Virus record (IMG/VR): IMGVR_UViG_3300005731_000013
Location: 103,977 to 167,976 of that record
Strand: one strand, 5' to 3'
Length of the DNA stretch: 64,000 nucleotides
Source: a virus
Shown here: one piece after another, positions 1 to 64,000 of the stretch
Layout: each line of letters begins with the position of its first letter
Position numbering within the stretch: position 1 is the stretch's first letter
Notes under the pieces: generated by a model
What the model saw: only the letters and a program-made list of their open reading frames with translations
What the model was told of the DNA's origin: nothing
The model's database searches: none
Made by a program: the position numbers and the translations under genes

Positions 1-1
1 T

Positions 2-2641
2 GGATCTGGTATAGAACTATACCGTGCTGAAGTAGGCAAGACAAATAATACTAAAATTAAGAATGGTAAATTGTATAGTTATGAAAGTGGTGACATCATT
101 TCAACTTATGAAGTATTTGATCCACTCAAAGGAATCATTCCTGGGATTGCAGATTATGAAATTGATTTCCGTAGTGAATATGATAATGCAAAATATAATA
201 ACTCAACTGATGCAGATGTTGAATTGCGTCTAGATAATGTATGGGGTCCTGCACAAGTTGGAAAAGTTTGGTGGGATCTATCAAATGCAATATATCTTAA
301 TTATGATCAACATACGCCAGAATATCGCCAATTGCATTGGGGCAGTATGTTCCCTACAGCCACAATTGATGTTTATGAATGGACTAAGAGTCCTGTAACA
401 CCTGATGAATATCTGTCAGCAGTTGAAGCAGGAACAATAATTGATGGAATAGAATTGACAGGAACACCATATAGTATGGTCGACCAGTATGGCGAAGAAC
501 AGTTTAATTGGTCAGAAGATATTGAGTTGAATGTGAATACTAATCAATTAGAAACATATTATTATTTCTGGGTCAGCAATAAAACAACAACACCTACAAT
601 GGATAGATTGTATTCTGTCACCCAGATTGCACAAATAATTGAAGATCCAACAGCACATAATGTATCTTGGATGGCTGCAACCAGTGAAAATACATTGTTG
701 GTGACTGATTTGACTCAAAATTCTGGTTATGATGATTTGATTATGCAAGTAAATTTTGATACACACAAATCTGCATATCACCAAGAATTTTTGATGCTGG
801 CTGAAAATGACCCAGACTTATATATTCCAGAATGGCTACATATTAGTTTGCGCGACAGTTTGGCAGGGTTTACCCAAACTGTAGGAAATTACCAATTTAC
901 CAATTGGGAAAATGATGTCGAATATACATTCGAATCAATTGTAAAAAGTGATTTGGGCAAATTCTTCAGATGTCATGCAGAACATATTGCGCAAAATCCA
1001 GATGATGATGCAGATAATGATTATTGGACATTACTTGATTATATAACTGAAAATCCTGATGGTGACTGGGATGGAGGCGACGTAGTTTCGATTGATGAGT
1101 CTAAAAATATTCCTGATCGTTCATTGCATGAATATGCACGATATGGCATTGACACTAGACCGCATCAAACATGGTTTGTTGATATCTCAGAGGCGCGACA
1201 TGTTGCATTGACTAAATTAAATGATCAATTATCTGAAATCAACATTGTTGACAGTAATATTCCTTGGCAAGATGTATTTGAAAATACTATCGTCAAAGGC
1301 GAGATAGAATATAATCTGACAGATTATTGGCAATTCATCGATTGGTCATATGATGGAAATGTATATGAACGTGGAATCGGAGATTATTTTGTTGATACTG
1401 AATCTGAAATGAATTTACTATCACCAAATGATGGTGAAATTGTTCAAGTATGCTTTAGTAATGATATCGACTCAAGAAATCGCAGACAAGTATTCAAATT
1501 TGTAGATGATGAATGGTTGTTGATTTATAAAGAAAAAGCTACGTTAGAATTTAATGATTTACTTTGGAATAATGACATTGCATTGAGTGGATGGGATGTT
1601 GTTCCTTGGGATACAAATGTATGGGATAAAAATGCAAGTGCAGTGATGACTGAATTATTTGATGTATTTTACAATGACATTTGGGTAGGCGATTACCAAT
1701 CATTATATGCTGATTTATGGTTTGTAATGGTCAAACATGTATTCACAGAGCATAGAGAAGTTGATTGGATTTTCAAAACTAGTTATTTCGATGTCACAAC
1801 AGAGGATGATTTAGAAAAACAATATAACAAATATTTCAATCAAAATGTAGATGAATTATTTGATTATATTAATACAGTAAAACCATTCAGAAGTAAAGTA
1901 AAAGATGTAACACTGCGAAAAACGACTGATGATGAATTTGAAATGAGTGGATTAGACGGAGTTGAAATTCGAGTTCAAGTCAATCCTGTTGACTCAACTA
2001 TTGATGAAACTGACACTCGTAGTTTTAGATTGAATGTGTCAAAAACAAATGACAGTTATTCAAGTCAAATTATCAATGCGCATAAAATGTTGCTTGCAAC
2101 AAACTTAGGTCCTGATGATACTCGTATTCCATTTTTAAATTGGGGTGCTGCAACTACCATGCCAGATGGACCTGGTGCTTTTTGGATAAATGGTGAACGA
2201 ATCGAATATACTGCGGTTACCCATATTGGCGGCGGCAACCTAGGTGGTGGGTTCAGCAGCGGCTTCAACAGTGGCTTTAGTGGCATTACATTATTAACAG
2301 GAATAACTCGTGGCACACAAGGAACATTTGCTAGATCACACAAATATGCAGATGTTATCGAGGCGTCTACTGGTTTTGAATTAATTGAGAATACAACGTT
2401 AAGTGATTGGAATTCAGACATTCAACCTGCATGGAATGATCTCGGAGCAGGGATGTTGGATGGCGGAAATACAGATGCAAATGGTATCACTATTCAAGGA
2501 AACGGCTTCGGCACCATAGATTTATATGGCGATATTCTGTATGCACAATGGGTTGTATTAGGTGAGCCAGCAGATGCAATTGATGATTTCCAATCAGAAT
2601 TAGAAGAATTAATTGAAGAGTATTGGGTATTACATTCTTAG
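2..2641 (+). CDS. Large virion structural (tail/baseplate) protein, 3' part
   Basis: The frame is open from the left edge (first full codon at base 2) with no stop before 2641, so this is the C-terminal 879 residues of a longer gene; the TTG at 71 is not needed as a start. The protein is acidic, rich in Trp, Asp and Tyr, with no signal peptide or membrane segment. Near base 1756 it has a DWIFKTSYFDV stretch and near 2290-2340 a Gly-rich loop leading into LTGITRGTQGT. I know both patterns from large baseplate/tail proteins of marine T4-like phages. It lies directly upstream of the fibre genes on the late strand, which fits a baseplate or tail role. The exact T4 equivalent is not clear. Confidence 0.7.
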   Translation, partial: GSGIELYRAEVGKTNNTKIKNGKLYSYESGDIISTYEVFDPLKGIIPGIADYEIDFRSEYDNAKYNNSTDADVELRLDNVWGPAQVGKVWWDLSNAIYLNYDQHTPEYRQLHWGSMFPTATIDVYEWTKSPVTPDEYLSAVEAGTIIDGIELTGTPYSMVDQYGEEQFNWSEDIELNVNTNQLETYYYFWVSNKTTTPTMDRLYSVTQIAQIIEDPTAHNVSWMAATSENTLLVTDLTQNSGYDDLIMQVNFDTHKSAYHQEFLMLAENDPDLYIPEWLHISLRDSLAGFTQTVGNYQFTNWENDVEYTFESIVKSDLGKFFRCHAEHIAQNPDDDADNDYWTLLDYITENPDGDWDGGDVVSIDESKNIPDRSLHEYARYGIDTRPHQTWFVDISEARHVALTKLNDQLSEINIVDSNIPWQDVFENTIVKGEIEYNLTDYWQFIDWSYDGNVYERGIGDYFVDTESEMNLLSPNDGEIVQVCFSNDIDSRNRRQVFKFVDDEWLLIYKEKATLEFNDLLWNNDIALSGWDVVPWDTNVWDKNASAVMTELFDVFYNDIWVGDYQSLYADLWFVMVKHVFTEHREVDWIFKTSYFDVTTEDDLEKQYNKYFNQNVDELFDYINTVKPFRSKVKDVTLRKTTDDEFEMSGLDGVEIRVQVNPVDSTIDETDTRSFRLNVSKTNDSYSSQIINAHKMLLATNLGPDDTRIPFLNWGAATTMPDGPGAFWINGERIEYTAVTHIGGGNLGGGFSSGFNSGFSGITLLTGITRGTQGTFARSHKYADVIEASTGFELIENTTLSDWNSDIQPAWNDLGAGMLDGGNTDANGITIQGNGFGTIDLYGDILYAQWVVLGEPADAIDDFQSELEELIEEYWVLHS

Positions 2642-2652
2642 TGATATAAACT

Positions 2653-2660
2653 GATAAATA
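2653..2660 (+). promoter_or_regulatory. T4-type late promoter, GATAAATA
   Basis: The octamer GATAAATA differs from the T4 late consensus TATAAATA only in the first base. It lies between the stop of the structural gene and the tailspike ATG at 2682. A ribosome site AAGGAA sits just before that ATG. Confidence 0.5.
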
Positions 2661-2681
2661 TTATAAAGTTAAGGAATAGAT

Positions 2682-5600
2682 ATGACTGTAAACACAATAG
2701 TTGAATTGAATGCATTATTAGATAAAGTCGATCAAGACGCACAAGTTTTAGCCGCAATTACTAATGATGATGCAGACAGTACAGATAACGGCCCTGCCCC
2801 AGGTTATGTTACAACTCGCCTAGGAAGTAATGTTAAAAATATCCAAAAGGTAATCGCGGATGTTGAAGCTGATTTGGTCGAAGGACTTCAACCAAGCGTT
2901 AAGAAAGATGGTGCTACGATTGTTGAATCAGCAGCATCTTTCAATTATCAAGGCGGAAATATAACCGTAGAAAACGTCGATGGCGAAGCTACAATAACAG
3001 TGTTAACACGCTATCATGATTTGGAAACAATGCTTCTTAGTGAAGAAGGATCACGTGGTGTAGGAACAATTTGGGAAGCTGGCGCATTCATGTATGAAGA
3101 GGTGTCAGCCAATCCGCACCATACGACTGCCGCTGGCATAATGCTACAAGAGTTGGGACCAAACTTTACTTCTCGTGACAGAATTATTGATGCACTTGAT
3201 CGAGGAGTAACTTGGTCAAATGGCACACTTATTTCAGCTGATGGGTTCCTATATAAAGCTGTCGATTCTGCAGATGATATTCCTGACATGCCAGGATTGG
3301 TTCCTGTAGGAACTGAACTTTCTCCTAGACAATTCGGTGGATATTATAATGGTGTAGATAATGATAGCACCGCAGTAAGATTATGTTATTTTTATGCAAA
3401 TACTCATCAAATACCAGTAACCTTTGCAGGTATTGAAAAATGTGCATTGTGGGCTGATGGTCAAATAATTATCAATGTAGATACACATGGGCACGGTTGT
3501 CAATTGGTTGCAATTAATGGTATTAATACGCCACCTACATTTAGTTCAATTAATGTGATGTTCAAGATTGAAGATGAAAATACACCTGTTGTCTCAGGTG
3601 TAGTGGATACTCCATTAGTAGATGGCAACTTGGTTGCTGATTTAACAGCTGGATCAACTCGCCCGACAGCAGATTTCCTAAGACACACAGGGTATGCATA
3701 TATTCAAGGGTCTGGTGGAACTGGTCCTGAAATTGCCGACAGATATAAAGAAACAACATGGTCATATCGACAATCATTTGCAGTACAACCAAATGGCAGA
3801 ACAATGCAACCATTGAGTTTGGACTTGACTACAGAATCAGAATTCTTTTATGAATATCGATTAATGTCAGCTCGTGGCCGTGTACATGTACAAGGATTTA
3901 CAGCAGAAACTGAATCATTCAATAACCAAACATTGTTTGGTATTTACAGAAATGGTGTTACATTATCTGATATGCAATTTACACAAGTTGACGGTTCTCA
4001 AGATCCTGACTCTACAAATAAAATTATTCATGTAGAACGTGCTGCATATATTCATATTGATCGTATTACAGCACAAGCCCAACCAGATGGTGATAACCAA
4101 GGCGGAACATATCTTATCAATATGTCACAATTTGCTGAAGTATATATTACTGGTGTAAATGCTATTGAAGGATGGGGTTGCATGGGAACAAACCATGGTA
4201 ATGGTCTATATATTTCGGATTCTAATATCAATAGAATGGATGCACACAACGGCGGACATAATTATTATATTACTGACTCAACATTTTATAATCGTGGTGC
4301 TCATTTAGGCTGGGGCGGCGGTGTTTGGAGCGTTACAAACTGTCACCTAATCAATACATCTGCCGTGGTTGGCCGCCCTGATTATGGTAACTATTTCTTT
4401 GGAACAATCAGAGTGACAGATTGTACAATTTCTGATGTGTCATTTACTACAACAATTGTGGCATTGGATTCACCAGGCGCAGGAACAAATGTATTGTCAT
4501 ATCCTGTTGCACATTCGATCGTTATTGAAAACATAACACGAACAGATAATGATGGCAACGGCAATAATCGTGCAATCATACCACTATCATTGACTGTCAA
4601 TACAGATGCAGGCATCTTGGCGCCTATTGCACCAAGTAACATTAAAATTTCTAATATCACATGTTCAGGAAATTGGCGTCTAATATTGCCAATTGATTAT
4701 CAAAATATGTTGTTGCCACCTGATACTGACTTTTGTTCATTAACACTTTCAAATGTCAAACCTACTCGGGTTAATACAACTGGATTAGGTGTGAATATCC
4801 CAGCAAATACTATTGCTGGTGCTGGTGATTATAAAGTTGATTTTCATGCAGAAAATTGTACTAAATTGTCAATAAATGCAGCCGAACATGCAAAAATGGA
4901 TTTTTATCTTAGAAACTGTGATTTGAACAGAGTTTCTGTTGCTGATGGTGCCGTTGTTGAGATTGATGGCGGACTATTAACTGATATGGATCTTCAAGAT
5001 GCAGAAACACATGTTCCAGTAGGTGCGGCACGAATTGGATCAGGCTATACAACTATACGGAATGTTAAAGTGCAAGGTGAAGATGCTTCATCAGGTTGGG
5101 ATCTGTCAAATGTTGAAACTATGATTGGTGTTGATATTCCTGATAATTCAGAAAATGAAGGTAACATGTTGCCTACAGGATGTTTGAAAGCTCATGCATA
5201 TTATGGTTGGCGCCGAGATGATCCAAGTGGTGAAATTACTCCAGATTTTTGGGGCAAAAATACTAATCCAGGTGTAACTGACATGACAGAGGCAATTGAA
5301 GATGCGATTGTATATGCGTCAGATAATAATATTACATTGAAATTTAAATCAATTTATGGATTTACAAATATATCACCTACTGTTTGGGGCGATGGGGTTT
5401 ACTTAGATTTCGATAGTGGTGCTAAATTACAACAGCTATCAACTCGCGATCCTGATACTCCTGCATTGCAACTAAACGGATTACATGTTGCATCAGGTCG
5501 ATCATTGACTGCATCAGCATACAGTGGTGATATGACTGTATCTGTTGATAACGCAGCAAATTTTGAAGAAGGCCGCCTGGTATTTTTGCGTTCCAATCGT

Positions 5601-7382
5601 CTATTAGAAGGAGATCATAGATTTATTCCAGCTAATGCAATTGGTCAATTATGTAAAGTTGCTTCTGTATCTGGAAATGATGTAACCTTCGTTGATCCAT
5701 TGATTTGGGATATGATAATAGGAACTGTGACCAGTGGAACAGCACAAGCGGCAACAAGTGATAATATTACATTAGATGCAGCAACAACAGCTACCACTAA
5801 TGACATTAAAAACTTATTTGTAACCATTTTGAGTGGAACTGGGGCAGGACAATCTAGATATATTGTTGATTATGACGAGACAACTAAAATTGCTGATATT
5901 GGCACAAGTTATGGAGATTTCCCACAAGATCCTTGGGATGTTATACCAGATGCCACTTCAGTTTATGAAATTGTTGAAGATGTAACTGTTGATTGTTATG
6001 CACCATATAAATTTAAAGGTAACATTAAATTAGAAGGATATCCTGAAAATAACGTCAATGTTGCGGGTGTTAACATTAGTTATGCAGATACTCCAATTCT
6101 AGATAATGCACATATTGATGGTTGCAGTAATTATTCATTATATACTAGATTCTCATATTTGCCAGTTGTTCGAAATTGTCAATTTAAACGTGCAAACTAT
6201 GCATATAATAATGGATCAGGCCTAGGATATGGTCATAGTGATTATGGGTCATATAAAGCTTTGGTTGAAAATTGTATTGCTATTGGATGTAGAACAGGTT
6301 TTGACGCAACAAGTGCATCATATGGTATGACACGCAGAAATAATACAACAATTGGCGGTGGCCCAACATATGATGGCGGGTTCTTTTATCCTGATGTATC
6401 ATCTGGTTATGAACCGAACAGTGGGTTCTCATCACATTGTGGTGCAATTGATTTGTATGATACAGGTAATGATTCACATAATGTGTTCCAATCTAAAATC
6501 AGAGGTATCCATACAATTGATAATTGTAGAATTTCAGGATTTTCATATAGAGGATATTTGGTATTCTTTTCACCAAAAGCAATTATTATGAATTCAACAT
6601 ATACTGACAGTTATACTTATACCCCTATTGTCACAGATTCAGTATTTGATCCTGGTGATGATGGTATTATGTTTACAGAATCATATCCATCTACCCCACA
6701 GGAATTTATACATGTTCAACAATCAGATATGCCTGACAACGCATCATTGGTGGTAAGAAACAATGTAGTAAGTGCAGTCCAAGCTGACTTTATTCGTCTT
6801 GGCGATCTTTCAACCACTTCAAATTTATCTTTGGAAGTTACAAATAATCATGTAACTATTGTTAAAGGATCTGGATCAGGCGATCAAAGTTTGATAGATG
6901 CTAACGACGCGTTTTCATTAGGTGCATTGATAGCACACAATAATGTTATCAATTGGGGTGGTGATGCAGCAGGTTCTGTTGCATATGATAATTTGTCGCC
7001 ATTGCCATTTATTAACACTTATTTAGAGCCATCAGATATGGTAATGGTGTTAGGTGAAGGTATGTATGCTGTTAGACTTGCAACCTCAAAACGAGCAAAT
7101 ATTTCGTATGGTAACAATAGACAAGGCTTCTTTTGTACAGCGTATCAAGCTGACGATCTCGCCAGTCATCATTGGTATGGTTTGGTTGATTCTACCGCAG
7201 GTGTAGTTAATGAAATATCAACAACAGGCTCAGTGTTTCATCCTGCTGATACTGCATTGTCAGCTGGATCAACAACATCAGGCATGTTAAATTTATCTAT
7301 TAGATCAAATGGCACATTGCAAGTTTATAATAAAACAGGTGCAACACAAACATTTATTGTCGAATTAGGTAATAGAATATAA
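2682..7382 (+). CDS. Giant tailspike/tail fibre with two beta-helix regions
   Basis: A 1566-residue protein with start ATG after AAGGAA. Residues 1-110 look like a helical virion-attachment segment. A head module (LYK...GLVPVGT...) precedes a region from about 220 to 800 that is rich in Asn, Gly and Thr with alternating beta-strand character, as in right-handed beta-helix (pectate-lyase-like) tailspikes. A second entry module (TPDFWGKNTNPGVTDM) near residue 860 opens another such region to about 1450, and the last 100 residues look like a separate receptor-binding or trimer cap. Related entry modules occur in the next gene. The role is probably host-surface binding or glycan cleavage; the substrate and any catalytic residues cannot be read from sequence. 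Confidence 0.75.
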   Translation: MTVNTIVELNALLDKVDQDAQVLAAITNDDADSTDNGPAPGYVTTRLGSNVKNIQKVIADVEADLVEGLQPSVKKDGATIVESAASFNYQGGNITVENVDGEATITVLTRYHDLETMLLSEEGSRGVGTIWEAGAFMYEEVSANPHHTTAAGIMLQELGPNFTSRDRIIDALDRGVTWSNGTLISADGFLYKAVDSADDIPDMPGLVPVGTELSPRQFGGYYNGVDNDSTAVRLCYFYANTHQIPVTFAGIEKCALWADGQIIINVDTHGHGCQLVAINGINTPPTFSSINVMFKIEDENTPVVSGVVDTPLVDGNLVADLTAGSTRPTADFLRHTGYAYIQGSGGTGPEIADRYKETTWSYRQSFAVQPNGRTMQPLSLDLTTESEFFYEYRLMSARGRVHVQGFTAETESFNNQTLFGIYRNGVTLSDMQFTQVDGSQDPDSTNKIIHVERAAYIHIDRITAQAQPDGDNQGGTYLINMSQFAEVYITGVNAIEGWGCMGTNHGNGLYISDSNINRMDAHNGGHNYYITDSTFYNRGAHLGWGGGVWSVTNCHLINTSAVVGRPDYGNYFFGTIRVTDCTISDVSFTTTIVALDSPGAGTNVLSYPVAHSIVIENITRTDNDGNGNNRAIIPLSLTVNTDAGILAPIAPSNIKISNITCSGNWRLILPIDYQNMLLPPDTDFCSLTLSNVKPTRVNTTGLGVNIPANTIAGAGDYKVDFHAENCTKLSINAAEHAKMDFYLRNCDLNRVSVADGAVVEIDGGLLTDMDLQDAETHVPVGAARIGSGYTTIRNVKVQGEDASSGWDLSNVETMIGVDIPDNSENEGNMLPTGCLKAHAYYGWRRDDPSGEITPDFWGKNTNPGVTDMTEAIEDAIVYASDNNITLKFKSIYGFTNISPTVWGDGVYLDFDSGAKLQQLSTRDPDTPALQLNGLHVASGRSLTASAYSGDMTVSVDNAANFEEGRLVFLRSNRLLEGDHRFIPANAIGQLCKVASVSGNDVTFVDPLIWDMIIGTVTSGTAQAATSDNITLDAATTATTNDIKNLFVTILSGTGAGQSRYIVDYDETTKIADIGTSYGDFPQDPWDVIPDATSVYEIVEDVTVDCYAPYKFKGNIKLEGYPENNVNVAGVNISYADTPILDNAHIDGCSNYSLYTRFSYLPVVRNCQFKRANYAYNNGSGLGYGHSDYGSYKALVENCIAIGCRTGFDATSASYGMTRRNNTTIGGGPTYDGGFFYPDVSSGYEPNSGFSSHCGAIDLYDTGNDSHNVFQSKIRGIHTIDNCRISGFSYRGYLVFFSPKAIIMNSTYTDSYTYTPIVTDSVFDPGDDGIMFTESYPSTPQEFIHVQQSDMPDNASLVVRNNVVSAVQADFIRLGDLSTTSNLSLEVTNNHVTIVKGSGSGDQSLIDANDAFSLGALIAHNNVINWGGDAAGSVAYDNLSPLPFINTYLEPSDMVMVLGEGMYAVRLATSKRANISYGNNRQGFFCTAYQADDLASHHWYGLVDSTAGVVNEISTTGSVFHPADTALSAGSTTSGMLNLSIRSNGTLQVYNKTGATQTFIVELGNRI

Positions 7383-7385
7383 TTT

Positions 7386-7422
7386 AAATAGATATACTAA
7401 CTAAATAATAGTATATCTATTT
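7386..7422 (+). promoter_or_regulatory. Perfect 14-bp hairpin with a late-promoter-like loop
   Basis: Arms at 7386-7399 and 7409-7422 are perfectly complementary (AAATAGATATACTA and its complement) around a 9-base loop. The loop starts with ACTAAATA, a weak match to TATAAATA. There is no U-run, so a simple intrinsic terminator is unlikely. The ribosome site AAAGGAA of the next gene lies just beyond the second arm. It may end or pause the upstream transcript, stabilise mRNA, or be a late promoter inside a dyad. Confidence 0.5.
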
Positions 7423-7439
7423 GATACAAAGGAATAATA

Positions 7440-10400
7440 ATGGCTGAAATCGGCAGAACAAGTTTTAAAAGTAGTACCCAGACCACATATCCAGATAATA
7501 CAACAGGTGAAATTTCTCCAGCAGATATCCGTACACAAATGGATAATATTGCAGATTCAACAGTATTTAAAGGCACAGGCAAATCTAGAGCACCAAGTAA
7601 TGATGATGACTCAGTTGGAACAGGTGGCGAAGGAACATATAATGTAGGTGACATATGGGTAGATACCACATCAAACAATGTATATACATGTCTGGATGAT
7701 ACTGCATTTAATGCTGTTTGGTATGTATATGCAGATCAAACATTTGTTGATAGTAGATATCATATAAATGGATATGCTACTCGTGATGAATTGGTGACGG
7801 CCCGACCATCATTAACATTGGTTGATGGCATGATTATTGCGGCCGCAGGCATTTTATATAAAGTTGTATTGGGTGATACTTCAATTTCAGATTTACATGA
7901 CTTGGTTCCATTTGGAACAGTAACACCGTATCATTGGACTGAAAATGTGGATCCAGGAACAACTGATATGAGTATTGCGTTACAATTAGCAGTTAATTAT
8001 GAGACCGCAGTTGGCATGGGATTCAAATCATATATTGACCTATTAGGTCAAGATATTCTCGTATCTAACCAAACATTTTTTAATAATAGACAAAATTTAA
8101 CTATTGCAAATGGTAAAATTATAGCAAATTCTGTCGATATATGGCCTACGGTGTCTGGACAACCTGCTCCTATATTTGATTGTAGTGGCGATGAAACAAA
8201 ATATATTAACTTTACACAATTATACATTGAATGTTCGTTTGTTGCAAGTGGTATTCGATTTAAAGAATCTTCACAATGTTCAGTATTTGATATCGAAATT
8301 CATGGCATGGGTGATAATGGGTATGGTATTAAAACAGCAACATCTGCAGATAATTTAAAATTGACAAATGTCACAGTGCAACAATATGATGTAGATGAAG
8401 CAGGGTTTGATGATCAAACATATAGAACAGCTTATGGTTTTGAAATTCGAACAGCAAATATAGTTATGAGTGGATGTACAGCTGGTTATTGCTTATATCC
8501 ATTTTATAAAACAAGTGGCGGTTCTTGGCAACTAAATAACTGTCATTTTTTCAATGGTGATTTGACAACAGTAACTGACGCAGATGCAATTTATACTGCA
8601 TATATCAACAGCCCTGATGATGGTTTGATTGTTGGTAACTACTTTGAGGGCGGAACATGTTTTGTAAACGTCAATACCTTGGATAATGGCAGCACTGATA
8701 CATTATTGTTCAGTGGTAACAGGTTCAATAAGGCTGGATCAGATGTAAACTATGCTATCCAATTTGATACATCTGTTGCAAATAATGACGTTCGAGGACT
8801 GATTTTGAATGATGTTCATTTTGGTGGGTATGTAACAGATGTAGCTTGGACCACTTCCGATTCAGGATCATTTTCATCACCTAAATTATATAAATTAGGT
8901 TACGTGGCTGAAAGCGGTAGTGGAGATCCAGAAGGCATTCATCCAACACCAAATAGCAATACTCAATTACGCCCTGTGCAATTTGGCGCATATGATGCGG
9001 GTGATACTACTGAAATCGAAGATTTTATTACCTATTTTGAAGCAGAACGAATAGTAAATGTTTATGTTGCACCAACTGCCAGTGGTGATGAAGATGGAAC
9101 ATCGGCATCTGATCCTACAACTATAGATGCAGGAATGAGATTTATTCAGGCGTCTATGGTAGGAACTCGTAATACTGAGTATAGATTGGTGTTGGCAGCA
9201 GGAACATATACTGATATAACACAACAATTGTTTATATCTGGAACAGAACAAAAATGGTTCTTTAATAATAATTTATTGGTGATTCAAGGACCATACTTGT
9301 CTGGATTGACACCAACAGCAATAATTGATGGAACAACATTAAATGATACATGGCTCAAACAAACGCACCATCTAGGGTTGCCATTTTATATTTACATTAA
9401 AAATGTTAAATTTGTGAATTTTGATTCTGAACGGCCAATGTCATTATGGTATGGCGGAGGTGCAATTATGTTGGAAAATGTGCATTGTGATGGCGCAGCA
9501 GGATTGATTGACGCTAGACATTGTATCGTTAGATGTAATGGTTCAGATGCAGCAAATCCGGCTCTAATTGAAAATCATACTAATACTGCAATTGTTGTTC
9601 AACAAGGTTATTATCGAATTGGTGATAATGCTGATGTAGGAAATGATTATGTAATTGAATTCAATGGTACAGGCACTGCAATTCAAATTAGCAGAAATTC
9701 AATGGGATATGTGAGGTCTTGTGTATTAACAAATGGCGCAAATTTAATCCAATTAGAAAAAAGTTCGCGTGTTAGAACACAAAACAATACTGGAACTGCC
9801 TGGACAAATGCATTTATTACAAAAGATAATGAAAGTGTGTGGGATGATGATTATTCGAACTATCCTGATGTATTTACAGGAGCGGCTGCCGGAACACCTG
9901 TATTAAAAATACATGGTCAAACAATGCCATTTGAATCTACTGTTGGAGACGAAGTTGGACACAAACATTTCAGAGGACCACAAATAACACTTAGACCAGA
10001 TACCTTGGCAGCAATCGATAATTTATCAGAAGGCGTAAATTATGAAATTTCATCAATTACTGATGTTGACTGGGCTGCACTTGGTGGGCCTGCATCCGCA
10101 GTTGTAGGTGATACATTTACCTGTACCGCATCAGGAACAGCACCTGGTTTGGCATATACTTTAGATTTGGATATAAGTGAATATTCAACAGGTGGTTCTG
10201 AATATGCAGGTATTGCTAGATTGCCAATGTGGTTTTGGTTTTCAGATACAGCCATGGTAAGATTCAAATATACGATTGAAATTATAGCTGATGATGACAT
10301 TGGGTTTGAAGTCAAGTGCGGAACACAAAGTTTAGGATCAATTGATCTGCCTGCATTCTATCCATCAAGTGGTTCTTTTGAACGGTGGACAATTGATGGC

Positions 10401-10625
10401 ACAATTTTTGGAACCGTTGAAGGACAATCATCAGGATATTATACATTTGTTGCAAGCCCCAATCATGGATCACCAATAGCACATGGTCATGATACTGATT
10501 CATTTAACAATGCAAGTTTAAGAAGTGCATCTGGTGACACGAATGATTGGGCCAGTATTGTCAAATTTGGAAATGCTGCGGATGAAATTAGAGTCACAAT
10601 GATGACGTCATGGGTTACACCATGA
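7440..10625 (+). CDS. Tail fibre/tailspike with shared N-terminal anchor and beta-helix
   Basis: A 1061-residue protein whose start ATG follows AAAGGAATAATA. Residues 1-100 (GEISPADIRTQMDNIADS ... VGDIWVDTTSNNVYTC) match the N-terminus of the next gene, so both probably plug into the same virion site. Residues 120-190 repeat the LYK...LVPFGT head seen in the preceding tailspike, then an Asn/Gly/Thr-rich right-handed beta-helix-like body runs to about 500. A second body begins near 530 (PVQFGAYDAGDTTEIEDF) and ends in a beta-rich C-terminal domain. The probable role is receptor binding or glycan depolymerisation. No catalytic residues are assigned. Confidence 0.75.
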   Translation: MAEIGRTSFKSSTQTTYPDNTTGEISPADIRTQMDNIADSTVFKGTGKSRAPSNDDDSVGTGGEGTYNVGDIWVDTTSNNVYTCLDDTAFNAVWYVYADQTFVDSRYHINGYATRDELVTARPSLTLVDGMIIAAAGILYKVVLGDTSISDLHDLVPFGTVTPYHWTENVDPGTTDMSIALQLAVNYETAVGMGFKSYIDLLGQDILVSNQTFFNNRQNLTIANGKIIANSVDIWPTVSGQPAPIFDCSGDETKYINFTQLYIECSFVASGIRFKESSQCSVFDIEIHGMGDNGYGIKTATSADNLKLTNVTVQQYDVDEAGFDDQTYRTAYGFEIRTANIVMSGCTAGYCLYPFYKTSGGSWQLNNCHFFNGDLTTVTDADAIYTAYINSPDDGLIVGNYFEGGTCFVNVNTLDNGSTDTLLFSGNRFNKAGSDVNYAIQFDTSVANNDVRGLILNDVHFGGYVTDVAWTTSDSGSFSSPKLYKLGYVAESGSGDPEGIHPTPNSNTQLRPVQFGAYDAGDTTEIEDFITYFEAERIVNVYVAPTASGDEDGTSASDPTTIDAGMRFIQASMVGTRNTEYRLVLAAGTYTDITQQLFISGTEQKWFFNNNLLVIQGPYLSGLTPTAIIDGTTLNDTWLKQTHHLGLPFYIYIKNVKFVNFDSERPMSLWYGGGAIMLENVHCDGAAGLIDARHCIVRCNGSDAANPALIENHTNTAIVVQQGYYRIGDNADVGNDYVIEFNGTGTAIQISRNSMGYVRSCVLTNGANLIQLEKSSRVRTQNNTGTAWTNAFITKDNESVWDDDYSNYPDVFTGAAAGTPVLKIHGQTMPFESTVGDEVGHKHFRGPQITLRPDTLAAIDNLSEGVNYEISSITDVDWAALGGPASAVVGDTFTCTASGTAPGLAYTLDLDISEYSTGGSEYAGIARLPMWFWFSDTAMVRFKYTIEIIADDDIGFEVKCGTQSLGSIDLPAFYPSSGSFERWTIDGTIFGTVEGQSSGYYTFVASPNHGSPIAHGHDTDSFNNASLRSASGDTNDWASIVKFGNAADEIRVTMMTSWVTP

Positions 10626-10652
10626 TATTAAACAATATGGATATAAAATAAA

Positions 10653-13151
10653 ATGACACAAATTGATAGCACAGAATTTAAATCAGTAACCAGCATTAAT
10701 TTTGCAGACAATGCCGTCGGTGAAATTAGTGCAAATGATTTACGAGTACAAATGGATAACATTGCTGATAGTGTATCATTTGTAAAAACTAGTAATACAA
10801 TTGACCCGACATCAAATGACGATGGAGCAAATACAAATGGATCTGGAACATTCCAAGTAGGTGACCAATGGGTTAATGAAACTAGCGAAACTACTTTCAT
10901 TTGTGTAGATAATTCTACAACTGATGCCAAATGGGTGACAACAGGTGGCGGACTAAATGTAACAATTTCCAATACACCTACAGTAAATGAATTAGCATAT
11001 TTTTCAAGTACAAACGAAATTGAAGGCATTCAAAGTATCACCTATACTCCTGATCAATTGTCAATTGGTGATGATACAAAGGTAAGTATCGGTGCTAGTG
11101 ATCCATTAGGTGATGTTTTATTGCAGATCGGAAGTGATGAAATTGACATAGATAATTTATTACATCTAGAATCAAATGATCAAGTAGTGTCAATGTCAAT
11201 GTCTGACAGCATCGGGTCCTCGATGATTATTAATGATGAAGGCATTTTAAGATTCAAAGTTGGAGGGCTACCAACCACCCCTGGAACAGATTCTACAGAA
11301 ATGTTGAATATTGATCCAGGTGCTGATAGTGTTACTGTTTCAGCCGCTGATCTGTTTGTAAATGATAATAATGTATGGCATAGTGGTAATCAAGGCACGG
11401 AAAGTGGTCTAGATGCAGATCTATTAGATGGGAAAGAAGGCAGTTACTATTTGACTGCTTCTAAGATGATTAATGTTGCAACATATATCCCTGATGCTGC
11501 AAGTCATGATGAAGCATTTGCAAATGCAATCGCAGATGTCCCAGAAGGATCAAATGGGACCATTTATGTCCCATATATTGGAACACATTATGTATTAAGT
11601 GATTATGTTGATTTAGATGGAAGACAAATTACTTGGCATGTTGACGAACAAGCACAATTTGGCGGAGCGAATGGCGCCTGGCCATTACTGAATGGTCCTA
11701 TCAATACAGGCAGATCAATATCAATGCGAGGATTTAGTAACTACAATGATACTTGTAACCTCACATTGCTGTCAGGACCTGGTGCGACAGGTAGTCGTGA
11801 AGCTGGTATTTCAGGATATACACCAAATACTGTTGAGGCGCAAGCATATAGTCATGAACGTGGTCGGGCAGGTATGTATATTGGTATTGGTGATGGTAGT
11901 GATATCGAAGTACCTGATGCAACCTTTACAGCAACATCATTTACACCATTGGTGCCAATTGATGCATCATTGACAGCCCAAATACAAATAGGAATGTTTG
12001 TTGATGTGGCTGGTGATATGTTGTCAGGTGTTCCTTTAAGGTATACTTCACGTATCACAAGTGTTGAAAAAAATGAAGATGGTGAAGCCATCTTAGTGAA
12101 TGTCGAGCAATGGTATTATGCAACTGCGATTGGCTCAGCAGCATCACCAGGTATTCCAGTCGGAACTAATGCAGTTGTTATCAACCCACATAACAAAATT
12201 TGGGGCATTAATATTAATACATATCTAAGAAAGACGTCTGGTGACAAATATGGCGAAACATCTGGGTCATGGATAGAATGCGGCGTATTGAACCAAACTG
12301 GAACAGATGCAACTAATGATTTCGATGCAAACTCACATCCATTGCACTTTTATGGATATGACGCAGCCAATTTGGCAGACTCTACAAATAAAGCAGGGGT
12401 AGCATTCATTTGCCGAGGCTCATCACAAGGTTGGTGGCAAGGGTTCCGTAACATAGGCGCTGACATTGGATTCCATAATGATGGGACAAGTGGTAATGAC
12501 GGCAATTTAGGTTTCGTATCTAGTTCAGGATATGTAGGCAATGCATCATATACTGATGGACACATTGATTCAGATTTCTTAAGTAGAACTAAAGTTGGTG
12601 GTGTTTATGAAAATAACTTCAGGGTGGTTGGTAGCTTGCCAATGATCGAATTAGGTCGAAGAAATGTCGCAACAACACCAAGAATTAAATTTTTTGCAGA
12701 TGGAACTGCTAGTGATGATGATGATGCATTTAATGGTAGTATAACACAAAATAATGCGACAATGAATATTGCTGCAACTAATATCGATTTAACTGCAAGT
12801 GTTGTCGATGTTAGTGGAACATTGCAACGAACAAATGTGCTAACAACAGCATCAGGTGCGTCATATACATTGGTGATTGGTGATCGTGACGCAATTGTAA
12901 CAATGGACCATACAATTGCGAATACATTGACAATCCCTGCAGAATCTACAGTTGATTATGCTGTTGGAACTGAAATCAAAGTTATTCAAGTTGGTGCTGG
13001 GATTACAACAATTGATGTTGATACTGGTGTAACATTGAATAATGTAGTAAACGGTTCTGGAGATTTAGCAAATGCAGGTGATTGTGTCAATCTAGTCAAA
13101 GTAGCATCTGACACATGGTGGGCTGTTGGCGACATTGGGGCGGTTGCATAA
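10653..13151 (+). CDS. Tail fibre protein
   Basis: An 832-residue protein. The first 100 residues (GEISANDLRVQMDNIADS ... VGDQWVNETSETTFIC) are a paralogue of the N-terminal module of the preceding fibre. Around residues 225-260 it has VWHSGNQGTESGLDADLLDG followed by GSYY, the classic tail-fibre repeat of T4-like and other phages. The centre is beta-rich, and the last 120 residues form a compact repeat-like beta domain. It belongs with the long or short tail fibres of the late region. It overlaps no neighbour, and its ribosome site is weak. Confidence 0.8.
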   Translation: MTQIDSTEFKSVTSINFADNAVGEISANDLRVQMDNIADSVSFVKTSNTIDPTSNDDGANTNGSGTFQVGDQWVNETSETTFICVDNSTTDAKWVTTGGGLNVTISNTPTVNELAYFSSTNEIEGIQSITYTPDQLSIGDDTKVSIGASDPLGDVLLQIGSDEIDIDNLLHLESNDQVVSMSMSDSIGSSMIINDEGILRFKVGGLPTTPGTDSTEMLNIDPGADSVTVSAADLFVNDNNVWHSGNQGTESGLDADLLDGKEGSYYLTASKMINVATYIPDAASHDEAFANAIADVPEGSNGTIYVPYIGTHYVLSDYVDLDGRQITWHVDEQAQFGGANGAWPLLNGPINTGRSISMRGFSNYNDTCNLTLLSGPGATGSREAGISGYTPNTVEAQAYSHERGRAGMYIGIGDGSDIEVPDATFTATSFTPLVPIDASLTAQIQIGMFVDVAGDMLSGVPLRYTSRITSVEKNEDGEAILVNVEQWYYATAIGSAASPGIPVGTNAVVINPHNKIWGININTYLRKTSGDKYGETSGSWIECGVLNQTGTDATNDFDANSHPLHFYGYDAANLADSTNKAGVAFICRGSSQGWWQGFRNIGADIGFHNDGTSGNDGNLGFVSSSGYVGNASYTDGHIDSDFLSRTKVGGVYENNFRVVGSLPMIELGRRNVATTPRIKFFADGTASDDDDAFNGSITQNNATMNIAATNIDLTASVVDVSGTLQRTNVLTTASGASYTLVIGDRDAIVTMDHTIANTLTIPAESTVDYAVGTEIKVIQVGAGITTIDVDTGVTLNNVVNGSGDLANAGDCVNLVKVASDTWWAVGDIGAVA

Positions 13152-13153
13152 GC

Positions 13154-13161
13154 AATAAATA
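13154..13161 (+). promoter_or_regulatory. T4-type late promoter, AATAAATA
   Basis: AATAAATA directly follows the stop of the tail fibre gene. It lies about 20 bases before the start of the next structural gene and matches the late consensus at 7 of 8 positions. Confidence 0.45.
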
Positions 13162-13181
13162 TTCAAAATAAAGGAATTTGC

Positions 13182-13757
13182 GTGGAATATATGAAAATAA
13201 ATGTCCAAGGACATGTATTAATTACAGATGTAGATAGTGGGCAAATTTTGTTGAATCGCCGTAATGCAATTCATAATGAAAATATGAGCGTTGCTATTGC
13301 TAGTACATTAACTGCATCGACAGATATAAATGATAAACTTAGTGTGATAGGCACTATGGCATTTGGTAATGGTGGTGTGATTGTTGAAGGCAATGGCAAC
13401 GTCATCTATAATGAAACAAATGTTATTGAAACAACAGCAGAATTATATAACAAAACATATGAAAAAGATGTAAATTTTTCATATTCAAATGATTATGAAA
13501 ATAACACAAAAATTGTTCATACAAATGGAAAAACATATACTGATATTGTTGTAACTTGCACATTATCATATGATGAGCCACAAGGTCAAGATCCCTATGA
13601 TGATACAGCAGATCAAGAAGGCGATTTTGTTTTTGATGAAATAGGATTAGTGTCACAACAAGGACGATTATTGACGCATTTAATATTCCATCCTGTTCAA
13701 AAATCTGCAAATAGAAAAATACAAGTCATTTATACAGTTAGACTCACACTCAATTAA
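13182..13757 (+). CDS. Virion structural protein (tail/baseplate-associated), unknown role
   Basis: 191 residues. AAGGAA at 13171-13176 is 5 bases from a GTG at 13182 and 14 from an ATG at 13191; spacing favours GTG, and the ATG would remove three residues. The sequence has the pattern FGNGG...GNVIYNETN followed by AELYN.TY, which I associate with a small structural protein encoded beside fibre genes in marine T4-like phages. There are no cysteines in motif arrangement and no signal peptide. It may be an adaptor between fibre and baseplate; that role is inferred from position only. Confidence 0.6.
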   Translation: MEYMKINVQGHVLITDVDSGQILLNRRNAIHNENMSVAIASTLTASTDINDKLSVIGTMAFGNGGVIVEGNGNVIYNETNVIETTAELYNKTYEKDVNFSYSNDYENNTKIVHTNGKTYTDIVVTCTLSYDEPQGQDPYDDTADQEGDFVFDEIGLVSQQGRLLTHLIFHPVQKSANRKIQVIYTVRLTLN

Positions 13758-13773
13758 GTGCCTGGTTTAAAAG

Positions 13774-13781
13774 CATAAATA
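13774..13781 (+). promoter_or_regulatory. T4-type late promoter, CATAAATA
   Basis: CATAAATA lies 24 bases before the ATG at 13805, within a 47-base intergenic gap. It matches the late octamer at 7 of 8 positions. Confidence 0.5.
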
Positions 13782-13804
13782 TCGTAAAGAATAGGTAAAA
13801 TTCA

Positions 13805-14887
13805 ATGGCATATACAATTAATTATTCAAATGGGACCAAAACTGCATTAAGTGTAGCTAATGGTGCCGTAGATACAACTACAAATATTGGTTTAGTAGGA
13901 CAAAGTTATAAAAATTATGGTGAAGTAATAGCTGAAGATTTGCTTCATTTATTGGAAAATTTTGCAAATGGTGTAGCACCAACAAAACCAGTAGAAGGAC
14001 AGATTTGGTATGATTCGTCTGCAAAGCTATTAAAATATTTTGATAATACAATTGACAATTCAGGCAATTGGAAACCAATTGCATCAATGTCAGTTACATC
14101 ATCACAACCAACTGGTGATGGCGAGAATGAAGGACATTTTTGGATCAATACTGAAACAAATGAGTTCAATGTTTATTATAATGGCGAATGGATAACAATC
14201 AATCAAATTGGTTCGGATACCTCTGTAAAAAATAGGCAACGCCTTGCACGAGATGGTTCACAACGCAATACATTAGAATATATTGTAGGTAGTGAAATTG
14301 TTGCTATTGTTAGTGCAGGTCCAGATGAAGATGGTTTCGGTTATTGGCGTCCCGCAAATGCAGGCCCGACTGCTGAATATCTAGAAGATGGCACAACATT
14401 GTTAGATACACAATTTGGTCAAATTTATAAAGGGTTTAATCTTAACAATGCGAATACTGGAGAATACATTTATCATGGTACTGCAACAACCGCACGTTAT
14501 GCTGACCTTGCAGAACGTTATCATGCTGATGACAATTATGATGCAGGAACAGTAGTCAAACTTGGTGGAATTAATGAAGTAACTATAACTGATAGTGAAT
14601 ATTGTTCTCAAATTTTTGGAGTTGTTTCAAGTAAACCTGGTGTAAGAATGAATGAAGCAGCAGGTCCGAGTGATACACACCCATATATTGCACTTGCAGG
14701 TCGTGTCCCGGTCAAAGTAACAGGTCAGGTCCGTAAAGGAGATAGATTGGTAACGTCATCAATCGATGGACATGCTATGAGTGGCGGAGAAAATGGCGTG
14801 AACTGGGAAATGGTAATTGGCCGAGCATTAGAAGATAAATTAGATGATGCTATAGGCATGATTGAGGTTGCTGTAGGAAACAAATAA
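13805..14887 (+). CDS. Tail fibre-like structural protein with conserved C-terminal domain
   Basis: 360 residues. The N-terminal half contains LLHLLENFANGVAP.KPVEGQIWYDSS and a second copy of the same theme (GHFWINTETNEFNVYYNGEW), which looks like a duplicated small fold. The C-terminal 130 residues (ADLAERYHADDNYDAGTVVKLGG ... GRVPVKVTGQVRKGDRLV) match a domain I know from the ends of phage tail fibres and appendages. The next gene begins one base after its stop, so the two are probably translated together. It is probably part of the tail tip or a fibre; the exact part is unknown. Confidence 0.65.
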   Translation: MAYTINYSNGTKTALSVANGAVDTTTNIGLVGQSYKNYGEVIAEDLLHLLENFANGVAPTKPVEGQIWYDSSAKLLKYFDNTIDNSGNWKPIASMSVTSSQPTGDGENEGHFWINTETNEFNVYYNGEWITINQIGSDTSVKNRQRLARDGSQRNTLEYIVGSEIVAIVSAGPDEDGFGYWRPANAGPTAEYLEDGTTLLDTQFGQIYKGFNLNNANTGEYIYHGTATTARYADLAERYHADDNYDAGTVVKLGGINEVTITDSEYCSQIFGVVSSKPGVRMNEAAGPSDTHPYIALAGRVPVKVTGQVRKGDRLVTSSIDGHAMSGGENGVNWEMVIGRALEDKLDDAIGMIEVAVGNK

Positions 14888-14888
14888 C

Positions 14889-16142
14889 GTGGATATTCAG
14901 ACTGGTGATACAATTGAAATACAACATTATAATGAGCTGGCTTTAGAAGTCAATAGACTTTATAGTGATAATACTGTCGGTTTAGATTGGACAACATCTG
15001 ACATAATTTTAGACGATGTAGCTGACCCGGCAGGAGAGCCTATTTTGGCTAAAAGAACATTGTCACCAATACCACTATTTGATGATTATTTAGTTGTCAC
15101 AATTGATGATGTAACATTGACTGAGTCAATTGATTATTCAGTTAATTTTACAACTGGTGAAATTACATTTGTTTACGCTTTATCACCTGATGCTGTTTTA
15201 AAAGTATACAATAAAACAACACACAGGTATGGATGGGGGCAGACTGCTAGCATTTATCCGATAACAGTCGGTGATGAAATTGTTCGTGCAGATGAAACAG
15301 TGTCACAGGCCTATCTAGAAGCCAATACTAATAATCTATTAGATAAAGTCAACATAATGGAAATTCGAACTGGCGGCCCTACTGAATTGACTCGTTACAA
15401 CAAAGGTCAAATTATTTCTGCATCAGACAAAATGATAATTCAATCAACTATTGCTGATGATATTGTTGTTGATGACAATTATTGGAAAAATGAAATAGCT
15501 ACTGTATCATCAGATTTTGAATCATTTACTCGGTCATCTGATTGGGATGATCAATTAGTAGGCGAATATAGGTTTACGTGGGATAGTTATGCCGCCATGC
15601 GATATTTTTTCAATTCAGGTTGTAATCTTAGACTCTATCTAGAAATGTCAGGTGACGTTAGTAACCAAGGATATTACAATTGGAATCAAGTCATAACTGA
15701 TATGGGCACGCTAATTATCGATTATACTACAACGTCACAAACAGGAACTGGCGGGACTAGTGAATCATTAGGAATGTATGATTTAACTAGCACGTACCAA
15801 AAGATATTCACATCTGGTTCGCCATCTAACCCAGTTAGCGAAAATGGACCTAATCCTGGCGAATATGGTGACTTTGATGAATATGGTGATTGGTCAGCAT
15901 TAACTTTGGTATGGCATGCAAGAATATCAGATGATACTCCATCAAATGGAGAAATTAGTTTAGATGTTAGAGTTGTGTTGGATGACATGGATATGAATTT
16001 GACCACTGTCGGAACAACATCAAAATATGGCGGTTATAAATTGGCTGATGATGTTGTGGATAATTCAGCAACATTTAGTATGGCTGATTATGTGCCAGTA
16101 ATATCTGAATTGAATAACTTTGAAAATGATGACGACAGCTAA
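14889..16142 (+). CDS. Virion structural protein, unknown role
   Basis: 417 residues starting at GTG 14889, one base after the preceding stop, with AGGAAA about 9 bases upstream. Residues 10-30 (IEIQHYNELALEVNRLYSD) and 115-175 (YGWGQTASIYPITVGDEIV ... NIMEIRTGG) form conserved blocks that I recognise from structural genes of marine T4-like phages. The C-terminal half is beta-rich and Asp/Ser/Gly-rich. It ends the structural run on this strand. The function is not recognised beyond virion assembly. Confidence 0.6.
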   Translation: MDIQTGDTIEIQHYNELALEVNRLYSDNTVGLDWTTSDIILDDVADPAGEPILAKRTLSPIPLFDDYLVVTIDDVTLTESIDYSVNFTTGEITFVYALSPDAVLKVYNKTTHRYGWGQTASIYPITVGDEIVRADETVSQAYLEANTNNLLDKVNIMEIRTGGPTELTRYNKGQIISASDKMIIQSTIADDIVVDDNYWKNEIATVSSDFESFTRSSDWDDQLVGEYRFTWDSYAAMRYFFNSGCNLRLYLEMSGDVSNQGYYNWNQVITDMGTLIIDYTTTSQTGTGGTSESLGMYDLTSTYQKIFTSGSPSNPVSENGPNPGEYGDFDEYGDWSALTLVWHARISDDTPSNGEISLDVRVVLDDMDMNLTTVGTTSKYGGYKLADDVVDNSATFSMADYVPVISELNNFENDDDS

Positions 16143-16156
16143 GTCTTAGAAATCAT

Positions 16157-16185
16157 TTGACTTTTTAACAAAAAACGTATATTAT
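16157..16185 (+). promoter_or_regulatory. Sigma70-type promoter, TTGACT-17-TATTAT
   Basis: TTGACT (16157-16162), a 17-base spacer and TATTAT (16180-16185) lie before the gene at 16211. This is the same promoter style as the early promoters of the - strand, so the block that follows probably has host-polymerase (early or middle) transcription separate from the late genes before it. Confidence 0.65.
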
Positions 16186-16210
16186 AAAAAGAACTTTACA
16201 TGGAGTGAAT

Positions 16211-16558
16211 ATGGATACACGACTTGAAAAGGCGCTTGCCTTCTCTAAATACCGTTCTACGATTGAAAATCGTAGAACTGCATTGCTACGTAGATTGAAT
16301 GCAATGATAGTAACACATTATAATAATGGCATGTTTAATGCAGATGAAACCACGATCACATATGTGAAAGCATTAATTGATACTGGCATGTCAGACGCAA
16401 TAGTATTGGATTCAAAAAATAATCCTATTGTAATTGCAGACTTGTCTGAATTTTTATCAATATTATTTGAAAATCGTCATGCTGCTATAAATGAATATGC
16501 TGATGAAATAAACAAATTAAATAAAGCACGTAATGTTAAAAAAGCAATGGATTGGTGA
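16211..16558 (+). CDS. Conserved T4-like phage protein of unknown function
   Basis: 115 residues. The ATG at 16211 is chosen because GGAG ends 5 bases before it; a GTG at 16205 overlaps that ribosome site. The product is helical and mixed-charge, with ALAFSKYRSTIENRRTALLRRL at the N-terminus and a central IVLDSKNNPIVI segment. I recognise the type as a small conserved gene of marine T4-like phages without known function. Its TGA overlaps the ATG of the following glycosyltransferase-like gene, so they are coupled. It is the first gene behind the sigma70-type promoter. Confidence 0.6.
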   Translation: MDTRLEKALAFSKYRSTIENRRTALLRRLNAMIVTHYNNGMFNADETTITYVKALIDTGMSDAIVLDSKNNPIVIADLSEFLSILFENRHAAINEYADEINKLNKARNVKKAMDW

Positions 16559-17442
16559 TGACATCAGGAATTGCTTTTTTTGCGTATAATACAGAACAAA
16601 TTAATTATCTTAAATTGGCAAGGTTAGCTGCATTATATGCTGCGAAATATATGCCTGGATACCCGATTTGTTTAATTACAGACGATGCTAGTTGGAAATG
16701 GTTTGTCGAGTCTGACGATTATATTGATGATGATTTGTTTGACACCATAGTGTTTACAGATCAACCTTCAAGTGATAATAAACGACTACATAAAGATTCG
16801 CCTTATACAAAATTTGTAAGTGCATTTAAAAATGGAAATAAACACCGTATAAATGAATTTACACCATATGACAAAACATTATTGCTTGATATTGATTATA
16901 TTATTCAAAATAATGATTTAGCATATGTATTTGACAGTGATAGCAGCGTTGCATTATTTCATAATGCAGAAGATTTGATAGGTCGTCCACCTCATGTCGC
17001 ACAACAGAGATTAAATGATATTGGTATTCCAATGTTATGGAGTACAGTTGTATATTTTGATAAACATGATGAAATATCAAAATTATTTTTTGATCTTTGG
17101 GCGCATGTTGCTGACAATTATGATTTTTATCGTTTCACATATGGATTCACTGGTGAAATGTTTAGAACTGATTTTTGCGTCAGTATTGCATGTCATATAT
17201 TGAATGGCATGGGTGCTGGCAATATTATTGATGATTTTCCATCTCCTATGATTTATATGAGTCAATTAGATGATATTGTTTCCATAAATGATATAACAGA
17301 TTGGATCTACTTAGTAAATGATAGGTTGGTTGAATGGGATGATAGTTTAACACGGATTGTCAATGAAAATGTCCATGTTATGAATAAACGTGCATTGGAA
17401 CGTCATTTTAATGATTTGAATACAAAAATAGGTAACATATGA
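16558..17442 (+). CDS. Glycosyltransferase-like protein (GT-A, DxD)
   Basis: 294 residues from the ATG at 16558, which overlaps the previous stop (TGATG); an upstream in-frame TTG is discarded. The N-terminus (GIAFFAYNTEQINYLKLARLAA) and the segment KTLLLDIDYII with a DID at 111-113 suggest a GT-A nucleotide-sugar transferase with a metal-binding DxD. There is no membrane segment, so it is probably cytoplasmic. It overlaps the next gene, a possible relative, by ATGA. The probable substrates are a nucleotide sugar and an unknown acceptor (virion protein, host surface or small molecule). The family call is moderate and the substrate is unknown. Confidence 0.5.
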   Translation: MTSGIAFFAYNTEQINYLKLARLAALYAAKYMPGYPICLITDDASWKWFVESDDYIDDDLFDTIVFTDQPSSDNKRLHKDSPYTKFVSAFKNGNKHRINEFTPYDKTLLLDIDYIIQNNDLAYVFDSDSSVALFHNAEDLIGRPPHVAQQRLNDIGIPMLWSTVVYFDKHDEISKLFFDLWAHVADNYDFYRFTYGFTGEMFRTDFCVSIACHILNGMGAGNIIDDFPSPMIYMSQLDDIVSINDITDWIYLVNDRLVEWDDSLTRIVNENVHVMNKRALERHFNDLNTKIGNI

Positions 17443-18260
17443 CACAAGGATATATATTTCTAGGGGTTGACGACTATGATAGTGCTGAGAATATCAAACA
17501 TGCATATGCGTTGAGCTTGAGTTTAAAATTGGTCGATCCAACACGTGAAACATGTGTCGTCGTTAATAAATTCGCAGACGTTCCATCACGGTATGAAGAA
17601 GGATTTGATTATATCGTTGAATTACCATTTGGCAGAACGGAAGTAAATCACCATGACATGTATATTGATTTATGGCAATTATATTATTGTACACCATTTG
17701 ATGAAAGTATGTTTGTAGATACATATACTTTGTGTGTTGACAATATTGACAATCTATGGGATATTGCAGTGTTGGATGATTTAGTTTTTCCTGAAGCTGT
17801 CAATTATCGTAATGAATCATATATAGATGAAAGATTCGATATTCAAGAAAAAAACAACATAATGCAATTTGACACTAAATTGATTTATTTCAAACAAAGT
17901 GAAAAATCTGCAGATTTTTTTAAGATGGCAACACCTGTATTCAAATATTGGCGTGATAGTTATAGAGAATGTTTGGGTGAAAGCAGACCAGAAGATTTTA
18001 ATTATAATGTGCTGCTTAACCTAGTAGGCAACTTATTATGCGACCATATAACTATAGCCAAATGGTTTACTTATAGGGACATTACTATCAACTTTTCAAC
18101 AAATGATGAATGGATTGAAAATTTAAATATATGGTATACAAAAGATCTAACTTTGAAAGTTAACAACTATAATCAAGTTGGTTTTGTGCATTATGGCCAA
18201 CCCGCTGTATTAACAGCATCTATATTGAATAAATTAAATGACTATTACAACAAACATTAG
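17439..18260 (+). CDS. Glycosyltransferase-like protein, divergent
   Basis: 273 residues overlapping the previous gene by 4 bases. The layout follows the preceding protein: an N-terminal strand (GYIFLGVDDYDSAENIKHAYALS), then ETCVVVN, then FVDTYTLCVDNID where a DxD would be expected, and a long helical C-terminal half. This suggests a GT-A relative, but the DxD is not clear. It lies in a cassette of sugar- and radical-SAM-related genes. It could be inactive or have a different donor site. Confidence 0.4.
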   Translation: MTQGYIFLGVDDYDSAENIKHAYALSLSLKLVDPTRETCVVVNKFADVPSRYEEGFDYIVELPFGRTEVNHHDMYIDLWQLYYCTPFDESMFVDTYTLCVDNIDNLWDIAVLDDLVFPEAVNYRNESYIDERFDIQEKNNIMQFDTKLIYFKQSEKSADFFKMATPVFKYWRDSYRECLGESRPEDFNYNVLLNLVGNLLCDHITIAKWFTYRDITINFSTNDEWIENLNIWYTKDLTLKVNNYNQVGFVHYGQPAVLTASILNKLNDYYNKH

Positions 18261-19167
18261 AACAACCAGTATTCCTGAATACTATATCTATTATGACGAC
18301 TGGACAGGTGATATACAGTCTGTAGGTAGAAGTTTACGTGAAGTTGATTATCCATATATTGTTGTTAAAGATACTATTGCTGCAAATATTTTAAATGGCA
18401 CGGCTTGTGACAGTGATTATGTAGTGACACCAGATTTGAAGTTGGTTGAAAAATTTAATTTTCAATCAAATAATCAAGACAATGATATTTTTCTGATTCC
18501 AAAATTAAATAATGCCAATTCTGATATCAATATAACATTGTATACAACTAATAATAAATTAGCTATATCAGTTGATGCATCAATTATTGCAAAATATAAT
18601 GCATATAAACATCGAGCAAAAACACCTATAATTAATACAAAACTTGAATTTTACGTCGTAAAAGATGACACGCCAGATTTTTTATTGCAAACAATTATTA
18701 TCGATTTAGATGATTTGATAAATGCAGGTGTGTTGATTTACGATGTGTCACATTTGGTTAAATTTGTTGCATTTGATGATATATGTATTTTAACTAAACA
18801 ATTTTTTGATAGATATAATTTTCAAGTGATAAATGATGAATGTATTGATGAATCAATCACATCTAATAGTAATGCAACATTAGTTTATATATCACAAAAT
18901 GTCAATGGACATCTGATAATCAATCAAGAAAACAATAGCATAAATATCACAAGTAATATATCAATTGGACAATTTGCAGCCTTAGATATTCAAGAACCAT
19001 TACAATGTTACATTGTTGATGAAATTACTGACAATTTGATTCAAGGATTTGAAATAGATGTTAAATCAGTGGTCATAGCAAAATCTATGACCATGTCTTT
19101 TGATTTTGATATTTCGAATTTTGATATTTTATATAAGAATCAAAAGATAATAATTAGTAAAGGATAA
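18238..19167 (+). CDS. Hypothetical protein in the glycosyltransferase/radical SAM cassette
   Basis: 309 residues overlapping the preceding gene by 23 bases in another frame, which supports coupled translation. The sequence is Asn-, Asp- and Ile-rich and strongly beta-predicted, with no cysteine motif, signal peptide or membrane segment. No family is recognised. The repeating hydrophobic/polar alternation after residue 180 would fit a beta-sandwich or structural domain. Its position between sugar-transfer genes suggests it acts with them, but that is context only. Confidence 0.55.
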   Translation: MTITTNIRTTSIPEYYIYYDDWTGDIQSVGRSLREVDYPYIVVKDTIAANILNGTACDSDYVVTPDLKLVEKFNFQSNNQDNDIFLIPKLNNANSDINITLYTTNNKLAISVDASIIAKYNAYKHRAKTPIINTKLEFYVVKDDTPDFLLQTIIIDLDDLINAGVLIYDVSHLVKFVAFDDICILTKQFFDRYNFQVINDECIDESITSNSNATLVYISQNVNGHLIINQENNSINITSNISIGQFAALDIQEPLQCYIVDEITDNLIQGFEIDVKSVVIAKSMTMSFDFDISNFDILYKNQKIIISKG

Positions 19168-19170
19168 TAA

Positions 19171-20151
19171 ATGACAATGACTCCTATAAATGAGTTTGAT
19201 ATTGTGTTTATAAGTTATGACGAACCAAATGCAGATAAAAATTGGCAAGACTTATTAGATAAGTGTCCTTGGGCTAAACGAAGTCATGGGGTATATGGTA
19301 GTGATGCAGCCCACAAGGCCGCCGCTGCATTATGTGAAACTTCTAGATTTATCACAGTCGATGCAGATAACATTGTCGATCCTGAATTCTTTAATGTAGA
19401 AATTGATATGTCATTGATTGGCAGTAAAGATGTTATTAGTTGGGCAGCCAAAAATGAAATTAATGGGTTAGTATATGGTAATGGCGGAATTAAATGTTGG
19501 CCAAAACATGTTGTTGAAACCATGCGAACACATGAAGCAGCACCTGAAAATAATAAACAGGCGCAAGTTGATTTTTGTTGGAATATTAATTACATACAAA
19601 TGAATAATATGTATTCGACCATTTACAATAATGCAAGTCCATATCAGGCATACAGAGCAGGATTTCGTGAAGGATGTAAAATGACATTAGATGCAGGTGA
19701 TGTTGTGTCTAAATCAAATTTGAATAAACTATATTATAAAAATTACAATAGGCTGTTAGTTTGGCAAAGTGTCGGACGGGATGTGACAAACGGCTTATGG
19801 GCCATCTATGGTGCACGTCTAGGTAGTATTATGACAAACATACGGCAAGATGAATGGGATTGGCGCGACGTGCGTGATTTTAAATGGCATGACCAATTTT
19901 GGAATAATAAAATCGCTCCTCAATTTGAAGATGAAAATGGCGAAGTTTGTATCAATACCGGTTATAAGTGGTCTCCAGAAATTTTGGAAGCGGAAACTCG
20001 TGCCTTAGGTCAAATTGTAACAAATGAGTTAGGTTTCGAAATGGCAGAATTGGACCAGGCTGGCAGTAAATTTTTCAAAAAAGTATATACTAACCCAGCA
20101 AGAGTTGCTCCGTTAGTCAAAGAAGATGACGTTACGAATGGAGTCAATTAA
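19171..20151 (+). CDS. GT-A glycosyltransferase-like protein (paralogue 1)
   Basis: 326 residues; start ATG after AAAGGATAATAA. DIVFISYDEPNADKNW opens the protein and ITVDADNIVDPEF places a DAD at 64-66, the expected metal/nucleotide-sugar site of a GT-A fold. WAAKNEINGLVYGNGGIKCWPK follows. The gene at 28633 has the same order of motifs (FLSYNEPGADDN, VDADA, SRNPINDLIYGYGGVKLFPK), so the two are paralogues that bracket the radical SAM genes. The stop overlaps the next ATG by one base (TAATG). Donor and acceptor are unknown. Confidence 0.6.
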   Translation: MTMTPINEFDIVFISYDEPNADKNWQDLLDKCPWAKRSHGVYGSDAAHKAAAALCETSRFITVDADNIVDPEFFNVEIDMSLIGSKDVISWAAKNEINGLVYGNGGIKCWPKHVVETMRTHEAAPENNKQAQVDFCWNINYIQMNNMYSTIYNNASPYQAYRAGFREGCKMTLDAGDVVSKSNLNKLYYKNYNRLLVWQSVGRDVTNGLWAIYGARLGSIMTNIRQDEWDWRDVRDFKWHDQFWNNKIAPQFEDENGEVCINTGYKWSPEILEAETRALGQIVTNELGFEMAELDQAGSKFFKKVYTNPARVAPLVKEDDVTNGVN

Positions 20152-21707
20152 TGTCTAATGAATATCATAAAAATGCAATTGCAGCAAAAGAAAAATTGGG
20201 GTTGACTAGCAAGTCAATGTGCCTTGCTAAATGGTTACAGGTGAGTATGCATTTGCCACAAGGGTTAACTCAAAGTTGTTATCATCCGCCTACACATCAT
20301 GTTGACATCAATAATCTAAAAAAATCAAAAACTGCGTTGCATAATACTCCAGAAAAAATTAAACAACGACAAGAGATGCTTGATGGTAAACGTCCTTCAG
20401 GATGTGAATATTGTTGGAAAATTGAAGATGCGTCAAATGGACCACACTTATCTGACAGACATTATAAAAGTGGCGAGCGATGGGCAGCACCACATTATGA
20501 TAATGTTATTAAAAGTGGAACAGGCGCTAATATTAATCCGACATACGTAGAGGTAAACTTCAATCAAGCATGTAATTTGAAATGTGTTTATTGCAGTCCG
20601 CATCTAAGCACGGCTTGGGAAAAGGAAATCAATAAACACGGAGATTTCAAATTTTCATCAGGCTATCGGCACAATAATATCGAGAGTCTAAAACAACAAA
20701 ATTTGATGCCAATTGTAGGCGCAAATAAAGATAATCCATATGTAACTGCATTTTGGGAATGGTGGCCTGAATTATATGAAACATTAGAAGTGTTTCGTAT
20801 GACTGGCGGCGAACCACTGATGGATAAAAATACATTCAAGGTTTTGGATTATGTCAATAATAATCCAAATGCTGCAATTGAATTAAGTATCACAAGTAAT
20901 ATGTGTCCTCCAGATAACAAATTGTTGGACAAATTTTTAGAATTGTTGACTGATATTGAACGACCTAGAATTTGGGAAGATAAAAATAAAATCAATCCAA
21001 ACACAAATAATAATTGGTTCATATCCCCCGCATGTAAACACTTTTCATTATATGTTAGTGTTGATTCTGTTGGTGCACAAGCTGAATATATACGGTCAGG
21101 ACTTGATTTTGATATAATGAAGACTAATGTGAATAAAGTATTAGATAACACACACAATACTACAATTTCATTCATCAATACATTTAATATTTTAAGTTTA
21201 CCTCGTCTTAAAGAGTTTTTGCAATTCATATTAGATTTGCGAGTCAAGTATGGTAAAGAATATCAACCTGTCAAACATATTTTGCCTGACAATGCAGCAG
21301 ACCCTACTAATACAACAGATGCTTACGAAGTGCGGCCAAGACAAAAGATATGGTTTGATATGCCATTTTTACAATTTCCAAATTGGCTAGATGTTCAAAA
21401 TTTATCTGAATATCCAGAATATATTGCAATGGTCGAAGATGCAATTGCATTTATGAATGAACACAAAGAAACAGATGATTATCATAATACATTTCATGGA
21501 TTCAAAGAACATGAAATCGCTAAATTAAGTCGTAATTTAGAAGTGATAAAGAATGGAAGACAACAAATTGATGACGATGCCTTGGCAGTCAATAAAAAAA
21601 TGTTTTACGAATATGTGACGCAATTAGATGCCCGCCGTAACACATCATTTATTGAAACGTTTCCTGAATTAAGCAAATGGTATGATGATTGTAAGAATAG
21701 TGTATGA
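20151..21707 (+). CDS. Radical SAM protein with N-terminal SPASM-like domain (1 of 5)
   Basis: 518 residues. The SAM-cluster motif CxxxCxxC is C141-C145-C148 (CNLKCVYC), followed by MTGGEPLMD as the GGEP SAM-binding strand. Ahead of it, C24, C43 and C85-C88 (CEYC) form an N-terminal cysteine set like a SPASM/twitch auxiliary cluster domain, the reverse of the usual order (SAM core first). With the next gene it forms a subfamily marked by AKW...SCYHP. Reactions of this kind usually modify peptides or proteins, but the substrate here is unknown. It shares one base with its upstream neighbour and overlaps the next gene by ATGA. Confidence 0.85.
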   Translation: MSNEYHKNAIAAKEKLGLTSKSMCLAKWLQVSMHLPQGLTQSCYHPPTHHVDINNLKKSKTALHNTPEKIKQRQEMLDGKRPSGCEYCWKIEDASNGPHLSDRHYKSGERWAAPHYDNVIKSGTGANINPTYVEVNFNQACNLKCVYCSPHLSTAWEKEINKHGDFKFSSGYRHNNIESLKQQNLMPIVGANKDNPYVTAFWEWWPELYETLEVFRMTGGEPLMDKNTFKVLDYVNNNPNAAIELSITSNMCPPDNKLLDKFLELLTDIERPRIWEDKNKINPNTNNNWFISPACKHFSLYVSVDSVGAQAEYIRSGLDFDIMKTNVNKVLDNTHNTTISFINTFNILSLPRLKEFLQFILDLRVKYGKEYQPVKHILPDNAADPTNTTDAYEVRPRQKIWFDMPFLQFPNWLDVQNLSEYPEYIAMVEDAIAFMNEHKETDDYHNTFHGFKEHEIAKLSRNLEVIKNGRQQIDDDALAVNKKMFYEYVTQLDARRNTSFIETFPELSKWYDDCKNSV

Positions 21708-23026
21708 ATAAATATTTTGAATATAAACAGAATGTAATAGATAATATAAGTGATAGTTTTTGTGCAGCAAAATGGTTCAATGCGACTATATGGTTAGGGC
21801 ATGGGCAGACTGTAAGTTGTCATCATCCCGTATCACATAATATAGATGTTGACGATATAAAAACAAACCCGTCTGCATTGCATAACACAACTAAAAAAAA
21901 AGCAATGCGCAAGGACATGTTGGAAGGCATTCGTCCAGCTGAATGTACATATTGTTGGGCTATTGAAGATCAAAATAATGATACATTATCTGACAGAGTG
22001 TATAAGACTATAATTTATGATAATAGTGACATTGAACATGCCACTTCAACTCCACCGTCATCAGACATGTATCTGCGTAATTTAGAAATATCATTTGGAA
22101 GAACATGTAATTTGGCATGTAGTTATTGCAATCCTGCCTATAGCACAACTTGGGCAAATGATATTAAACGCAATGGCCCATATCCAGAATTGCCGACTGA
22201 TGATTTCCATCAATATCAGACTGATGCTCCTTGGGCAGCTAGTCGTTATAGTGATGAAAATGATAATCCATATATTATTGCTTTTTGGAAATGGTGGGAG
22301 AATGAATTAAAAGATACATTGACTCAACTTAGAGTAACTGGTGGCGAACCTTTTCTTCAGCCCAGTAACTGGAAATTGATTGATGAGTTTATCAAACATG
22401 ACATCAAACATATTAAATTGGCGATTAATAGTAATTTGAGTTTCCCTAAAAAATCATTGATGGATAAAATTATAACAACGTCATTTGATGTCAATGACTT
22501 GGATATCTATACCAGCAATGAATCGACCAAACAGTTTGCAGAATATATTCGTCATGGCATTGATTACAAACAATGGTATAATAATTGTGCTCGTTTATTG
22601 AATGAATCGAATGTTAAGCAATTACATAATATGATGACAATTAATGCATTATGCTTGCATGACATTACATCATTCTTAGATGATATGATGAATCTTAGAA
22701 ATTCTGATAAAGGGCCAATATTAAGTGTTAATTTGGTTCATTCACCAAAATTTCAATCTGTAGATGTTTTGCCGCAGACTATTAGACAACAAAAATCACA
22801 AGAATTGCAAACTTGGGTTGATAACAATATAACAAAATTACATCAACATGAGATTGCTCAGTTAGAAAGACTGATTAAATATCTAAGTAAGCAACAGGTA
22901 TCTGAGGGCTATAGAGATGAGTTACTTCAAGATTTTAAATCATTCTATACAGCATTTGATCTGCGACGTGGAACGAACTTTAAAACAACATTTACAGAAT
23001 TTGCAGATTGGTATGATTTGATATGA
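21704..23026 (+). CDS. Radical SAM protein with N-terminal SPASM-like domain (2 of 5)
   Basis: 440 residues. The 4Fe-4S motif is C135-C139-C142 (CNLACSYC), with VTGGEPF downstream. The N-terminal cysteine set C20, C39 and C81-C84 (CTYC) matches the preceding gene, including AKW and SCHHP. The two are about 30-40% alike by eye and probably arose by duplication. It starts within the previous stop (ATGA) and is followed by the same overlap, so all five enzymes are likely made from one message. It is cytoplasmic, with unknown substrate. Confidence 0.85.
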   Translation: MNKYFEYKQNVIDNISDSFCAAKWFNATIWLGHGQTVSCHHPVSHNIDVDDIKTNPSALHNTTKKKAMRKDMLEGIRPAECTYCWAIEDQNNDTLSDRVYKTIIYDNSDIEHATSTPPSSDMYLRNLEISFGRTCNLACSYCNPAYSTTWANDIKRNGPYPELPTDDFHQYQTDAPWAASRYSDENDNPYIIAFWKWWENELKDTLTQLRVTGGEPFLQPSNWKLIDEFIKHDIKHIKLAINSNLSFPKKSLMDKIITTSFDVNDLDIYTSNESTKQFAEYIRHGIDYKQWYNNCARLLNESNVKQLHNMMTINALCLHDITSFLDDMMNLRNSDKGPILSVNLVHSPKFQSVDVLPQTIRQQKSQELQTWVDNNITKLHQHEIAQLERLIKYLSKQQVSEGYRDELLQDFKSFYTAFDLRRGTNFKTTFTEFADWYDLI

Positions 23027-24381
23027 CAAAAAGAATAAAGCCTATCATTAATGATGATGGTAGCAATTCAAAAGATTCAAATAATTTGACATTCTGTATG
23101 GCTCCTTGGACACATACCTTTCTAAGTCCACAAGGTGAACGAAGGATGTGTTGTACAAGTCGTGAGCAATCACAATTCCAAAAACAATATATTGATTCAG
23201 GAACCTCTGCGCAATCATCTTCATTTAAACCAAAAACTTTGGAAGAACATTGGAATAGTGAATATATGTGTTCGATTCGAAAAAAACTGTTGGCTGGCGA
23301 GACACTTACTCAATGCGAAATATGCAATAGTGACAGGTTTAATGCAAATAATTATAGGAAATGGTTCAATCTATTATTTAAAGATAAAATTGATGATGTA
23401 TTTGCCAATACATCGTCTGATGGTAAGACAACTATGAATCCTGTGTCATTTGATTATCGAGTAAGCAATTTATGCAATTTTAAATGCAGAATGTGCGGCG
23501 AATTATTCAGTAGCAGTATTGAAGCAGAAAAGAAAAAGCATAATATGTGGTCAGCTGAAAATCAACCATTTATGGAACCATCAACAAAAAAAATGATGCA
23601 ACAATTTCAAACATCTGTAGCAGAGGTTGAATTCAAAGAGGCAATTAAATCTGGGACTGTCGAAGAAATTTATTGGGCTGGTGGCGAACCACTTATGTTT
23701 GACACACATTGGTGGGCAATGGAATATATGACATCTCATAATTTGGCGTCTGATTGCATTGTTAGATACAATACAAATTTGAGCAGGACTACATATAAAG
23801 GAATGAAATTATATGAATATCTGTCAGAATTCAAAGACTGGCAAATATGTGCGAGTATTGATGGCGTTGGGCAAACGGTCGAATTCATTCGAAAAGGCAT
23901 TGTGTGGGATAATTGGTTGGCTAATTTTAAAGATGGTTTAAAATTAGAAGGTGGGGAAGATAGAATGATTATTGATTTGACAGTCACTGGTCCTGGTATG
24001 TTTGATTTGAAGCATTTATTTGATCTTTCACAAGAATTAAATGTTAGAATAGAAACTAAAAACATGTTTGCCTTTGAACCAGATATTATATTTTCGCCAT
24101 TGGCATGGCCAAGAAAAATACTAAATAATCACATTGATGCACTATTGGATTATATGGAGCCATTAGCAACTCATAAACAATCATCATTGATAAGGTGTTT
24201 ACATAGTTTAAAAGAACAACCAAATTTTGAAGAACAATGGCCAACAGATGTAGATGATGCATTTAAACAAGGCAAGGCTCATCAAGATAGATTGGATTCT
24301 ATTAGAAATGAACAGTATACCATAAAGGACATTTATGCACAAAATGATGAATTATCTCGATGGTGGAATAGATATGACTAA
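23023..24381 (+). CDS. Radical SAM protein with N-terminal SPASM-like domain (3 of 5)
   Basis: 452 residues. C151-C155-C158 (CNFKCRMC) binds the SAM cluster and WAGGEPLM is the SAM-binding strand. The N-terminal domain has the fuller SPASM-like pattern: C25 in FCMAPWTH, C43-C44 after PQGERR, and C98-C101 (CEIC) after a LEEHWNSE...IRKKLLAGE segment. This pattern also occurs in the next two genes and defines a second subfamily. It overlaps the upstream gene by 4 bases. The predicted role is radical-based modification of a peptide, protein or sugar; no substrate is indicated. Confidence 0.85.
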   Translation: MTKRIKPIINDDGSNSKDSNNLTFCMAPWTHTFLSPQGERRMCCTSREQSQFQKQYIDSGTSAQSSSFKPKTLEEHWNSEYMCSIRKKLLAGETLTQCEICNSDRFNANNYRKWFNLLFKDKIDDVFANTSSDGKTTMNPVSFDYRVSNLCNFKCRMCGELFSSSIEAEKKKHNMWSAENQPFMEPSTKKMMQQFQTSVAEVEFKEAIKSGTVEEIYWAGGEPLMFDTHWWAMEYMTSHNLASDCIVRYNTNLSRTTYKGMKLYEYLSEFKDWQICASIDGVGQTVEFIRKGIVWDNWLANFKDGLKLEGGEDRMIIDLTVTGPGMFDLKHLFDLSQELNVRIETKNMFAFEPDIIFSPLAWPRKILNNHIDALLDYMEPLATHKQSSLIRCLHSLKEQPNFEEQWPTDVDDAFKQGKAHQDRLDSIRNEQYTIKDIYAQNDELSRWWNRYD

Positions 24382-25597
24382 CAAACATTTTTGTATATTG
24401 CCTTGGATTCACATGCATATCTGGCCTAATGGGTCAACTTATCCATGCTGTTTGGCAAAGACTGATTATGTAGTAGGAAACACAAATAATAATAGCATTT
24501 CAGAATTATTCAATTCTGAAAAAATGAAAACCCTACGTGCAAATATGCTAGCAGATAAACCAACCTCGGCATGTGCCAAATGCTATGAGCATGAACAATT
24601 GGGTATAGAAAGTCATAGGCTATGTATGAACAGAGATTTCGCCCATCTTGAGCATGTTACTGCCCAAACCCATCTAGATGGCCAAATTGACAATATTCAA
24701 ATGGCCTATATGGATATCAGGTTTTCAAATATATGTAATTTCAAATGTCGAACTTGCTGCCCTGAATTGAGTTCTGCTTGGGTTGATGATGCAATCACGT
24801 TAGGTCAATATAATAAAAATCAACCCAAATACATCAAATTTAAACCGACAATTGATACAGTATGGGATGACATCAGTGAATGGATCGACACAGTGGAATA
24901 TATATATTTTGCTGGAGGCGAACCACTGATAATGGATGAACATTATCAAATTTTACAATATCTGATAGATAATAATAAAACACATATCCGTATCGCATAT
25001 AATACAAATTTTAGCAAATTGAATTTTAAAGGTACTAATGTTTTAGAAATGTGGCAGAAATTTGATAATGTTCATTTAGGTGCCTCATTAGATGCAATGG
25101 GCCCCCGCGCCGAATTAATGCGCAAAGGCACAAAATGGAATATTATCGAACAGAATAGAATAGCGTTGATGGATCAAGCACCACATGTTAATTTTCAAAT
25201 TAGTTGTACCGTAAGTGCGTTTAATGCTATTCACATGTTTGATTTCTTTGATGATTGGTTAAACAAGCAATGGGTTACTCCTGACAGAATTGATTTGAAT
25301 TTATTGCTCGATCCATCACACATGCGGGCATCAATTTTACCAAGACAGGATAAAAACAATATAATAACAAAAATTGATAAGTATGTTAACATGTATGATT
25401 TGCAGAATATTGACCACCATGGACGAGCGTATGCCAGCATGTCTGCCTTAAAAAATATGATGCTTGATACATCGACTGATAATACTAATGCAACACAGTT
25501 TTTTAAATACAATAATTTGTTAAATAATATACGTAATGAAGACTTATTGTCTATTTTTCCAGAATTGAGATACGCTTATGAAAATACAAATAGTTAG
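24374..25597 (+). CDS. Radical SAM protein with N-terminal SPASM-like domain (4 of 5)
   Basis: 407 residues from the ATG at 24374, preferred over an ATG at 24335 because it overlaps the previous gene by only 8 bases and begins right at the conserved FC..PW motif. SPASM-like cysteines are C7 (FCILPWIH), C25-C26 (STYPCC) and C67-C70 (CAKC). The radical SAM cysteines are C121, C125 and C128 (CNFKCRTC), with FAGGEPLIMDEHY downstream. The C-terminal part of the next protein has the same FAGGEPLIMDEHY segment, so these two are the closest pair. Confidence 0.85.
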   Translation: MTNKHFCILPWIHMHIWPNGSTYPCCLAKTDYVVGNTNNNSISELFNSEKMKTLRANMLADKPTSACAKCYEHEQLGIESHRLCMNRDFAHLEHVTAQTHLDGQIDNIQMAYMDIRFSNICNFKCRTCCPELSSAWVDDAITLGQYNKNQPKYIKFKPTIDTVWDDISEWIDTVEYIYFAGGEPLIMDEHYQILQYLIDNNKTHIRIAYNTNFSKLNFKGTNVLEMWQKFDNVHLGASLDAMGPRAELMRKGTKWNIIEQNRIALMDQAPHVNFQISCTVSAFNAIHMFDFFDDWLNKQWVTPDRIDLNLLLDPSHMRASILPRQDKNNIITKIDKYVNMYDLQNIDHHGRAYASMSALKNMMLDTSTDNTNATQFFKYNNLLNNIRNEDLLSIFPELRYAYENTNS

Positions 25598-27533
25598 TCA
25601 AGTTAGAAGCGGCAGCACCTATCTATGTAAATTATTTGGGTTATATACAGCTAACACTTATAATGAGCCATTTTTAGACTATAACAAATTAGAACAATCA
25701 TCTATTAAATCAATTTGGCAGCGGAGATTTGATGCTTTAAATATTGATTCGTCGTTCGTCATCAAATCACATTATTTTCAACTAGAACAAATGGAACAAC
25801 AATTATTAAATCAGATTCAAGAAATTGATTTTGATATGACTATTTGTTTACTCCGAAAAGATATGTTTGAGCAAACATTAAGTCATACCATTGCCCAACA
25901 ATCAAATGTATGGTCTAAACCATCAGATGGACTTGATAAATTAACTATAGATGAAACAAGTTTTAAACACAATATTGATTTTAGATTTGCAGATGTATCT
26001 AATTGTATCGAAAATAAATTAGGAATAAAATATGATCACGTAATATTTTATGAAGATTTGACGTTCGATCCTGCTAAAGATAGATTGTTGTTTTCATTGC
26101 CATCTAAAGAGAAATATGAGCTGCCTCAAACAAAATTTAAAGACAAACAAAAACAAGTAACCAACTATGATGCATTGAAAGACATTTACGAAACCCATAG
26201 TATGAAATATAACCTAGGTCAAATTGATGTTACCAATTTGATTGCGAATGACGGGTGTTATATTCCTAAAATCAAACAGCTTATTGCAAAGGGTGCATCA
26301 CCACAAGAAATGATCGACAATACCACTACATACTGTCCTCATTTGTGGTCACAATTACATGTGGATACTGGTGGTAATGTCAGACCATGTTGTGTGACAA
26401 ATCATAAATTCAAACCAATAGCACATATTGATGATAAACCAATATCTAAGATATGGAAAGATGATTTTGCACAACGACGAAAGACATTATTAAATGATCA
26501 GCCATTGGCTGAATGCAAATCATGTTATCGTGCTGAGCAAAAATATCATACCAGTAATCGTATTACCAGTATTGAAAATTATCATAACCATGTTGCACCA
26601 AAGATTTTAAATGATATTCAAACAGAAATAATCAATGTGGATATTCGGTTTTCAAATCTATGTAATATGCGTTGTCGTTCGTGTGGCTTTTTCGCCAGTA
26701 GTAAATGGTATGATGATGAAATTGCATTAAAACCAAACGCCCCGAAACCAGCAGCAAGAGTAATTAATGCATCACAATCCAATAGTGATATGATTGACCA
26801 ATTGACCCCTAACTTGACATCATTACAGGAAATATATTTTGCAGGTGGCGAACCATTAATAATGGATGAACATTATATATTATTAGATAGGCTACTGGAT
26901 TGTGGTAATACACAACTCAAATTAAGATATAATTCAAATGGCTCTAAATTGAAATTTAAACAATATGATGTAATTGATTATTGGAATAAATTTGATAAAG
27001 TGGTGTGTGCTTTAAGTGTAGATGCAATGGGGAAGGTCGGCGAACTGGTAAGAAAAGATACCAAATGGAATGAAATTGAAGCGAATGCTATCAGAATTAA
27101 GAACGATGCGCCACATGTATATTTAAAAATTTCTCCTACAATACAAATATATAACATGTTTGCATTTACAGAGTTACATCGCTCTTGGATTGAAAAAGAC
27201 ATAATCGGCCCTGGTCAATTATGGATGAATAATTTACAAACACCTGATATGTATAATATTGGAATATTACCTAAGGTATTTAAAGACAAAGTAGCAGCTA
27301 ATTTGAATCAACACATGGAATGGCTGACTACTGAATTTTGCGACGACGCAATAAAAGATAATTTGTTGATACAAGGAACAATTGATTTCATGTATGCACA
27401 ACAAACAAATCTTAAGTCACTCAGAAATATGTTCATTGCAACTGACGAATTGGATAAATTGCGCAATGAATCTACATATGATGTAATTCCTGAGTTGAAC
27501 GAACTAAAACAATGGTACATGGAAAACAAATGA
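25578..27533 (+). CDS. Sulfotransferase-like / radical SAM fusion protein (5 of 5)
   Basis: 651 residues with two parts. Residues 1-235 begin IQIVSQVRSGSTYLCKLF, the 5' phosphosulfate-binding loop pattern of PAPS-dependent sulfotransferases, with TICLLRKDMFEQTLS near 88-101 as the 3' phosphate-binding strand. Residues 250-651 are a SPASM-like domain (C253, C271-C272, C313-C316) followed by a radical SAM core (C362-C366-C369, FAGGEPLIMDEHY). The start overlaps the previous gene by 20 bases and the stop overlaps the next ATG. A stand-alone relative of the N-terminal domain is the next gene. A single reading frame covers both domains, so this looks like a genuine fusion. Confidence 0.8.
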   Translation: MKIQIVSQVRSGSTYLCKLFGLYTANTYNEPFLDYNKLEQSSIKSIWQRRFDALNIDSSFVIKSHYFQLEQMEQQLLNQIQEIDFDMTICLLRKDMFEQTLSHTIAQQSNVWSKPSDGLDKLTIDETSFKHNIDFRFADVSNCIENKLGIKYDHVIFYEDLTFDPAKDRLLFSLPSKEKYELPQTKFKDKQKQVTNYDALKDIYETHSMKYNLGQIDVTNLIANDGCYIPKIKQLIAKGASPQEMIDNTTTYCPHLWSQLHVDTGGNVRPCCVTNHKFKPIAHIDDKPISKIWKDDFAQRRKTLLNDQPLAECKSCYRAEQKYHTSNRITSIENYHNHVAPKILNDIQTEIINVDIRFSNLCNMRCRSCGFFASSKWYDDEIALKPNAPKPAARVINASQSNSDMIDQLTPNLTSLQEIYFAGGEPLIMDEHYILLDRLLDCGNTQLKLRYNSNGSKLKFKQYDVIDYWNKFDKVVCALSVDAMGKVGELVRKDTKWNEIEANAIRIKNDAPHVYLKISPTIQIYNMFAFTELHRSWIEKDIIGPGQLWMNNLQTPDMYNIGILPKVFKDKVAANLNQHMEWLTTEFCDDAIKDNLLIQGTIDFMYAQQTNLKSLRNMFIATDELDKLRNESTYDVIPELNELKQWYMENK

Positions 27534-28267
27534 CCCACATACATATTTTATCATCAGCAAGATCTGGAAGCACATACTTATATAACATGTTACGGATTAA
27601 AAATAATCCTGAGCAAGAGTGCTACGTGAAAGATGAGTTATCCTTCAATGACCCATTCAATATTTACGGGATGGTTGACAGCACAACATCAGAAGAATTG
27701 ATAGCATATAGATTAAATTATATTGAATCACATACCGAGCCATTGGTAATCAAAAATCATATCACTATGCTTGATTTTCTATCTTCTGAAGATTTGGATA
27801 GATTGCGGGCACTTGATTTAGATACAATTATATTATTGAGACAAGATTTATTTGCAACAGCATGTAGTCTTATTCTAGCAGAAACAACTGAAGAATGGAC
27901 ATTCTATGATAATCATAGTCGTCCAGTGCATTTAGATGAGACTACATTCATTTCAAAATTAAATGATGTCTTGACAGATTACAATAAATTACATACAAAT
28001 AAGTATAAATTTATTGATCCGACATATGTTTATTATGAAGATCTATCAGGGGATCCGAATTTAGATATTTTATTGTTTGATGAAAAATTTGATAAACAAA
28101 TTAGTGTAGATGACATTGTAACTCGTTCACCAAGTAAACAAGATAGAATCACTAACTATGCGCAATTGAAATCTATAAGTGACTCATATTATGATTCAGA
28201 ACATATAAAAAACACATTTCCTGAACTTTCTATAAAAGAATCAAAAATAATTACAAAAAAGGCTTGA
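27530..28267 (+). CDS. Sulfotransferase-like P-loop protein
   Basis: 245 residues from the ATG at 27530 (ATGA overlap with the previous stop; an ATG at 27512 is less likely). It opens with ILSSARSGSTYLYNML, the same nucleotide-binding loop as the fused domain of the preceding gene, and carries TIILLRQDLFATACS as the probable second PAPS-binding element. Known enzymes of this fold move sulfate from PAPS to sugars, tyrosines or small molecules; no PAPS-making gene is in the window. Sequence past residue 200 is Lys/Asp/Ser-rich. It closes the radical SAM operon. Confidence 0.65.
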   Translation: MTHIHILSSARSGSTYLYNMLRIKNNPEQECYVKDELSFNDPFNIYGMVDSTTSEELIAYRLNYIESHTEPLVIKNHITMLDFLSSEDLDRLRALDLDTIILLRQDLFATACSLILAETTEEWTFYDNHSRPVHLDETTFISKLNDVLTDYNKLHTNKYKFIDPTYVYYEDLSGDPNLDILLFDEKFDKQISVDDIVTRSPSKQDRITNYAQLKSISDSYYDSEHIKNTFPELSIKESKIITKKA

Positions 28268-28305
28268 CTTTTCAAATTTAACACATATATTGAATAATAT
28301 AAATA
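28264..28305 (+). promoter_or_regulatory. Tandem early- and late-type promoters
   Basis: TTGACT (28264-28269), a 16-base spacer and TATATT (28286-28291) form a sigma70-type promoter. A perfect T4 late octamer TATAAATA follows at 28298-28305. Both precede the small secreted protein at 28336, which could therefore be made both early and late. Confidence 0.6.
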
Positions 28306-28335
28306 ACACAACCAATATATATAGAAAGAAAAGAA

Positions 28336-28566
28336 ATGAAAACTACTATGCTCACCCTCGCACTTGTAATGACTGCAGGAGTTGCAGTTGCTGATTCACA
28401 AAACCCGTTCGATGTATATCGTGCAGTTGTTGCAGAACAAGAAGTATCAGCAACAGAATCAAATAAAATGCTTGATTACTTGATGCGCTACCGCACTACA
28501 GTCACTGATCCTGAAGTTGTTGTAGAGCGTTTGAAGGGCTACTGCCCGTCAATTCCAACATCATAA
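28336..28566 (+). CDS. Small secreted protein with Sec signal peptide
   Basis: 76 residues; start ATG after a GAAAGAAAAGAA purine run. Residues 1-19 (a Lys, then LTLALVMTAGVAVA) are a typical Sec signal peptide with an AVA-like cleavage site, leaving about 57 residues of mature, helical, charged protein with one cysteine in GYCPSIP. Its GC-richer, host-like codons differ from its neighbours. It has its own promoters and sits between the radical SAM operon and the second glycosyltransferase. The function is unknown: perhaps periplasmic superinfection control, or a substrate of the cassette enzymes. Confidence 0.7.
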   Translation: MKTTMLTLALVMTAGVAVADSQNPFDVYRAVVAEQEVSATESNKMLDYLMRYRTTVTDPEVVVERLKGYCPSIPTS

Positions 28567-28632
28567 TATGATGTCACAGTAAAAATGTCAAGCCTCTTTT
28601 TGATTTGTATATTATACAGAACGGACAATTAG

Positions 28633-29343
28633 ATGCTTGACATTTTTTTCTTGAGTTATAATGAGCCAGGTGCAGACGATAATTTTGAAATATTAAAATT
28701 ATTCGCATCAAATGCGAAACGTGTAAATGGCATAACTGGCATATTCAATGCACACTTAGAATGTGCAAGACAAAGTAACACATCACATTTTTATATAGTC
28801 GATGCTGACGCTGTCATTCAAGAAGATTTTGACTTTAAATTCACGCCTCGATATACAAATAAGGTATATGAAACAATACCTGAAACTGAATGTGTATTTG
28901 TATGGCAATCGCGAAATCCTATAAATGATTTGATTTATGGATATGGCGGCGTTAAATTATTTCCAAAACAAAAATTATTGTCAGCTAAGACTTGGTCAGT
29001 AGATATGGCAACCACAATTGGTGCACCATTTGTTTTGAAATCTGAAATTTCAAATATTACTGCATTTAATACTGATCCGTTCAATACTTGGAAATCAGCA
29101 TTCAGAGAATGTGTGAAACTATCAAGCGGCATTATCCCAAACAATGAATTGGATGAATCATCATATCGATTAAAATGTTGGTGTGAAAATGGCGCGGATA
29201 GACTTTATGGTAAATTTGCATTGATAGGAGCAAATCAAGGTAAAGATTTTGGCCTTAGATATGCAAACAAACCAAATATCTTAAATAAAATCAATGATTT
29301 TGAATGGCTTAAACAAATGTTTGACCAGCATGTGAATATTTAA
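28633..29343 (+). CDS. GT-A glycosyltransferase-like protein (paralogue 2)
   Basis: 236 residues, clearly related to the gene at 19171: DIFFLSYNEPGADDN at the start, VDADA with the DAD at 57-59, and SRNPINDLIYGYGGVKLFPK. It is about 90 residues shorter, lacking most of the C-terminal part of its paralogue. A GTATATTATA element at 28608, also found before 16211, may be part of its promoter. It ends just before a bidirectional terminator, so it is the last gene on the + strand. Donor and acceptor sugars are unknown. Confidence 0.6.
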   Translation: MLDIFFLSYNEPGADDNFEILKLFASNAKRVNGITGIFNAHLECARQSNTSHFYIVDADAVIQEDFDFKFTPRYTNKVYETIPETECVFVWQSRNPINDLIYGYGGVKLFPKQKLLSAKTWSVDMATTIGAPFVLKSEISNITAFNTDPFNTWKSAFRECVKLSSGIIPNNELDESSYRLKCWCENGADRLYGKFALIGANQGKDFGLRYANKPNILNKINDFEWLKQMFDQHVNI

Positions 29344-29372
29344 TCAAACTGATATGACTGGGCATTATGCAT

Positions 29373-29406
29373 GAAAACGGCTTGGATGCATCTCCAAGCC
29401 GTTTTC
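29373..29406. terminator. Bidirectional intrinsic terminator between convergent strands
   Basis: A 14-bp perfect stem (GAAAACGGCTTGGA at 29373-29386, complement at 29393-29406) with a 6-base loop. The stem base is GAAAAC on one side and GTTTTC on the other, giving a T-tract on both strands. It sits exactly where + and - strand genes converge. Confidence 0.85.
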
Positions 29407-29448
29407 AGTGTCTCATAGCAATTTTAACCTATTGAAATATAAACTAAA

Positions 29449-30336
29449 TTATACTGCCATATCCATTTTGATATGTGGGTGATAATTATAATTTAATAAT
29501 TTATAGTCTTCTACAGATGTTGTCAATATATCATCCAATGTAGAAAACTCAGGCATTTCAAGGATTGGGCCTACATATGGTTCACGGGTCAATTGTTCTT
29601 CAATTGCAGCAACATGATTGGTATAGATATGTGCATCACCAATTGTATGAATAAATTCTCCGACTTCAAGTCCTGTCAATTGTGCTAACATGTGCGTCAA
29701 TAATGAATAACTGGCGATATTGAAAGGCACGCCTAAACCGAAATCTGCACTTCGCTGATATAATTGACAGTTCAATTCATTATTGTTGTTTACATAAAAT
29801 TGAGACATAACATGGCAAGGCGGCAACGCCATTTTATCAACTTGCCGCGCGTCCCAAGCAGACAATATGTGTCGCCTGCTATGCGGGTCGTCACGCAGTG
29901 TATTAATCAAAGTTTTAACTTGATCAACTCCATGACACGGGTTATGATTATGCTCGTCCCAGCTTTCTCCGCCGAAGTTTCTCCATTGATAACCATAAAT
30001 CGGACCTAATTGTTTGGACTCATCGTCATTGTGATATCCCAACGCCTTTCCTTGATTATCTGCATTTGCTGTCCAAATTGTCTGTTTTGAAATATCAGTT
30101 GTTCCAAATTGAATTTCAGCCAAACGTCGTTCGTCAGTGCTGCCTTCTAAAAACCATAATAGCTCAGCAACCACAGGGCGCCAAGCAAGCTTTTTCGTTG
30201 TTATTGCAGGAAAGCTTGATCTTAAATCATATCTAGATTGATAACCAAAAATTCCTATAGTATCGAAATTAGTTCTATTTTTTCTTAGTTCGCCATTCTC
30301 TAATATTGTTCTTAATGCAGTTAAGTATTCATTCAT
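29449..30336 (-). CDS. thyA: Thymidylate synthase
   Basis: 295 residues, the normal ThyA length. It methylates dUMP to dTMP with methylene-tetrahydrofolate. The catalytic cysteine C174 lies in LPPCHVMSQFY, the phosphate-binding arginines are in HSRRHILSAWD (about 152-162), and the C-terminal substrate signature QRSADFGLGVPFNIASY is intact. DHFR is two genes upstream, recycling the dihydrofolate made here, the same pairing as T4 td and frd. Unlike T4 td there is no sign of an intron. Certain. Confidence 0.97.
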   Translation of the reverse strand: MNEYLTALRTILENGELRKNRTNFDTIGIFGYQSRYDLRSSFPAITTKKLAWRPVVAELLWFLEGSTDERRLAEIQFGTTDISKQTIWTANADNQGKALGYHNDDESKQLGPIYGYQWRNFGGESWDEHNHNPCHGVDQVKTLINTLRDDPHSRRHILSAWDARQVDKMALPPCHVMSQFYVNNNNELNCQLYQRSADFGLGVPFNIASYSLLTHMLAQLTGLEVGEFIHTIGDAHIYTNHVAAIEEQLTREPYVGPILEMPEFSTLDDILTTSVEDYKLLNYNYHPHIKMDMAV

Positions 30337-30355
30337 ATATTATTTTTCTTTGTTT

Positions 30356-30382
30356 AATGGATAGCAGATTCTGCTATCCATT
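30356..30382 (-). terminator. Hairpin between unknown gene and thyA
   Basis: A 13-bp stem with one loop base (AATGGATAGCAGA and its complement) lies in the 81-base gap before thyA. No T-run follows on the - strand, so it may be an mRNA stabiliser or attenuator rather than a full terminator. Confidence 0.4.
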
Positions 30383-30417
30383 GTATTTTATTACCACATC
30401 GAGGGTAAGTGTCTATA

Positions 30418-31074
30418 TTATGCAAGTCGTACAAATTTTCCGAAATTGCCGACGTCAGACAAACTATTGTTCAATAGCAGCCCTTCCCCATCAATATAGA
30501 TCAACGGTTGGTCCGTCTTTTCAGAACCACGGTAAAGCACCAATACGCAATCATCAGGCGCGTTCGGATGTTCAATGAATTCTACATCTTCATTGAAATA
30601 TGGTTCTTTGATAGTCATAGTTTTTTCAAGGTCATTAGGGTCACAATGCACTTCTTTTTCTTTTTGTGCGACCTTTGCTTCTTCAATTTGATCAGAGAAC
30701 ACAGGATTATAAATTACTGTATTTCCGAATCCATGTTTTGACATGGTGGAAATATTTGCCATGGCCCGTGAAATTTTTGCAGCATTCAAAGCTTCAGGTG
30801 CAATAAATCGCATTGGTGGAGAACTAACAAACCAAAATACTTCATCAGGGGTCAAAACAAATTGTTCTGCATCTGTCAATGTAGAATATGGTGTCAAATC
30901 ATCACGAGACAACACGCCATTTTTGTTTTTAATTCGTGCCTTACCTTTTACAAGATTGCGACCATTAGATGTATCTACACTAGATGTATCAATACTCTCT
31001 AGAACTTTTTCTTTTTTGATTAGAACTTCGACAGTGCCGTCATTATCGAATGTTTGAACGGGAATAAATGTCAT
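30418..31074 (-). CDS. Conserved phage protein of unknown function
   Basis: 218 residues from the ATG at 31074, chosen because AAGGAAAGC precedes it; an ATG at 31134 would add a hydrophobic, DHFR-overlapping stretch without support. It overlaps the DHFR 3' end by 32 bases. The first half is charged with KKEKVLESIDTSS and the middle is FWFVSSPPMRFIAPEALNAAKISRAMANIS. No catalytic motif, cysteine pair or membrane segment is visible. It is co-transcribed with the folate genes. No family recognised. Confidence 0.6.
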   Translation of the reverse strand: MTFIPVQTFDNDGTVEVLIKKEKVLESIDTSSVDTSNGRNLVKGKARIKNKNGVLSRDDLTPYSTLTDAEQFVLTPDEVFWFVSSPPMRFIAPEALNAAKISRAMANISTMSKHGFGNTVIYNPVFSDQIEEAKVAQKEKEVHCDPNDLEKTMTIKEPYFNEDVEFIEHPNAPDDCVLVLYRGSEKTDQPLIYIDGEGLLLNNSLSDVGNFGKFVRLA

Positions 31075-31558
31075 ATGCTTTCCTTGCAATATAAGTTTCA
31101 AAAACAGTAGAGCCATCAATTTGAATAGCATCAATCAATTCAAATTTCTGATTTATCAAATCTAATGGTAAAAATGTATCACAGTTATAATCACCCGAAA
31201 TCCGAGTAAGATGAAAAATACCAATTTGGTCAATTACATCTGTAAACAATTTTGCACCACCAATTACAAATACTTTATTAGTTTTTGCAAGGAATGTCAA
31301 GTTGTTTATCACATCGTGTGATATAATGTTAGCGCCTGATAGTTTTAAATTTGGATTGGATGTAACAACATAATTTTGTCTGTGTGGTAATGGCGTCGGC
31401 ATGTCAGGTGCTTCCCAAGTTCCTCTTCCCATTACCACACAAGCATGACTTGTCAATTTTTTAAAATGTTGTAGATCTTCTTTGTTGTGGGGCCAAGGCA
31501 TTACACCATTTCGGGCGATGCCGCCTTGGCTATCACAAGCTAGTATTGCGTGAATCAT
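31043..31558 (-). CDS. folA: Dihydrofolate reductase
   Basis: 171 residues. It reduces dihydrofolate to tetrahydrofolate with NADPH. MIHAILACDSQGGIARNGVMPWP is the classic N-terminal substrate/NADPH loop, followed by the acidic E27/D28 region and VVMGRGTWE; KVFVIGGAKLF is the second NADPH-binding strand. The start overlaps the upstream gene by ATGA. It restores the folate oxidised by ThyA. The length is normal. Confidence 0.93.
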   Translation of the reverse strand: MIHAILACDSQGGIARNGVMPWPHNKEDLQHFKKLTSHACVVMGRGTWEAPDMPTPLPHRQNYVVTSNPNLKLSGANIISHDVINNLTFLAKTNKVFVIGGAKLFTDVIDQIGIFHLTRISGDYNCDTFLPLDLINQKFELIDAIQIDGSTVFETYIARKAYDIYSRSNIR

Positions 31559-31854
31559 ATTTTTTTATAACTCAAAATTTTATCAACTTCAGTATGCACA
31601 TCATCGGCAAGTTGGTCAAAATCTATTCGAATTTTCAAATCTGCAATAACTTCATAAAAATCCAATTCTTTAATTAACATTTCTATGTGTGTTTCATTCG
31701 ATGCATTTGAGTTAAAATCACTTTCATCTAATGTAACCTTTGTTCCATCTTGTAAGATACATATAATGTCCTTGATGAAACGAAGAGGGATAACGTCAAC
31801 ATCTAATTCAGTAAATAGTTTATGAAAATCCCTGTCTTTTTGGTATATTGCCAT
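31555..31854 (-). CDS. Hypothetical protein
   Basis: 99 residues, acidic and helical, Asp- and Lys-rich, without cysteine motifs or signal peptide. It is coupled to folA (ATGA overlap) and lies 3 bases after the stop of the upstream gene, so it is part of the same message. No family recognised. Confidence 0.55.
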   Translation of the reverse strand: MAIYQKDRDFHKLFTELDVDVIPLRFIKDIICILQDGTKVTLDESDFNSNASNETHIEMLIKELDFYEVIADLKIRIDFDQLADDVHTEVDKILSYKKI

Positions 31855-31857
31855 TTT

Positions 31858-32556
31858 TTACGCTTTATTGTTTGCAGGCGTGTTCTGTGTAGTTTTGCGC
31901 GGCTGACGCTTTGCCTTAGGCTTTGGTTTTGGCGCTAATGATGGGTCTAGTACGATGGCTTGCTCTCTGAGCTCCTTCGCTTGTGCTTCAAATGATTCTG
32001 CTTGTGCGATATAATTGGTTGCAATTGCTGCATCGTCTAGCACGCCTTCCCCGCCTGTCTCTGGTGTTGCAGTATCAGGGACAACTACAGAATCATCAAC
32101 ATCATTTACAACTTGATTAATTTGCCTAGGCGGCAGATCAGTGTCATCTTGTAATACAGTTTCGATATCTTGTTGTGATGCTCCTGATTGTTGCATCTTC
32201 ACAATTTTATTTATCTTGTCTAAGCCAATAACTGTATTTGAGTCAGGAGTCAACATAACATTGTTGGTAGGGAATTTTCGCAAGCGTTGACTTGATACTA
32301 GCCAATTCAATGCAATAATGCCGCTGCCAAGACGTGTGCGGGCTAGAACATTATATAGTTCACTGGCTGATTGTGCTGGCTCACTTTCAATAATTTTCAT
32401 CAAATCTTGGTGTTCAGCATCTGGCAATGTATCAGTTTCAAAAACCAAACAATGTTTGTCATCAATGACATTACCTTTATCGTCATAAATTTCTCTAAAT
32501 ACTACAACACAACGACGACCTGTGTTTGCAATTTGTCCAATATGTTTGTGTGCCAT
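31858..32556 (-). CDS. Conserved phage protein with basic C-terminal tail
   Basis: 232 residues. The N-terminal 130 residues are compact (GRRCVVVFREIYDDKGNV ... CLVFETDTLP); then comes an acidic linker, a helical segment and a C-terminal tail rich in Lys, Pro and Arg (PKPKPKAKRQPRK) that could bind nucleic acid. It overlaps the next upstream gene by one base (TAATG). I recognise the N-terminal type as a conserved gene of marine T4-like phages without assigned function. A late-type promoter lies one gene upstream, so it may be made late. Confidence 0.6.
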   Translation of the reverse strand: MAHKHIGQIANTGRRCVVVFREIYDDKGNVIDDKHCLVFETDTLPDAEHQDLMKIIESEPAQSASELYNVLARTRLGSGIIALNWLVSSQRLRKFPTNNVMLTPDSNTVIGLDKINKIVKMQQSGASQQDIETVLQDDTDLPPRQINQVVNDVDDSVVVPDTATPETGGEGVLDDAAIATNYIAQAESFEAQAKELREQAIVLDPSLAPKPKPKAKRQPRKTTQNTPANNKA

Positions 32557-32795
32557 TATGCACCTCCTTCTTGATTTACTCGAGCAGCCTGTTGTATTTG
32601 TGCTTGATGTTGCATGAATGTATTTAATTTTTCATACGTGATTCCGACAGTAGCCAATTCCTGTGGCTCATATGCCCCGCGCTTGATGGCTAAATGCAAT
32701 AGCTGAACAGTTATTGCAATATCTTGCATACCCAATTCGGGGACATTTTGTTCGAATGTATTGTCAGATTCAACCGATTGTGGTGTGTTTGACAT
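32556..32795 (-). CDS. Small conserved phage protein
   Basis: 79 residues with ATG behind AGGAGATAATTA. The central ITVQLLHLAIKRGAYEPQELATVG segment is a pattern I know from small proteins in T4-like marine phages; function unknown. It is helical, with no cysteines. It shares one base with the next gene and lies below a GATAAATA late-type promoter. Confidence 0.6.
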   Translation of the reverse strand: MSNTPQSVESDNTFEQNVPELGMQDIAITVQLLHLAIKRGAYEPQELATVGITYEKLNTFMQHQAQIQQAARVNQEGGA

Positions 32796-32817
32796 TAATT
32801 ATCTCCTGAAAACTGTG

Positions 32818-32867
32818 GCATCATTATATATGATGCGTGATATAATTATCTACTGCTTTTATTTATC
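32818..32867 (-). promoter_or_regulatory. Late-type promoter GATAAATA plus 5' leader hairpin
   Basis: On the - strand GATAAATA (32867-32860) precedes the gene at 32795. The predicted leader contains a palindrome GCATCAT-TATAT-ATGATGC (32818-32836), which could cap the transcript. It is one of few late-type elements on this strand. Confidence 0.45.
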
Positions 32868-32881
32868 AGGAATAAATGTTA

Positions 32882-33181
32882 CTACATTTGGCCGAGTTTA
32901 TATTGGCTCAAATGTTCTTCGACCAATATACGGTCGACATTGTTTTCAAAAAGGATTTCAATCAATTGTGGTGAATTATCTTTTGAATTAGTAAGCTTGC
33001 GATAATGATACATGCCGGTTATATCATTGTGATATAATCCCAATTCTGATGGTGTAGCCGGTGTATCTTGAGAGTCATATACAATGACTAGTCTGTTGCT
33101 CAACAACTTGGCCATTAGCTCGGTCCCTGCCAGAAGCAGCATATCTGCTTCTGGTATTGATTTATCATTGAACCACCGCAT
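32882..33181 (-). CDS. Hypothetical protein
   Basis: 99 residues. It shares one base with the stop of the upstream VWA gene (TAATG), so it is coupled to it. It is mixed-charge with a hydrophobic ADMLLLAGTELMAKLLSNRLVIVY segment that is amphipathic rather than membrane-spanning. No family recognised; its link to the MoxR/VWA pair is by position only. Confidence 0.55.
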   Translation of the reverse strand: MRWFNDKSIPEADMLLLAGTELMAKLLSNRLVIVYDSQDTPATPSELGLYHNDITGMYHYRKLTNSKDNSPQLIEILFENNVDRILVEEHLSQYKLGQM

Positions 33182-34518
33182 TACGATTTTTCATTGTAAT
33201 AAACGGATTGCCCAAATGGCGCCACTGGTTTACCATATTTGGTATGAATAAGGAAAACAGTGTCACAATAGTCGGGATCGCCCCAGCTATTCCAAGGCTG
33301 GCCATCAGTAAACATAATGAATTGATCGGGTTCAATTTCATTATGTTTCATATATTTCCAGTTGGCATCAAAATCAGTTCCGCCGCCACCAGTAATTTCA
33401 TATTCACGAATGTCACGCCCGTCATCGCTTGTGAATTCATCGTAACCAGAAACTTCTGTATCAAAGCACCAAATACGGATACGATAATCATCGTATTGTT
33501 CCATAATGCCAGCTACTTCACTTACAAATTCAGTTAGCATAGTTTGGCTAATCGAGCCCGAAACATCAATAGCCATACAAACATCGATTTGCATATCGCG
33601 GTCCATACCGGGCAGGATCGCACTCATATGCCAACCTTTACGGTTTGGACGCATCCAAGTGAAATTGCTTTTGATCGAACTTTCAATTTGAGCGCGGATG
33701 ATTTCACGCCAATCCATTTGTGGCTCGAGCAGCTCAGTAATCATTCGCTTGATGTTGCCAGGAACATTGCCAGCGCCAGCACTTTGTGCCGCTTGAATCA
33801 ACGCATCTTTCATTTCATGCTGGAGTTGTTTCTTTTCTTCTTCTGTCAACTGTCCAGGACGTCCAGCAAGACCGTCGCCATCACCTTCTTGCCCGTTTCC
33901 AGAACCACCGCCGCCGGCATTATCACCGTTACTGTCATCATTACCATTTCCGTCCATATCAATATGGACATCAATCAAATCACCATCATCTTCAGGAGAA
34001 CCACCGCCATCAGCTTGTTCCATCAAATCATCGTAAACTTCTTCAGTTGTCCAACTGTCATATTTGTGATCAAGGAATGGCTTTACATATGTGATAACAC
34101 GGGCATAATCGCCCTTGTTCACCATTTCAGTGTCCAACATGTTATTGATGACATAGTCACCAGCAATGTTCCACATTTTAGGGTCACGGTCACCACGGCG
34201 CAAGAAGTGTTCATAAATGCAGTGACCAAGTTCATGGCCAACCAAAAACACATTTTCTTTACGATCAAGTTCAGTAATGAACGCAGGATTGTAATAGAAT
34301 TTTTTACCATCAGTTGCCGCAGTAGGGCACCAGTCACGGTTTGAAGGAACCAATGTCAGACGCAATGCCAACTGCCCGAAAAACGGGTGTTTAAACAGCA
34401 AAGACATACGTGCTTTAATTAGCGTATCTTTAGCTTCTGCCAGCATTTCATCAGTGATTTCTTTGGTCATGAAGGACTTGCCTTCATGTTGTGTTACTTG
34501 TTGATTCTTTACGGTCAT
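33181..34518 (-). CDS. VWA-domain metallopeptidase-like protein
   Basis: 445 residues. The N-terminal 200 residues hold a zinc-peptidase motif, HELGH at 95-99, within FLVGHELGHCIYEH. A low-complexity Gly/Asp/Asn linker runs from about 185 to 225. The C-terminal half is a von Willebrand A-like fold with MAIDVSGSIS (DxSxS metal site) near 320 and FIMFTDGQPWN. Proteins of this build usually work with a MoxR-type AAA ATPase, and one is encoded three genes upstream at 35313. Together they probably remodel or assemble a protein complex; the target is unknown. A strong promoter (34546-34574) precedes it. Confidence 0.85.
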   Translation of the reverse strand: MTVKNQQVTQHEGKSFMTKEITDEMLAEAKDTLIKARMSLLFKHPFFGQLALRLTLVPSNRDWCPTAATDGKKFYYNPAFITELDRKENVFLVGHELGHCIYEHFLRRGDRDPKMWNIAGDYVINNMLDTEMVNKGDYARVITYVKPFLDHKYDSWTTEEVYDDLMEQADGGGSPEDDGDLIDVHIDMDGNGNDDSNGDNAGGGGSGNGQEGDGDGLAGRPGQLTEEEKKQLQHEMKDALIQAAQSAGAGNVPGNIKRMITELLEPQMDWREIIRAQIESSIKSNFTWMRPNRKGWHMSAILPGMDRDMQIDVCMAIDVSGSISQTMLTEFVSEVAGIMEQYDDYRIRIWCFDTEVSGYDEFTSDDGRDIREYEITGGGGTDFDANWKYMKHNEIEPDQFIMFTDGQPWNSWGDPDYCDTVFLIHTKYGKPVAPFGQSVYYNEKS

Positions 34519-34545
34519 GTCATACCTCTATTAAAATACTATTTC

Positions 34546-34574
34546 ATATTAATGCATTTAGGCTAAGTTGTCAA
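34546..34574 (-). promoter_or_regulatory. Sigma70-type promoter, TTGACA-17-TAATAT
   Basis: On the - strand TTGACA (34574-34569), a 17-base spacer and TAATAT (34551-34546) lie 28 bases before the VWA gene start. The -35 is a perfect consensus and overlaps the end of the upstream gene. Confidence 0.75.
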
Positions 34575-34864
34575 GCAATGTCATTATGAAGTTTGAAAAA
34601 AACTGCGTCTTCTTCTTTGAAAAATACAATACAAAAATAATTATTTGCATGTTCGTCAGTTTTATTGATGAGCTGATAATATAATGAATTGATTTCTGAT
34701 TCTAAGATTATTTTGATACCTGTGGTATAGCTGCTTACTTTAACAAATTGATCCGAACCCCGCCAACTCCGCCGCCATCTAGCTACCGCGGATTTGGACG
34801 GATTAGGTGTCCCAAAAATATCAAATAATATTTCTTCTGTTGATTTATTCTTCAAATGTCCCAT
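34571..34864 (-). CDS. Small phage protein with C-terminal FFKL motif
   Basis: 97 residues. The N-terminal DIFGTPNPSKSAVARWRRSW resembles DIFGTELPTLQDVAKWKATW in the upstream gene, so the two are distant paralogues. It ends KEEDAVFFKLHNDIA; several small proteins in this window end with a similar acidic-hydrophobic-FKL/FKM segment. It overlaps the upstream gene by 13 bases. Function unknown. Confidence 0.55.
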   Translation of the reverse strand: MGHLKNKSTEEILFDIFGTPNPSKSAVARWRRSWRGSDQFVKVSSYTTGIKIILESEINSLYYQLINKTDEHANNYFCIVFFKEEDAVFFKLHNDIA

Positions 34865-35247
34865 GCCATTTTAAACATTATTAGATGACTGTCATAATAA
34901 AATGAACATTTTGGTGTAATAATAATTTCACCTTCATTACAACTATAATCATAATCATCATAATTTTGATACGTGCGTTCTTTCCAATATTCCCAATAAT
35001 ATGGATGTATCCCTAACGAAAAGCAAGTTTGGTGAATATGCTCACGAATTCCCGGGCTCGCTAGTAAGTTAGAAGCATTACCAGTTATAGTAGTACAATT
35101 GTCTGTTGATTCGACCCAAGTAGCTTTCCATTTAGCCACATCTTGAAGTGTAGGAAGTTCAGTGCCAAAAATATCCATAAATTCTGATGTACAACCTGGA
35201 AAATGGCGTTCCCACATTTTCAAACGAATATTAGATAGTGATGTCAT
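34852..35247 (-). CDS. Small phage protein, paralogue of its downstream neighbour
   Basis: 131 residues. FMDIFGTELPTLQDVAKWKATW matches the N-terminal part of the next protein and the end SHLIMFKMAWDI matches its FFKL end. It is rich in Tyr, Trp and Glu and has five cysteines in no clear metal pattern. It stands just below the terminator of the MoxR gene with no clear promoter of its own, so read-through is likely. Function unknown. Confidence 0.55.
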   Translation of the reverse strand: MTSLSNIRLKMWERHFPGCTSEFMDIFGTELPTLQDVAKWKATWVESTDNCTTITGNASNLLASPGIREHIHQTCFSLGIHPYYWEYWKERTYQNYDDYDYSCNEGEIIITPKCSFYYDSHLIMFKMAWDI

Positions 35248-35266
35248 TTGAATATCTTTTTATTAA

Positions 35267-35293
35267 AAAAAAACGGGGCCCGAAAGCCCCGTT
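35267..35293 (-). terminator. Intrinsic terminator after the MoxR gene
   Basis: On the - strand a GC-rich 8-bp stem (AACGGGGC / GCCCCGTT at 35272-35293, 6-base loop) is followed by an unbroken T-run (A-run at 35265-35273 on the + strand). It lies 20 bases beyond the MoxR stop. Confidence 0.9.
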
Positions 35294-35312
35294 GAGTTCG
35301 GCAAACCATTGC

Positions 35313-36425
35313 CTATGCGTGACGGACCAAATCGCCGTAACGTTCGTAAAATACACGCCAGTTAGGAATGTCTTTCATATTAAATTTGATTCCATATTTA
35401 ACCATCATACGGAACGACATAACGGACATTTCTGGTTCAAAGTGTTCCAACCAAAAGCCCAAAGTATTGTCAATGTAAGTATCCATTGTTTGGCGGTCAA
35501 TAGTACGACCAATTTCATCATGCGCAGTCCGCAATTCGTATGCCAAGCTAGTAGCAAGCGAATACATAGCGCTGATTTCTTTAGTCTTCAGTTCAGTTAC
35601 TTTGCCTTTAAGGATCAAAGTTGGATCGGGCAACAATGCACTCACTTTACGGTGGGCAGCAAAGCTAATTGCAGTACCTTGGCCAATTGTGCCAATGATC
35701 ATATCAGTCAGTTCGCCTTCACTGAACCCGTCAGTGTCTTGCAACAGTTCCGAAACAAACGTCCAAGAACGTGGAGTCGGGAAAGCATGATCTGGGCTGC
35801 GAGGATCAAACTTAAACAAGTCTGCTTTCTTGTGTGTAAGATAACCTACAACATCAGCAATAATGCCATTGTCAGTTGCCCAATTTACCCAATCTTCGAA
35901 GTTTGGTGTTACTTCAAAGTGAACAAAGCGGTTGGAAAGTGGCTTAGGCATACGATATGTAACACCTTTGTCAGTTTCACGGTTACCAGCAGCAACAACA
36001 GCAACGTTAGCTGGCAAGTCGTATTCACCAACCTTACGGTTGAGAATCAACTGATATGCAGCCGCCTGCACAGCTGGTGCAGCACCATTAAGTTCGTCCA
36101 AGAACAGAACAATCTGGTCATATTTTTCGCCATCAGCAGCCGTTGGCAGCAAAGCAGGTGGAGCCCAACGCATAGTGCCAGCATTGCTATCGAAGAATGG
36201 GATACCCATAATATCTGTAGGTTCACACATGCTCAAACGCATATCAAACAATTTGGCAGTTTTGCCAGTTGCTTCGAAATCATGTACAATGGATTCAACA
36301 ATTTCGGATTTACCAATACCTGGAGGACCCCAAATCATTACAGGACGCTTGCGCTTTACACTTGCGTGATTAATATATCGCTTGGCTTCGGACAAACGCA
36401 CGGTATGGTTTTCAGTTACTGACAT
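35313..36425 (-). CDS. MoxR/CobS-type AAA+ ATPase
   Basis: 370 residues. Walker A is GPPGIGKSE (33-41), Walker B is IVLFLDELNGA, and sensor 1 lies in VAVVAAGNRETD, followed by the MoxR-type MPKPLSNRFVHFEV. It hydrolyses ATP to remodel partner proteins, usually with a VWA protein, here at 33181. Phage members of this family are often labelled CobS (cobaltochelatase), but no cobalamin genes are near and the VWA neighbour fits a MoxR pair better. It has its own promoter and terminator and so is a single-gene unit. Confidence 0.85.
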   Translation of the reverse strand: MSVTENHTVRLSEAKRYINHASVKRKRPVMIWGPPGIGKSEIVESIVHDFEATGKTAKLFDMRLSMCEPTDIMGIPFFDSNAGTMRWAPPALLPTAADGEKYDQIVLFLDELNGAAPAVQAAAYQLILNRKVGEYDLPANVAVVAAGNRETDKGVTYRMPKPLSNRFVHFEVTPNFEDWVNWATDNGIIADVVGYLTHKKADLFKFDPRSPDHAFPTPRSWTFVSELLQDTDGFSEGELTDMIIGTIGQGTAISFAAHRKVSALLPDPTLILKGKVTELKTKEISAMYSLATSLAYELRTAHDEIGRTIDRQTMDTYIDNTLGFWLEHFEPEMSVMSFRMMVKYGIKFNMKDIPNWRVFYERYGDLVRHA

Positions 36426-36466
36426 TTTTTTCTCCTGTTAATGTCTTTGTCTGTGTCTGTATAGTT

Positions 36467-36495
36467 AAATTACAATATCTATTGAACTAAGTCAA
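36467..36495 (-). promoter_or_regulatory. Sigma70-type promoter, TTGACT-17-TAATTT
   Basis: On the - strand TTGACT (36495-36490), 17 bases, TAATTT (36472-36467), 42 bases before the MoxR start, which has AGGAG just ahead. Confidence 0.65.
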
Positions 36496-36550
36496 CAAGT
36501 TTTTCAAGTTTTTTTAAGTTTTTTTACATAATGATTTCAGCTTCAAACAT

Positions 36551-36745
36551 TTAAAACATTCCTTTTGGAATTTCGATTTCATATAGTGAATAATCTTCAT
36601 CTTTGTCGTCAACAATTCGCCAAGCAATATCTTCAGATACATCAGCGGCCTGACAAATTTGCTCAAGGGATGGCATCCCTTCCCACAACCCATACAAATG
36701 AGTTCCAGTTCCAATTGAAAAGTATTCAAGTTTCCAAAGTTTCAT
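36551..36745 (-). CDS. Hypothetical small protein
   Basis: 64 residues, acidic, with LEQICQAADVSEDIAWRIVDD that reads like a helix-turn-helix-sized helical pair. A second frame over the same bases (36514-36729) gives a poorer, Cys/Met/Leu-rich composition and is rejected. It follows the gene at 36755 closely. No family recognised. Confidence 0.5.
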   Translation of the reverse strand: MKLWKLEYFSIGTGTHLYGLWEGMPSLEQICQAADVSEDIAWRIVDDKDEDYSLYEIEIPKGMF

Positions 36746-36754
36746 TTTTAACTC

Positions 36755-37066
36755 TTAATGAAGGGTGGTGTAAAATCCAGTTTCGGAAGTAAACAGGTCT
36801 TGCAGCATATCTGCATAAATGCCTTCATGACGCGAAACAGTGTTCCATTCCATCTTGCGAATTTTGCCAAACTCGACATTGTAAGTATCGCTGCCGTAAT
36901 CATATTCAACACGAACACGGTTAGCTTTGTTTTTGGAACCAGTGCCAAACTGGAAAGCAAGCCCGCCATCAGTTAGTGACACAAGATTTTTACCGCCTAC
37001 TAGAAGCAAGAATTGACGACCACCGAGTTGATCCAGGATAATTTGTGCAACTTGTTGGTTGGACAT
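36755..37066 (-). CDS. Conserved small phage protein (unknown)
   Basis: 103 residues after GGAGATATACA. It begins VAQIILDQLGGRQFLLLVGGKNLVSLTDGGLAFQFGTGSKNK and ends TSETGFYTTLH, a layout I recognise from a widespread small phage and plasmid protein of unknown function. No cysteines or signal peptide. It is driven by the promoter at 37092-37120. Confidence 0.7.
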   Translation of the reverse strand: MSNQQVAQIILDQLGGRQFLLLVGGKNLVSLTDGGLAFQFGTGSKNKANRVRVEYDYGSDTYNVEFGKIRKMEWNTVSRHEGIYADMLQDLFTSETGFYTTLH

Positions 37067-37091
37067 TGTATATCTCCGTTGTTCACATCAT

Positions 37092-37120
37092 AATATAAAG
37101 TAAAGAGTATTACTAGTCAA
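37092..37120 (-). promoter_or_regulatory. Sigma70-type promoter, TTGACT-17-TATATT
   Basis: On the - strand TTGACT (37120-37115), 17 bases, TATATT (37097-37092). The spacer end CTTTACTTTATATT is shared with the promoter at 57726, so it is the same promoter family. Confidence 0.75.
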
Positions 37121-37148
37121 GAAAAAAGGCACTAATTAAAGCGCCTTT
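37121..37148 (-). terminator. Intrinsic terminator
   Basis: AAAGGC (37148-37143 read on the - strand) pairs with GCCTTT (37130-37125) and is followed by a T-run. It lies between the stop of the gene at 37170 and the next promoter, so it insulates the two units. Confidence 0.7.
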
Positions 37149-37169
37149 ATGTTATTAATTGTTAACGGA

Positions 37170-37343
37170 TTAATGGAGTTCCGTATAAATTTCCACCAAT
37201 TCAACGTCAGTCATTTTAACGGCATGTTGACCTGCAAAATCATTATACCATGCTTTTGCACGGCGCAGAGTTTCTGGATCAATATATTTTTGCGACGGAA
37301 CCAAGCTCTTTGCAAAGTTTTTAAAATTTTGATCTACATTCAT
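37170..37343 (-). CDS. Hypothetical small protein
   Basis: 57 residues from the ATG at 37343, chosen for the AAGGAA eight bases upstream; an ATG at 37367 is possible but lacks a ribosome site. It contains YIDPETLRRAKAWYNDFAGQHAVKMTDVELVEIYTEL, helical and charged. It has its own promoter and terminator, so it is a single-gene unit. Function unknown. Confidence 0.6.
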   Translation of the reverse strand: MNVDQNFKNFAKSLVPSQKYIDPETLRRAKAWYNDFAGQHAVKMTDVELVEIYTELH

Positions 37344-37394
37344 AACACCATTTCCTTCAGTATGCATTCTTTTGCATGTTGTTTATTTAGTTAT

Positions 37395-37423
37395 AATATA
37401 TAGAGATATCAGGGCATAGTCAA
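37395..37423 (-). promoter_or_regulatory. Sigma70-type promoter, TTGACT-17-TATATT
   Basis: On the - strand TTGACT (37423-37418), 17 bases, TATATT (37400-37395). The -35 overlaps the stop of the upstream gene. It serves the gene at 37170-37343. Confidence 0.75.
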
Positions 37424-37782
37424 GACATATTTTCTAACCAATCAGCTACACTTCCAGAAATCTTACACATAACAATATTTTGGTTGTCAAATAATACAAT
37501 TTTTGATTGGTTAATATAAAATGGAGCATTCATATTTTTTGATAGTGTTAATATTTCACCAGTATAAAACCCACGGGTATGGATAAATTCTTCGTGGTCG
37601 AAGAATTCTTTGAGCAACAGGAATCCTGTCGATCGTAATCTTAAACTATCAGGTTGAAAGAAATAGTCACTGACATCATAATTACGATTACCAAACATTT
37701 GCCTAATAGTGTTATCTTGATGTTGGGCGATTTCTTGGTTGATATATGATGTTATTTCGCTTGTTAGTTTTTTCGTTGTCAA
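37420..37782 (-). CDS. Hypothetical phage protein
   Basis: 120 residues. It starts 71 bases inside the upstream gene in another frame, a long overlap that supports a compact phage unit. It contains DYFFQPDSLRLRSTGFLLLKEFF and a C-terminal KIVLFDNQNIVMCKISGSVADW, a variant of the hydrophobic end seen in other small proteins here. No function known. Confidence 0.6.
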   Translation of the reverse strand: MTTKKLTSEITSYINQEIAQHQDNTIRQMFGNRNYDVSDYFFQPDSLRLRSTGFLLLKEFFDHEEFIHTRGFYTGEILTLSKNMNAPFYINQSKIVLFDNQNIVMCKISGSVADWLENMS

Positions 37783-38056
37783 CTAGTTCACCATTTGTCA
37801 ATTTTACAACTGTAAAATCAGTTGTTTTGAATTTATCATTTAGTCGTGCAGCTAAGTTTAAACAATGTGCTTCATTACTGAAACTAGTCTTTTTGTATTT
37901 TGCCCCAGGGGTATCTACTAAACTATTGAAACTTTTTAAATTTATTGCTTGACCTTGATAAAAAACAGCGTAGATTGCCTCTGCGGCAAGCACTTGTTCG
38001 CTTCGAAAACTTCTATCTGTGTATTCTAATAATACTCTTGGCTTTGGTCTTGCCAT
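37712..38056 (-). CDS. Conserved marine-phage-type small protein
   Basis: 114 residues. KPRVLLEYTDRSFRSEQVLAAEAIYAVFYQGQAINLKSFN and GAKYKKTSFSNEAHCLNLAARLN are conserved blocks that I know from T4-like marine phages; function unknown. The C-terminal 30 residues are basic and Asn-rich. It overlaps the next gene by 71 bases. Confidence 0.65.
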   Translation of the reverse strand: MARPKPRVLLEYTDRSFRSEQVLAAEAIYAVFYQGQAINLKSFNSLVDTPGAKYKKTSFSNEAHCLNLAARLNDKFKTTDFTVVKLTNGELVDNEKTNKRNNIIYQPRNRPTSR

Positions 38057-38108
38057 ATGCTTATCTCCATTAACGCTAGCTTTAATTATTTAGCTGGAGG
38101 TAATCAAT

Positions 38109-38603
38109 TTAATCATAATTTCGTTGTTTGCGTTGGATCACTAATTGCATGTCAAGTTCTGTTTTGAATGGTCCAATAAATTCATATTTTTGTAATGTAG
38201 ATAATTTTGGATTAAAACTTTCCATCCATCCGCCATTATCAAAATTAATGCCAAAGAACCCTGCTACAAAAAAAATTCCACTGCTTTGAGATTTTGTATA
38301 GCATGGTAATGACTCCCGTTGTTGTATATTATATATGTCAATTTCAGGAATAGGATATCCGAATACCTGTTCTTGGTCCCAACTGCTTGGTTCTGTTTTC
38401 TTCTCGAAAATGAATAATTCATCAATGTTGCCATTTTTGATATCATGTGCAATGGTTCCATCTTCATTAGAATATTCAAAGAGCCAGTCTGGGTCGTCAC
38501 TTGACGACCGCAGAACACCTGTTTTCGTTCCTGACTGATCATAAAGAATCCACAATTTGTCCGGGACGACTTCAACTGCTTTTTGTCTAGTTTCTGCCAT
38601 CAA
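38109..38603 (-). CDS. Hypothetical phage protein
   Basis: 164 residues, possibly starting one codon later (MA). The N-terminal part (VVPDKLWILYDQSGTKTGVLRSS) and the end KYEFIGPFKTELDMQLVIQRKQ suggest a small beta-rich fold. It follows the 5'-3' nuclease gene by 2 bases and shares its transcript. No family recognised. Confidence 0.55.
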   Translation of the reverse strand: MMAETRQKAVEVVPDKLWILYDQSGTKTGVLRSSSDDPDWLFEYSNEDGTIAHDIKNGNIDELFIFEKKTEPSSWDQEQVFGYPIPEIDIYNIQQRESLPCYTKSQSSGIFFVAGFFGINFDNGGWMESFNPKLSTLQKYEFIGPFKTELDMQLVIQRKQRNYD

Positions 38604-38605
38604 CT

Positions 38606-39601
38606 TCAGTTTTCTTTAGTTGCATAGGCAGCACTTAGATATTTGGCATGATCTTCAGCTTGTTCACCTAATCTTACAAGATCATTGATTCCGCAAAATC
38701 GCATAAAATGTAATCCGACTTGCCCTTTAGGTTGGGCTGCCGCTGCTTCAACAATATGTGTATCAAGAGTTGCTTTAATGTCATCTGGTTGAGCAGTAAG
38801 GTCAATCAATTTTTGATTACGGACGTAATCATCCCTGACAACATGCTCAACTTTATTATGATCAATCCATTTTTGCAGCATGAAATTATTCCAGTCAAAT
38901 CCCATGCCGTTACGGTCAGCAAATGCTTGTCGCATTCCAATTTTATTTTTTGTTCCTTTTTCCCGCACTCCTGGATAAGCACTGAAAATATTATCACTAG
39001 AGTCGCCTCGGATACATTTTTCAAATAGCAACCAAGCTGGGTCACCAATATGCTGTTGTTCGCCTGTTTTTTTATTAATTACAGGCGCACCGCGATCATT
39101 AAAAATTCCATCTAATGTAATGTGTTGGTTTGATACACCATTATATTGTGACACATTCTCACTAATTAATTGATAGAAGTCGCTGTCAGAACTAATGATG
39201 ACATGGTTATCGTCAGGATGATTTTGAATCCAACGAGCGATAAAATCATCCGCCTCGCACCCTTTGGCTTGCAACACTGTTGCATTTGTTTTTGTTCTTA
39301 GAAATTCTTTAAACTTATCAAAAGCTTCAAAGAATCGCGTGTCATCTTCCATCTCCGCAGGTGTCATTGCATCCCGCTTGACTTTGCGGTTAGCTTTATA
39401 TGGAGTATAAAAATCTTTTCTCCAGCTACGACCCTCAAAACAAAAAACAACATGTGAGCCATTGAAGTCTCGCCATACTTTGTTGATGCTTGAAAATAGA
39501 ATATGCATAGCCATGCCAATTTTAGTTTCGATATCGTCGCCTCTAACGACGTGCCTTGCTCTAAAAAACATGTTTTGAGCGTCAATTAATACATATGTCA
39601 T
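38606..39601 (-). CDS. rnh: T4 RNase H-type 5'-3' exonuclease (FEN family)
   Basis: 331 residues, close to T4 Rnh (305). It removes RNA primers and flaps from lagging-strand fragments. The N-terminal YVLIDAQNMFFRAR gives the first metal-binding Asp, VVFCFEG..WRKDFYTPYKANR is the arch/active-site region, GCEADDFIARW and VIISSDSDFYQLI are the acidic metal clusters, and GDSSDNI begins the helix-3-turn-helix DNA-binding region. A promoter (39663-39691) stands directly upstream. It works with the polymerase and clamp encoded further along the same strand. Confidence 0.88.
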   Translation of the reverse strand: MTYVLIDAQNMFFRARHVVRGDDIETKIGMAMHILFSSINKVWRDFNGSHVVFCFEGRSWRKDFYTPYKANRKVKRDAMTPAEMEDDTRFFEAFDKFKEFLRTKTNATVLQAKGCEADDFIARWIQNHPDDNHVIISSDSDFYQLISENVSQYNGVSNQHITLDGIFNDRGAPVINKKTGEQQHIGDPAWLLFEKCIRGDSSDNIFSAYPGVREKGTKNKIGMRQAFADRNGMGFDWNNFMLQKWIDHNKVEHVVRDDYVRNQKLIDLTAQPDDIKATLDTHIVEAAAAQPKGQVGLHFMRFCGINDLVRLGEQAEDHAKYLSAAYATKEN

Positions 39602-39662
39602 AAAAATCCTTTGTGTATGTAATATAGATACAGTGAATGTTGTTTCTATATCTTTAATCTAT

Positions 39663-39691
39663 ATATTACTAAATTTAGTCAAAAAAGTCAA
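39663..39691 (-). promoter_or_regulatory. Sigma70-type promoter, TTGACT-17-TAATAT
   Basis: On the - strand TTGACT (39691-39686), 17 bases, TAATAT (39668-39663). A second TTGACT begins 12 bases further downstream (39679-39674). The leader to the nuclease ATG is about 55 bases and has AAAGGA before the start. Confidence 0.7.
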
Positions 39692-39695
39692 TGTA

Positions 39696-39992
39696 TTACA
39701 CTGAATCAAAATCAAATTTGCTTGCAGGATCAATATCCGCTTTATCAAAATATAATTTGATTAGTAAATAATCTTCATATGTTCTGACTGCAATTTGGTA
39801 TTTGAATCTACCACCAATCCAATCAAACTTAATGTTATTTTCTTCACAAAATTTATGATATTCCCGCCATTTAAAATGGCGTTGATGGTAATCAGTATCA
39901 TTAATGTCATTGAAATTAATCAAAATAGGATACTCATCTAATTTAGCATCTACTATTTGCTTTAAAATATCAGAATTTTCATTATAGGTCAT
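39696..39992 (-). CDS. Hypothetical small phage protein
   Basis: 98 residues, ATG overlapping the PTH2 stop by 4 bases. FNDINDTDYHQRHFKWREYHKFCEENNIKFDWIGGRFKYQIAVRTYEDYLLIKLYFD is Tyr/Asp-rich; the end DYLLIKLYF is again a short hydrophobic segment after acidic residues, like the FKL group. Function unknown. Confidence 0.55.
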   Translation of the reverse strand: MTYNENSDILKQIVDAKLDEYPILINFNDINDTDYHQRHFKWREYHKFCEENNIKFDWIGGRFKYQIAVRTYEDYLLIKLYFDKADIDPASKFDFDSV

Positions 39993-40333
39993 CGCAATTT
40001 CAAATGCCCCGTAATAGGAGATAGTTCTTCATGTGTTGCTGGTCCAATTGCTGCACAAGTTAGCGTCGGAACACCGTTGAACTCTGTTCGGCCAGCGTCA
40101 ATAATATCGGCAACTATGATCCCCGCCTCTTTCGCATTGTTCATTACATCATGTAGCGCTTCTTCTGAATCTACAGTGACAGCAATTTTGGTAAAAGGAC
40201 CTGCCAACCATTCTTTAATAGCAGGGTGGTCGATATTTTCCAAAAGTGATTTCATGCTCGCATGAGCAACTTGAACAGCGGTTTTTCCAACCCCCATATT
40301 CAAATCAGATCTTATAACTATCATTTGTTTCAT
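39989..40333 (-). CDS. pth2: Peptidyl-tRNA hydrolase, PTH2 type
   Basis: 114 residues, the usual PTH2 length. It frees tRNA from stalled peptidyl-tRNA. MIVIRSDLNMGVGKTAVQVAHAS holds the conserved Lys and His, followed by KIAVTVDSEEALHDVMNNAKEAGI and the signature DAGRTEFNGVPTLTCAAIGP. This family is typical of archaea and eukaryotes, not of most bacteria, so the phage copy is a complement to host Pth. It overlaps neighbours by 4 bases on both sides. Confidence 0.9.
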   Translation of the reverse strand: MKQMIVIRSDLNMGVGKTAVQVAHASMKSLLENIDHPAIKEWLAGPFTKIAVTVDSEEALHDVMNNAKEAGIIVADIIDAGRTEFNGVPTLTCAAIGPATHEELSPITGHLKLR

Positions 40334-40539
40334 TTAACATTCTCGTGTAATATGTAAATTGTTTCAATCTCTTTAAACTGCTTAAAGACTTTTTGTAATC
40401 GTTGTATGTCACTATCCATTATAGCGCCAAACATTGACGGGAGCAACTCTCTCCCGCATTCAATACCATGCTCATTTGATAACTTATGAGCAATATTATA
40501 ATAATGTCTTAGCTGTACTGTAACACTAGGGTGAATCAT
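40330..40539 (-). CDS. Hypothetical small protein
   Basis: 69 residues with ATGA overlap to both neighbours. It reads VQLRHYYNIAHKLSNEHGIECGRELLPSMFG then a helix ending YILHENVK. No motif or family recognised; it belongs to the run of small early genes upstream of PTH2. Confidence 0.5.
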   Translation of the reverse strand: MIHPSVTVQLRHYYNIAHKLSNEHGIECGRELLPSMFGAIMDSDIQRLQKVFKQFKEIETIYILHENVK

Positions 40540-40814
40540 GTAAATCTCATTTTGAATAACATTGCTTTTTCTTGATCATGCCATGTTGACAGCATCCAAT
40601 TACAATACGGATCAAATTGCCGCCAAGGCTTCTCTTTAGAATTTTTAAACAAACTATCGATATCAAATGAAACAGTAATTCCAAAATGTATAGACAACCA
40701 TCGTGTAAAATAAATGTCAAATTTTGAATTATCTATACAATGACCATAATGTTGTTTAAAATATCGTTCTGCATTCGCAATAGGACTAAAAAAATCTTCT
40801 TCTTGCATCTTCAA
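40536..40814 (-). CDS. Small phage protein with C-terminal LFKM motif
   Basis: 92 residues, possibly starting at the second Met. It contains YFTRWLSIHFGITVSFD and ends STWHDQEKAMLFKMRFT, the same acidic-then-LFKM/R end as 34571 and 34852. It overlaps the upstream gene by 29 bases. Unknown function, likely one of a small family of related phage proteins. Confidence 0.5.
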   Translation of the reverse strand: MKMQEEDFFSPIANAERYFKQHYGHCIDNSKFDIYFTRWLSIHFGITVSFDIDSLFKNSKEKPWRQFDPYCNWMLSTWHDQEKAMLFKMRFT

Positions 40815-40989
40815 TCAATTTGTTGGCTAAAGTAAAGTTCCTATCAGAATACACTTCTGATTCCAATTTGTCAAGTGTAATCAAAATATCAAACGTATTG
40901 GCGCGGGCTTCGAGTCTAGCAAACTCTGGCCCATCGCCCCAATTTGAATATGATTGATTAATTGTTTGCTTCATTCCTCGAGATGACAT
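40786..40989 (-). CDS. Hypothetical small protein
   Basis: 67 residues from the ATG at 40989; an ATG at 40974 is an equal alternative since ribosome sites are weak for both. Helical and charged, with EFARLEARANTFDILITLDKLESEVYSDRNFTLANKLIEDARRRFF. It overlaps both neighbours. No family recognised. Confidence 0.45.
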   Translation of the reverse strand: MSSRGMKQTINQSYSNWGDGPEFARLEARANTFDILITLDKLESEVYSDRNFTLANKLIEDARRRFF

Positions 40990-41146
40990 TCTTCAGCTTT
41001 CGTTTGCCTGATTTAATTTGTGCTTTTTGTGCTGCAATCGCTTGTTTATTTGCACCAGATGCTTTGAGCTGATACAGACAACGGTATGCATTGCCTAATT
41101 CTTCACTATAATATGTACAATCTTGAAATAGACGTTTATCATACAT
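40958..41146 (-). CDS. Hypothetical small basic protein
   Basis: 62 residues. The C-terminal half is Lys/Gln/Ala-rich (NKQAIAAQKAQIKSGKRKLKN) and probably helical, suited to nucleic acid binding. It starts 4 bases after the upstream stop. Unknown function. Confidence 0.45.
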   Translation of the reverse strand: MYDKRLFQDCTYYSEELGNAYRCLYQLKASGANKQAIAAQKAQIKSGKRKLKNVISRNEANN

Positions 41147-41149
41147 TGG

Positions 41150-41431
41150 TTACTCCGGGATATCTTTCGCTACGCCACGACATAAATCAGTAAACCACAT
41201 GTCTACTATATCCTCATCCTGACGACCACTATAGCCAGCCTCGGTCAATTGGGCAACAAATGCTTTATTCCAATCAAGTTCAAAATATCCTGATCCTGGA
41301 TTCCTAACATCAGCAAATTCTACATTGATAACTTTAACCCACGGAACATTATCAATATTGGCCAATTCTTTTTCTCGTTGATTTTCATCTTTAATTTTAT
41401 TAGCTTTTAATTTTTTCCACCATTTAAACAT
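41150..41431 (-). CDS. Conserved small phage protein
   Basis: 93 residues from the ATG at 41431, chosen because GGGGA stands 6 bases upstream and MFKWWKKLKANKIKDENQ is the conserved beginning I know from marine T4-like phages; an ATG at 41449 adds six residues. The core is PWVKVINVEFADVRNPGSGYFELDWNKAFVAQLTEAGYSG ... DMWFTDLCRGVA. Function unknown. It overlaps the upstream gene by 8 bases. Confidence 0.65.
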   Translation of the reverse strand: MFKWWKKLKANKIKDENQREKELANIDNVPWVKVINVEFADVRNPGSGYFELDWNKAFVAQLTEAGYSGRQDEDIVDMWFTDLCRGVAKDIPE

Positions 41432-41612
41432 TAGATTTCCCCAATGCATATGCTTCCTCTAAAAGCGACGTAATTGCTGCATGATTTTGTTCAAGTGTTG
41501 CTTGGCCAGTTTCTGCATCATGTATGATTTCTGCTAGCAACTCAGCACGGGTATTAATTACTTCATGAATTTCTTCGATTTTGAACCAATTATCAAATGT
41601 GTTATCTGCCAT
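41424..41612 (-). CDS. Hypothetical small acidic protein
   Basis: 62 residues, almost wholly helical and acidic (WFKIEEIHEVINTRAELLAEIIHDAETGQ). The ATG is preceded by AGGAGAATATTGA. It is the first gene after the structured intergenic region at 41613-41805. Unknown function. Confidence 0.55.
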   Translation of the reverse strand: MADNTFDNWFKIEEIHEVINTRAELLAEIIHDAETGQATLEQNHAAITSLLEEAYALGKSNV

Positions 41613-41805
41613 TCAATATTCTCCTAATAGGACATATTTGGTGCCAAATGACCATAAATACAATCTGCATTGTAATCAATGCATTAACTGCGTGTTACTG
41701 TCTACACCTATACTTACCAATTTAATTGGCCCAATAGCATAATACAGTTAATTTTGACACTAATTTTTTAATTTTTTGTATCAATATTGATACAATTTAG
41801 TAATT
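41613..41805. other. Dyad-rich non-coding stretch with candidate late promoter
   Basis: A 193-base gap with no gene. It holds a 20-base perfect palindrome TTGTATCAATATTGATACAA (41776-41795), CCAATTTAATTGG (near 41718-41730), a GCATTG/CAATGC stem (41667-41682) and an ATTTGG/CCAAAT dyad (41636-41649). CATAAATA at 41653-41660 on the + strand would fire antisense to the early genes. It could be an operator region, structured leader RNA or replication-related site. Confidence 0.45.
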
Positions 41806-42246
41806 TTAAATTCCAAACTGTTTAAAGTTTGGTTTTGTTGTTTTGATATATGTATCTATTGTTGTTCTACCACTCGGCAATGTTTTATTATTCCGTGATT
41901 TCAACATAGATACATTAAAACTTGTAATTTCATTACATAATGACTCAGGCGGGCAAATGGTGTTCAATTCATAAGCACGTTGCAATCTATAATCAGCACG
42001 TTGCAATATAAGATCAGGTTTTGATGTAAACATCGGCATATTTAATTTATGAGAGGGGCGAATATATAAACTACCATTATCGGATAGATAATCAAATATA
42101 ATTGTTGAGTTATGACGGGATGTTAAGAATGAACTATCAAAAATAGAATGAAAATTGAGTAAAACTTCATTCCATTTAGATGTCAATTTTTTCATATAAT
42201 GTGAACGACCAGACCCAATATTATATAATGAAGTAATCAATGTCAT
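41806..42246 (-). CDS. Hypothetical protein
   Basis: 146 residues, Ser/Asn/Leu-rich with FDYLSDNGSLYIRPSHKLNMPMF in the middle and a basic C-terminal tail. Start ATG follows a weak ribosome site 22 bases after the QueE stop. No family is recognised; a stand-alone domain or remnant of a larger protein is possible. Confidence 0.5.
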   Translation of the reverse strand: MTLITSLYNIGSGRSHYMKKLTSKWNEVLLNFHSIFDSSFLTSRHNSTIIFDYLSDNGSLYIRPSHKLNMPMFTSKPDLILQRADYRLQRAYELNTICPPESLCNEITSFNVSMLKSRNNKTLPSGRTTIDTYIKTTKPNFKQFGI

Positions 42247-42268
42247 ATCCGATAATAAGTGTAACAGT

Positions 42269-43090
42269 TTAGGCTAGCGCAAGAAAATTATGCATTTGCA
42301 AATTAACACGATAACCATATTTCAATGCATATTGCCCTGCATATTCATGATTGATACGATTAGCATCAGTATCAAATAACCCGCCTTCCCAGAAACTAGC
42401 AACCTCATCAGGAACCAATTTACCATCAGTTGCATCATCTCCTGACAATTCGCCTTCAATTTTGGTTGTTGGGACAGTGTAATATTTGTTTATTGGACTA
42501 ATGTATACACGAGCAGTATCATCTTCTGTAACCCAATCAGGTATATTATGATATACATCAGTTGGGTCAGCATCAATTAAAAATTTCAAAGCATCTGCAT
42601 GTTTATATGCTTTAGGATGAATTTTTTTATATGATGTAGGATTCCCAGCACTATCTTCATTGCATTTAGGTGAGACCACTATGATAGCTCGATCCTCGAT
42701 ACCGTCAACCCATAGCATTCCATTTGTTTCGATTTGGAAATCTAATAGATCTAAATCAGTTTCTCGCATAAAATCAATGAATGATAGGATATTCTTTTGC
42801 AGCATTGGTTCGCCGCCAGTAATCACAATGTTAGATGTAGATACATTCTCAGGTAATTCTTCAGAAATCTTGTCTGCAATTTCTGAGAATGTCATATCAA
42901 CACCTTGCTCGAAAAAGGCATCACAAAAATGACATGTCAAATTACAATGTGATAGGCGAATGAACACCGCAGGTTTCCCCATCAATGGACCTTCGCCTTG
43001 GATTGTGTAAAATATACTTCGAACTTTTAATACGTCAGTAGCATAATCTTTAAAATATTTCCGCCCTGTAATTGCGTTTGCTCCAAACAA
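42269..43090 (-). CDS. queE: 7-carboxy-7-deazaguanine synthase (QueE, radical SAM)
   Basis: 273 residues. It converts carboxy-tetrahydropterin to 7-carboxy-7-deazaguanine. FYTIQGEGPLMGKPAVFIRL is the QueE substrate segment, C49-C53-C56 (CNLTCHFC) binds the SAM cluster and ITGGEPMLQ the SAM. The start is a TTG at 43090: AAGGAG lies 6 bases before it and no ATG fits. It is longer than bacterial QueE (about 220-240), with an insertion near 195-235. With FolE, the QueD-like protein and DpdA it gives most of a deazaguanine DNA-modification route; QueC is not in the window. Confidence 0.92.
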   Translation of the reverse strand: MFGANAITGRKYFKDYATDVLKVRSIFYTIQGEGPLMGKPAVFIRLSHCNLTCHFCDAFFEQGVDMTFSEIADKISEELPENVSTSNIVITGGEPMLQKNILSFIDFMRETDLDLLDFQIETNGMLWVDGIEDRAIIVVSPKCNEDSAGNPTSYKKIHPKAYKHADALKFLIDADPTDVYHNIPDWVTEDDTARVYISPINKYYTVPTTKIEGELSGDDATDGKLVPDEVASFWEGGLFDTDANRINHEYAGQYALKYGYRVNLQMHNFLALA

Positions 43091-43142
43091 TGGAGTCTCC
43101 TTTTTGAACTTGCGATCTTTAAAATGGATCGTCTTTTATTTT

Positions 43143-43388
43143 TTATTTACGCTTATATTGATCTGCGATTTCTGGCCGTGATGGCAAGGTATCTACTTTA
43201 AACAATGATTGGTCAGGAAACATGCTATATTTCAATTCATCTTTAACGTCAGGATCTGCATATACATTTGCAATATCTGCGCGAATTTCATCAGCCAATG
43301 CATGGCAATTAATTTGGCCAGTTTCACCTTCAAATCCTAGCGTAAGGACAACCTGTCCTGCATAAAATAATGTAGTCCAACATGTCAT
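43143..43388 (-). CDS. Hypothetical small protein
   Basis: 81 residues, coupled to the upstream gene by ATGA. It begins MTCWTTLFYAGQVVLTLGFEGETG and continues helical (HALADEIRADIANVYADPDVKDELKY). No family recognised; it lies between the deformylase pair and queE. Confidence 0.5.
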   Translation of the reverse strand: MTCWTTLFYAGQVVLTLGFEGETGQINCHALADEIRADIANVYADPDVKDELKYSMFPDQSLFKVDTLPSRPEIADQYKRK

Positions 43389-43666
43389 ACTAATAATCCT
43401 TGTAGCTTTGCCATAACTGGCCCTTCATCTATAAATTTTACTTTAACATATAAATCTGAATCAGTCAATGGGGTCTCTTGAAGTGTAAACGATGTTTTTG
43501 AAAAACCATATATATTAATTAACAATCGTTCCGTTGCGCCACGAACTTCGTTAAAAGTAAGTGACAATCGTTGTATATCTTCAGAATGAGCTGGACTAAT
43601 ATATATTGTATTTGGATCCTTTTCACATCGTTGCATCTGTGCAGTAATTATATCTTGATTATCCAT
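43385..43666 (-). CDS. Hypothetical small protein
   Basis: 93 residues, overlapping the deformylase 3' end by 8 bases. Contains IYISPAHSEDIQRLSLTFNEVRGATERLLINIYG, then a beta-rich end. No motif or family recognised. Confidence 0.5.
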   Translation of the reverse strand: MDNQDIITAQMQRCEKDPNTIYISPAHSEDIQRLSLTFNEVRGATERLLINIYGFSKTSFTLQETPLTDSDLYVKVKFIDEGPVMAKLQGLLV

Positions 43667-44210
43667 TTGCGTTGATCAACCGTCTAGCAGCACGTTGCAT
43701 TCGTTTCTTTTGTTTTTTCCTAGCCAAGTCAAGTTTTGGTTTGCTGACTCGATCAGTGAACATAATACCTTGGAGGTGATCAAATTCATGTAGGAAAACA
43801 CGAGCATCCATGCCATATAAAGTTTCTGTTATGGTATTTCCTGCAACATCTTCCCAGCTAGCAGATACAATGTCAGGACGTTTTATTTTTAAAAACAGTC
43901 CTGGCTCGCTTAGACATCCTTCAGTCATCAATACTTTATCAGCACTCAAATGAACAACTTGTGGATTAAACATGGTGACTATTTGTCCTTGTAACTCTTG
44001 ACAAATTACAGCCACATCCAAATTAATTTGATTTGCAGATAACCCAACACCATTATGTGTTCGCATCAGAGTTGTCATATGTGTTTGAACAGCCTGACGG
44101 TATTCTTTATCAACTTGAAAATAGAATACTTGTTTCTCTAAATTTGGATGAGGGGCATATATTAGTTGGTTAGTAGACAAGTCTGTTTTGTATTGTTGTA
44201 ATGTAGTCAT
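43659..44210 (-). CDS. def: Peptide deformylase
   Basis: 183 residues. It removes the formyl group from nascent proteins. All three family motifs are intact: GVGLSANQ (54-61), EGCLSEP (97-103; Cys is a metal ligand) and HEFDHLQG (141-148; two His ligands and the catalytic Glu). Unlike the short phage forms that stop after motif 3, it keeps a basic C-terminal helix (KLDLARKKQKKRMQRAARR) that could contact the ribosome exit. Deformylases are known from marine phages. It stands with PTH2 in the same early region. Confidence 0.93.
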   Translation of the reverse strand: MTTLQQYKTDLSTNQLIYAPHPNLEKQVFYFQVDKEYRQAVQTHMTTLMRTHNGVGLSANQINLDVAVICQELQGQIVTMFNPQVVHLSADKVLMTEGCLSEPGLFLKIKRPDIVSASWEDVAGNTITETLYGMDARVFLHEFDHLQGIMFTDRVSKPKLDLARKKQKKRMQRAARRLINANG

Positions 44211-44220
44211 AATATACTCT

Positions 44221-44793
44221 TTATTTAGGAATCCAATGATCTAGGCAGCGAGGTTCATACATACCTACGCTGCCGACCAGTACTCGTTCATCTAATGTTT
44301 CGTCATTGCGTTGCGTTTTTGTGGCAGTTCTGCCACAAACAGTGCATATAGATCGAATCTTAGATATATCGTCACTTAATGCAAGTAAAAGTGCAGTAGT
44401 TTCAAATGGGCGGCCTCGGCTATCTTGATCCAGCCCAGCTGCTATAACATTAACCCCATTTGACAACATGGTATTGACATTATCAATAGTTGCATTTTGC
44501 TCCATGAATTGAATTTCATCCAATACCACAGTATGATAATTATATGGCATTAATGTGTAATTGTCAATTACATGGTCCCAGTTTTTCATTGAAAAACATG
44601 GAAAGCTTAATCTATTATGTGTTTCAATATGTGTTGCACTATATCGAGTATCAATATCTGGTTTAATTACCAAAACATTATGATTACAATGTTTAAGCCA
44701 AAGTATTTCTTGTAGTATGGCTGATGTTTTACCAGCATACATAGGTCCGGCGATTGTTTTAAGTTTTCCTATTGTCAACAGGTTCCTCGTCAT
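44221..44793 (-). CDS. tdk: Thymidine kinase (type II)
   Basis: 190 residues. It phosphorylates thymidine to dTMP. The P-loop is GPMYAGKTSA (16-25), VVLDEIQF is the Walker B-like segment, CTVCGR and a later Cys in PRCLDHW form the zinc site. Two starts are possible: the ATG at 44793 without a ribosome site, or a TTG at 44778 with AGGA 5 bases upstream. It overlaps the preceding gene. It adds a salvage route beside ThyA for dTTP supply. Confidence 0.9.
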   Translation of the reverse strand: MTRNLLTIGKLKTIAGPMYAGKTSAILQEILWLKHCNHNVLVIKPDIDTRYSATHIETHNRLSFPCFSMKNWDHVIDNYTLMPYNYHTVVLDEIQFMEQNATIDNVNTMLSNGVNVIAAGLDQDSRGRPFETTALLLALSDDISKIRSICTVCGRTATKTQRNDETLDERVLVGSVGMYEPRCLDHWIPK

Positions 44794-44992
44794 TTAAATC
44801 ATTCAATTCATTTTGAATTTCAGCTCTTATTTGTGCTGTTGCATTTTCGATATATAACATTTTTTCAGACATTACATCTAAAATTTCCGTCAGAATATCC
44901 ATTTGCTCGTTTAAGTCGTTGAATTTGTCATGTAACTTTTGATCTTTATTTGTGGTCATTAGTGGGCCAACTTTATTGTTTGTGATCGTCAT
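44759..44992 (-). CDS. Hypothetical small coiled-coil protein
   Basis: 77 residues; a start at Met 12 (44959) is also possible. From residue 18 on it is a continuous heptad-like helix (KLHDKFNDLNEQMDILTEIL ...). It overlaps tdk by 35 bases. Likely oligomeric; function unknown. Confidence 0.5.
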   Translation of the reverse strand: MTITNNKVGPLMTTNKDQKLHDKFNDLNEQMDILTEILDVMSEKMLYIENATAQIRAEIQNELNDLNDEEPVDNRKT

Positions 44993-45057
44993 CTAGACGA
45001 TTTTATTGCAATATTACTTATTACATTACTTAAAGTTGCATTCGATCAAAATGTATA

Positions 45058-45080
45058 TGGTGCTGCATAATACAGCACCA
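45058..45080 (-). terminator. Hairpin after folE
   Basis: TGGTGCTG and CAGCACCA (8-bp stem, 7-base loop) lie 12 bases past the folE stop. The following bases on the - strand (TATACATTTTG) are only moderately T-rich, so termination may be partial. Confidence 0.6.
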
Positions 45081-45091
45081 CATGATTTATT

Positions 45092-45769
45092 TTATTTGTT
45101 TGAATTTACAATACTCATAAATTCGCCACGCAACGAGGCATCAGTTTTAAATGCGCCACCTAGCTTGCTTGTCACAGTGCTAGACCCAGTGTCTTCTACG
45201 CCACGGCTTTTAACGCAATAATGTGATGCATCTACAACCACTGCAACATTATCTGTGCCAAGAATATACTGCAATGCATGATATACTTGTTCAGTCAAAC
45301 GTTCTTGAATTTGAGGTCGTTTTGCGAAATATTCAACAACACGGTTGATTTTACTTAATCCCAATACTTTATCTTCTGGGATATATCCAACAGTAGCCAA
45401 ACCATCAATTACAACAAAATGGTGTTCACAATTTGATTGCACATTGATATTTCGTTCAATTACCATTTCGTCATATTTCATTTTATTTGCAACGGCTGTG
45501 CATTTAGGAAACGCTTCATAATCAAGCCCCCAAAAGATTTCGTTGACATACATTTTTGCTACTCGCTTAGGAGTTTCTACTAGACTGTCATCATTAAGAT
45601 CTAGTCCAAGGAGTGTCATAATTTGAGTGAAATGTTTTTCGATTTCAGTGATCTTTTCAGTTCGGTTCAGGTCACTGTCAATTGTTGGAGTCTCTACTCC
45701 ACATTCCACTAAATGTTTGTGAATTTGTTTACCCAACTCAGGGTCAGTTTTATTTTTATTAAATGCCAT
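45092..45769 (-). CDS. folE: GTP cyclohydrolase I
   Basis: 225 residues. It converts GTP to dihydroneopterin triphosphate, the first step to both folate and 7-deazaguanines. The zinc ligands are C114 and H117 in SNCEHHF and C185 in [25 protein letters not shown] is the conserved core and [14 protein letters not shown] the C-terminal substrate site. Start ATG has AAGGAAGGAA upstream. It lies just below the heptose genes, separated by a hairpin and a late-type promoter. With QueE and the QueD-like protein it probably feeds DNA base modification, though it could also support the phage ThyA/DHFR folate cycle. Confidence 0.94.
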
Positions 45770-45807
45770 AATTTATTCCTTCCTTACACGGTATATGGTT
45801 TTTATAT

Positions 45808-45839
45808 GTTGTTACCTTTGTGTAACAACTCTATTTATG
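45808..45839 (-). promoter_or_regulatory. Late-type promoter CATAAATA with adjoining hairpin
   Basis: On the - strand CATAAATA (45839-45832) begins directly after the HddA-like stop; a GTTGTTAC/GTAACAAC stem (45829-45808, 6-base loop) follows. The pair could end the heptose transcript, start a late folE transcript, or cap its 5' end. Confidence 0.45.
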
Positions 45840-45840
45840 A

Positions 45841-46851
45841 TTAGACTTTTATAATATGTGATTTACTATCAGTAAAATTGATAGAAATCACATTATTAGA
45901 TCCAAACTCATTTTTAAATTCTGGGATCAAAGCAGGATCTAATAAGAACATGACAAACCCGCCGCCACCAGCACCGAGTAATTTGCCGCCATATGCGCCC
46001 ATATCCATGCCCGTATTATATATATCATCAACAGTTGTATTTGTCACGCCATTACTTAAATTTTTCTTCAACGACCACCCTTGGTTGAGTAAGTTGCCTA
46101 ATTCTTTCATGACTTCCATATCGTCACTATCACGTTCTAAGATTGATTTGCCTTCAGCTGCCATATCATACATTGTACTTAGATATGATGCATTTGATCC
46201 TTGTTTGGTATGTTCGATTTGTTCAGATAAAATATTACTTGCATGGCGCACAATATCAGTATACACTAATATCATGCAACTATTTAATGTTGCTGCTCGT
46301 GATGCCGATAATTCTAGAGGTTGGCGGGCAATATCAATTTGATCATTATTCATTGCAAAATCATATCGTGCTAAGCCTCCATATGCTGCATGAGTTTGAT
46401 CTTGAACCCCAACATTTTCATTCAAAATATCTCGTTCTAAACGAATGGCATCAATCGCCAAGGTTTCTGCATTAGATACTGCATCATTATGTTTGAGTTG
46501 ATTGATCAAATTAATAAATCCAACTGTAAAACTAGATGAACTACCGAGGCCTGTCCCACCAGGAAGATCACTCACAGTATAAAATCCAGTTGGAACATCA
46601 TATTTGTGTTCACGCAAGACTTCACGAATGACTGGATGTGAGATTTCATCAATAGTGTCACAATCTTCAACAACACGATAACTGACTCGATATTTTTGCA
46701 TTGCAAATGGAGCCAAATCTGTCGCAGTAGTATATATATATTTGTCAATTGTGCCGCCTAATACTGCGCTAGGATTATTTTGAAAATATTCAGGATAATC
46801 TGTCCCGCCACCAAAAAAACTAACTCGTAATGGGGTTTTACTTATATACAT
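45841..46851 (-). CDS. hddA: Heptose-7-phosphate kinase (HddA-like, GHMP family)
   Basis: 336 residues, normal for HddA. It phosphorylates C1 of D-glycero-D-manno-heptose 7-phosphate with ATP. The opening ISKTPLRVSFFGGGTDYPEYF is typical of HddA/sugar GHMP kinases, the phosphate loop is PGGTGLGSSSSFT (97-109), and GAYGGKLLGAGGGGFVMF is the C-terminal GHMP motif. It overlaps the fusion gene upstream by 14 bases. With GmhA and the HddC-GmhB fusion it makes activated heptose. A fucose kinase-type relative cannot be wholly excluded, but the neighbours settle it. Confidence 0.88.
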   Translation of the reverse strand: MYISKTPLRVSFFGGGTDYPEYFQNNPSAVLGGTIDKYIYTTATDLAPFAMQKYRVSYRVVEDCDTIDEISHPVIREVLREHKYDVPTGFYTVSDLPGGTGLGSSSSFTVGFINLINQLKHNDAVSNAETLAIDAIRLERDILNENVGVQDQTHAAYGGLARYDFAMNNDQIDIARQPLELSASRAATLNSCMILVYTDIVRHASNILSEQIEHTKQGSNASYLSTMYDMAAEGKSILERDSDDMEVMKELGNLLNQGWSLKKNLSNGVTNTTVDDIYNTGMDMGAYGGKLLGAGGGGFVMFLLDPALIPEFKNEFGSNNVISINFTDSKSHIIKV

Positions 46852-48010
46852 TGTTAATTAAATCCTTAAAGCTTTCGAAGATGTTACCTCCGTTAAATTT
46901 GTATCCTGCTATACCTGCATTATTCGCAGCTTGAACATCTATATCTTTATCACCAATCATAAAACTATGATCAATATCAATATTCCATTCAACAAACAAT
47001 TCATTGAGCATACCAGCATTTGGTTTACGTCTAGGGCCATCTTTATCAATACAATATTTGATGCCATCTATATGTCCGCCAACCTTACATAAATTATACT
47101 GCATTTCTCTAAAGAAATCAAGAACATAGTGCTCATTAAAATGACCTTTACTGACACCAGCTTGATTAGATACAATGAATACATAATATCCTGCTTGATT
47201 TGCAGCCAATATAAGTTCTTTAGCCCCATCAATCCATCGCAAATCATCTGGCAGATGAGTATAACCATCATCATGATTTAACGTTCCATCTCTATCTAAA
47301 AACAAGGCAGGCCGCTTGATATGCGATATCAATTCTGTTTGTGCTAATGCATAATCGTCAGGCACACCAATATCAATGAAATATGCGTCTGCATCACAGA
47401 ATGACGCTTGCATTTGATGATCGTGTGCCACTTTGGGCATGATATCATTTTCTAAGGAAATGAATGTATTTGTTGGCAAATCGTGAAGTATACTTTTGCA
47501 AATAGTGTAAACACCACCATTTATATAATTAGGTGTAGCAATATCATCACGTTGGACAAAATTTGTAATCAGGTTACCGTCGAGTTGCAATGTATCATAT
47601 CTAGATGCATTTTTTACATGCCTTACGGCAACTATCATACCAGCCTTAACAGGTGACATCATGCTGGTTAAATCGACATCTAACCAGCTATCGCCATTGC
47701 GGACAAGAAAAAAATCATCCAAATAATCAAGCGCATTTACTAATCCGCCGCCCGTGCCCAATGGAGTATTTTCAATGATTACTTTTATTGTAGCATGGTT
47801 CATTTTTTTATTATGATAATAGTTATAAATTTTGTCGCCCAAATGCCCTGCCAACAAAATTATTTCTTCAAAACCATAACGAACAGTATCTTGAATAAGA
47901 TAATCTAAGAATGGCTTTCCTGCTACATCAAGAAATGGTTTGGGTGTGTTCGCTGTTAAATCACCCAAACGTGTTCCTTTGCCGCCACATAATATGACAG
48001 CTTGTTTCAA
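46838..48010 (-). CDS. Heptose-1-phosphate nucleotidyltransferase / heptose bisphosphatase fusion (HddC-GmhB-like)
   Basis: 390 residues with two enzymes. Residues 1-230 are a sugar nucleotidyltransferase: LCGGKGTRLGDLTANTPKPFLDVAGKPF, then GTGGGLVNAL and VRNGDSWLDVDL. Residues 233-390 are a HAD phosphatase of the GmhB/histidinol-phosphatase type: ALFLDRDGTLNHD, FIVSNQAGVSKG and MIGDKDIDVQAANNAG. The zinc loop cysteines of classical GmhB are missing (KYCIDKDGPRRKPNAGM). The pair would remove the 7-phosphate and then add a nucleotide (GDP by analogy to HddC) to heptose 1-phosphate. It overlaps both neighbours. The fusion is in one frame with no sign of error. Confidence 0.85.
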   Translation of the reverse strand: MKQAVILCGGKGTRLGDLTANTPKPFLDVAGKPFLDYLIQDTVRYGFEEIILLAGHLGDKIYNYYHNKKMNHATIKVIIENTPLGTGGGLVNALDYLDDFFLVRNGDSWLDVDLTSMMSPVKAGMIVAVRHVKNASRYDTLQLDGNLITNFVQRDDIATPNYINGGVYTICKSILHDLPTNTFISLENDIMPKVAHDHQMQASFCDADAYFIDIGVPDDYALAQTELISHIKRPALFLDRDGTLNHDDGYTHLPDDLRWIDGAKELILAANQAGYYVFIVSNQAGVSKGHFNEHYVLDFFREMQYNLCKVGGHIDGIKYCIDKDGPRRKPNAGMLNELFVEWNIDIDHSFMIGDKDIDVQAANNAGIAGYKFNGGNIFESFKDLINNVYK

Positions 48011-48567
48011 AATAATGCATCCTCAATAATGGCACAAATCAAATGACCAATTGTGATATGGCATTCTTGAATATGATTAGTTTTATCACTTGGGGCTTTG
48101 ATCATATAATCTGATAATTCATCCAATGCACCAATATTCATACCAGTCAAACCAACAGTATGAATTCCCATTCTTCGAGCAGTCTCGAATGAGTTAATAA
48201 CATTTTTACTATTTCCACTGGTTGACAATCCAATCAAAACATCACCCAATGTTCCAATACCTGACAATTGTCTAGCAAAAACTTCATCATACCCATAGTC
48301 ATTACCAATAGCAGTTAATGCAGAAGTATCTACAGTCAATGCAATAGCAGGCAATGGTTGACGATCTTTCAAAAATCGTCCCATCAGTTCAGCTGCAAGG
48401 TGTTGTGAATCTGCTGCACTACCACCATTACCACAAAAGATTACTTTATTGCCGTTATCTAATGCTTTAATGCAAATATCAGCGACTTTTTGAATATCTG
48501 TTTCAAGTTCTGATAATTTACCAATAGTTTGTTCTGTTGTCTTGATATAATTTTTAATATCAATCAT
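48007..48567 (-). CDS. gmhA: Sedoheptulose-7-phosphate isomerase
   Basis: 186 residues, the normal GmhA length. It turns sedoheptulose 7-phosphate into D-glycero-D-manno-heptose 7-phosphate, the first step of the pathway. The SIS fold shows FCGNGGSAADSQHLAAELMGRF (45-65), then LTAIGNDYGYDEVFARQL and LIGLSTSGNSKNVI, with the catalytic-type His in ECHITIGHLICAIIE. It overlaps the fusion gene and the glycosyltransferase gene by 4 bases each, so all are translated as a set. Confidence 0.93.
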   Translation of the reverse strand: MIDIKNYIKTTEQTIGKLSELETDIQKVADICIKALDNGNKVIFCGNGGSAADSQHLAAELMGRFLKDRQPLPAIALTVDTSALTAIGNDYGYDEVFARQLSGIGTLGDVLIGLSTSGNSKNVINSFETARRMGIHTVGLTGMNIGALDELSDYMIKAPSDKTNHIQECHITIGHLICAIIEDALF

Positions 48568-49628
48568 TTTGTTTTCCTTACCATATTTTCAATCATAATG
48601 TTAGGTGAAATATATTTTTGAATTTTTGTGATCTGTTTCGATAGCAATGCATCATAATAATCATAGTTATCAATTTTATCTTGAATGAATGCAATAATAT
48701 CATCTTTGTGCTTATCATAAGCATCAAATGATGTTGTCCATTCACTCGGATATTTAAATTCATCAAAATAAATTTCACTATAAGCACAACGATCAGGAAC
48801 AATAGGAATACATCCAACTAACGAACCTTCAATCATACTCATACCTAGATTCTCATGTAATGAACAACTGAAAACAATTTTACTTGATGCAAGTTTTGCA
48901 TAATATTCATCTTTTGATAATTGATGTTTTTGTGTGATGAATACGTCGAATATATCACTTAAATCTTCTGCAATTTCAGGTTGTTTGTCATCATTATAAC
49001 GGTGTGGCCACATAATAGTATCAGTTTTAGTTGTTGTATTGTATTTAGACAAAATGTCAAAAAGATACATATATGGCTGTCCACTGAATACAGCCCTATG
49101 ATGAAATTCAGAAGAAATATTTAAATTCGTTAGGAACATATCACGATGAAATTCACTAGCAAAGTAAGTTGCATCACAAGCATAAAATAAACTGCGTTCA
49201 AAATCATGAGGCCATTCCTCTCGCATTTTATAACCTAAAATGTCACTTGGGTCATATGCACCAGCATGTGCAATGCTATGAATTTTCCAGTTTGTCCCCA
49301 TCAAATCACGCATATACGCAATTTGGATGATTACAGGATTCCAAAAATCTGTAAACAAAAATACAGCGTCATCTGCCACATTACCAGCCTCAAATAATTT
49401 GACAAACTCAAGAACTTGTGAACTTTTCCAATAATTTGTATCAGTAAAATTCAAGAATGCACCACTTGTTGTTGTTTGTGAGTTCTGTTGCCCAGCAATT
49501 GAATAGACAGTGCCGCTATCACCAACACTGTCTAAATAATTTTGGATATAAACAGGAACCTCATCAAACCATTGTTTGGTGTAGCGAGCATCTAATGGCT
49601 CCAATGGAAAAATAATAATGTCTGTCAT
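48564..49628 (-). CDS. GT-B glycosyltransferase, candidate heptosyltransferase
   Basis: 354 residues after AAGGAATATT. The C-terminal domain has FSCSLHENLGMSMIEGSLVGCIPIVPD, the donor-binding E-x7-E type segment of GT-B enzymes (GT4-like); the N-terminal half is a Rossmann-like acceptor domain. It starts 8 bases after DpdA and overlaps gmhA, so it is the likely user of the activated heptose made by the next three genes. The acceptor could be modified DNA, a host glycan or a virion protein; DpdA upstream makes DNA worth testing. Confidence 0.72.
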   Translation of the reverse strand: MTDIIIFPLEPLDARYTKQWFDEVPVYIQNYLDSVGDSGTVYSIAGQQNSQTTTSGAFLNFTDTNYWKSSQVLEFVKLFEAGNVADDAVFLFTDFWNPVIIQIAYMRDLMGTNWKIHSIAHAGAYDPSDILGYKMREEWPHDFERSLFYACDATYFASEFHRDMFLTNLNISSEFHHRAVFSGQPYMYLFDILSKYNTTTKTDTIMWPHRYNDDKQPEIAEDLSDIFDVFITQKHQLSKDEYYAKLASSKIVFSCSLHENLGMSMIEGSLVGCIPIVPDRCAYSEIYFDEFKYPSEWTTSFDAYDKHKDDIIAFIQDKIDNYDYYDALLSKQITKIQKYISPNIMIENMVRKTK

Positions 49629-49636
49629 AATATTCC

Positions 49637-51202
49637 TTATTTAAAATCGAATAGATTGTTTACAATAGCAGTTGTGTCACGATATCCTTTAACAATACTT
49701 TGGCTATCTAAATACTCTGCTGCACTATCAATTACATCCATTGGCGTTTCACTAGTCAATGCATCTTCAATAATCTGATTTGTGACTAGAATATCTGATT
49801 TAGTCCAATGGTCAAGAATAACAGATTTCAATTTATTTTTTCTGTTCTTCTTCAATTGCATGTAATCTTGTAATTCAATACCGTCAAATGTTTTGCGTGA
49901 TAAATCAACTGTTTGGTTCACTTGCTGCAATGTTTCAATAGTCTTATATACATTATGTGCCATCACATAAAGATATGTTGACGTATCCCAACTAGTTCTG
50001 CCGACCTTGTTGATTTTATTTTTAGTTCCCTGTGACTCCCACAACTCTGCATCATTAAGCAACTCTTTATCACGCAATGCGTCAGATAAATTGAATTCTT
50101 CTTCAATATCCAATAGGTGGTGATGATTTTCTTGTTGCTTGCGAATCCAAGCCTCTTTTAATGCCTCTGCATTTGGAACACCATGTTCATATACACATAG
50201 ATCTCCAGCTGTCAGACGTTGATAGATAGGGCTCATATTAGGCATTGGAATATCACTCCCCGCATACCGCTTATCATCAACAACCGCATTTGAACTTGCA
50301 ATGAATTTTTCATTGTTCAGCAAAATATTATTATAATGTTGCCCCTTAGTGGCCATAATAAATGCGCTTGCTGCATCATAACTTACATTAATGTCAGGGT
50401 TTACAGTGTTTCTCAAAACACGTTGGATCGTAGTATAATAGCTTGCATATTCAACACGACTAACTCCGAGATAATGTAGCCAATCTTGTTCGCCTTGTTG
50501 CATGAGATTATGGTCTCTCATCCATACCAACAATTTAAGAATAACAACTAAATTTTTACTTGTTGATCCTCCGAAACCGAAACCATCAAATGCATAATCT
50601 TTGACATGATCAAACCAATATTTGGCCTCGTCAACAGTTCGTCCTTGCATAGAATTTAGAAATTTAGTCTGATATTTACGATGCTTTAGAAACCATTCAT
50701 TATTGAATTTTGTATAATCCAAACATTGATCAAAACTGGTAATTCCATTTCTTGAACTATATGGTTCACTAGCAGCAAGCGTTGGAATATCGAGTGTCAT
50801 ACTATAATCGGCAGTATGTTCAAGCCAATTCAAAATCTTATGACGAGTGTCATCATTTGTATAAAAATTGTCCCAATCTTGCTTTAGGATACCTGTAATG
50901 ATCTGGAATCCGCCTGAGTCGCCCAAAATAAAGCTATGATTGCGATCACGTTGCTGCACCATTGCTTCTTCAATATCACTTTTTGCAGTATCGAGTTGAG
51001 CATGACCAGCTGAATAGAGACCATATTTGTAACTGAAATAATTATCTTTTGGTTTTAAAAAATCAAGCCCATCGAGTCCTAGTTCAAATCCTGGCGGGCA
51101 CCGTGTATCAGAATTGGCGAGTGTGCCTGTGTAAAAGCCACTGATACTTGGCATAAAGATGCTATAATCTTTTTGGCTGGTATTGAAATCAACCTGCATC
51201 AT
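49637..51202 (-). CDS. dpdA: DpdA/TGT-like deazaguanine DNA transglycosylase
   Basis: 521 residues after AGGAGAATAATAAA. FILGDSGGFQII (92-102) is the base-binding DSGGFQ motif of the tRNA-guanine transglycosylase superfamily, TLDIPT places D138 as a candidate acidic catalytic residue, and NSMQGRTVDEAKYWF ... FDGFGFGGS and WLHYLGVSR match the barrel motifs further on. The zinc-binding Cys set of bacterial TGT is not visible, as in phage DpdA forms. The family swaps guanine for a 7-deazaguanine in DNA. It is the first gene of an operon with the heptose genes, behind a near-perfect promoter. Confidence 0.82.
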   Translation of the reverse strand: MMQVDFNTSQKDYSIFMPSISGFYTGTLANSDTRCPPGFELGLDGLDFLKPKDNYFSYKYGLYSAGHAQLDTAKSDIEEAMVQQRDRNHSFILGDSGGFQIITGILKQDWDNFYTNDDTRHKILNWLEHTADYSMTLDIPTLAASEPYSSRNGITSFDQCLDYTKFNNEWFLKHRKYQTKFLNSMQGRTVDEAKYWFDHVKDYAFDGFGFGGSTSKNLVVILKLLVWMRDHNLMQQGEQDWLHYLGVSRVEYASYYTTIQRVLRNTVNPDINVSYDAASAFIMATKGQHYNNILLNNEKFIASSNAVVDDKRYAGSDIPMPNMSPIYQRLTAGDLCVYEHGVPNAEALKEAWIRKQQENHHHLLDIEEEFNLSDALRDKELLNDAELWESQGTKNKINKVGRTSWDTSTYLYVMAHNVYKTIETLQQVNQTVDLSRKTFDGIELQDYMQLKKNRKNKLKSVILDHWTKSDILVTNQIIEDALTSETPMDVIDSAAEYLDSQSIVKGYRDTTAIVNNLFDFK

Positions 51203-51266
51203 TTTATTATTCTCCTGATAATATCTATCGAATGATCAAATAATATTGCCCTCGATTTATCTAATG

Positions 51267-51318
51267 ATTATAGCAGGTTAGCAAACCTACGTCAAGTAAA
51301 TTTATTAACCTGCTATAA
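51267..51318 (-). promoter_or_regulatory. Strong sigma70 promoter TTGACG-17-TATAAT inside an inverted repeat
   Basis: On the - strand TTGACG (51295-51290), 17 bases and a perfect TATAAT (51272-51267) drive dpdA. The 13-bp arms TTATAGCAGGTTA (51268-51280) and its complement (51306-51318) flank the -35, so the -10 is part of one arm. It may be an operator or the terminator of the upstream gene doubling as a promoter. Confidence 0.8.
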
Positions 51319-51331
51319 TGTATAATTTTAA

Positions 51332-51610
51332 TTAGGCTGGATAGTTTTGAAACATGCCTACATGGATTTTTAGTTTTTTGGGACTACGCATAGGTGACAT
51401 ACGAATATTAATGTCAAATGTATATGCATTTGGACGATTTGTAATGTCAATGCTGAAGTCATAAATCAGCTTTTCTTTTTGAAGATCATTCAAATACGCA
51501 ACAAATAGTTTACGAACTGGCAACGCTGTCCGTCGTTCTAGAATACCGTCCCAAGGCTCGATAATTTTGAGCAAGTCGTATTTGATGTCATTAAGGCTGA
51601 TGTTGTTCAT
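51332..51610 (-). CDS. Conserved small phage protein
   Basis: 92 residues: LLKIIEPWDGILERRTALPVRKLFVAYLNDLQKEKLIYDFSIDITNRPNAYTFDINIRMSP. The helix plus beta pattern is compact. It sits between the QueD-like gene and the dpdA promoter. The last 50 residues loosely recall tail-sheath C-terminal domains, but this is too weak for a call. No function assigned. Confidence 0.6.
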   Translation of the reverse strand: MNNISLNDIKYDLLKIIEPWDGILERRTALPVRKLFVAYLNDLQKEKLIYDFSIDITNRPNAYTFDINIRMSPMRSPKKLKIHVGMFQNYPA

Positions 51611-51644
51611 TTGTTTTTATCCTTATTAAACAAAGTGGTTAATA

Positions 51645-52058
51645 TTAGTTTGTTGACGCAAAAATCAAAGTTGCACCATTTTCATTGTCTTCACTGACAG
51701 TGATCTCTATGCTGCGCCCTGGATATTTGTCATGAATTGTTTCTGCGAGTTCTTGTGCGATCATTTCACAGCTTTTATAATCCAATTTCAACGTTTGTTC
51801 TGCATAGAGCTTTTCAAGCCATCGTTTGAATTGAATAAACTCAATATCTCGATCGTCATGAAATACTTCAATCGCAACTTTGAAATGAAACATGTGGCGA
51901 TGAGGATAACCCAAAAAGCTGACGTCATATTCATCATTTGTTGCCAACTTTGGGTCTTCCAATGCTGCTGGATATTTATGAATTCCTTCTTTTTGGAATT
52001 GCACAAATATCATACTATTTTTCAAAACCAATTTTTGAGTTGAGTTTTGAGTTGTCAT
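51645..52058 (-). CDS. QueD-like (6-carboxytetrahydropterin synthase fold) protein
   Basis: 137 residues after AAGGAGATTAATAA. HRHMFHFKVAIEVFH corresponds to the HGHxYxVxV zinc strand of QueD/PTPS, GIHKYP could supply the first zinc His, YKSCEMIAQELAETI matches the PTxExLA helix, and ITVSEDNENGATL the substrate Glu strand. The catalytic Cys that normally stands a few residues before HGH is absent (SFLGYPHRH). It may be a divergent phage QueD with another general base, or a related pterin enzyme. Deazaguanine genes on both sides support QueD. Confidence 0.6.
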   Translation of the reverse strand: MTTQNSTQKLVLKNSMIFVQFQKEGIHKYPAALEDPKLATNDEYDVSFLGYPHRHMFHFKVAIEVFHDDRDIEFIQFKRWLEKLYAEQTLKLDYKSCEMIAQELAETIHDKYPGRSIEITVSEDNENGATLIFASTN

Positions 52059-52082
52059 TTATTAATCTCCTTAATGACCAGG

Positions 52083-52268
52083 TTATAAATTGTAATCTTC
52101 AATTACACGAAATATACTACATAAAGGATATTTGTGTGTAATGCGTTTGTTGTCTTTTTCAAACATAACACAATACATTGGCCCTTTTGTATATGCATTT
52201 ATTACTGTGTCATACACAATTGGTTGACTAGTTTCATTACGATGTATTTCAATCATGTTCGTCTTCAT
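52083..52268 (-). CDS. Hypothetical small protein
   Basis: 61 residues, overlapping the upstream gene by 20 bases. VYDTVINAYTKGPMYCVMFEKDNKRITHKYPLCSIFRVIEDY is beta-rich, with two cysteines but no metal motif. Unknown function. Confidence 0.5.
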   Translation of the reverse strand: MKTNMIEIHRNETSQPIVYDTVINAYTKGPMYCVMFEKDNKRITHKYPLCSIFRVIEDYNL

Positions 52269-52524
52269 CCACTATAATTGATTTTATGTTTGTTGTCAAT
52301 AGGTTCGTGTCATCCAAACTGCTTTGCTCATCTAAATTATCAGTATCATTCGACTCTACATCAACCAAGCCTTCACGTTGTGCTCTGGCTTGTTCAATTT
52401 TAAGTATTTCCCATAATTTCCAATCCATTGATTTCAATGTTTCTAGAAGAACTGTTTGAAATTCAGTTTGGGTATTTTCTTGATTTTGCTCGTTATCATC
52501 TATTAGACGAATTTTTTTGACCAT
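52249..52524 (-). CDS. Hypothetical acidic protein
   Basis: 91 residues, highly acidic and Asn/Gln-rich. A central FQTVLLETLKSMDWKLWEILKIEQARAQRE helix could mediate binding, with disordered acidic ends. No family recognised. It follows the nucleotidyltransferase gene by 12 bases. Confidence 0.5.
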   Translation of the reverse strand: MVKKIRLIDDNEQNQENTQTEFQTVLLETLKSMDWKLWEILKIEQARAQREGLVDVESNDTDNLDEQSSLDDTNLLTTNIKSIIVDEDEHD

Positions 52525-52536
52525 GTTTATTTACTT

Positions 52537-52953
52537 TCATGTATTGAGACGATTGCGCAATTCTGAACTTGAAAAACGATGGTCACGTTTATTGAAATAT
52601 AACTGAATACCACGCTTCTTACATATATCTTTTCCTGTAAAATCTTTATCTTTATATTCGTCACCTAAGATACGAACATCAATTTGCACAAGTGATAAAA
52701 TGTCTTCTAAATCTTGTTCAGTTTCATATGGAATAATTTCATCAACATATTTGACTGCTGATAATTGCACATATCGTTCTACTAAAGTCTGGACAGGTGA
52801 ATTTTTATGTTCTCTGTCCAGACTTGGGTTTACCTGCAACCCCACAATAAGACGATTACATGTTGCAGCTGATTCACGTAACATTGCAATATGCCCTGCA
52901 TGTAATAGATCAAATGCTGAACATGTAAATCCTGTGTTGTAAGGTGCTGACAT
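52537..52953 (-). CDS. TagD/HldE-C type cytidylyltransferase-like protein
   Basis: 138 residues, the size of glycerol-3-phosphate cytidylyltransferase. FDLLHAGHIAML is the HxGH nucleotide-binding motif, LIVGLQVNPS a core strand, VRILGDEYKDKDFTG the substrate segment and FSSSELRNRL the ISSTxLR-like end. It joins a sugar- or polyol-phosphate to CMP or AMP. Heptose genes on the same strand make a heptose-phosphate (HldE-like) or alditol-phosphate substrate plausible, but the sequence does not choose. It lies 1 base after the clamp gene stop region. Confidence 0.78.
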   Translation of the reverse strand: MSAPYNTGFTCSAFDLLHAGHIAMLRESAATCNRLIVGLQVNPSLDREHKNSPVQTLVERYVQLSAVKYVDEIIPYETEQDLEDILSLVQIDVRILGDEYKDKDFTGKDICKKRGIQLYFNKRDHRFSSSELRNRLNT

Positions 52954-52954
52954 A

Positions 52955-53701
52955 TTAATGGCTCATTGCAGGTAGGATATAGCGATATAACCCAATACCA
53001 CTGTCAACTTCAATTTGACATGCACCTGCATCACTGAACTGAACTACAATTGTTCCGCCAAGTTTAAGGATATTCAAAAAAGTAACTAGTGGCCAACTCC
53101 ATGTAGTATTCAATGTGCCATCAATATTTTCAGCAAATACACGCCGCCCAACAATACCTCCTTCAGTGCTACCAACTTCAAAAACAAGATTGCCGTCTTC
53201 AGTTTTCACACTAAACGCAGGATCGATCCCACTGTAAATTCCTGCGACTTCACTCAATTGGCCAATCCGTTTGATTGCTGGTTGAATTGTGACATCCCAA
53301 TTCGCTCCTCGGAATTGCGCAACTTTCATTGCTTGATCAATAATTTCTTTACTCATAAATCGATATTGATCTTTATTGCCATCACCATCTTTAAAAATAA
53401 GAGTAGTAGGCATTTCTACATCATTCCGTGTGTCACGGATGATTTCAATTGAAGCATCATCACCTTGATAATTGGAAAGCTTTGTAAGGCTGCTTAATAG
53501 CCCCAAACTGCCCATTCCGAATTCACCATCAAAGTCAGATACAACATCATGAAGCTTCGCTTCTAGAATGACAGTTTTATCACTATCAATTGCTGCTAAT
53601 GTGGTGCCGCCGTCATCATCGCTTATGATTTTGATATTTTCGATAATACCTAGCCCACTTGTATGCTTGATAATATCAAGCAAAACACTTTTAAGATCCA
53701 T
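52955..53701 (-). CDS. 45: DNA polymerase sliding clamp (T4 gp45-like)
   Basis: 248 residues against 228 in T4 gp45. It forms the trimeric ring that tethers the polymerase and, in T4, activates late transcription. The N-terminal LLDIIKHTSGLGIIENIKI and the mid-protein pattern of DTRNDVEMPTTLIFKDGDG, then FSVKTEDGNLVFEVGSTEGG, match gp45-type clamps of marine T4-like phages; the end YRYILPAM is the last strand. Start ATG follows AAAGGATGAATA. It lies downstream of the polymerase with its own promoter (53764-53792). Confidence 0.85.
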   Translation of the reverse strand: MDLKSVLLDIIKHTSGLGIIENIKIISDDDGGTTLAAIDSDKTVILEAKLHDVVSDFDGEFGMGSLGLLSSLTKLSNYQGDDASIEIIRDTRNDVEMPTTLIFKDGDGNKDQYRFMSKEIIDQAMKVAQFRGANWDVTIQPAIKRIGQLSEVAGIYSGIDPAFSVKTEDGNLVFEVGSTEGGIVGRRVFAENIDGTLNTTWSWPLVTFLNILKLGGTIVVQFSDAGACQIEVDSGIGLYRYILPAMSH

Positions 53702-53725
53702 TATTCATCCTTTATTTAAATTGAT

Positions 53726-53741
53726 TGCCTAATATTAGGCA
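53726..53741 (-). promoter_or_regulatory. Palindrome in the clamp leader
   Basis: TGCCTAATATTAGGCA is a perfect 16-base palindrome lying 25 bases before the clamp ATG, inside its predicted leader. A T-run follows on the + strand only, so it is not a terminator for the clamp message. It may be an operator or leader hairpin. Confidence 0.45.
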
Positions 53742-53763
53742 TTTTTATTTTAACTTGTAACCC

Positions 53764-53792
53764 ATTATAACATAAGAGTTTTCTGTTTGCAA
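53764..53792 (-). promoter_or_regulatory. Sigma70-type promoter, TTGCAA-17-TATAAT
   Basis: On the - strand TTGCAA (53792-53787), a 17-base spacer and a perfect TATAAT (53769-53764) lie in the 155-base gap after the polymerase gene. It would give separate clamp transcription. Confidence 0.65.
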
Positions 53793-53856
53793 CCTTATCT
53801 GTGCTTTAATTTGAATAAAGTTGCAGGTTCTTTATTTTAGATCATGTTATCAGTCA

Positions 53857-56589
53857 TTAGAAACTGAACAAATCGTTAAAGGTTGTCTTAGTCTCTGCAA
53901 GTGACAGATCCCAATCCAAAGTCCCTAACAAGTTGTTGATCTTTTTAGTTACAATTGTTTCTTCCATCTCATCGTTGTCAAACGGAAGCTCTTTATACCA
54001 ATCAGGAATTCGCTTTTCATCAGTTGGGATACCAATGCTTGTCATTCCCAATGGATTTTGTTTGAGTTTACATACAATAGTTTTCATGCCGTCAGCAATT
54101 TCTAAACTATATTGATCATTATTCATTTCACGCAAACGGTTATAATTGATTGCTGCCATGACATGGCCCACGCCACATTTACCAGTGTTTTTCCATTTTG
54201 CAGTATACATAGTCAAATTGTTGACACGTTTAGGTGTCCCCTTTTCCCAAGGCTGCATTTTTCTAAACTCAGTTCTGAAATCACGAATGCGATTAATGAT
54301 ATGGTCTTCACTGGCGCCTTCTAAAGTCTCCTTCAAAATATCCTTAAGAAAATCTTGCATGTATTCAGGTGTATCACTACGCTTGATTTCCAAGCCCATG
54401 ACTTTGAGTTTGCCACGTTTGCCATCAGTATCTACTCGTGTTCCTTCATCATCATACACCAGAATCCCATAGCGTTTTTTACTAATGAATATACCAGTTT
54501 CACCTACAGTTTCACGAGCAGCGGCAATAATGCGACCATATTTTTCTGGACAGTTATGCGCTTTAGACATATAGCCTGGGAAAGTATCATTTACTTGCTC
54601 ACCAACTGCATCATACAGTTCGACAACTCTATCTTTATCCCATGCGAACTCACCACTTTCAATTTGATCCTTAAACACTGGATATGCACTAAAATATACA
54701 GAATCCGTATCACCGTAAATGATACTTTTTCCTACGTGATTGTATTCACCTGTAAATGCTTCATTACTTGCCGCAGACATATGTCTTGCAATGGTACGAC
54801 CAGTCAAAGTAGTTGATTGCCCGAGACGTTGATCAAAAAATCTACTACCTGGATTCAACAACGCACCATATAGTGAATTCAAATTAATCTTTTTCACAAG
54901 TTGGCGCTTATCCCAAAAAGCAAATTCTTTTTCTTTGCCTTTTTTGCCCCTAAACTCTTTTGCTTTCGCTTGAAGCTCTTTACGTTCAGCATACCAACGT
55001 CCCAACAAACTAGGAACCACACCTTGCTTTTCAAATGTAAAGATAGTGCCATTGCTTGTAATACACCAAGGTTTACCATTATGGAAGATCAAGTCATATA
55101 CTTCAGCACCTGAGCATTCATAACTTGTGCCATCTTCAAAGTCGATGTAAAGCTTTTCAACTTTGTCTCGTGCCATAACAAGTTCGTATTCTTTACATGC
55201 GAACTTACCATCCCAATACTTAGGGAACGGACTGTCTTGTTGTGACTTACCAAAGCGAAATACTTCAGCGAAGTCATTAGGGTTGACTACTTTCTTATCA
55301 AAGTGTTTATAAGTTTTGATGAGATCAGCAAGCCCTTGGTTAGTAAACGTATGCCGAACCTGCCCGACAATACACTCTGGGCTCATGTTGCAAGCCCGTA
55401 GAATTGACGGATACAGAGAGTTAAGGTCCATACTACCAATCCACTTGTGCAACCCTTTAACAGGGTTTGCAACATAGGCACCCGCGGCAGGAATATGTTC
55501 TTGCCCTCTAATCTTGTCAGGAACAATCAACCCACGTTTATGTGCTTCATTGACAATAGCTTGGTCAGTTTGCGCAACAGCGCCCATAGTGGTTTGAAGT
55601 AGAACCGTGTTAGCATGAGCAAGCAGGTTTGCCTGGTCAATATATTGCAACTTATCATCTAGTTTACGTAGAAGGTCAGTATCCTGTATGTTATACTCAA
55701 TAAACTTCTTGAAGTCATTGTTGTATAACTGATCCAAAGTCCCTTCATATTCAACTTTCTTTTCACCTAATTCATGTTCAGTAATGGCATCAAGGCTGTA
55801 ACTGTGCATGACATTGTAGGTGTATTTCATATAGAGTTGCATATAGTCAAGGTGGACACGCCCGACTAAATCGTATGTTTCAGCTTCTTTACCATAAGAT
55901 TCATAAGTCCTACGTTTAGGGCTTTGACCCCACAAGCATAGCTTACGAGTGTAATCTTTACCAAGCACTCGTGCAATACGATTGACAATGTATGGAATAT
56001 CGAAGCCTTCGCTGTTCCAACCTGACAAGATATCGGCGTCGTCCACCAGCTCAATAAAGGTTTGCAGCAACTCTTCTTCGCTATCCATTAGGATAACGTC
56101 GTTAAATGATCCTACAATCCCTTCTGCTTCTTCTTGAGACATTTTTTTAGGCTTAATAACAAGACAAATAGTCTTATCAATCCAATTTAAATGTACTCCA
56201 ACAGCCGTAATAGGATTGAATGGGTCACTTGGAGGTGCAAAACCAAGTTCTTTATTGAAATCAACCTCAATATCAAAGAATCCGATATGCAGATTTGGTG
56301 GTTCGGCATCCATATATTCATCAGCCAAACATCTAAAAGTAACATTCATATCACTTTCAAATAATTTTTTACCAGCAAACATTTTCTTTTCTTTATTAAA
56401 TGCTTTGCTGCTTGCAGTTTGAAATCGTTCTAGTTTGTCACCATAAATGCTAGTAAATTTTCCATTTTGGCTCGGATAATAAAATACATAACGTGCAGGA
56501 TATTGAACAAATTCCCGCTCACCATCACTATTTCGTTCTACAACATTTACAATATCACGATTTCTATCATGAAATGCATCAATATAAAT
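53857..56589 (-). CDS. 43: DNA polymerase (T4 gp43-like), probable ATT start
   Basis: 910 residues when begun at the ATT at 56589, against 898 in T4 gp43. FFDIEVD (D106, E108) is exonuclease motif I; DLNSLYPSI (near 386), KINLNSLYGALLN (near 570) and YGDTDSVYF (near 625) are polymerase motifs A, B and C; the end LFSF-type tail binds the clamp. The frame upstream of the first ATG (56382) encodes a further 69 residues typical of the gp43 N-terminus (REFVQYPARYVFYYP, SIYGDKLERF), with no ATG, GTG or TTG. AAGGAG stands 7 bases before ATT 56589, which is one base after the previous stop. A truncated start at 56382 would lose the N-terminal domain. Confidence 0.93.
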   Translation of the reverse strand: MYIDAFHDRNRDIVNVVERNSDGEREFVQYPARYVFYYPSQNGKFTSIYGDKLERFQTASSKAFNKEKKMFAGKKLFESDMNVTFRCLADEYMDAEPPNLHIGFFDIEVDFNKELGFAPPSDPFNPITAVGVHLNWIDKTICLVIKPKKMSQEEAEGIVGSFNDVILMDSEEELLQTFIELVDDADILSGWNSEGFDIPYIVNRIARVLGKDYTRKLCLWGQSPKRRTYESYGKEAETYDLVGRVHLDYMQLYMKYTYNVMHSYSLDAITEHELGEKKVEYEGTLDQLYNNDFKKFIEYNIQDTDLLRKLDDKLQYIDQANLLAHANTVLLQTTMGAVAQTDQAIVNEAHKRGLIVPDKIRGQEHIPAAGAYVANPVKGLHKWIGSMDLNSLYPSILRACNMSPECIVGQVRHTFTNQGLADLIKTYKHFDKKVVNPNDFAEVFRFGKSQQDSPFPKYWDGKFACKEYELVMARDKVEKLYIDFEDGTSYECSGAEVYDLIFHNGKPWCITSNGTIFTFEKQGVVPSLLGRWYAERKELQAKAKEFRGKKGKEKEFAFWDKRQLVKKINLNSLYGALLNPGSRFFDQRLGQSTTLTGRTIARHMSAASNEAFTGEYNHVGKSIIYGDTDSVYFSAYPVFKDQIESGEFAWDKDRVVELYDAVGEQVNDTFPGYMSKAHNCPEKYGRIIAAARETVGETGIFISKKRYGILVYDDEGTRVDTDGKRGKLKVMGLEIKRSDTPEYMQDFLKDILKETLEGASEDHIINRIRDFRTEFRKMQPWEKGTPKRVNNLTMYTAKWKNTGKCGVGHVMAAINYNRLREMNNDQYSLEIADGMKTIVCKLKQNPLGMTSIGIPTDEKRIPDWYKELPFDNDEMEETIVTKKINNLLGTLDWDLSLAETKTTFNDLFSF

Positions 56590-56590
56590 A

Positions 56591-56848
56591 TTATCTCTCC
56601 TTTAAATCAGATGTCAGAATATACATCACCGTTTCTTCAATCGCATCCAGACAAATAACTTCTGATGGATATTTATTACTAGATGATTGATATCCAGTAT
56701 TGTTTAGTCTTGATACTTTAATCAGTTTCGGCATTATTTTTGTTAATCTGCAAATCTGCATTTTGGTAGCAGAATTTGGAACTGCAACAATACTACCAAC
56801 TTGCATTGCTTGTCCAAGTTTGTCATATACAGTTGTTTTAGTCATCAT
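56591..56848 (-). CDS. Hypothetical small protein upstream of the polymerase
   Basis: 85 residues. AMQVGSIVAVPNSATKMQICRLTKIMPKLIKVSRL reads like a small beta-barrel (SH3/OB-like). Its TAA ends one base before the proposed ATT start of the polymerase and its last codons contain the polymerase ribosome site, so it is likely to control polymerase translation by coupling. It overlaps the upstream gene by 11 bases. Confidence 0.6.
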   Translation of the reverse strand: MMTKTTVYDKLGQAMQVGSIVAVPNSATKMQICRLTKIMPKLIKVSRLNNTGYQSSSNKYPSEVICLDAIEETVMYILTSDLKER

Positions 56849-57041
56849 TTGTTTCTTTCAATAAATCATAAAATTTAACTTCCTTAGGATCAATCGTGAC
56901 CCAAACAGGATAGGTATATTTGCCTTGCACTTGTCCAAATGTAGTATGACACATAGAACAATGCCATACTGCTCCGATCTTATGATCTTCTTTAGAACAT
57001 GAAGCAATATGTCCACAAGAACATGCCCATGAATAATTCAT
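56838..57041 (-). CDS. Small zinc-binding-type protein
   Basis: 67 residues. C7, C9, C15 and C28-C31 (CSMC) with H11 and H27 suggest one zinc ribbon or knuckle (WACSCGH ... WHCSMCHTTFG). The C-terminal half is a short strand-helix unit. It lies 3 bases after dsbA. Possibly a DNA- or protein-binding replication accessory; unknown. Confidence 0.6.
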   Translation of the reverse strand: MNYSWACSCGHIASCSKEDHKIGAVWHCSMCHTTFGQVQGKYTYPVWVTIDPKEVKFYDLLKETNDD

Positions 57042-57044
57042 GAC

Positions 57045-57302
57045 TTAAAAATCTCGCCCAATCGCAACAAGAATATCTTCCATGTCACTCAATGCTTCGC
57101 GTTTATCTTCTAAATCAGCTTTATATGCTGTTCTAATTGCTCTGTTAATCACTGCAGGCTTTAATTCAAGTTCTTCAGCAATTGCTTTGACAGTATCGCC
57201 TAGGGCTTCTTTAAGCGTATCTACTTCGGTTTGAACTTGAACACCTTCTGTAACAATTTCTTTAAGCTTTTTAATTTCAGATTCTGAAAAATTTCGTGTC
57301 AT
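57045..57302 (-). CDS. dsbA: DsbA-like double-stranded DNA-binding protein
   Basis: 85 residues, near T4 DsbA (89). LKEALGDTVKAIAEELELKPAVINRAIRTAYKADLEDKREALSDMEDIL is the conserved helical core of the T4 DsbA family, which binds DNA near late promoters and supports late transcription. The start is ATG with GGAG upstream. Its presence with the gp45-type clamp and NATAAATA octamers indicates a T4-like late transcription system. Confidence 0.78.
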   Translation of the reverse strand: MTRNFSESEIKKLKEIVTEGVQVQTEVDTLKEALGDTVKAIAEELELKPAVINRAIRTAYKADLEDKREALSDMEDILVAIGRDF

Positions 57303-57322
57303 ATATACATCTCCGTTAAATG

Positions 57323-57354
57323 ATAAATGGTGGTAGTTTAAAAACTACCACCAT
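57323..57354. terminator. Strong hairpin terminator
   Basis: A 15-bp perfect stem (AAATGGTGGTAGTTT at 57323-57337, complement at 57340-57354) with a 2-base loop lies between the gene at 57407 and dsbA. The arms end in AAAT/ATTT, giving weak T-tracts both ways. Confidence 0.75.
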
Positions 57355-57406
57355 TTAATCTAGCAAAAAACTTCAATGAAGTCAAATACTTATTTGGTTT
57401 TTATTA

Positions 57407-57697
57407 TTATTTTGTAATGCTAACACAAACACCCGACAGTTTTGGGTAACGATATGAAAAACCTGTGTTTGAATAGTGTGCATACATAACAGGCGCAAAC
57501 CCACGGGCCGCAAGCTCTGCATTAACACGAGTTGCATATTTTTCTACTTTTTTCATCTTGTATCTTGGCATCAAAAATGTTACTCGGCTTCTTCCATTTG
57601 CACGGCGATCTGTATAAGTGTTGCTGCAACCATTTGATACTTTGGCAGCTACAGCACGAACAGCATCACGGATATCTTGTGTTGTTGGAGTTTGCAT
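57407..57697 (-). CDS. Hypothetical small basic protein
   Basis: 96 residues after AAAGGAATAACT. VSNGCSNTYTDRRANGRSRVTFLMPRYKMKKVEKYATRVNAELAARG suggests a small alpha/beta fold with positive surface. It is a single-gene unit between promoter 57726 and terminator 57323. Function unknown; codons are GC-richer than the tail genes. Confidence 0.6.
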   Translation of the reverse strand: MQTPTTQDIRDAVRAVAAKVSNGCSNTYTDRRANGRSRVTFLMPRYKMKKVEKYATRVNAELAARGFAPVMYAHYSNTGFSYRYPKLSGVCVSITK

Positions 57698-57725
57698 AGT
57701 TATTCCTTTTGTTGCTTACAATACC

Positions 57726-57754
57726 AATATAAAGTAAAACGCATTACTTGTCAA
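57726..57754 (-). promoter_or_regulatory. Sigma70-type promoter, TTGACA-17-TATATT (cassette copy 1)
   Basis: On the - strand TTGACA (57754-57749), 17 bases, TATATT (57731-57726). It lies in a 57-base block (57703-57759) that differs from the block at 58730-58786 at only five positions. Confidence 0.8.
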
Positions 57755-57795
57755 CCATAATTTTTTATAAATTATGGTTTTTTCTACGTTTTGAA

Positions 57796-57945
57796 TTAAA
57801 TCGAGCGGCGGCTTCCCCAAGCAACATTTTTGTTGCGCGAAACATCTGCGGCCTCGACTTCATATTCGTTCTTGAAAAATTCACATTGAATAGTAACTTT
57901 ATCACCATTCAATGCAGTAATAACACCCGAATCACCATAAACCAT
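57796..57945 (-). CDS. Hypothetical 49-residue protein
   Basis: A short frame (ATG at 57945) giving MVYGDSGVITALNGDKVT, then IQCEFFKNEYEVEAADVSRN and a basic end. It has a clean SH3-like beta pattern and fits between the gene at 57965 and the next promoter without conflict. The start codon is inside a perfect hairpin (57942-57963). It has no clear ribosome site. The coding call rests on composition and on filling an otherwise empty gap. Confidence 0.55.
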   Translation of the reverse strand: MVYGDSGVITALNGDKVTIQCEFFKNEYEVEAADVSRNKNVAWGSRRSI

Positions 57946-57963
57946 TATTTTACAAAATAATGG
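57942..57963 (-). promoter_or_regulatory. Hairpin covering a start codon
   Basis: CCATTATTTT and AAAATAATGG form a perfect 10-bp stem with a 2-base loop, just after the stop of the gene at 57965. One arm contains the ATG of the 49-residue gene, which would be hidden in the folded message. Confidence 0.5.
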
Positions 57964-57964
57964 A

Positions 57965-58204
57965 TTATTGTGATTCTTTAACCGTTACTTCAATATATGC
58001 CATTCTAAAGCCTTGGTTGTATGCCTTATCCCAATTGCCCTTACGGTCATTTGCAGGGCTGCCGCCATGATATAGATGTGCTCCTTGAACATCAGTCCAT
58101 AGAAACGCATCCTTTGCGTCTTCTTGGGTTGCACGGATAGTTTCGGGCAATACTTTAGGATCGCCCCAATTTGGATCTGTAACTGCCCACATATGTTGTG
58201 CCAT
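57965..58204 (-). CDS. Hypothetical small protein
   Basis: 79 residues: HMWAVTDPNWGDPKVLPETIRATQEDAKDAFLWTDVQGAHLYHGG, then GNWDKAYNQGFRMAYIEVTVKE. It resembles small phage and plasmid proteins of unknown function with a strand-helix-strand fold. It lies in the unit from promoter 58753. Confidence 0.55.
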   Translation of the reverse strand: MAQHMWAVTDPNWGDPKVLPETIRATQEDAKDAFLWTDVQGAHLYHGGSPANDRKGNWDKAYNQGFRMAYIEVTVKESQ

Positions 58205-58235
58205 TATTCATTCCCTTCAAAAATATAAACTTGTA

Positions 58236-58463
58236 TTAATTTGGAATTTTCATAAAATATTCGCGGCGCGTTCCTGCGCCATCAACTTCATCTGTATCCA
58301 AATATTTGAATCCCGCAAATTGCCCTGTTTCAAACAACACACTCTCAATCATGTTTGCTACTGCCAAACGGCCTTCTGGGGTTGAATTCTTATCAGACAG
58401 ATAGTTGTTACCATATTCTAGAAAAGTGCGAACAGGCAAATTGATGCGGGTCGGGTTAGTCAT
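58236..58463 (-). CDS. Hypothetical small protein
   Basis: 75 residues sharing one base with the upstream stop (TAATG). RTFLEYGNNYLSDKNSTPEGRLAVANMIESVLFETGQFAGFKYLD and a basic end (GAGTRREYFMKIPN) form a pattern common among small phage proteins with unknown function. Confidence 0.6.
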   Translation of the reverse strand: MTNPTRINLPVRTFLEYGNNYLSDKNSTPEGRLAVANMIESVLFETGQFAGFKYLDTDEVDGAGTRREYFMKIPN

Positions 58464-58723
58464 TATACATTCTCCACTTTAGTTACACGTCCATCAAAAT
58501 CCATAAACATGATTTGAAAAGGTGCTACAATTTCAGGGCGAGGATCTTCTGGAAATGCAGTGTCAGTAAGGACTTTGATGCGATAACCATCAATACCATA
58601 TGCGGAAATATATCCCTTTTCTACAACTTCGCCTTCAGCAAAGCATTCAGGTCTATCTGCCATGGGCTGGAAATCATATGCACGAACAATGTCACCAACA
58701 TTTGCAATATTTTCAAAACACAT
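58463..58723 (-). CDS. Hypothetical small beta-rich protein
   Basis: 86 residues after AAAGGAAGCTGTT. ANVGDIVRAYDFQPMADRPECFAEGEVVEKGYISAYGIDGYRIKVLTD reads as an SH3-like barrel. First gene of the unit behind promoter 58753. Function unknown. Confidence 0.6.
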   Translation of the reverse strand: MCFENIANVGDIVRAYDFQPMADRPECFAEGEVVEKGYISAYGIDGYRIKVLTDTAFPEDPRPEIVAPFQIMFMDFDGRVTKVENV

Positions 58724-58752
58724 AACAGCTTCCTTTTGTTGCTTACAATATC

Positions 58753-58781
58753 AATATAAAGCAAAACGCATTGCCCGTCAA
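58753..58781 (-). promoter_or_regulatory. Sigma70-type promoter, TTGACG-17-TATATT (cassette copy 2)
   Basis: On the - strand TTGACG (58781-58776), 17 bases, TATATT (58758-58753). The whole block 58730-58786, including the AAAGGAA ribosome site, is nearly the same as at 57703-57759. Confidence 0.8.
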
Positions 58782-59236
58782 CCATATTTTAGCTTCAATA
58801 TCATATAAATTTCAGGATCACACTTAGAAATGTCAGCCCACCCATCAAACATATATGATTTGCCTTTCCACCACCATTCAACCATTCCGTTATTATATTC
58901 AATTGCTGGGCCGTCTGTGCGATGGAGCTCGTCATTTACATACCATTTTTTATAATTTGGATCTATCCAAGCCGGACCATTGTTACGATGTATATTGCCT
59001 AAATTATAATAAATGTTAATCGATGATTTTGGTAAAATCCATGCAGGCCCAATTGTTTCGTCACGATGTCGTAACCCATGTGAATACCATTGGCATTCGT
59101 TATTATTGATATATTTGACGGCGGGATGGTCATTTACACTATGTAATTGACCACCCCATTCCCATTTCTCCTTACCTGTTTTCGGGTCAAAAGAATAGGC
59201 AAGATCATCAATCGATATTGGTGTGTATAATGTCAT
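58778..59236 (-). CDS. MORN/HRxDGPA-type repeat protein
   Basis: 152 residues. It repeats a unit of the type WY..G..HR.DGPA (WYSHGLRHRDETIGPAW, YYNLGNIHRNNGPAW, WYVNDELHRTDGPA), as in small phage and bacterial repeat proteins of unknown role, and ends WWWKGKSYMFDGW. The ATG at 59236 is only 7 bases from the -10 of the upstream promoter and has no ribosome site, so a leaderless message is possible. Confidence 0.65.
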   Translation of the reverse strand: MTLYTPISIDDLAYSFDPKTGKEKWEWGGQLHSVNDHPAVKYINNNECQWYSHGLRHRDETIGPAWILPKSSINIYYNLGNIHRNNGPAWIDPNYKKWYVNDELHRTDGPAIEYNNGMVEWWWKGKSYMFDGWADISKCDPEIYMILKLKYG

Positions 59237-59242
59237 GCACAG

Positions 59243-59271
59243 AGATTAGCACACAACATGATATATGTCAA
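59243..59271 (-). promoter_or_regulatory. Sigma70-type promoter, TTGACA-17-TAATCT
   Basis: On the - strand TTGACA (59271-59266), 17 bases, TAATCT (59248-59243). The -35 overlaps the stop of the endolysin gene. Transcription would start at or next to the ATG at 59236. Confidence 0.6.
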
Positions 59272-60059
59272 ACACGTTGTATATATCCAGTATGGATCCA
59301 ACCATCATCATTTATTCTACCCCAATCACCATTTCGTTCTAAAATTTCAACAAGTTCACCTTTTTTCAATGATGCAATAGTATTGAAATTGGTACCTGGA
59401 CCACCTCGCACATTGAGTGAAGAAGCAGTAACTTTAAATTGTTCAGAATCTTGACCTCTATCGCCTAAATGCCGTTTTATGAATTTCATCGGAAATGCAG
59501 GTCCAGGATCTGTTTTCCATCCTCGGGTATCAATTTCTTCATGACTTACAATATCTAAAATTTTATATTCAGCCACAAGTAATGCAGTTAATTCATCAAC
59601 TACTTTAATCTGTGCTTCTGTGTATCTAGGCCAGTATAATGTTCCTGACCCAACCCTAGGATTTTCAGCAGCAACCAAACCAGATGGAAAATCAGATTCT
59701 GACTTGATATTATTATATGCATCTTGATAATTATTATTTGTTAATTTACGCATCCATCCGATATTAACAATTTCAATACCAATTGAATGATTATTGAGCC
59801 CTGAATATCCCATATGACTTGATGCGCCTGCATGCCATGCTTTGACATTAAATGGGACTAATTGTGTGATGGTCCCATCCAAATCTACAACAACATGGGC
59901 ACTAACCTTAGCATTTCTGTTTGTTAACGTGTTAATTGCAGATGATGCAGTATATCCTGCTGTATAATGTTGGACAATAAATTTTGGTGTTATTTTCCCA
60001 CCAACATTTGGTGAAGGTTGGTAGTCTACACCATTTAATAAATGGTTTTTTATTTTCAT
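59268..60059 (-). CDS. Endolysin: N-acetylmuramoyl-L-alanine amidase with SH3b domain
   Basis: 263 residues. Residues 20-185 are an amidase_2 (type 2) zinc amidase: FIVQHYTAGYTASSAINTL holds the first zinc His, AWHAGASS the substrate loop, SIGIEIVN the conserved core, and DIVSHEEIDTRGWKTDPGPAF the other zinc His and the catalytic region. Residues 205-263 are an SH3b wall-binding domain (LNVRGGPGTNFNTIASLKKGE). It cuts the peptide from glycan in peptidoglycan at the end of infection. There is no signal peptide, so a holin is expected elsewhere. Its ribosome site is buried in a hairpin with a late promoter in the loop. Confidence 0.9.
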   Translation of the reverse strand: MKIKNHLLNGVDYQPSPNVGGKITPKFIVQHYTAGYTASSAINTLTNRNAKVSAHVVVDLDGTITQLVPFNVKAWHAGASSHMGYSGLNNHSIGIEIVNIGWMRKLTNNNYQDAYNNIKSESDFPSGLVAAENPRVGSGTLYWPRYTEAQIKVVDELTALLVAEYKILDIVSHEEIDTRGWKTDPGPAFPMKFIKRHLGDRGQDSEQFKVTASSLNVRGGPGTNFNTIASLKKGELVEILERNGDWGRINDDGWIHTGYIQRV

Positions 60060-60062
60060 AAT

Positions 60063-60106
60063 AAATTTCTCCTATATGCATATTTATTCTGACATAGGAG
60101 AAATTT
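60063..60106 (-). promoter_or_regulatory. RBS-hiding hairpin with late promoter in its loop (endolysin switch)
   Basis: On the - strand the arm AAATTTCTCCTAT (60106-60094) pairs perfectly over 13 bp with ATAGGAGAAATTT (60075-60063), which contains the endolysin AGGAG. The 18-base loop carries AATAAATA (60088-60081). A late start about six bases past the octamer begins at the second arm, leaving the ribosome site free, whereas read-through early RNA would be folded and silent. Confidence 0.8.
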
Positions 60107-60130
60107 TTGTCTTAATGTGTTATACTTAAT

Positions 60131-60751
60131 TTATACAATTTTTGTTTTCAATAATTGATGAATATTATCACTATATTTTCCATATAAATCAACTATCATT
60201 TTTTCTTGAGTGCGGTCATCTGCTTGTGCAAAGTTGGCACGAAATTCAGTTGCACTTTTCATAGGTTGACCGAGAACATTGAATTTAAATGTTGGCATAG
60301 TTGCAATATAACCATGTTCACTCATAGGACGTAAATTATCAATATTTTGATCATATGGTTGGAAATATGATGGGCTTCCATCTTTCTTTGGTTTAAATGT
60401 AAACCTAGGATCTTCAGCCATATCTTTTTCACTAACAGCAAAAATTATAACAGTAGTTTCAGGATCATATTTTTCCTTGATTTCATTTGCTAGATAAGGA
60501 TTTTTAACCTGAACAATTTGTGTAGCAGGAACACCGGCATGCATTAGAAGTGTTTTCTTTTCATTGAAATTAAATGGTGAACGAGGCGGCGCAACCTTAT
60601 CACTAGTTGCAATATATGTGTCGCCAAATTTTTGACTTAACCATTTCCACGCTTTCATATGACCTATGTGTGGAGGTGAAAACCTACCTGGCATGACAAC
60701 AACCGTTTCCATTTGTTGATTAGTTTCTCTTAAAATATCTTCAATTAGCAT
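60131..60751 (-). CDS. Nicotinamide-mononucleotide adenylyltransferase-like nucleotidyltransferase
   Basis: 206 residues. VVVMPGRFSPPHIGHMKAW is the (H/T)xGH nucleotidyltransferase motif with the NMNAT-type GRFxPxHxGH arrangement. The C-terminal part is helical and ends near KSATEFRANFAQ, like the ISGTxxR motif. The first 15 residues (MLIEDILRETNQQME) resemble the cleavable head-targeting peptides of T4-like phages (LRE before T). It would link a mononucleotide or phosphate ester to AMP or CMP, possibly in NAD supply. It follows the next gene upstream by 1 base. Confidence 0.75.
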   Translation of the reverse strand: MLIEDILRETNQQMETVVVMPGRFSPPHIGHMKAWKWLSQKFGDTYIATSDKVAPPRSPFNFNEKKTLLMHAGVPATQIVQVKNPYLANEIKEKYDPETTVIIFAVSEKDMAEDPRFTFKPKKDGSPSYFQPYDQNIDNLRPMSEHGYIATMPTFKFNVLGQPMKSATEFRANFAQADDRTQEKMIVDLYGKYSDNIHQLLKTKIV

Positions 60752-60752
60752 A

Positions 60753-61073
60753 TTATGATCCAGTTAGATTTGCATTTAATTTAGCTTGGAATTTTTGTAA
60801 AGAATTGACCAAACGTTTGTCTAAATTATCTCTTGCTATATCAATAAGGTTTGGAATAGCAGATGTCAACAAATAATATTTAGATTTATCAGATAATGGT
60901 GCCTTAAAGACAGTCCCAATAAAATTACCTTGGTGTAACTCATCTACCAAGGTAATTTTATCTTCAGACGAATATTCATCAACAGTATCAATTTCAGTAT
61001 ATTGCAATTCATCGTAAACTTTACGAGGAATCGCCATTTTACTAGTTTTATTTTGAATCTCAGTCAATCTCAT
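60753..61073 (-). CDS. Hypothetical protein, possible internal head protein
   Basis: 106 residues. MRLTEIQNKTSKMAIPRKVY begins like the other three proteins of this region. The rest is helical with LVDELHQGNFIGTVFKAPLSDKSKYYLLTSAIPNLIDIARDNLDKRL. It shares one base with the upstream stop (TAATG). A role inside the capsid is inferred from the leader and neighbours only. Confidence 0.55.
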   Translation of the reverse strand: MRLTEIQNKTSKMAIPRKVYDELQYTEIDTVDEYSSEDKITLVDELHQGNFIGTVFKAPLSDKSKYYLLTSAIPNLIDIARDNLDKRLVNSLQKFQAKLNANLTGS

Positions 61074-63055
61074 TATTTACCTTTCATGTGCTTTATAGCA
61101 CGGTCAATCCCTGCTTGGCGTTTAATTGCTTTTGCTGACAGATCGCCTCCATGTTTGGTTCCATATGTCATCCCTGATCTACTAGCATTCCAATTACGAT
61201 CTCTATCAGCTTTGGCTTTTGAAATATATTCGCCACGAGTCTTATTTGAAATTTCAGTAATGTCATTCTTAACTGCTTTTTTAATAGCAGCAATTAATTG
61301 CTCATTTGAATAACGTTTACCACCATTCACCATATTAATAATTGCGTTATGAATTTTCTTCAATTTTTGATTTTCTGGATCTTGATTAAGCAATGCTTTG
61401 ACTTCATCAATCAAATAGCCAGCGCCAAAGTACATATCATTAGCAAGTGCATTCATGTCAGGTTCCCATGCAGTAGGAGCATCTTCTTTAACTTGTGATG
61501 CAGGAGTTCTAAAATCATTTGATTTTTGTGGAATCCATTTCTTTGCAGTTGCAACCGCTTGTGCTAGCTTTTGCACCTGCAAGCTTGAATGCACTTTGTT
61601 GTCATCTTTAAACTTAAAGTCAATTTTGTATTCGTTACCTGATTTTGTGATTTCAGCATACACTTTATACTCATCACCTAAATCAACTTTTTTGCTTTTA
61701 TTTTTTGGGGCGGTTTCTTGAAGTGGTGCAAGACGTTTACTAACAGTATCAAAAGTCCATGTATTACCAGTTGTATCTTGAACGTTTAGATTGCCTGCTT
61801 TGTTATAACCAAGCTTACGAATTTCCGCTTCAGGAGATTGCTGCTTTAATGCATTGTCGATATCTGCATAGTGAGTTTTATATGTGTACTTGGTAAGGTT
61901 ATTTGATTCATTTGTTATTTGATAAATTTCATAATCGCCTGCTGCATCTGAATCTGCCCAGCGGTCAAATGCGGCCATGTTACGGAATTTCCGACGGAAT
62001 GACTTGCTTTTCATCCCCTTAACCCCTGTAATAATGATAGGTTTGGTTTCATCTAATTCACTGTCATATGATGCTTCTTCTAGATCAGCATCATAAACAT
62101 ATTTTCCGCCATCTACTTCATAACGCTTCTGGCCATTTTTCATATCAATACTTTTAACAGACCCGGTTTTTACACGTTTTGTTTTGATATTGCGGTATTT
62201 GATCTTATCACCTACATTGGCTTCTTGCATTTTTGAGTCAAACATAAGTTCAACTGGTAAGTCTAAAACTTCACCTGCACTAGTTGCACCAAAATCAATA
62301 ACTTTAGATAACAGTTTAGCAACCGTTTTCATTTTAGCAGTTTTAAAACGGACAGAACGAGTTCTGTCATTAAATTTAACTTCAATGCCGTATGGCCAAC
62401 GAATCTTCTTGACCGCATCATATTCTTCTTGACCTGTCATGCCGCCATCAAATGATGGCTCATCAACACCAAACGAAATCTCACGTGTTAAGACTGTAAC
62501 ACCTGGTTTATACTCATCCAATTGTTCATCATGTTTAAGTTGCGTTACTTTATTTGGATTGTTAACTAAATCAGCTGACCGATCTGAACGTGATTGTTTC
62601 TTAGATAGAAACTTATTGATAACAGCTTGTGGGTCCCGCGCTTCTTCAATTGTATTATTTGCCATAATTGCTTTGGCATTTTCTAATTCATCAACTTTTT
62701 TGATATTATCATAATATTGTGCAGGGTGGCTGCGTTTTTTTGATTCCCAACTCGCTGCCATACGTTTCGCGTCATTTAGTTCAGAATCAATATCTCCAGT
62801 CCATTGCGCAATTACGTCGTAACGATCAAATCCGAGATCACGTGCTTTGGCTTGTAATTTCTTATTGAGACTGAGCGAGTTAGTGCCTGCTGTTTTTTGA
62901 TATGAAAGAAGAAAATATCTTCCTTTTTTATCTGTAGCCAAATAATTGACAACATTACGATTTGATGTTGGTTGTTCATTATTAAACTCAGAAGACATAG
63001 ATTCTGGATTTATGGCTGATTCATTGATTGTTTTTTTGATGTCATTAATCTTCAT
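61073..63055 (-). CDS. Large virion-internal-type protein with prohead protease-like sites
   Basis: 660 residues, basic and repetitive. MKINDIKKTINES at the start resembles a capsid-targeting peptide (INE before S). Inside it has several matches to the T4 gp21 cleavage rule (I/L/M-x-E before A/G/S/T): TIEEARD near 157, MQEANVG near 298, LEEASYD near 350, LQETAPK near 460. These divide it into segments of mixed alpha/beta content, one (KYRNIKTKRVKTGSVKSID) SH3-like. The last 60 residues are Lys/Arg-rich (KTRGEYISKAKADRDRNWNASRSG). A protein packaged with and processed in the head is likely; not proven. Confidence 0.6.
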   Translation of the reverse strand: MKINDIKKTINESAINPESMSSEFNNEQPTSNRNVVNYLATDKKGRYFLLSYQKTAGTNSLSLNKKLQAKARDLGFDRYDVIAQWTGDIDSELNDAKRMAASWESKKRSHPAQYYDNIKKVDELENAKAIMANNTIEEARDPQAVINKFLSKKQSRSDRSADLVNNPNKVTQLKHDEQLDEYKPGVTVLTREISFGVDEPSFDGGMTGQEEYDAVKKIRWPYGIEVKFNDRTRSVRFKTAKMKTVAKLLSKVIDFGATSAGEVLDLPVELMFDSKMQEANVGDKIKYRNIKTKRVKTGSVKSIDMKNGQKRYEVDGGKYVYDADLEEASYDSELDETKPIIITGVKGMKSKSFRRKFRNMAAFDRWADSDAAGDYEIYQITNESNNLTKYTYKTHYADIDNALKQQSPEAEIRKLGYNKAGNLNVQDTTGNTWTFDTVSKRLAPLQETAPKNKSKKVDLGDEYKVYAEITKSGNEYKIDFKFKDDNKVHSSLQVQKLAQAVATAKKWIPQKSNDFRTPASQVKEDAPTAWEPDMNALANDMYFGAGYLIDEVKALLNQDPENQKLKKIHNAIINMVNGGKRYSNEQLIAAIKKAVKNDITEISNKTRGEYISKAKADRDRNWNASRSGMTYGTKHGGDLSAKAIKRQAGIDRAIKHMKGK

Positions 63056-63121
63056 AAGTTATTCCTTACTGTTTGTTTTTGATCATAGTGCATAGCGTTT
63101 GTCACAGTTTCATCACTTCTT

Positions 63122-64000
63122 TTATTGCAATTTGTTCATCATATTTTTATAAATGCGCCTTGCATTTGATTCTGATTCATAAATGTGTGATTTTTCGCCA
63201 TCTAATTTAATGTGTGTTGCATAATTATTAACATGGTCAACAAATTGATGCATTAATATAGAAATATCTGACGAACTCAAATTTTCAGTGTCACCGAATA
63301 TTTCAGCAAATTCTTCAGCAACATCCAATAATGCAACATCAGTCATTTCAAATTGACTTGCTGAAATTATTTTACGTGCATGTGCCATTCGTAAAATATC
63401 CCATCCGTCTAATTGGGCGCTATCAAAATTATCTTCTTCAATTTGTTCGATTGGAGATATTGCATCTAATGTAGCATCAATATCATCTAAATCTGCAATA
63501 TCATCTAAATCTGCAATATCATCTAAATCTGCAATATCATCAGTTTGAACGGCGGCTTCATATTCCAGATAATGTTTAACAGTATCAATATAATCTGCTG
63601 CGGTTGTAATTTTTGCTTGTATCCAAGGTTCTAAATTATCAGTATCTTGAATCATACGATGTAATTCGACACTATATTTTGCAATATCATACAGTTGACG
63701 CTTCGCCATAAACCCATCGTCATCCATATCATCCAGAACGCCTTCTGTAAGATTTGATTCATTTAATGGTTTGACAACATATGATAATTTATAATGTTCC
63801 TTTTCACCAGATGATAATTGCTTAGATAAACGATCTGCTTTATCTTTTGCTTCTTGTTTTGAAGTATGTGTTGATATAGGGGTGCCATGACCTTTTTCAC
63901 CAACAGATCCGCCTTTTTTAAACACACCATATTTTGTTTCATTAATGGTATTTGACTCCGCAACACCTTGTGAAGATGTCTTGCATTTAGGACAAAAACC
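63122..64000 (-). CDS. Possible internal virion protein, 5' end beyond window
   Basis: The frame stays open to base 64000, so the N-terminus is missing; a GTG at 63925 is not needed as a start. The visible 292 residues begin FCPKCKTSSQGVAESNTINETKYGVFKKGGSVGEKGHG, with a CPKC zinc pair and a TINE-before-T match to prohead protease sites. Then comes a conserved KADRLSKQLSSGEKEHYKLSYVV segment known to me from marine T4-like phages. In the middle a DIADLD repeat (three to four copies) is encoded by an 18-base tandem repeat. The C-terminal half is acidic and helical. Likely co-packaged with the upstream product; function unknown. Confidence 0.6.
   Translation of the reverse strand, partial: GFCPKCKTSSQGVAESNTINETKYGVFKKGGSVGEKGHGTPISTHTSKQEAKDKADRLSKQLSSGEKEHYKLSYVVKPLNESNLTEGVLDDMDDDGFMAKRQLYDIAKYSVELHRMIQDTDNLEPWIQAKITTAADYIDTVKHYLEYEAAVQTDDIADLDDIADLDDIADLDDIDATLDAISPIEQIEEDNFDSAQLDGWDILRMAHARKIISASQFEMTDVALLDVAEEFAEIFGDTENLSSSDISILMHQFVDHVNNYATHIKLDGEKSHIYESESNARRIYKNMMNKLQ
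63481..63542 (-). repeat. 18-base tandem repeat, about 3.4 copies
   Basis: TATCATCTAAATCTGCAA is repeated without change at 63481-63498, 63499-63516 and 63517-63534, followed by a partial copy. The unit is a multiple of three and encodes the residues DDIADL in repeat, so copy number can change without breaking the frame. Confidence 0.9.

Follow-up and report, generated by a model that had tools for sequence, protein, structure and literature searches.

A phage glycosyltransferase family that accompanies divergent DpdA proteins, and the case for glycosylated, possibly heptosylated, deazaguanine DNA

Does a phage operon that combines a putative DNA-guanine transglycosylase (DpdA), a glycosyltransferase (GT) and a set of heptose genes serve to glycosylate a deazaguanine base in phage DNA, and if so, is heptose the sugar? 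The question arises in the window, by which we mean the whole stretch of 64,000 nt analysed here from IMG/VR virus record IMGVR_UViG_3300005731_000013 (uncultured virus; 168 kb, possibly incomplete), where a sequence-only reading had described five ORFs and proposed a base inserted by DpdA and then decorated with heptose. All five were confirmed in place on the minus strand (Table 1), closely packed in the order DpdA, GT-B glycosyltransferase, gmhA, HddC-GmhB fusion and hddA, and the coordinates bear out the short spacings reported for them: 8 bases from the dpdA stop to the GT start, then overlaps of 4 bases (GT/gmhA), 4 bases (gmhA/hddC) and 14 bases (hddC-gmhB/hddA). The promoter called near-perfect in that reading is indeed a good match, yet it falls short of proof, because the region as a whole is not enriched in promoter-like sites (65, against about 60 expected from shuffles). 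Genes for FolE, QueE and a small conserved protein are neighbours that lie outside the coordinates covered by the earlier reading.

Table 1. Features of the modification cassette and its surroundings, in window coordinates
Feature	Coordinates	Strand	Evidence
queE-like 7-carboxy-7-deazaguanine synthase, radical SAM	42269..43090	-	phrog_2076 QueE-like, 1.7e-43
folE, GTP cyclohydrolase I, first step of 7-deazaguanine synthesis	45092..45769	-	PRK09347, 3.3e-97, above cutoff
hddA, heptose 7-phosphate kinase, GHMP family	45841..46851	-	NF049969, 4.2e-38, 132 bits vs cutoff 600
hddC-gmhB fusion, heptose 1-phosphate guanylyltransferase and heptose 1,7-bisphosphate 7-phosphatase domains	46838..48010	-	
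gmhA, sedoheptulose 7-phosphate isomerase	48007..48567	-	TIGR00441, 4.9e-59, 199 bits vs curated cutoff 209
GT-B, GT4-like, retaining glycosyltransferase of the cassette, 354 aa	48564..49628	-	Fold, catalytic residues, DpdA linkage
dpdA, long-type DNA-guanine transglycosylase, 521 aa	49637..51202	-	Predicted fold and conserved residues
Sigma-70-like promoter, upstream of dpdA	51267..51295	-	TTGACG-17-TATAAT, 11/12 positions, extended TG ahead of -10
Small conserved cassette protein, phrog_17812	51645..52058	-	In 76/80 GT-anchored loci
RfaE domain II-like nucleotidyltransferase, possible further sugar-activating enzyme	52537..52953	-	TIGR02199, 8.5e-19, below cutoff

Sequence searches of Pfam, PHROGs, NCBIfam and the PDB gave no support for the identity of DpdA, and a single-sequence query of viral contigs found no relatives, alignments being required to reach them. 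The AlphaFold2 model (pLDDT 92) was more informative: nearly all of its best 50 PDB fold matches are tRNA-guanine transglycosylases (TGT), with the DpdA structure 7ui4 ranking 26. The DSGG-Q motif (D95-SGG-Q100) and D276, which include the catalytic aspartates, are kept in 60 of 60 relatives, and D276 aligns with the E. coli Tgt region, in a profile match that is weak. The name DpdA is thus confirmed through predicted structure, and genomic context points to DNA as its probable substrate. The GT, whose predicted structure is of high confidence (pLDDT 95), matched Pfam only weakly, at Glycos_transf_1, with no match to a queuosine glycosyltransferase family at E 0.1. Its fold matches include glycogen synthase, BshA and MshA, and neither the T4 alpha- nor the beta-glucosyltransferase is among the best 50. 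Model and alignment together give a GT-B fold with an intact EX7E motif and the donor-binding R/K pair; R210, K215 and E267 occur in 61 of 61 relatives and E259 in 59 of them.

The window encodes the combination of FolE, QueE and transglycosylase seen in the phage 7-deazaguanine DNA modification system, the best NCBIfam matches of the queE-like protein being QueE models, below cutoff. Canonical QueD (PF01242) and QueC (PF06508) had no match in the possibly incomplete 168-kb record. Neither is required for membership of the system, since other phages also rely on the host (PMC7824862). The small conserved protein is 52–69% identical across five unrelated phages. Its His pattern made it a candidate QueD, a reading supported neither by profile tests against PTPS, which gave no significant match, nor by its place next to an annotated QueD/PTPS in ACP17 and in one Rhizobium and one Synechococcus phage. 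Four further phages carry it with FolE and without the GT nearby, and it is therefore not strictly tied to the GT.

The central question is whether the GT belongs with DpdA, and here the sequence-only reading had named its own test, conservation of the gene order in other phages. Viral loci picked by the GT alone contained DpdA in 73 of 80 cases (and the small protein in 76, FolE in 61); reciprocally, among loci of at least 19 kb, the GT was present in 26 of 26 picked by DpdA alone, and both GT and DpdA in 31 of 31 picked by the small protein. The same linkage occurs in cultured Pseudomonas, Acidovorax, Xanthomonas and Sinorhizobium phages and on bacterial and archaeal genome contigs, extends to hundreds of viral contigs, and persists across a switch between two very divergent types of DpdA; a search of plasmids found no match. 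This family of GTs is a regular companion of DpdA. Since the partnership holds across cultured phages, cellular contigs and DpdA types, the GT very probably glycosylates deazaguanine, and the proposal of a base inserted and then glycosylated is strongly supported. Of the order that was to be sought, dpdA-GT-gmhA, the pairing of the first two members is conserved; in full, with the heptose genes, the order was found only in four close relatives of the window phage.

All four activities of the pathway to activated heptose are encoded, as the earlier reading had it, in that the GmhA, HddC, GmhB and HddA models are the best or near-best matches of the respective proteins, though none of the four reaches the equivalog cutoff for a GDP-heptose pathway enzyme (within the fusion, residues 2–222 match the HddC model NF049965 at 1.6e-40, 139 bits vs cutoff 300, and residues 233–367 the GmhB model PRK08942 at 2.2e-34, 119 bits vs cutoff 178). 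The cluster of the RfaE domain II-like protein is present in 34 of 158 cassette loci.

Does the GT use the product of these genes? Unlikely, but deserving most weight among the alternatives, is that it draws on a common host sugar nucleotide to glycosylate deazaguanine in DNA, and that the heptose genes serve, for example, host or virion glycans. Heptose genes are indeed missing from the cassettes of most phages that carry this GT, being found there only in the window phage and its four relatives; the PA5oct group has the GT and no gmhA relative, and about 76 viral loci that lack DpdA contain similar heptose genes. Against this, the heptose genes overlap the GT and keep their position, in the order dpdA-GT-gmhA-hddC-hddA, in all four relatives; in another subfamily, the gene that follows the GT is a different sugar gene (12 of 24, vs 1 of 105), the pattern one would predict if the sugar genes work for the GT; and in L018, whose backbone is similar but which lacks heptose genes, the GT is clearly more distant. 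In the GT tree the heptose carriers form one clade (support 100/99, and a weaker 78/98 with a second row set), but such a clade is not rejected by the backbone trees either (AU p 0.066 and 0.33), so that co-inheritance of GT and heptose genes is suggestive and falls short of proof. Because the full order is confined to the four relatives, we regard heptose as likely for this lineage but not as a general feature, a conclusion less certain than the action of the GT on deazaguanine.

The substrate might instead be tRNA, with DpdA and the GT producing a glycosylated queuosine-like base. Fold matches to the DpdA model come from tRNA-guanine transglycosylases and not from DpdA alone, and tRNA queuosine can bear a sugar; vertebrate queuosine mannosyl- and galactosyltransferases are alike in placing one on a nucleic-acid 7-deazaguanine derivative, in tRNA where we propose DNA. 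We nonetheless hold this to be quite improbable, given that DNA polymerase adjoins the cassette in 60 of 80 GT-anchored loci, that the window yielded no tRNA gene and that its DpdA shows no visible CxCxxC..H, the zinc motif of TGT. Less credible still is action of the GT and heptose genes on the host surface or virion, dpdA adjoining by chance. The heptose enzymes do resemble those of the bacterial GDP-heptose pathway, and surface glycans are commonly built by GT4 enzymes, but for the GT this is already refuted by its linkage to DpdA in unrelated phages and on cellular contigs. Chance adjacency, which the sequence-only reading had itself raised, is thereby excluded for the GT; it may still account for the heptose genes, since similar ones occur elsewhere without DpdA. 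The least credible product is a glycosylated pterin made from FolE products, as by the cyanobacterial tetrahydrobiopterin glucosyltransferase (5zer, among the GT fold matches), since the cassette also includes QueE and DpdA, and since DpdA and the GT occur on several alphaproteobacterial contigs whose examined stretch holds no FolE relative.

We therefore return to DNA hypermodification, and consider it fairly probable that the operon as a whole serves it in the following way. FolE and QueE would supply the 7-deazaguanine base, host enzymes or the small cassette protein filling the missing steps, and DpdA would exchange it for guanine in phage DNA. The retaining GT-B enzyme would then attach a sugar, most likely after insertion; we infer its action on DNA, as well as the base and atom modified. 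In the window phage and its four close relatives, GmhA, HddA, GmhB and HddC would convert sedoheptulose 7-phosphate to GDP-D-glycero-D-manno-heptose, which the GT would take as donor, and the resulting heptosylated deazaguanine DNA would be expected to withstand host nucleases. We also incline to a broader reading, in which a dedicated GT glycosylates DpdA-inserted 7-deazaguanine in a widespread and unrecognised hypermodification; the sugar would vary between phages, with heptose here, because GT and sugar genes are swapped in a fixed slot.

Sugar-bearing phage DNA is known on pyrimidines. The proposed enzyme is like the T4-type 5-hydroxymethylcytosine glucosyltransferases in being a phage GT that would decorate a modified DNA base, and differs in that the base would be a 7-deazapurine and the nearest folds are GT4 enzymes. 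To our knowledge none of the known deazaguanine DNA bases is glycosylated, and we know of no earlier case of heptose on nucleic acid; the literature searched, which missed some key specialist papers, yielded no description of glycosylated deazaguanine in DNA. The heptose genes share all four activities with the bacterial GDP-D-glycero-D-manno-heptose pathway, from which they differ in the HddC-GmhB fusion, the sub-equivalog scores and the setting in a DNA modification operon. If the proposal is correct, it adds a purine-based class of glycosylated DNA, with a dedicated GT that stays with DpdA across hundreds of viral contigs, and gives a reason for some of the sugar-nucleotide genes in phage replication regions.

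Two known systems lie close to the cassette. Escherichia phage CAjan (Hutinet et al. 2019, PMC6884629) shares a DpdA-fold enzyme together with FolE and QueE, next to the DNA polymerase region. Its QueD and QueC are annotated, and the region examined has no gene annotated as a glycosyltransferase, whereas the window phage has the GT and heptose genes and no QueC, and a DpdA too divergent for sequence libraries. Pseudomonas phage PA5oct is credited with a deazaguanine synthesis and incorporation system in a passage that does not mention glycosylation (Iyer et al. 2021, PMC7824862). It carries the same cassette, with adjacent relatives of the window DpdA and GT plus the small protein and queE, but, unlike the window phage, no heptose genes beside it. 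The GT and DpdA genes of laboratory Pseudomonas phages, for example Paride and PA5oct, in which the proposal is open to direct test, are for the most part annotated as hypothetical. The PA5oct genome ran at about 375 kb in pulsed-field gels (PMC3936114), vs a sequence length of 287 kb, a gap that modified DNA might explain, as might other causes.

The sequence-only reading had described a tightly packed operon of five genes. All lie where it placed them, and they are on the minus strand: dpdA is followed after an 8-base gap by a GT-B glycosyltransferase gene (product, GT) and then by gmhA, an hddC-gmhB fusion and hddA, with successive overlaps of 4, 4 and 14 bases. Its near-perfect promoter ahead of dpdA agrees with the consensus at 11 of 12 positions, though promoter-like sites are not in excess regionally, which limits the weight of the match. 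The operon is part of a 168-kb virus record, with a DNA polymerase gene on one side of it and folE on the other.

Features surrounding the dpdA-GT-heptose operon (window coordinates)
Feature	Position	Strand	Remark
DNA polymerase gene	53857-56382		YGDTDS motif seen in translation
Small-protein gene (phrog_17812)	51645-52058	-	
Inverted repeat GTTGTTACC..TAACAAC	45808-45829		between hddA and folE; could be terminator or operator
folE	45092-45769		borders operon
queE-like gene	42269-43090		farther downstream of operon than folE
Radical SAM/SPASM-like run, then sulfotransferase-like proteins	20151-28267		after tail genes; homologs near some cassettes

No model in the family libraries names the window DpdA. 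Its AlphaFold2 model (mean pLDDT 92) finds tRNA-guanine transglycosylases across its 50 best fold matches, one of them the DNA preQ0 insertase DpdA (7ui4), and residues D95-SGG-Q100 and D276 are kept in 60 of 60 relatives. The GT model (pLDDT 95) has a GT-B fold closest to glycogen synthase, BshA and MshA; R210, K215 and E267 occur in all 61 relatives and E259 in 59. Fold and residues mark GT as a retaining GT4-like enzyme, which should be active.

Conserved linkage had been proposed as a check, and for dpdA and GT it holds from three anchors in IMG/VR (GT, the small protein and DpdA), in cultured phages and in cellular contigs. The GT profile found at least 563 relatives; the best 80 loci, many on partial contigs, contained long-type DpdA in 73, the small protein in 76, FolE in 61 and QueE in 41. 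From the small protein, every locus of at least 19 kb (31 of 31) held both GT and DpdA; from DpdA, every such locus (26 of 26) held GT and the small protein, and each of the 19 DpdA-anchored loci without GT was shorter than 15 kb. These samples are best-scoring rather than random relatives, and some contigs are near copies or common to several samples. Two large viruses had no DpdA near GT: one of 462 kb encodes it elsewhere, and a DpdA search of the other, of 416 kb, gave no match. Among cultured phages, the PA5oct/Paride group has dpdA directly followed by GT, then the small protein, with queE a few genes on; Sinorhizobium phage Phosso has GT with folE and queE, and dpdA about 170 kb away; and Acidovorax phage ACP17 and Xanthomonas phage X1 have a GT of this family next to a very different, shorter DpdA. 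Wherever GT was covered over at least 80%, the record also carried the small protein (16 of 16), which is present in only 21 of the 50,697 records. Of 20 GT matches in genome contigs of bacteria and archaea, 18 have DpdA within ~5 kb; examples come from Magnetospirillum, Devosia, Azospirillum, Aurantimonas and Methylobacterium. In some cases an integrase or a transporter of the Vut_1 family, which includes queuosine-precursor transporters, is nearby, and some of the contigs may be of viral origin and have been assigned to a genome in binning. Linkage across viral and cellular contigs excludes the alternative that dpdA adjoins GT by chance.

The gene 3' of GT varies: among 129 unique loci, 31 have folE there and 13 an NAD-dependent epimerase gene, and a few loci have UDP-glucose-dehydrogenase-like and DegT-aminotransferase genes between GT and folE. 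The epimerase comes next in 12 of the 24 loci of one GT subfamily, whose members share no more than 24% identity with the window GT, compared with 1 of the 105 other loci (Fisher P = 1.2e-9, an optimistic value since related loci are non-independent). In four loci (L116, L162, L266 and L269) DpdA is 41-42% identical to the window's and GT only ~20-22%, as if GT had been swapped in place. A distant GT relative (24% identity) in Xanthomonas phage PhiXhv-15 adjoins an annotated glutamine-fructose-6-phosphate aminotransferase and GlcNAc-malate deacetylase, perhaps an amino-sugar pathway.

In the window this slot holds the heptose genes, whose products have GmhA, HddC, GmhB and HddA as best or near-best matches, all below curated cutoffs. 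The dpdA-GT-gmhA order, which the sequence-only reading had proposed seeking in other phages, recurs in four other viral contigs, the only ones with close gmhA relatives; all four read dpdA-GT-gmhA-hddC-hddA-folE. Three of them (L014, L015 and L095) share the window's GT subfamily, and the fifth carrier, L176, came from a separate search. A relative that shares the backbone (L018; DpdA 72%, polymerase 79%) has the cassette without heptose genes, and GT identity falls to 52% there, from 61-64% among carriers, which form one clade in the GT tree (support 100/99). The pattern suggests a joint passage of GT and heptose genes, within the limit that backbone trees do not reject a heptose-carrier clade either (AU P = 0.066 and 0.33). 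Such heptose genes can also serve other glycans: hddA relatives occur in ~76 other viral loci without DpdA, often with gmhA and a nucleotidyltransferase. A scan of ten window genes between 16552 and 30336 recognized no other glycosyltransferase, though divergent ones can escape. GDP-manno-heptose, made by the four heptose enzymes, is the likely donor for GT in the window phage.

FolE and QueE, with the remaining steps supplied from elsewhere (the 168-kb record has no QueC and no Pfam-detectable QueD), would yield 7-carboxy-7-deazaguanine or preQ0, which DpdA would put into phage DNA. GT would glycosylate the base, probably after insertion, by analogy with known DNA glycosyltransferases; gene content, folds, residues and linkage are observed, whereas we infer that DNA is its substrate, which base, acceptor atom and donor are involved, and that the modification is protective. 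Deazaguanine in phage DNA is already known (PMC6884629), and the PA5oct deazaguanine system has been noted (PMC7824862). The literature searched, with incomplete specialist coverage, has no description of glycosylation of such deazaguanine DNA; glycosylation is apparently a new variation, of which an earlier account may exist.

The small protein is conserved more strongly between phages than DpdA. Most cassettes carry it, as do some phages that have FolE without GT; it may be a further deazaguanine-pathway enzyme. In 118 of 158 cassette loci, though not in the window, dpdA is separated from the small-protein gene by a member of a family of ~173 aa (e.g., L058:8680-9198). Other recurrent cassette genes encode a Vut_1 transporter, a phosphoribosyltransferase and an IMP dehydrogenase/GMP reductase-like protein (L139:6835-7434, L055:8037-8567, L128:618-1667). 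Alphaproteobacterial contigs with DpdA and GT (L347-L350 and L353-L358; Magnetospirillum, Methylobacterium, Devosia, Azospirillum, Aurantimonas and Rhizobiales) frequently have the small protein, an integrase or a Vut_1-type transporter close by. They may represent mobile islands, each equipped with a glycosylated-base system. Several large proteins of record G000 (record positions ~40470, 48126, 63220, 80695 and 83375; loci L004-L006) begin alike, with an 'ARQIVWHL'-like stretch, and may belong to a family that has multiplied, perhaps one of homing endonucleases.
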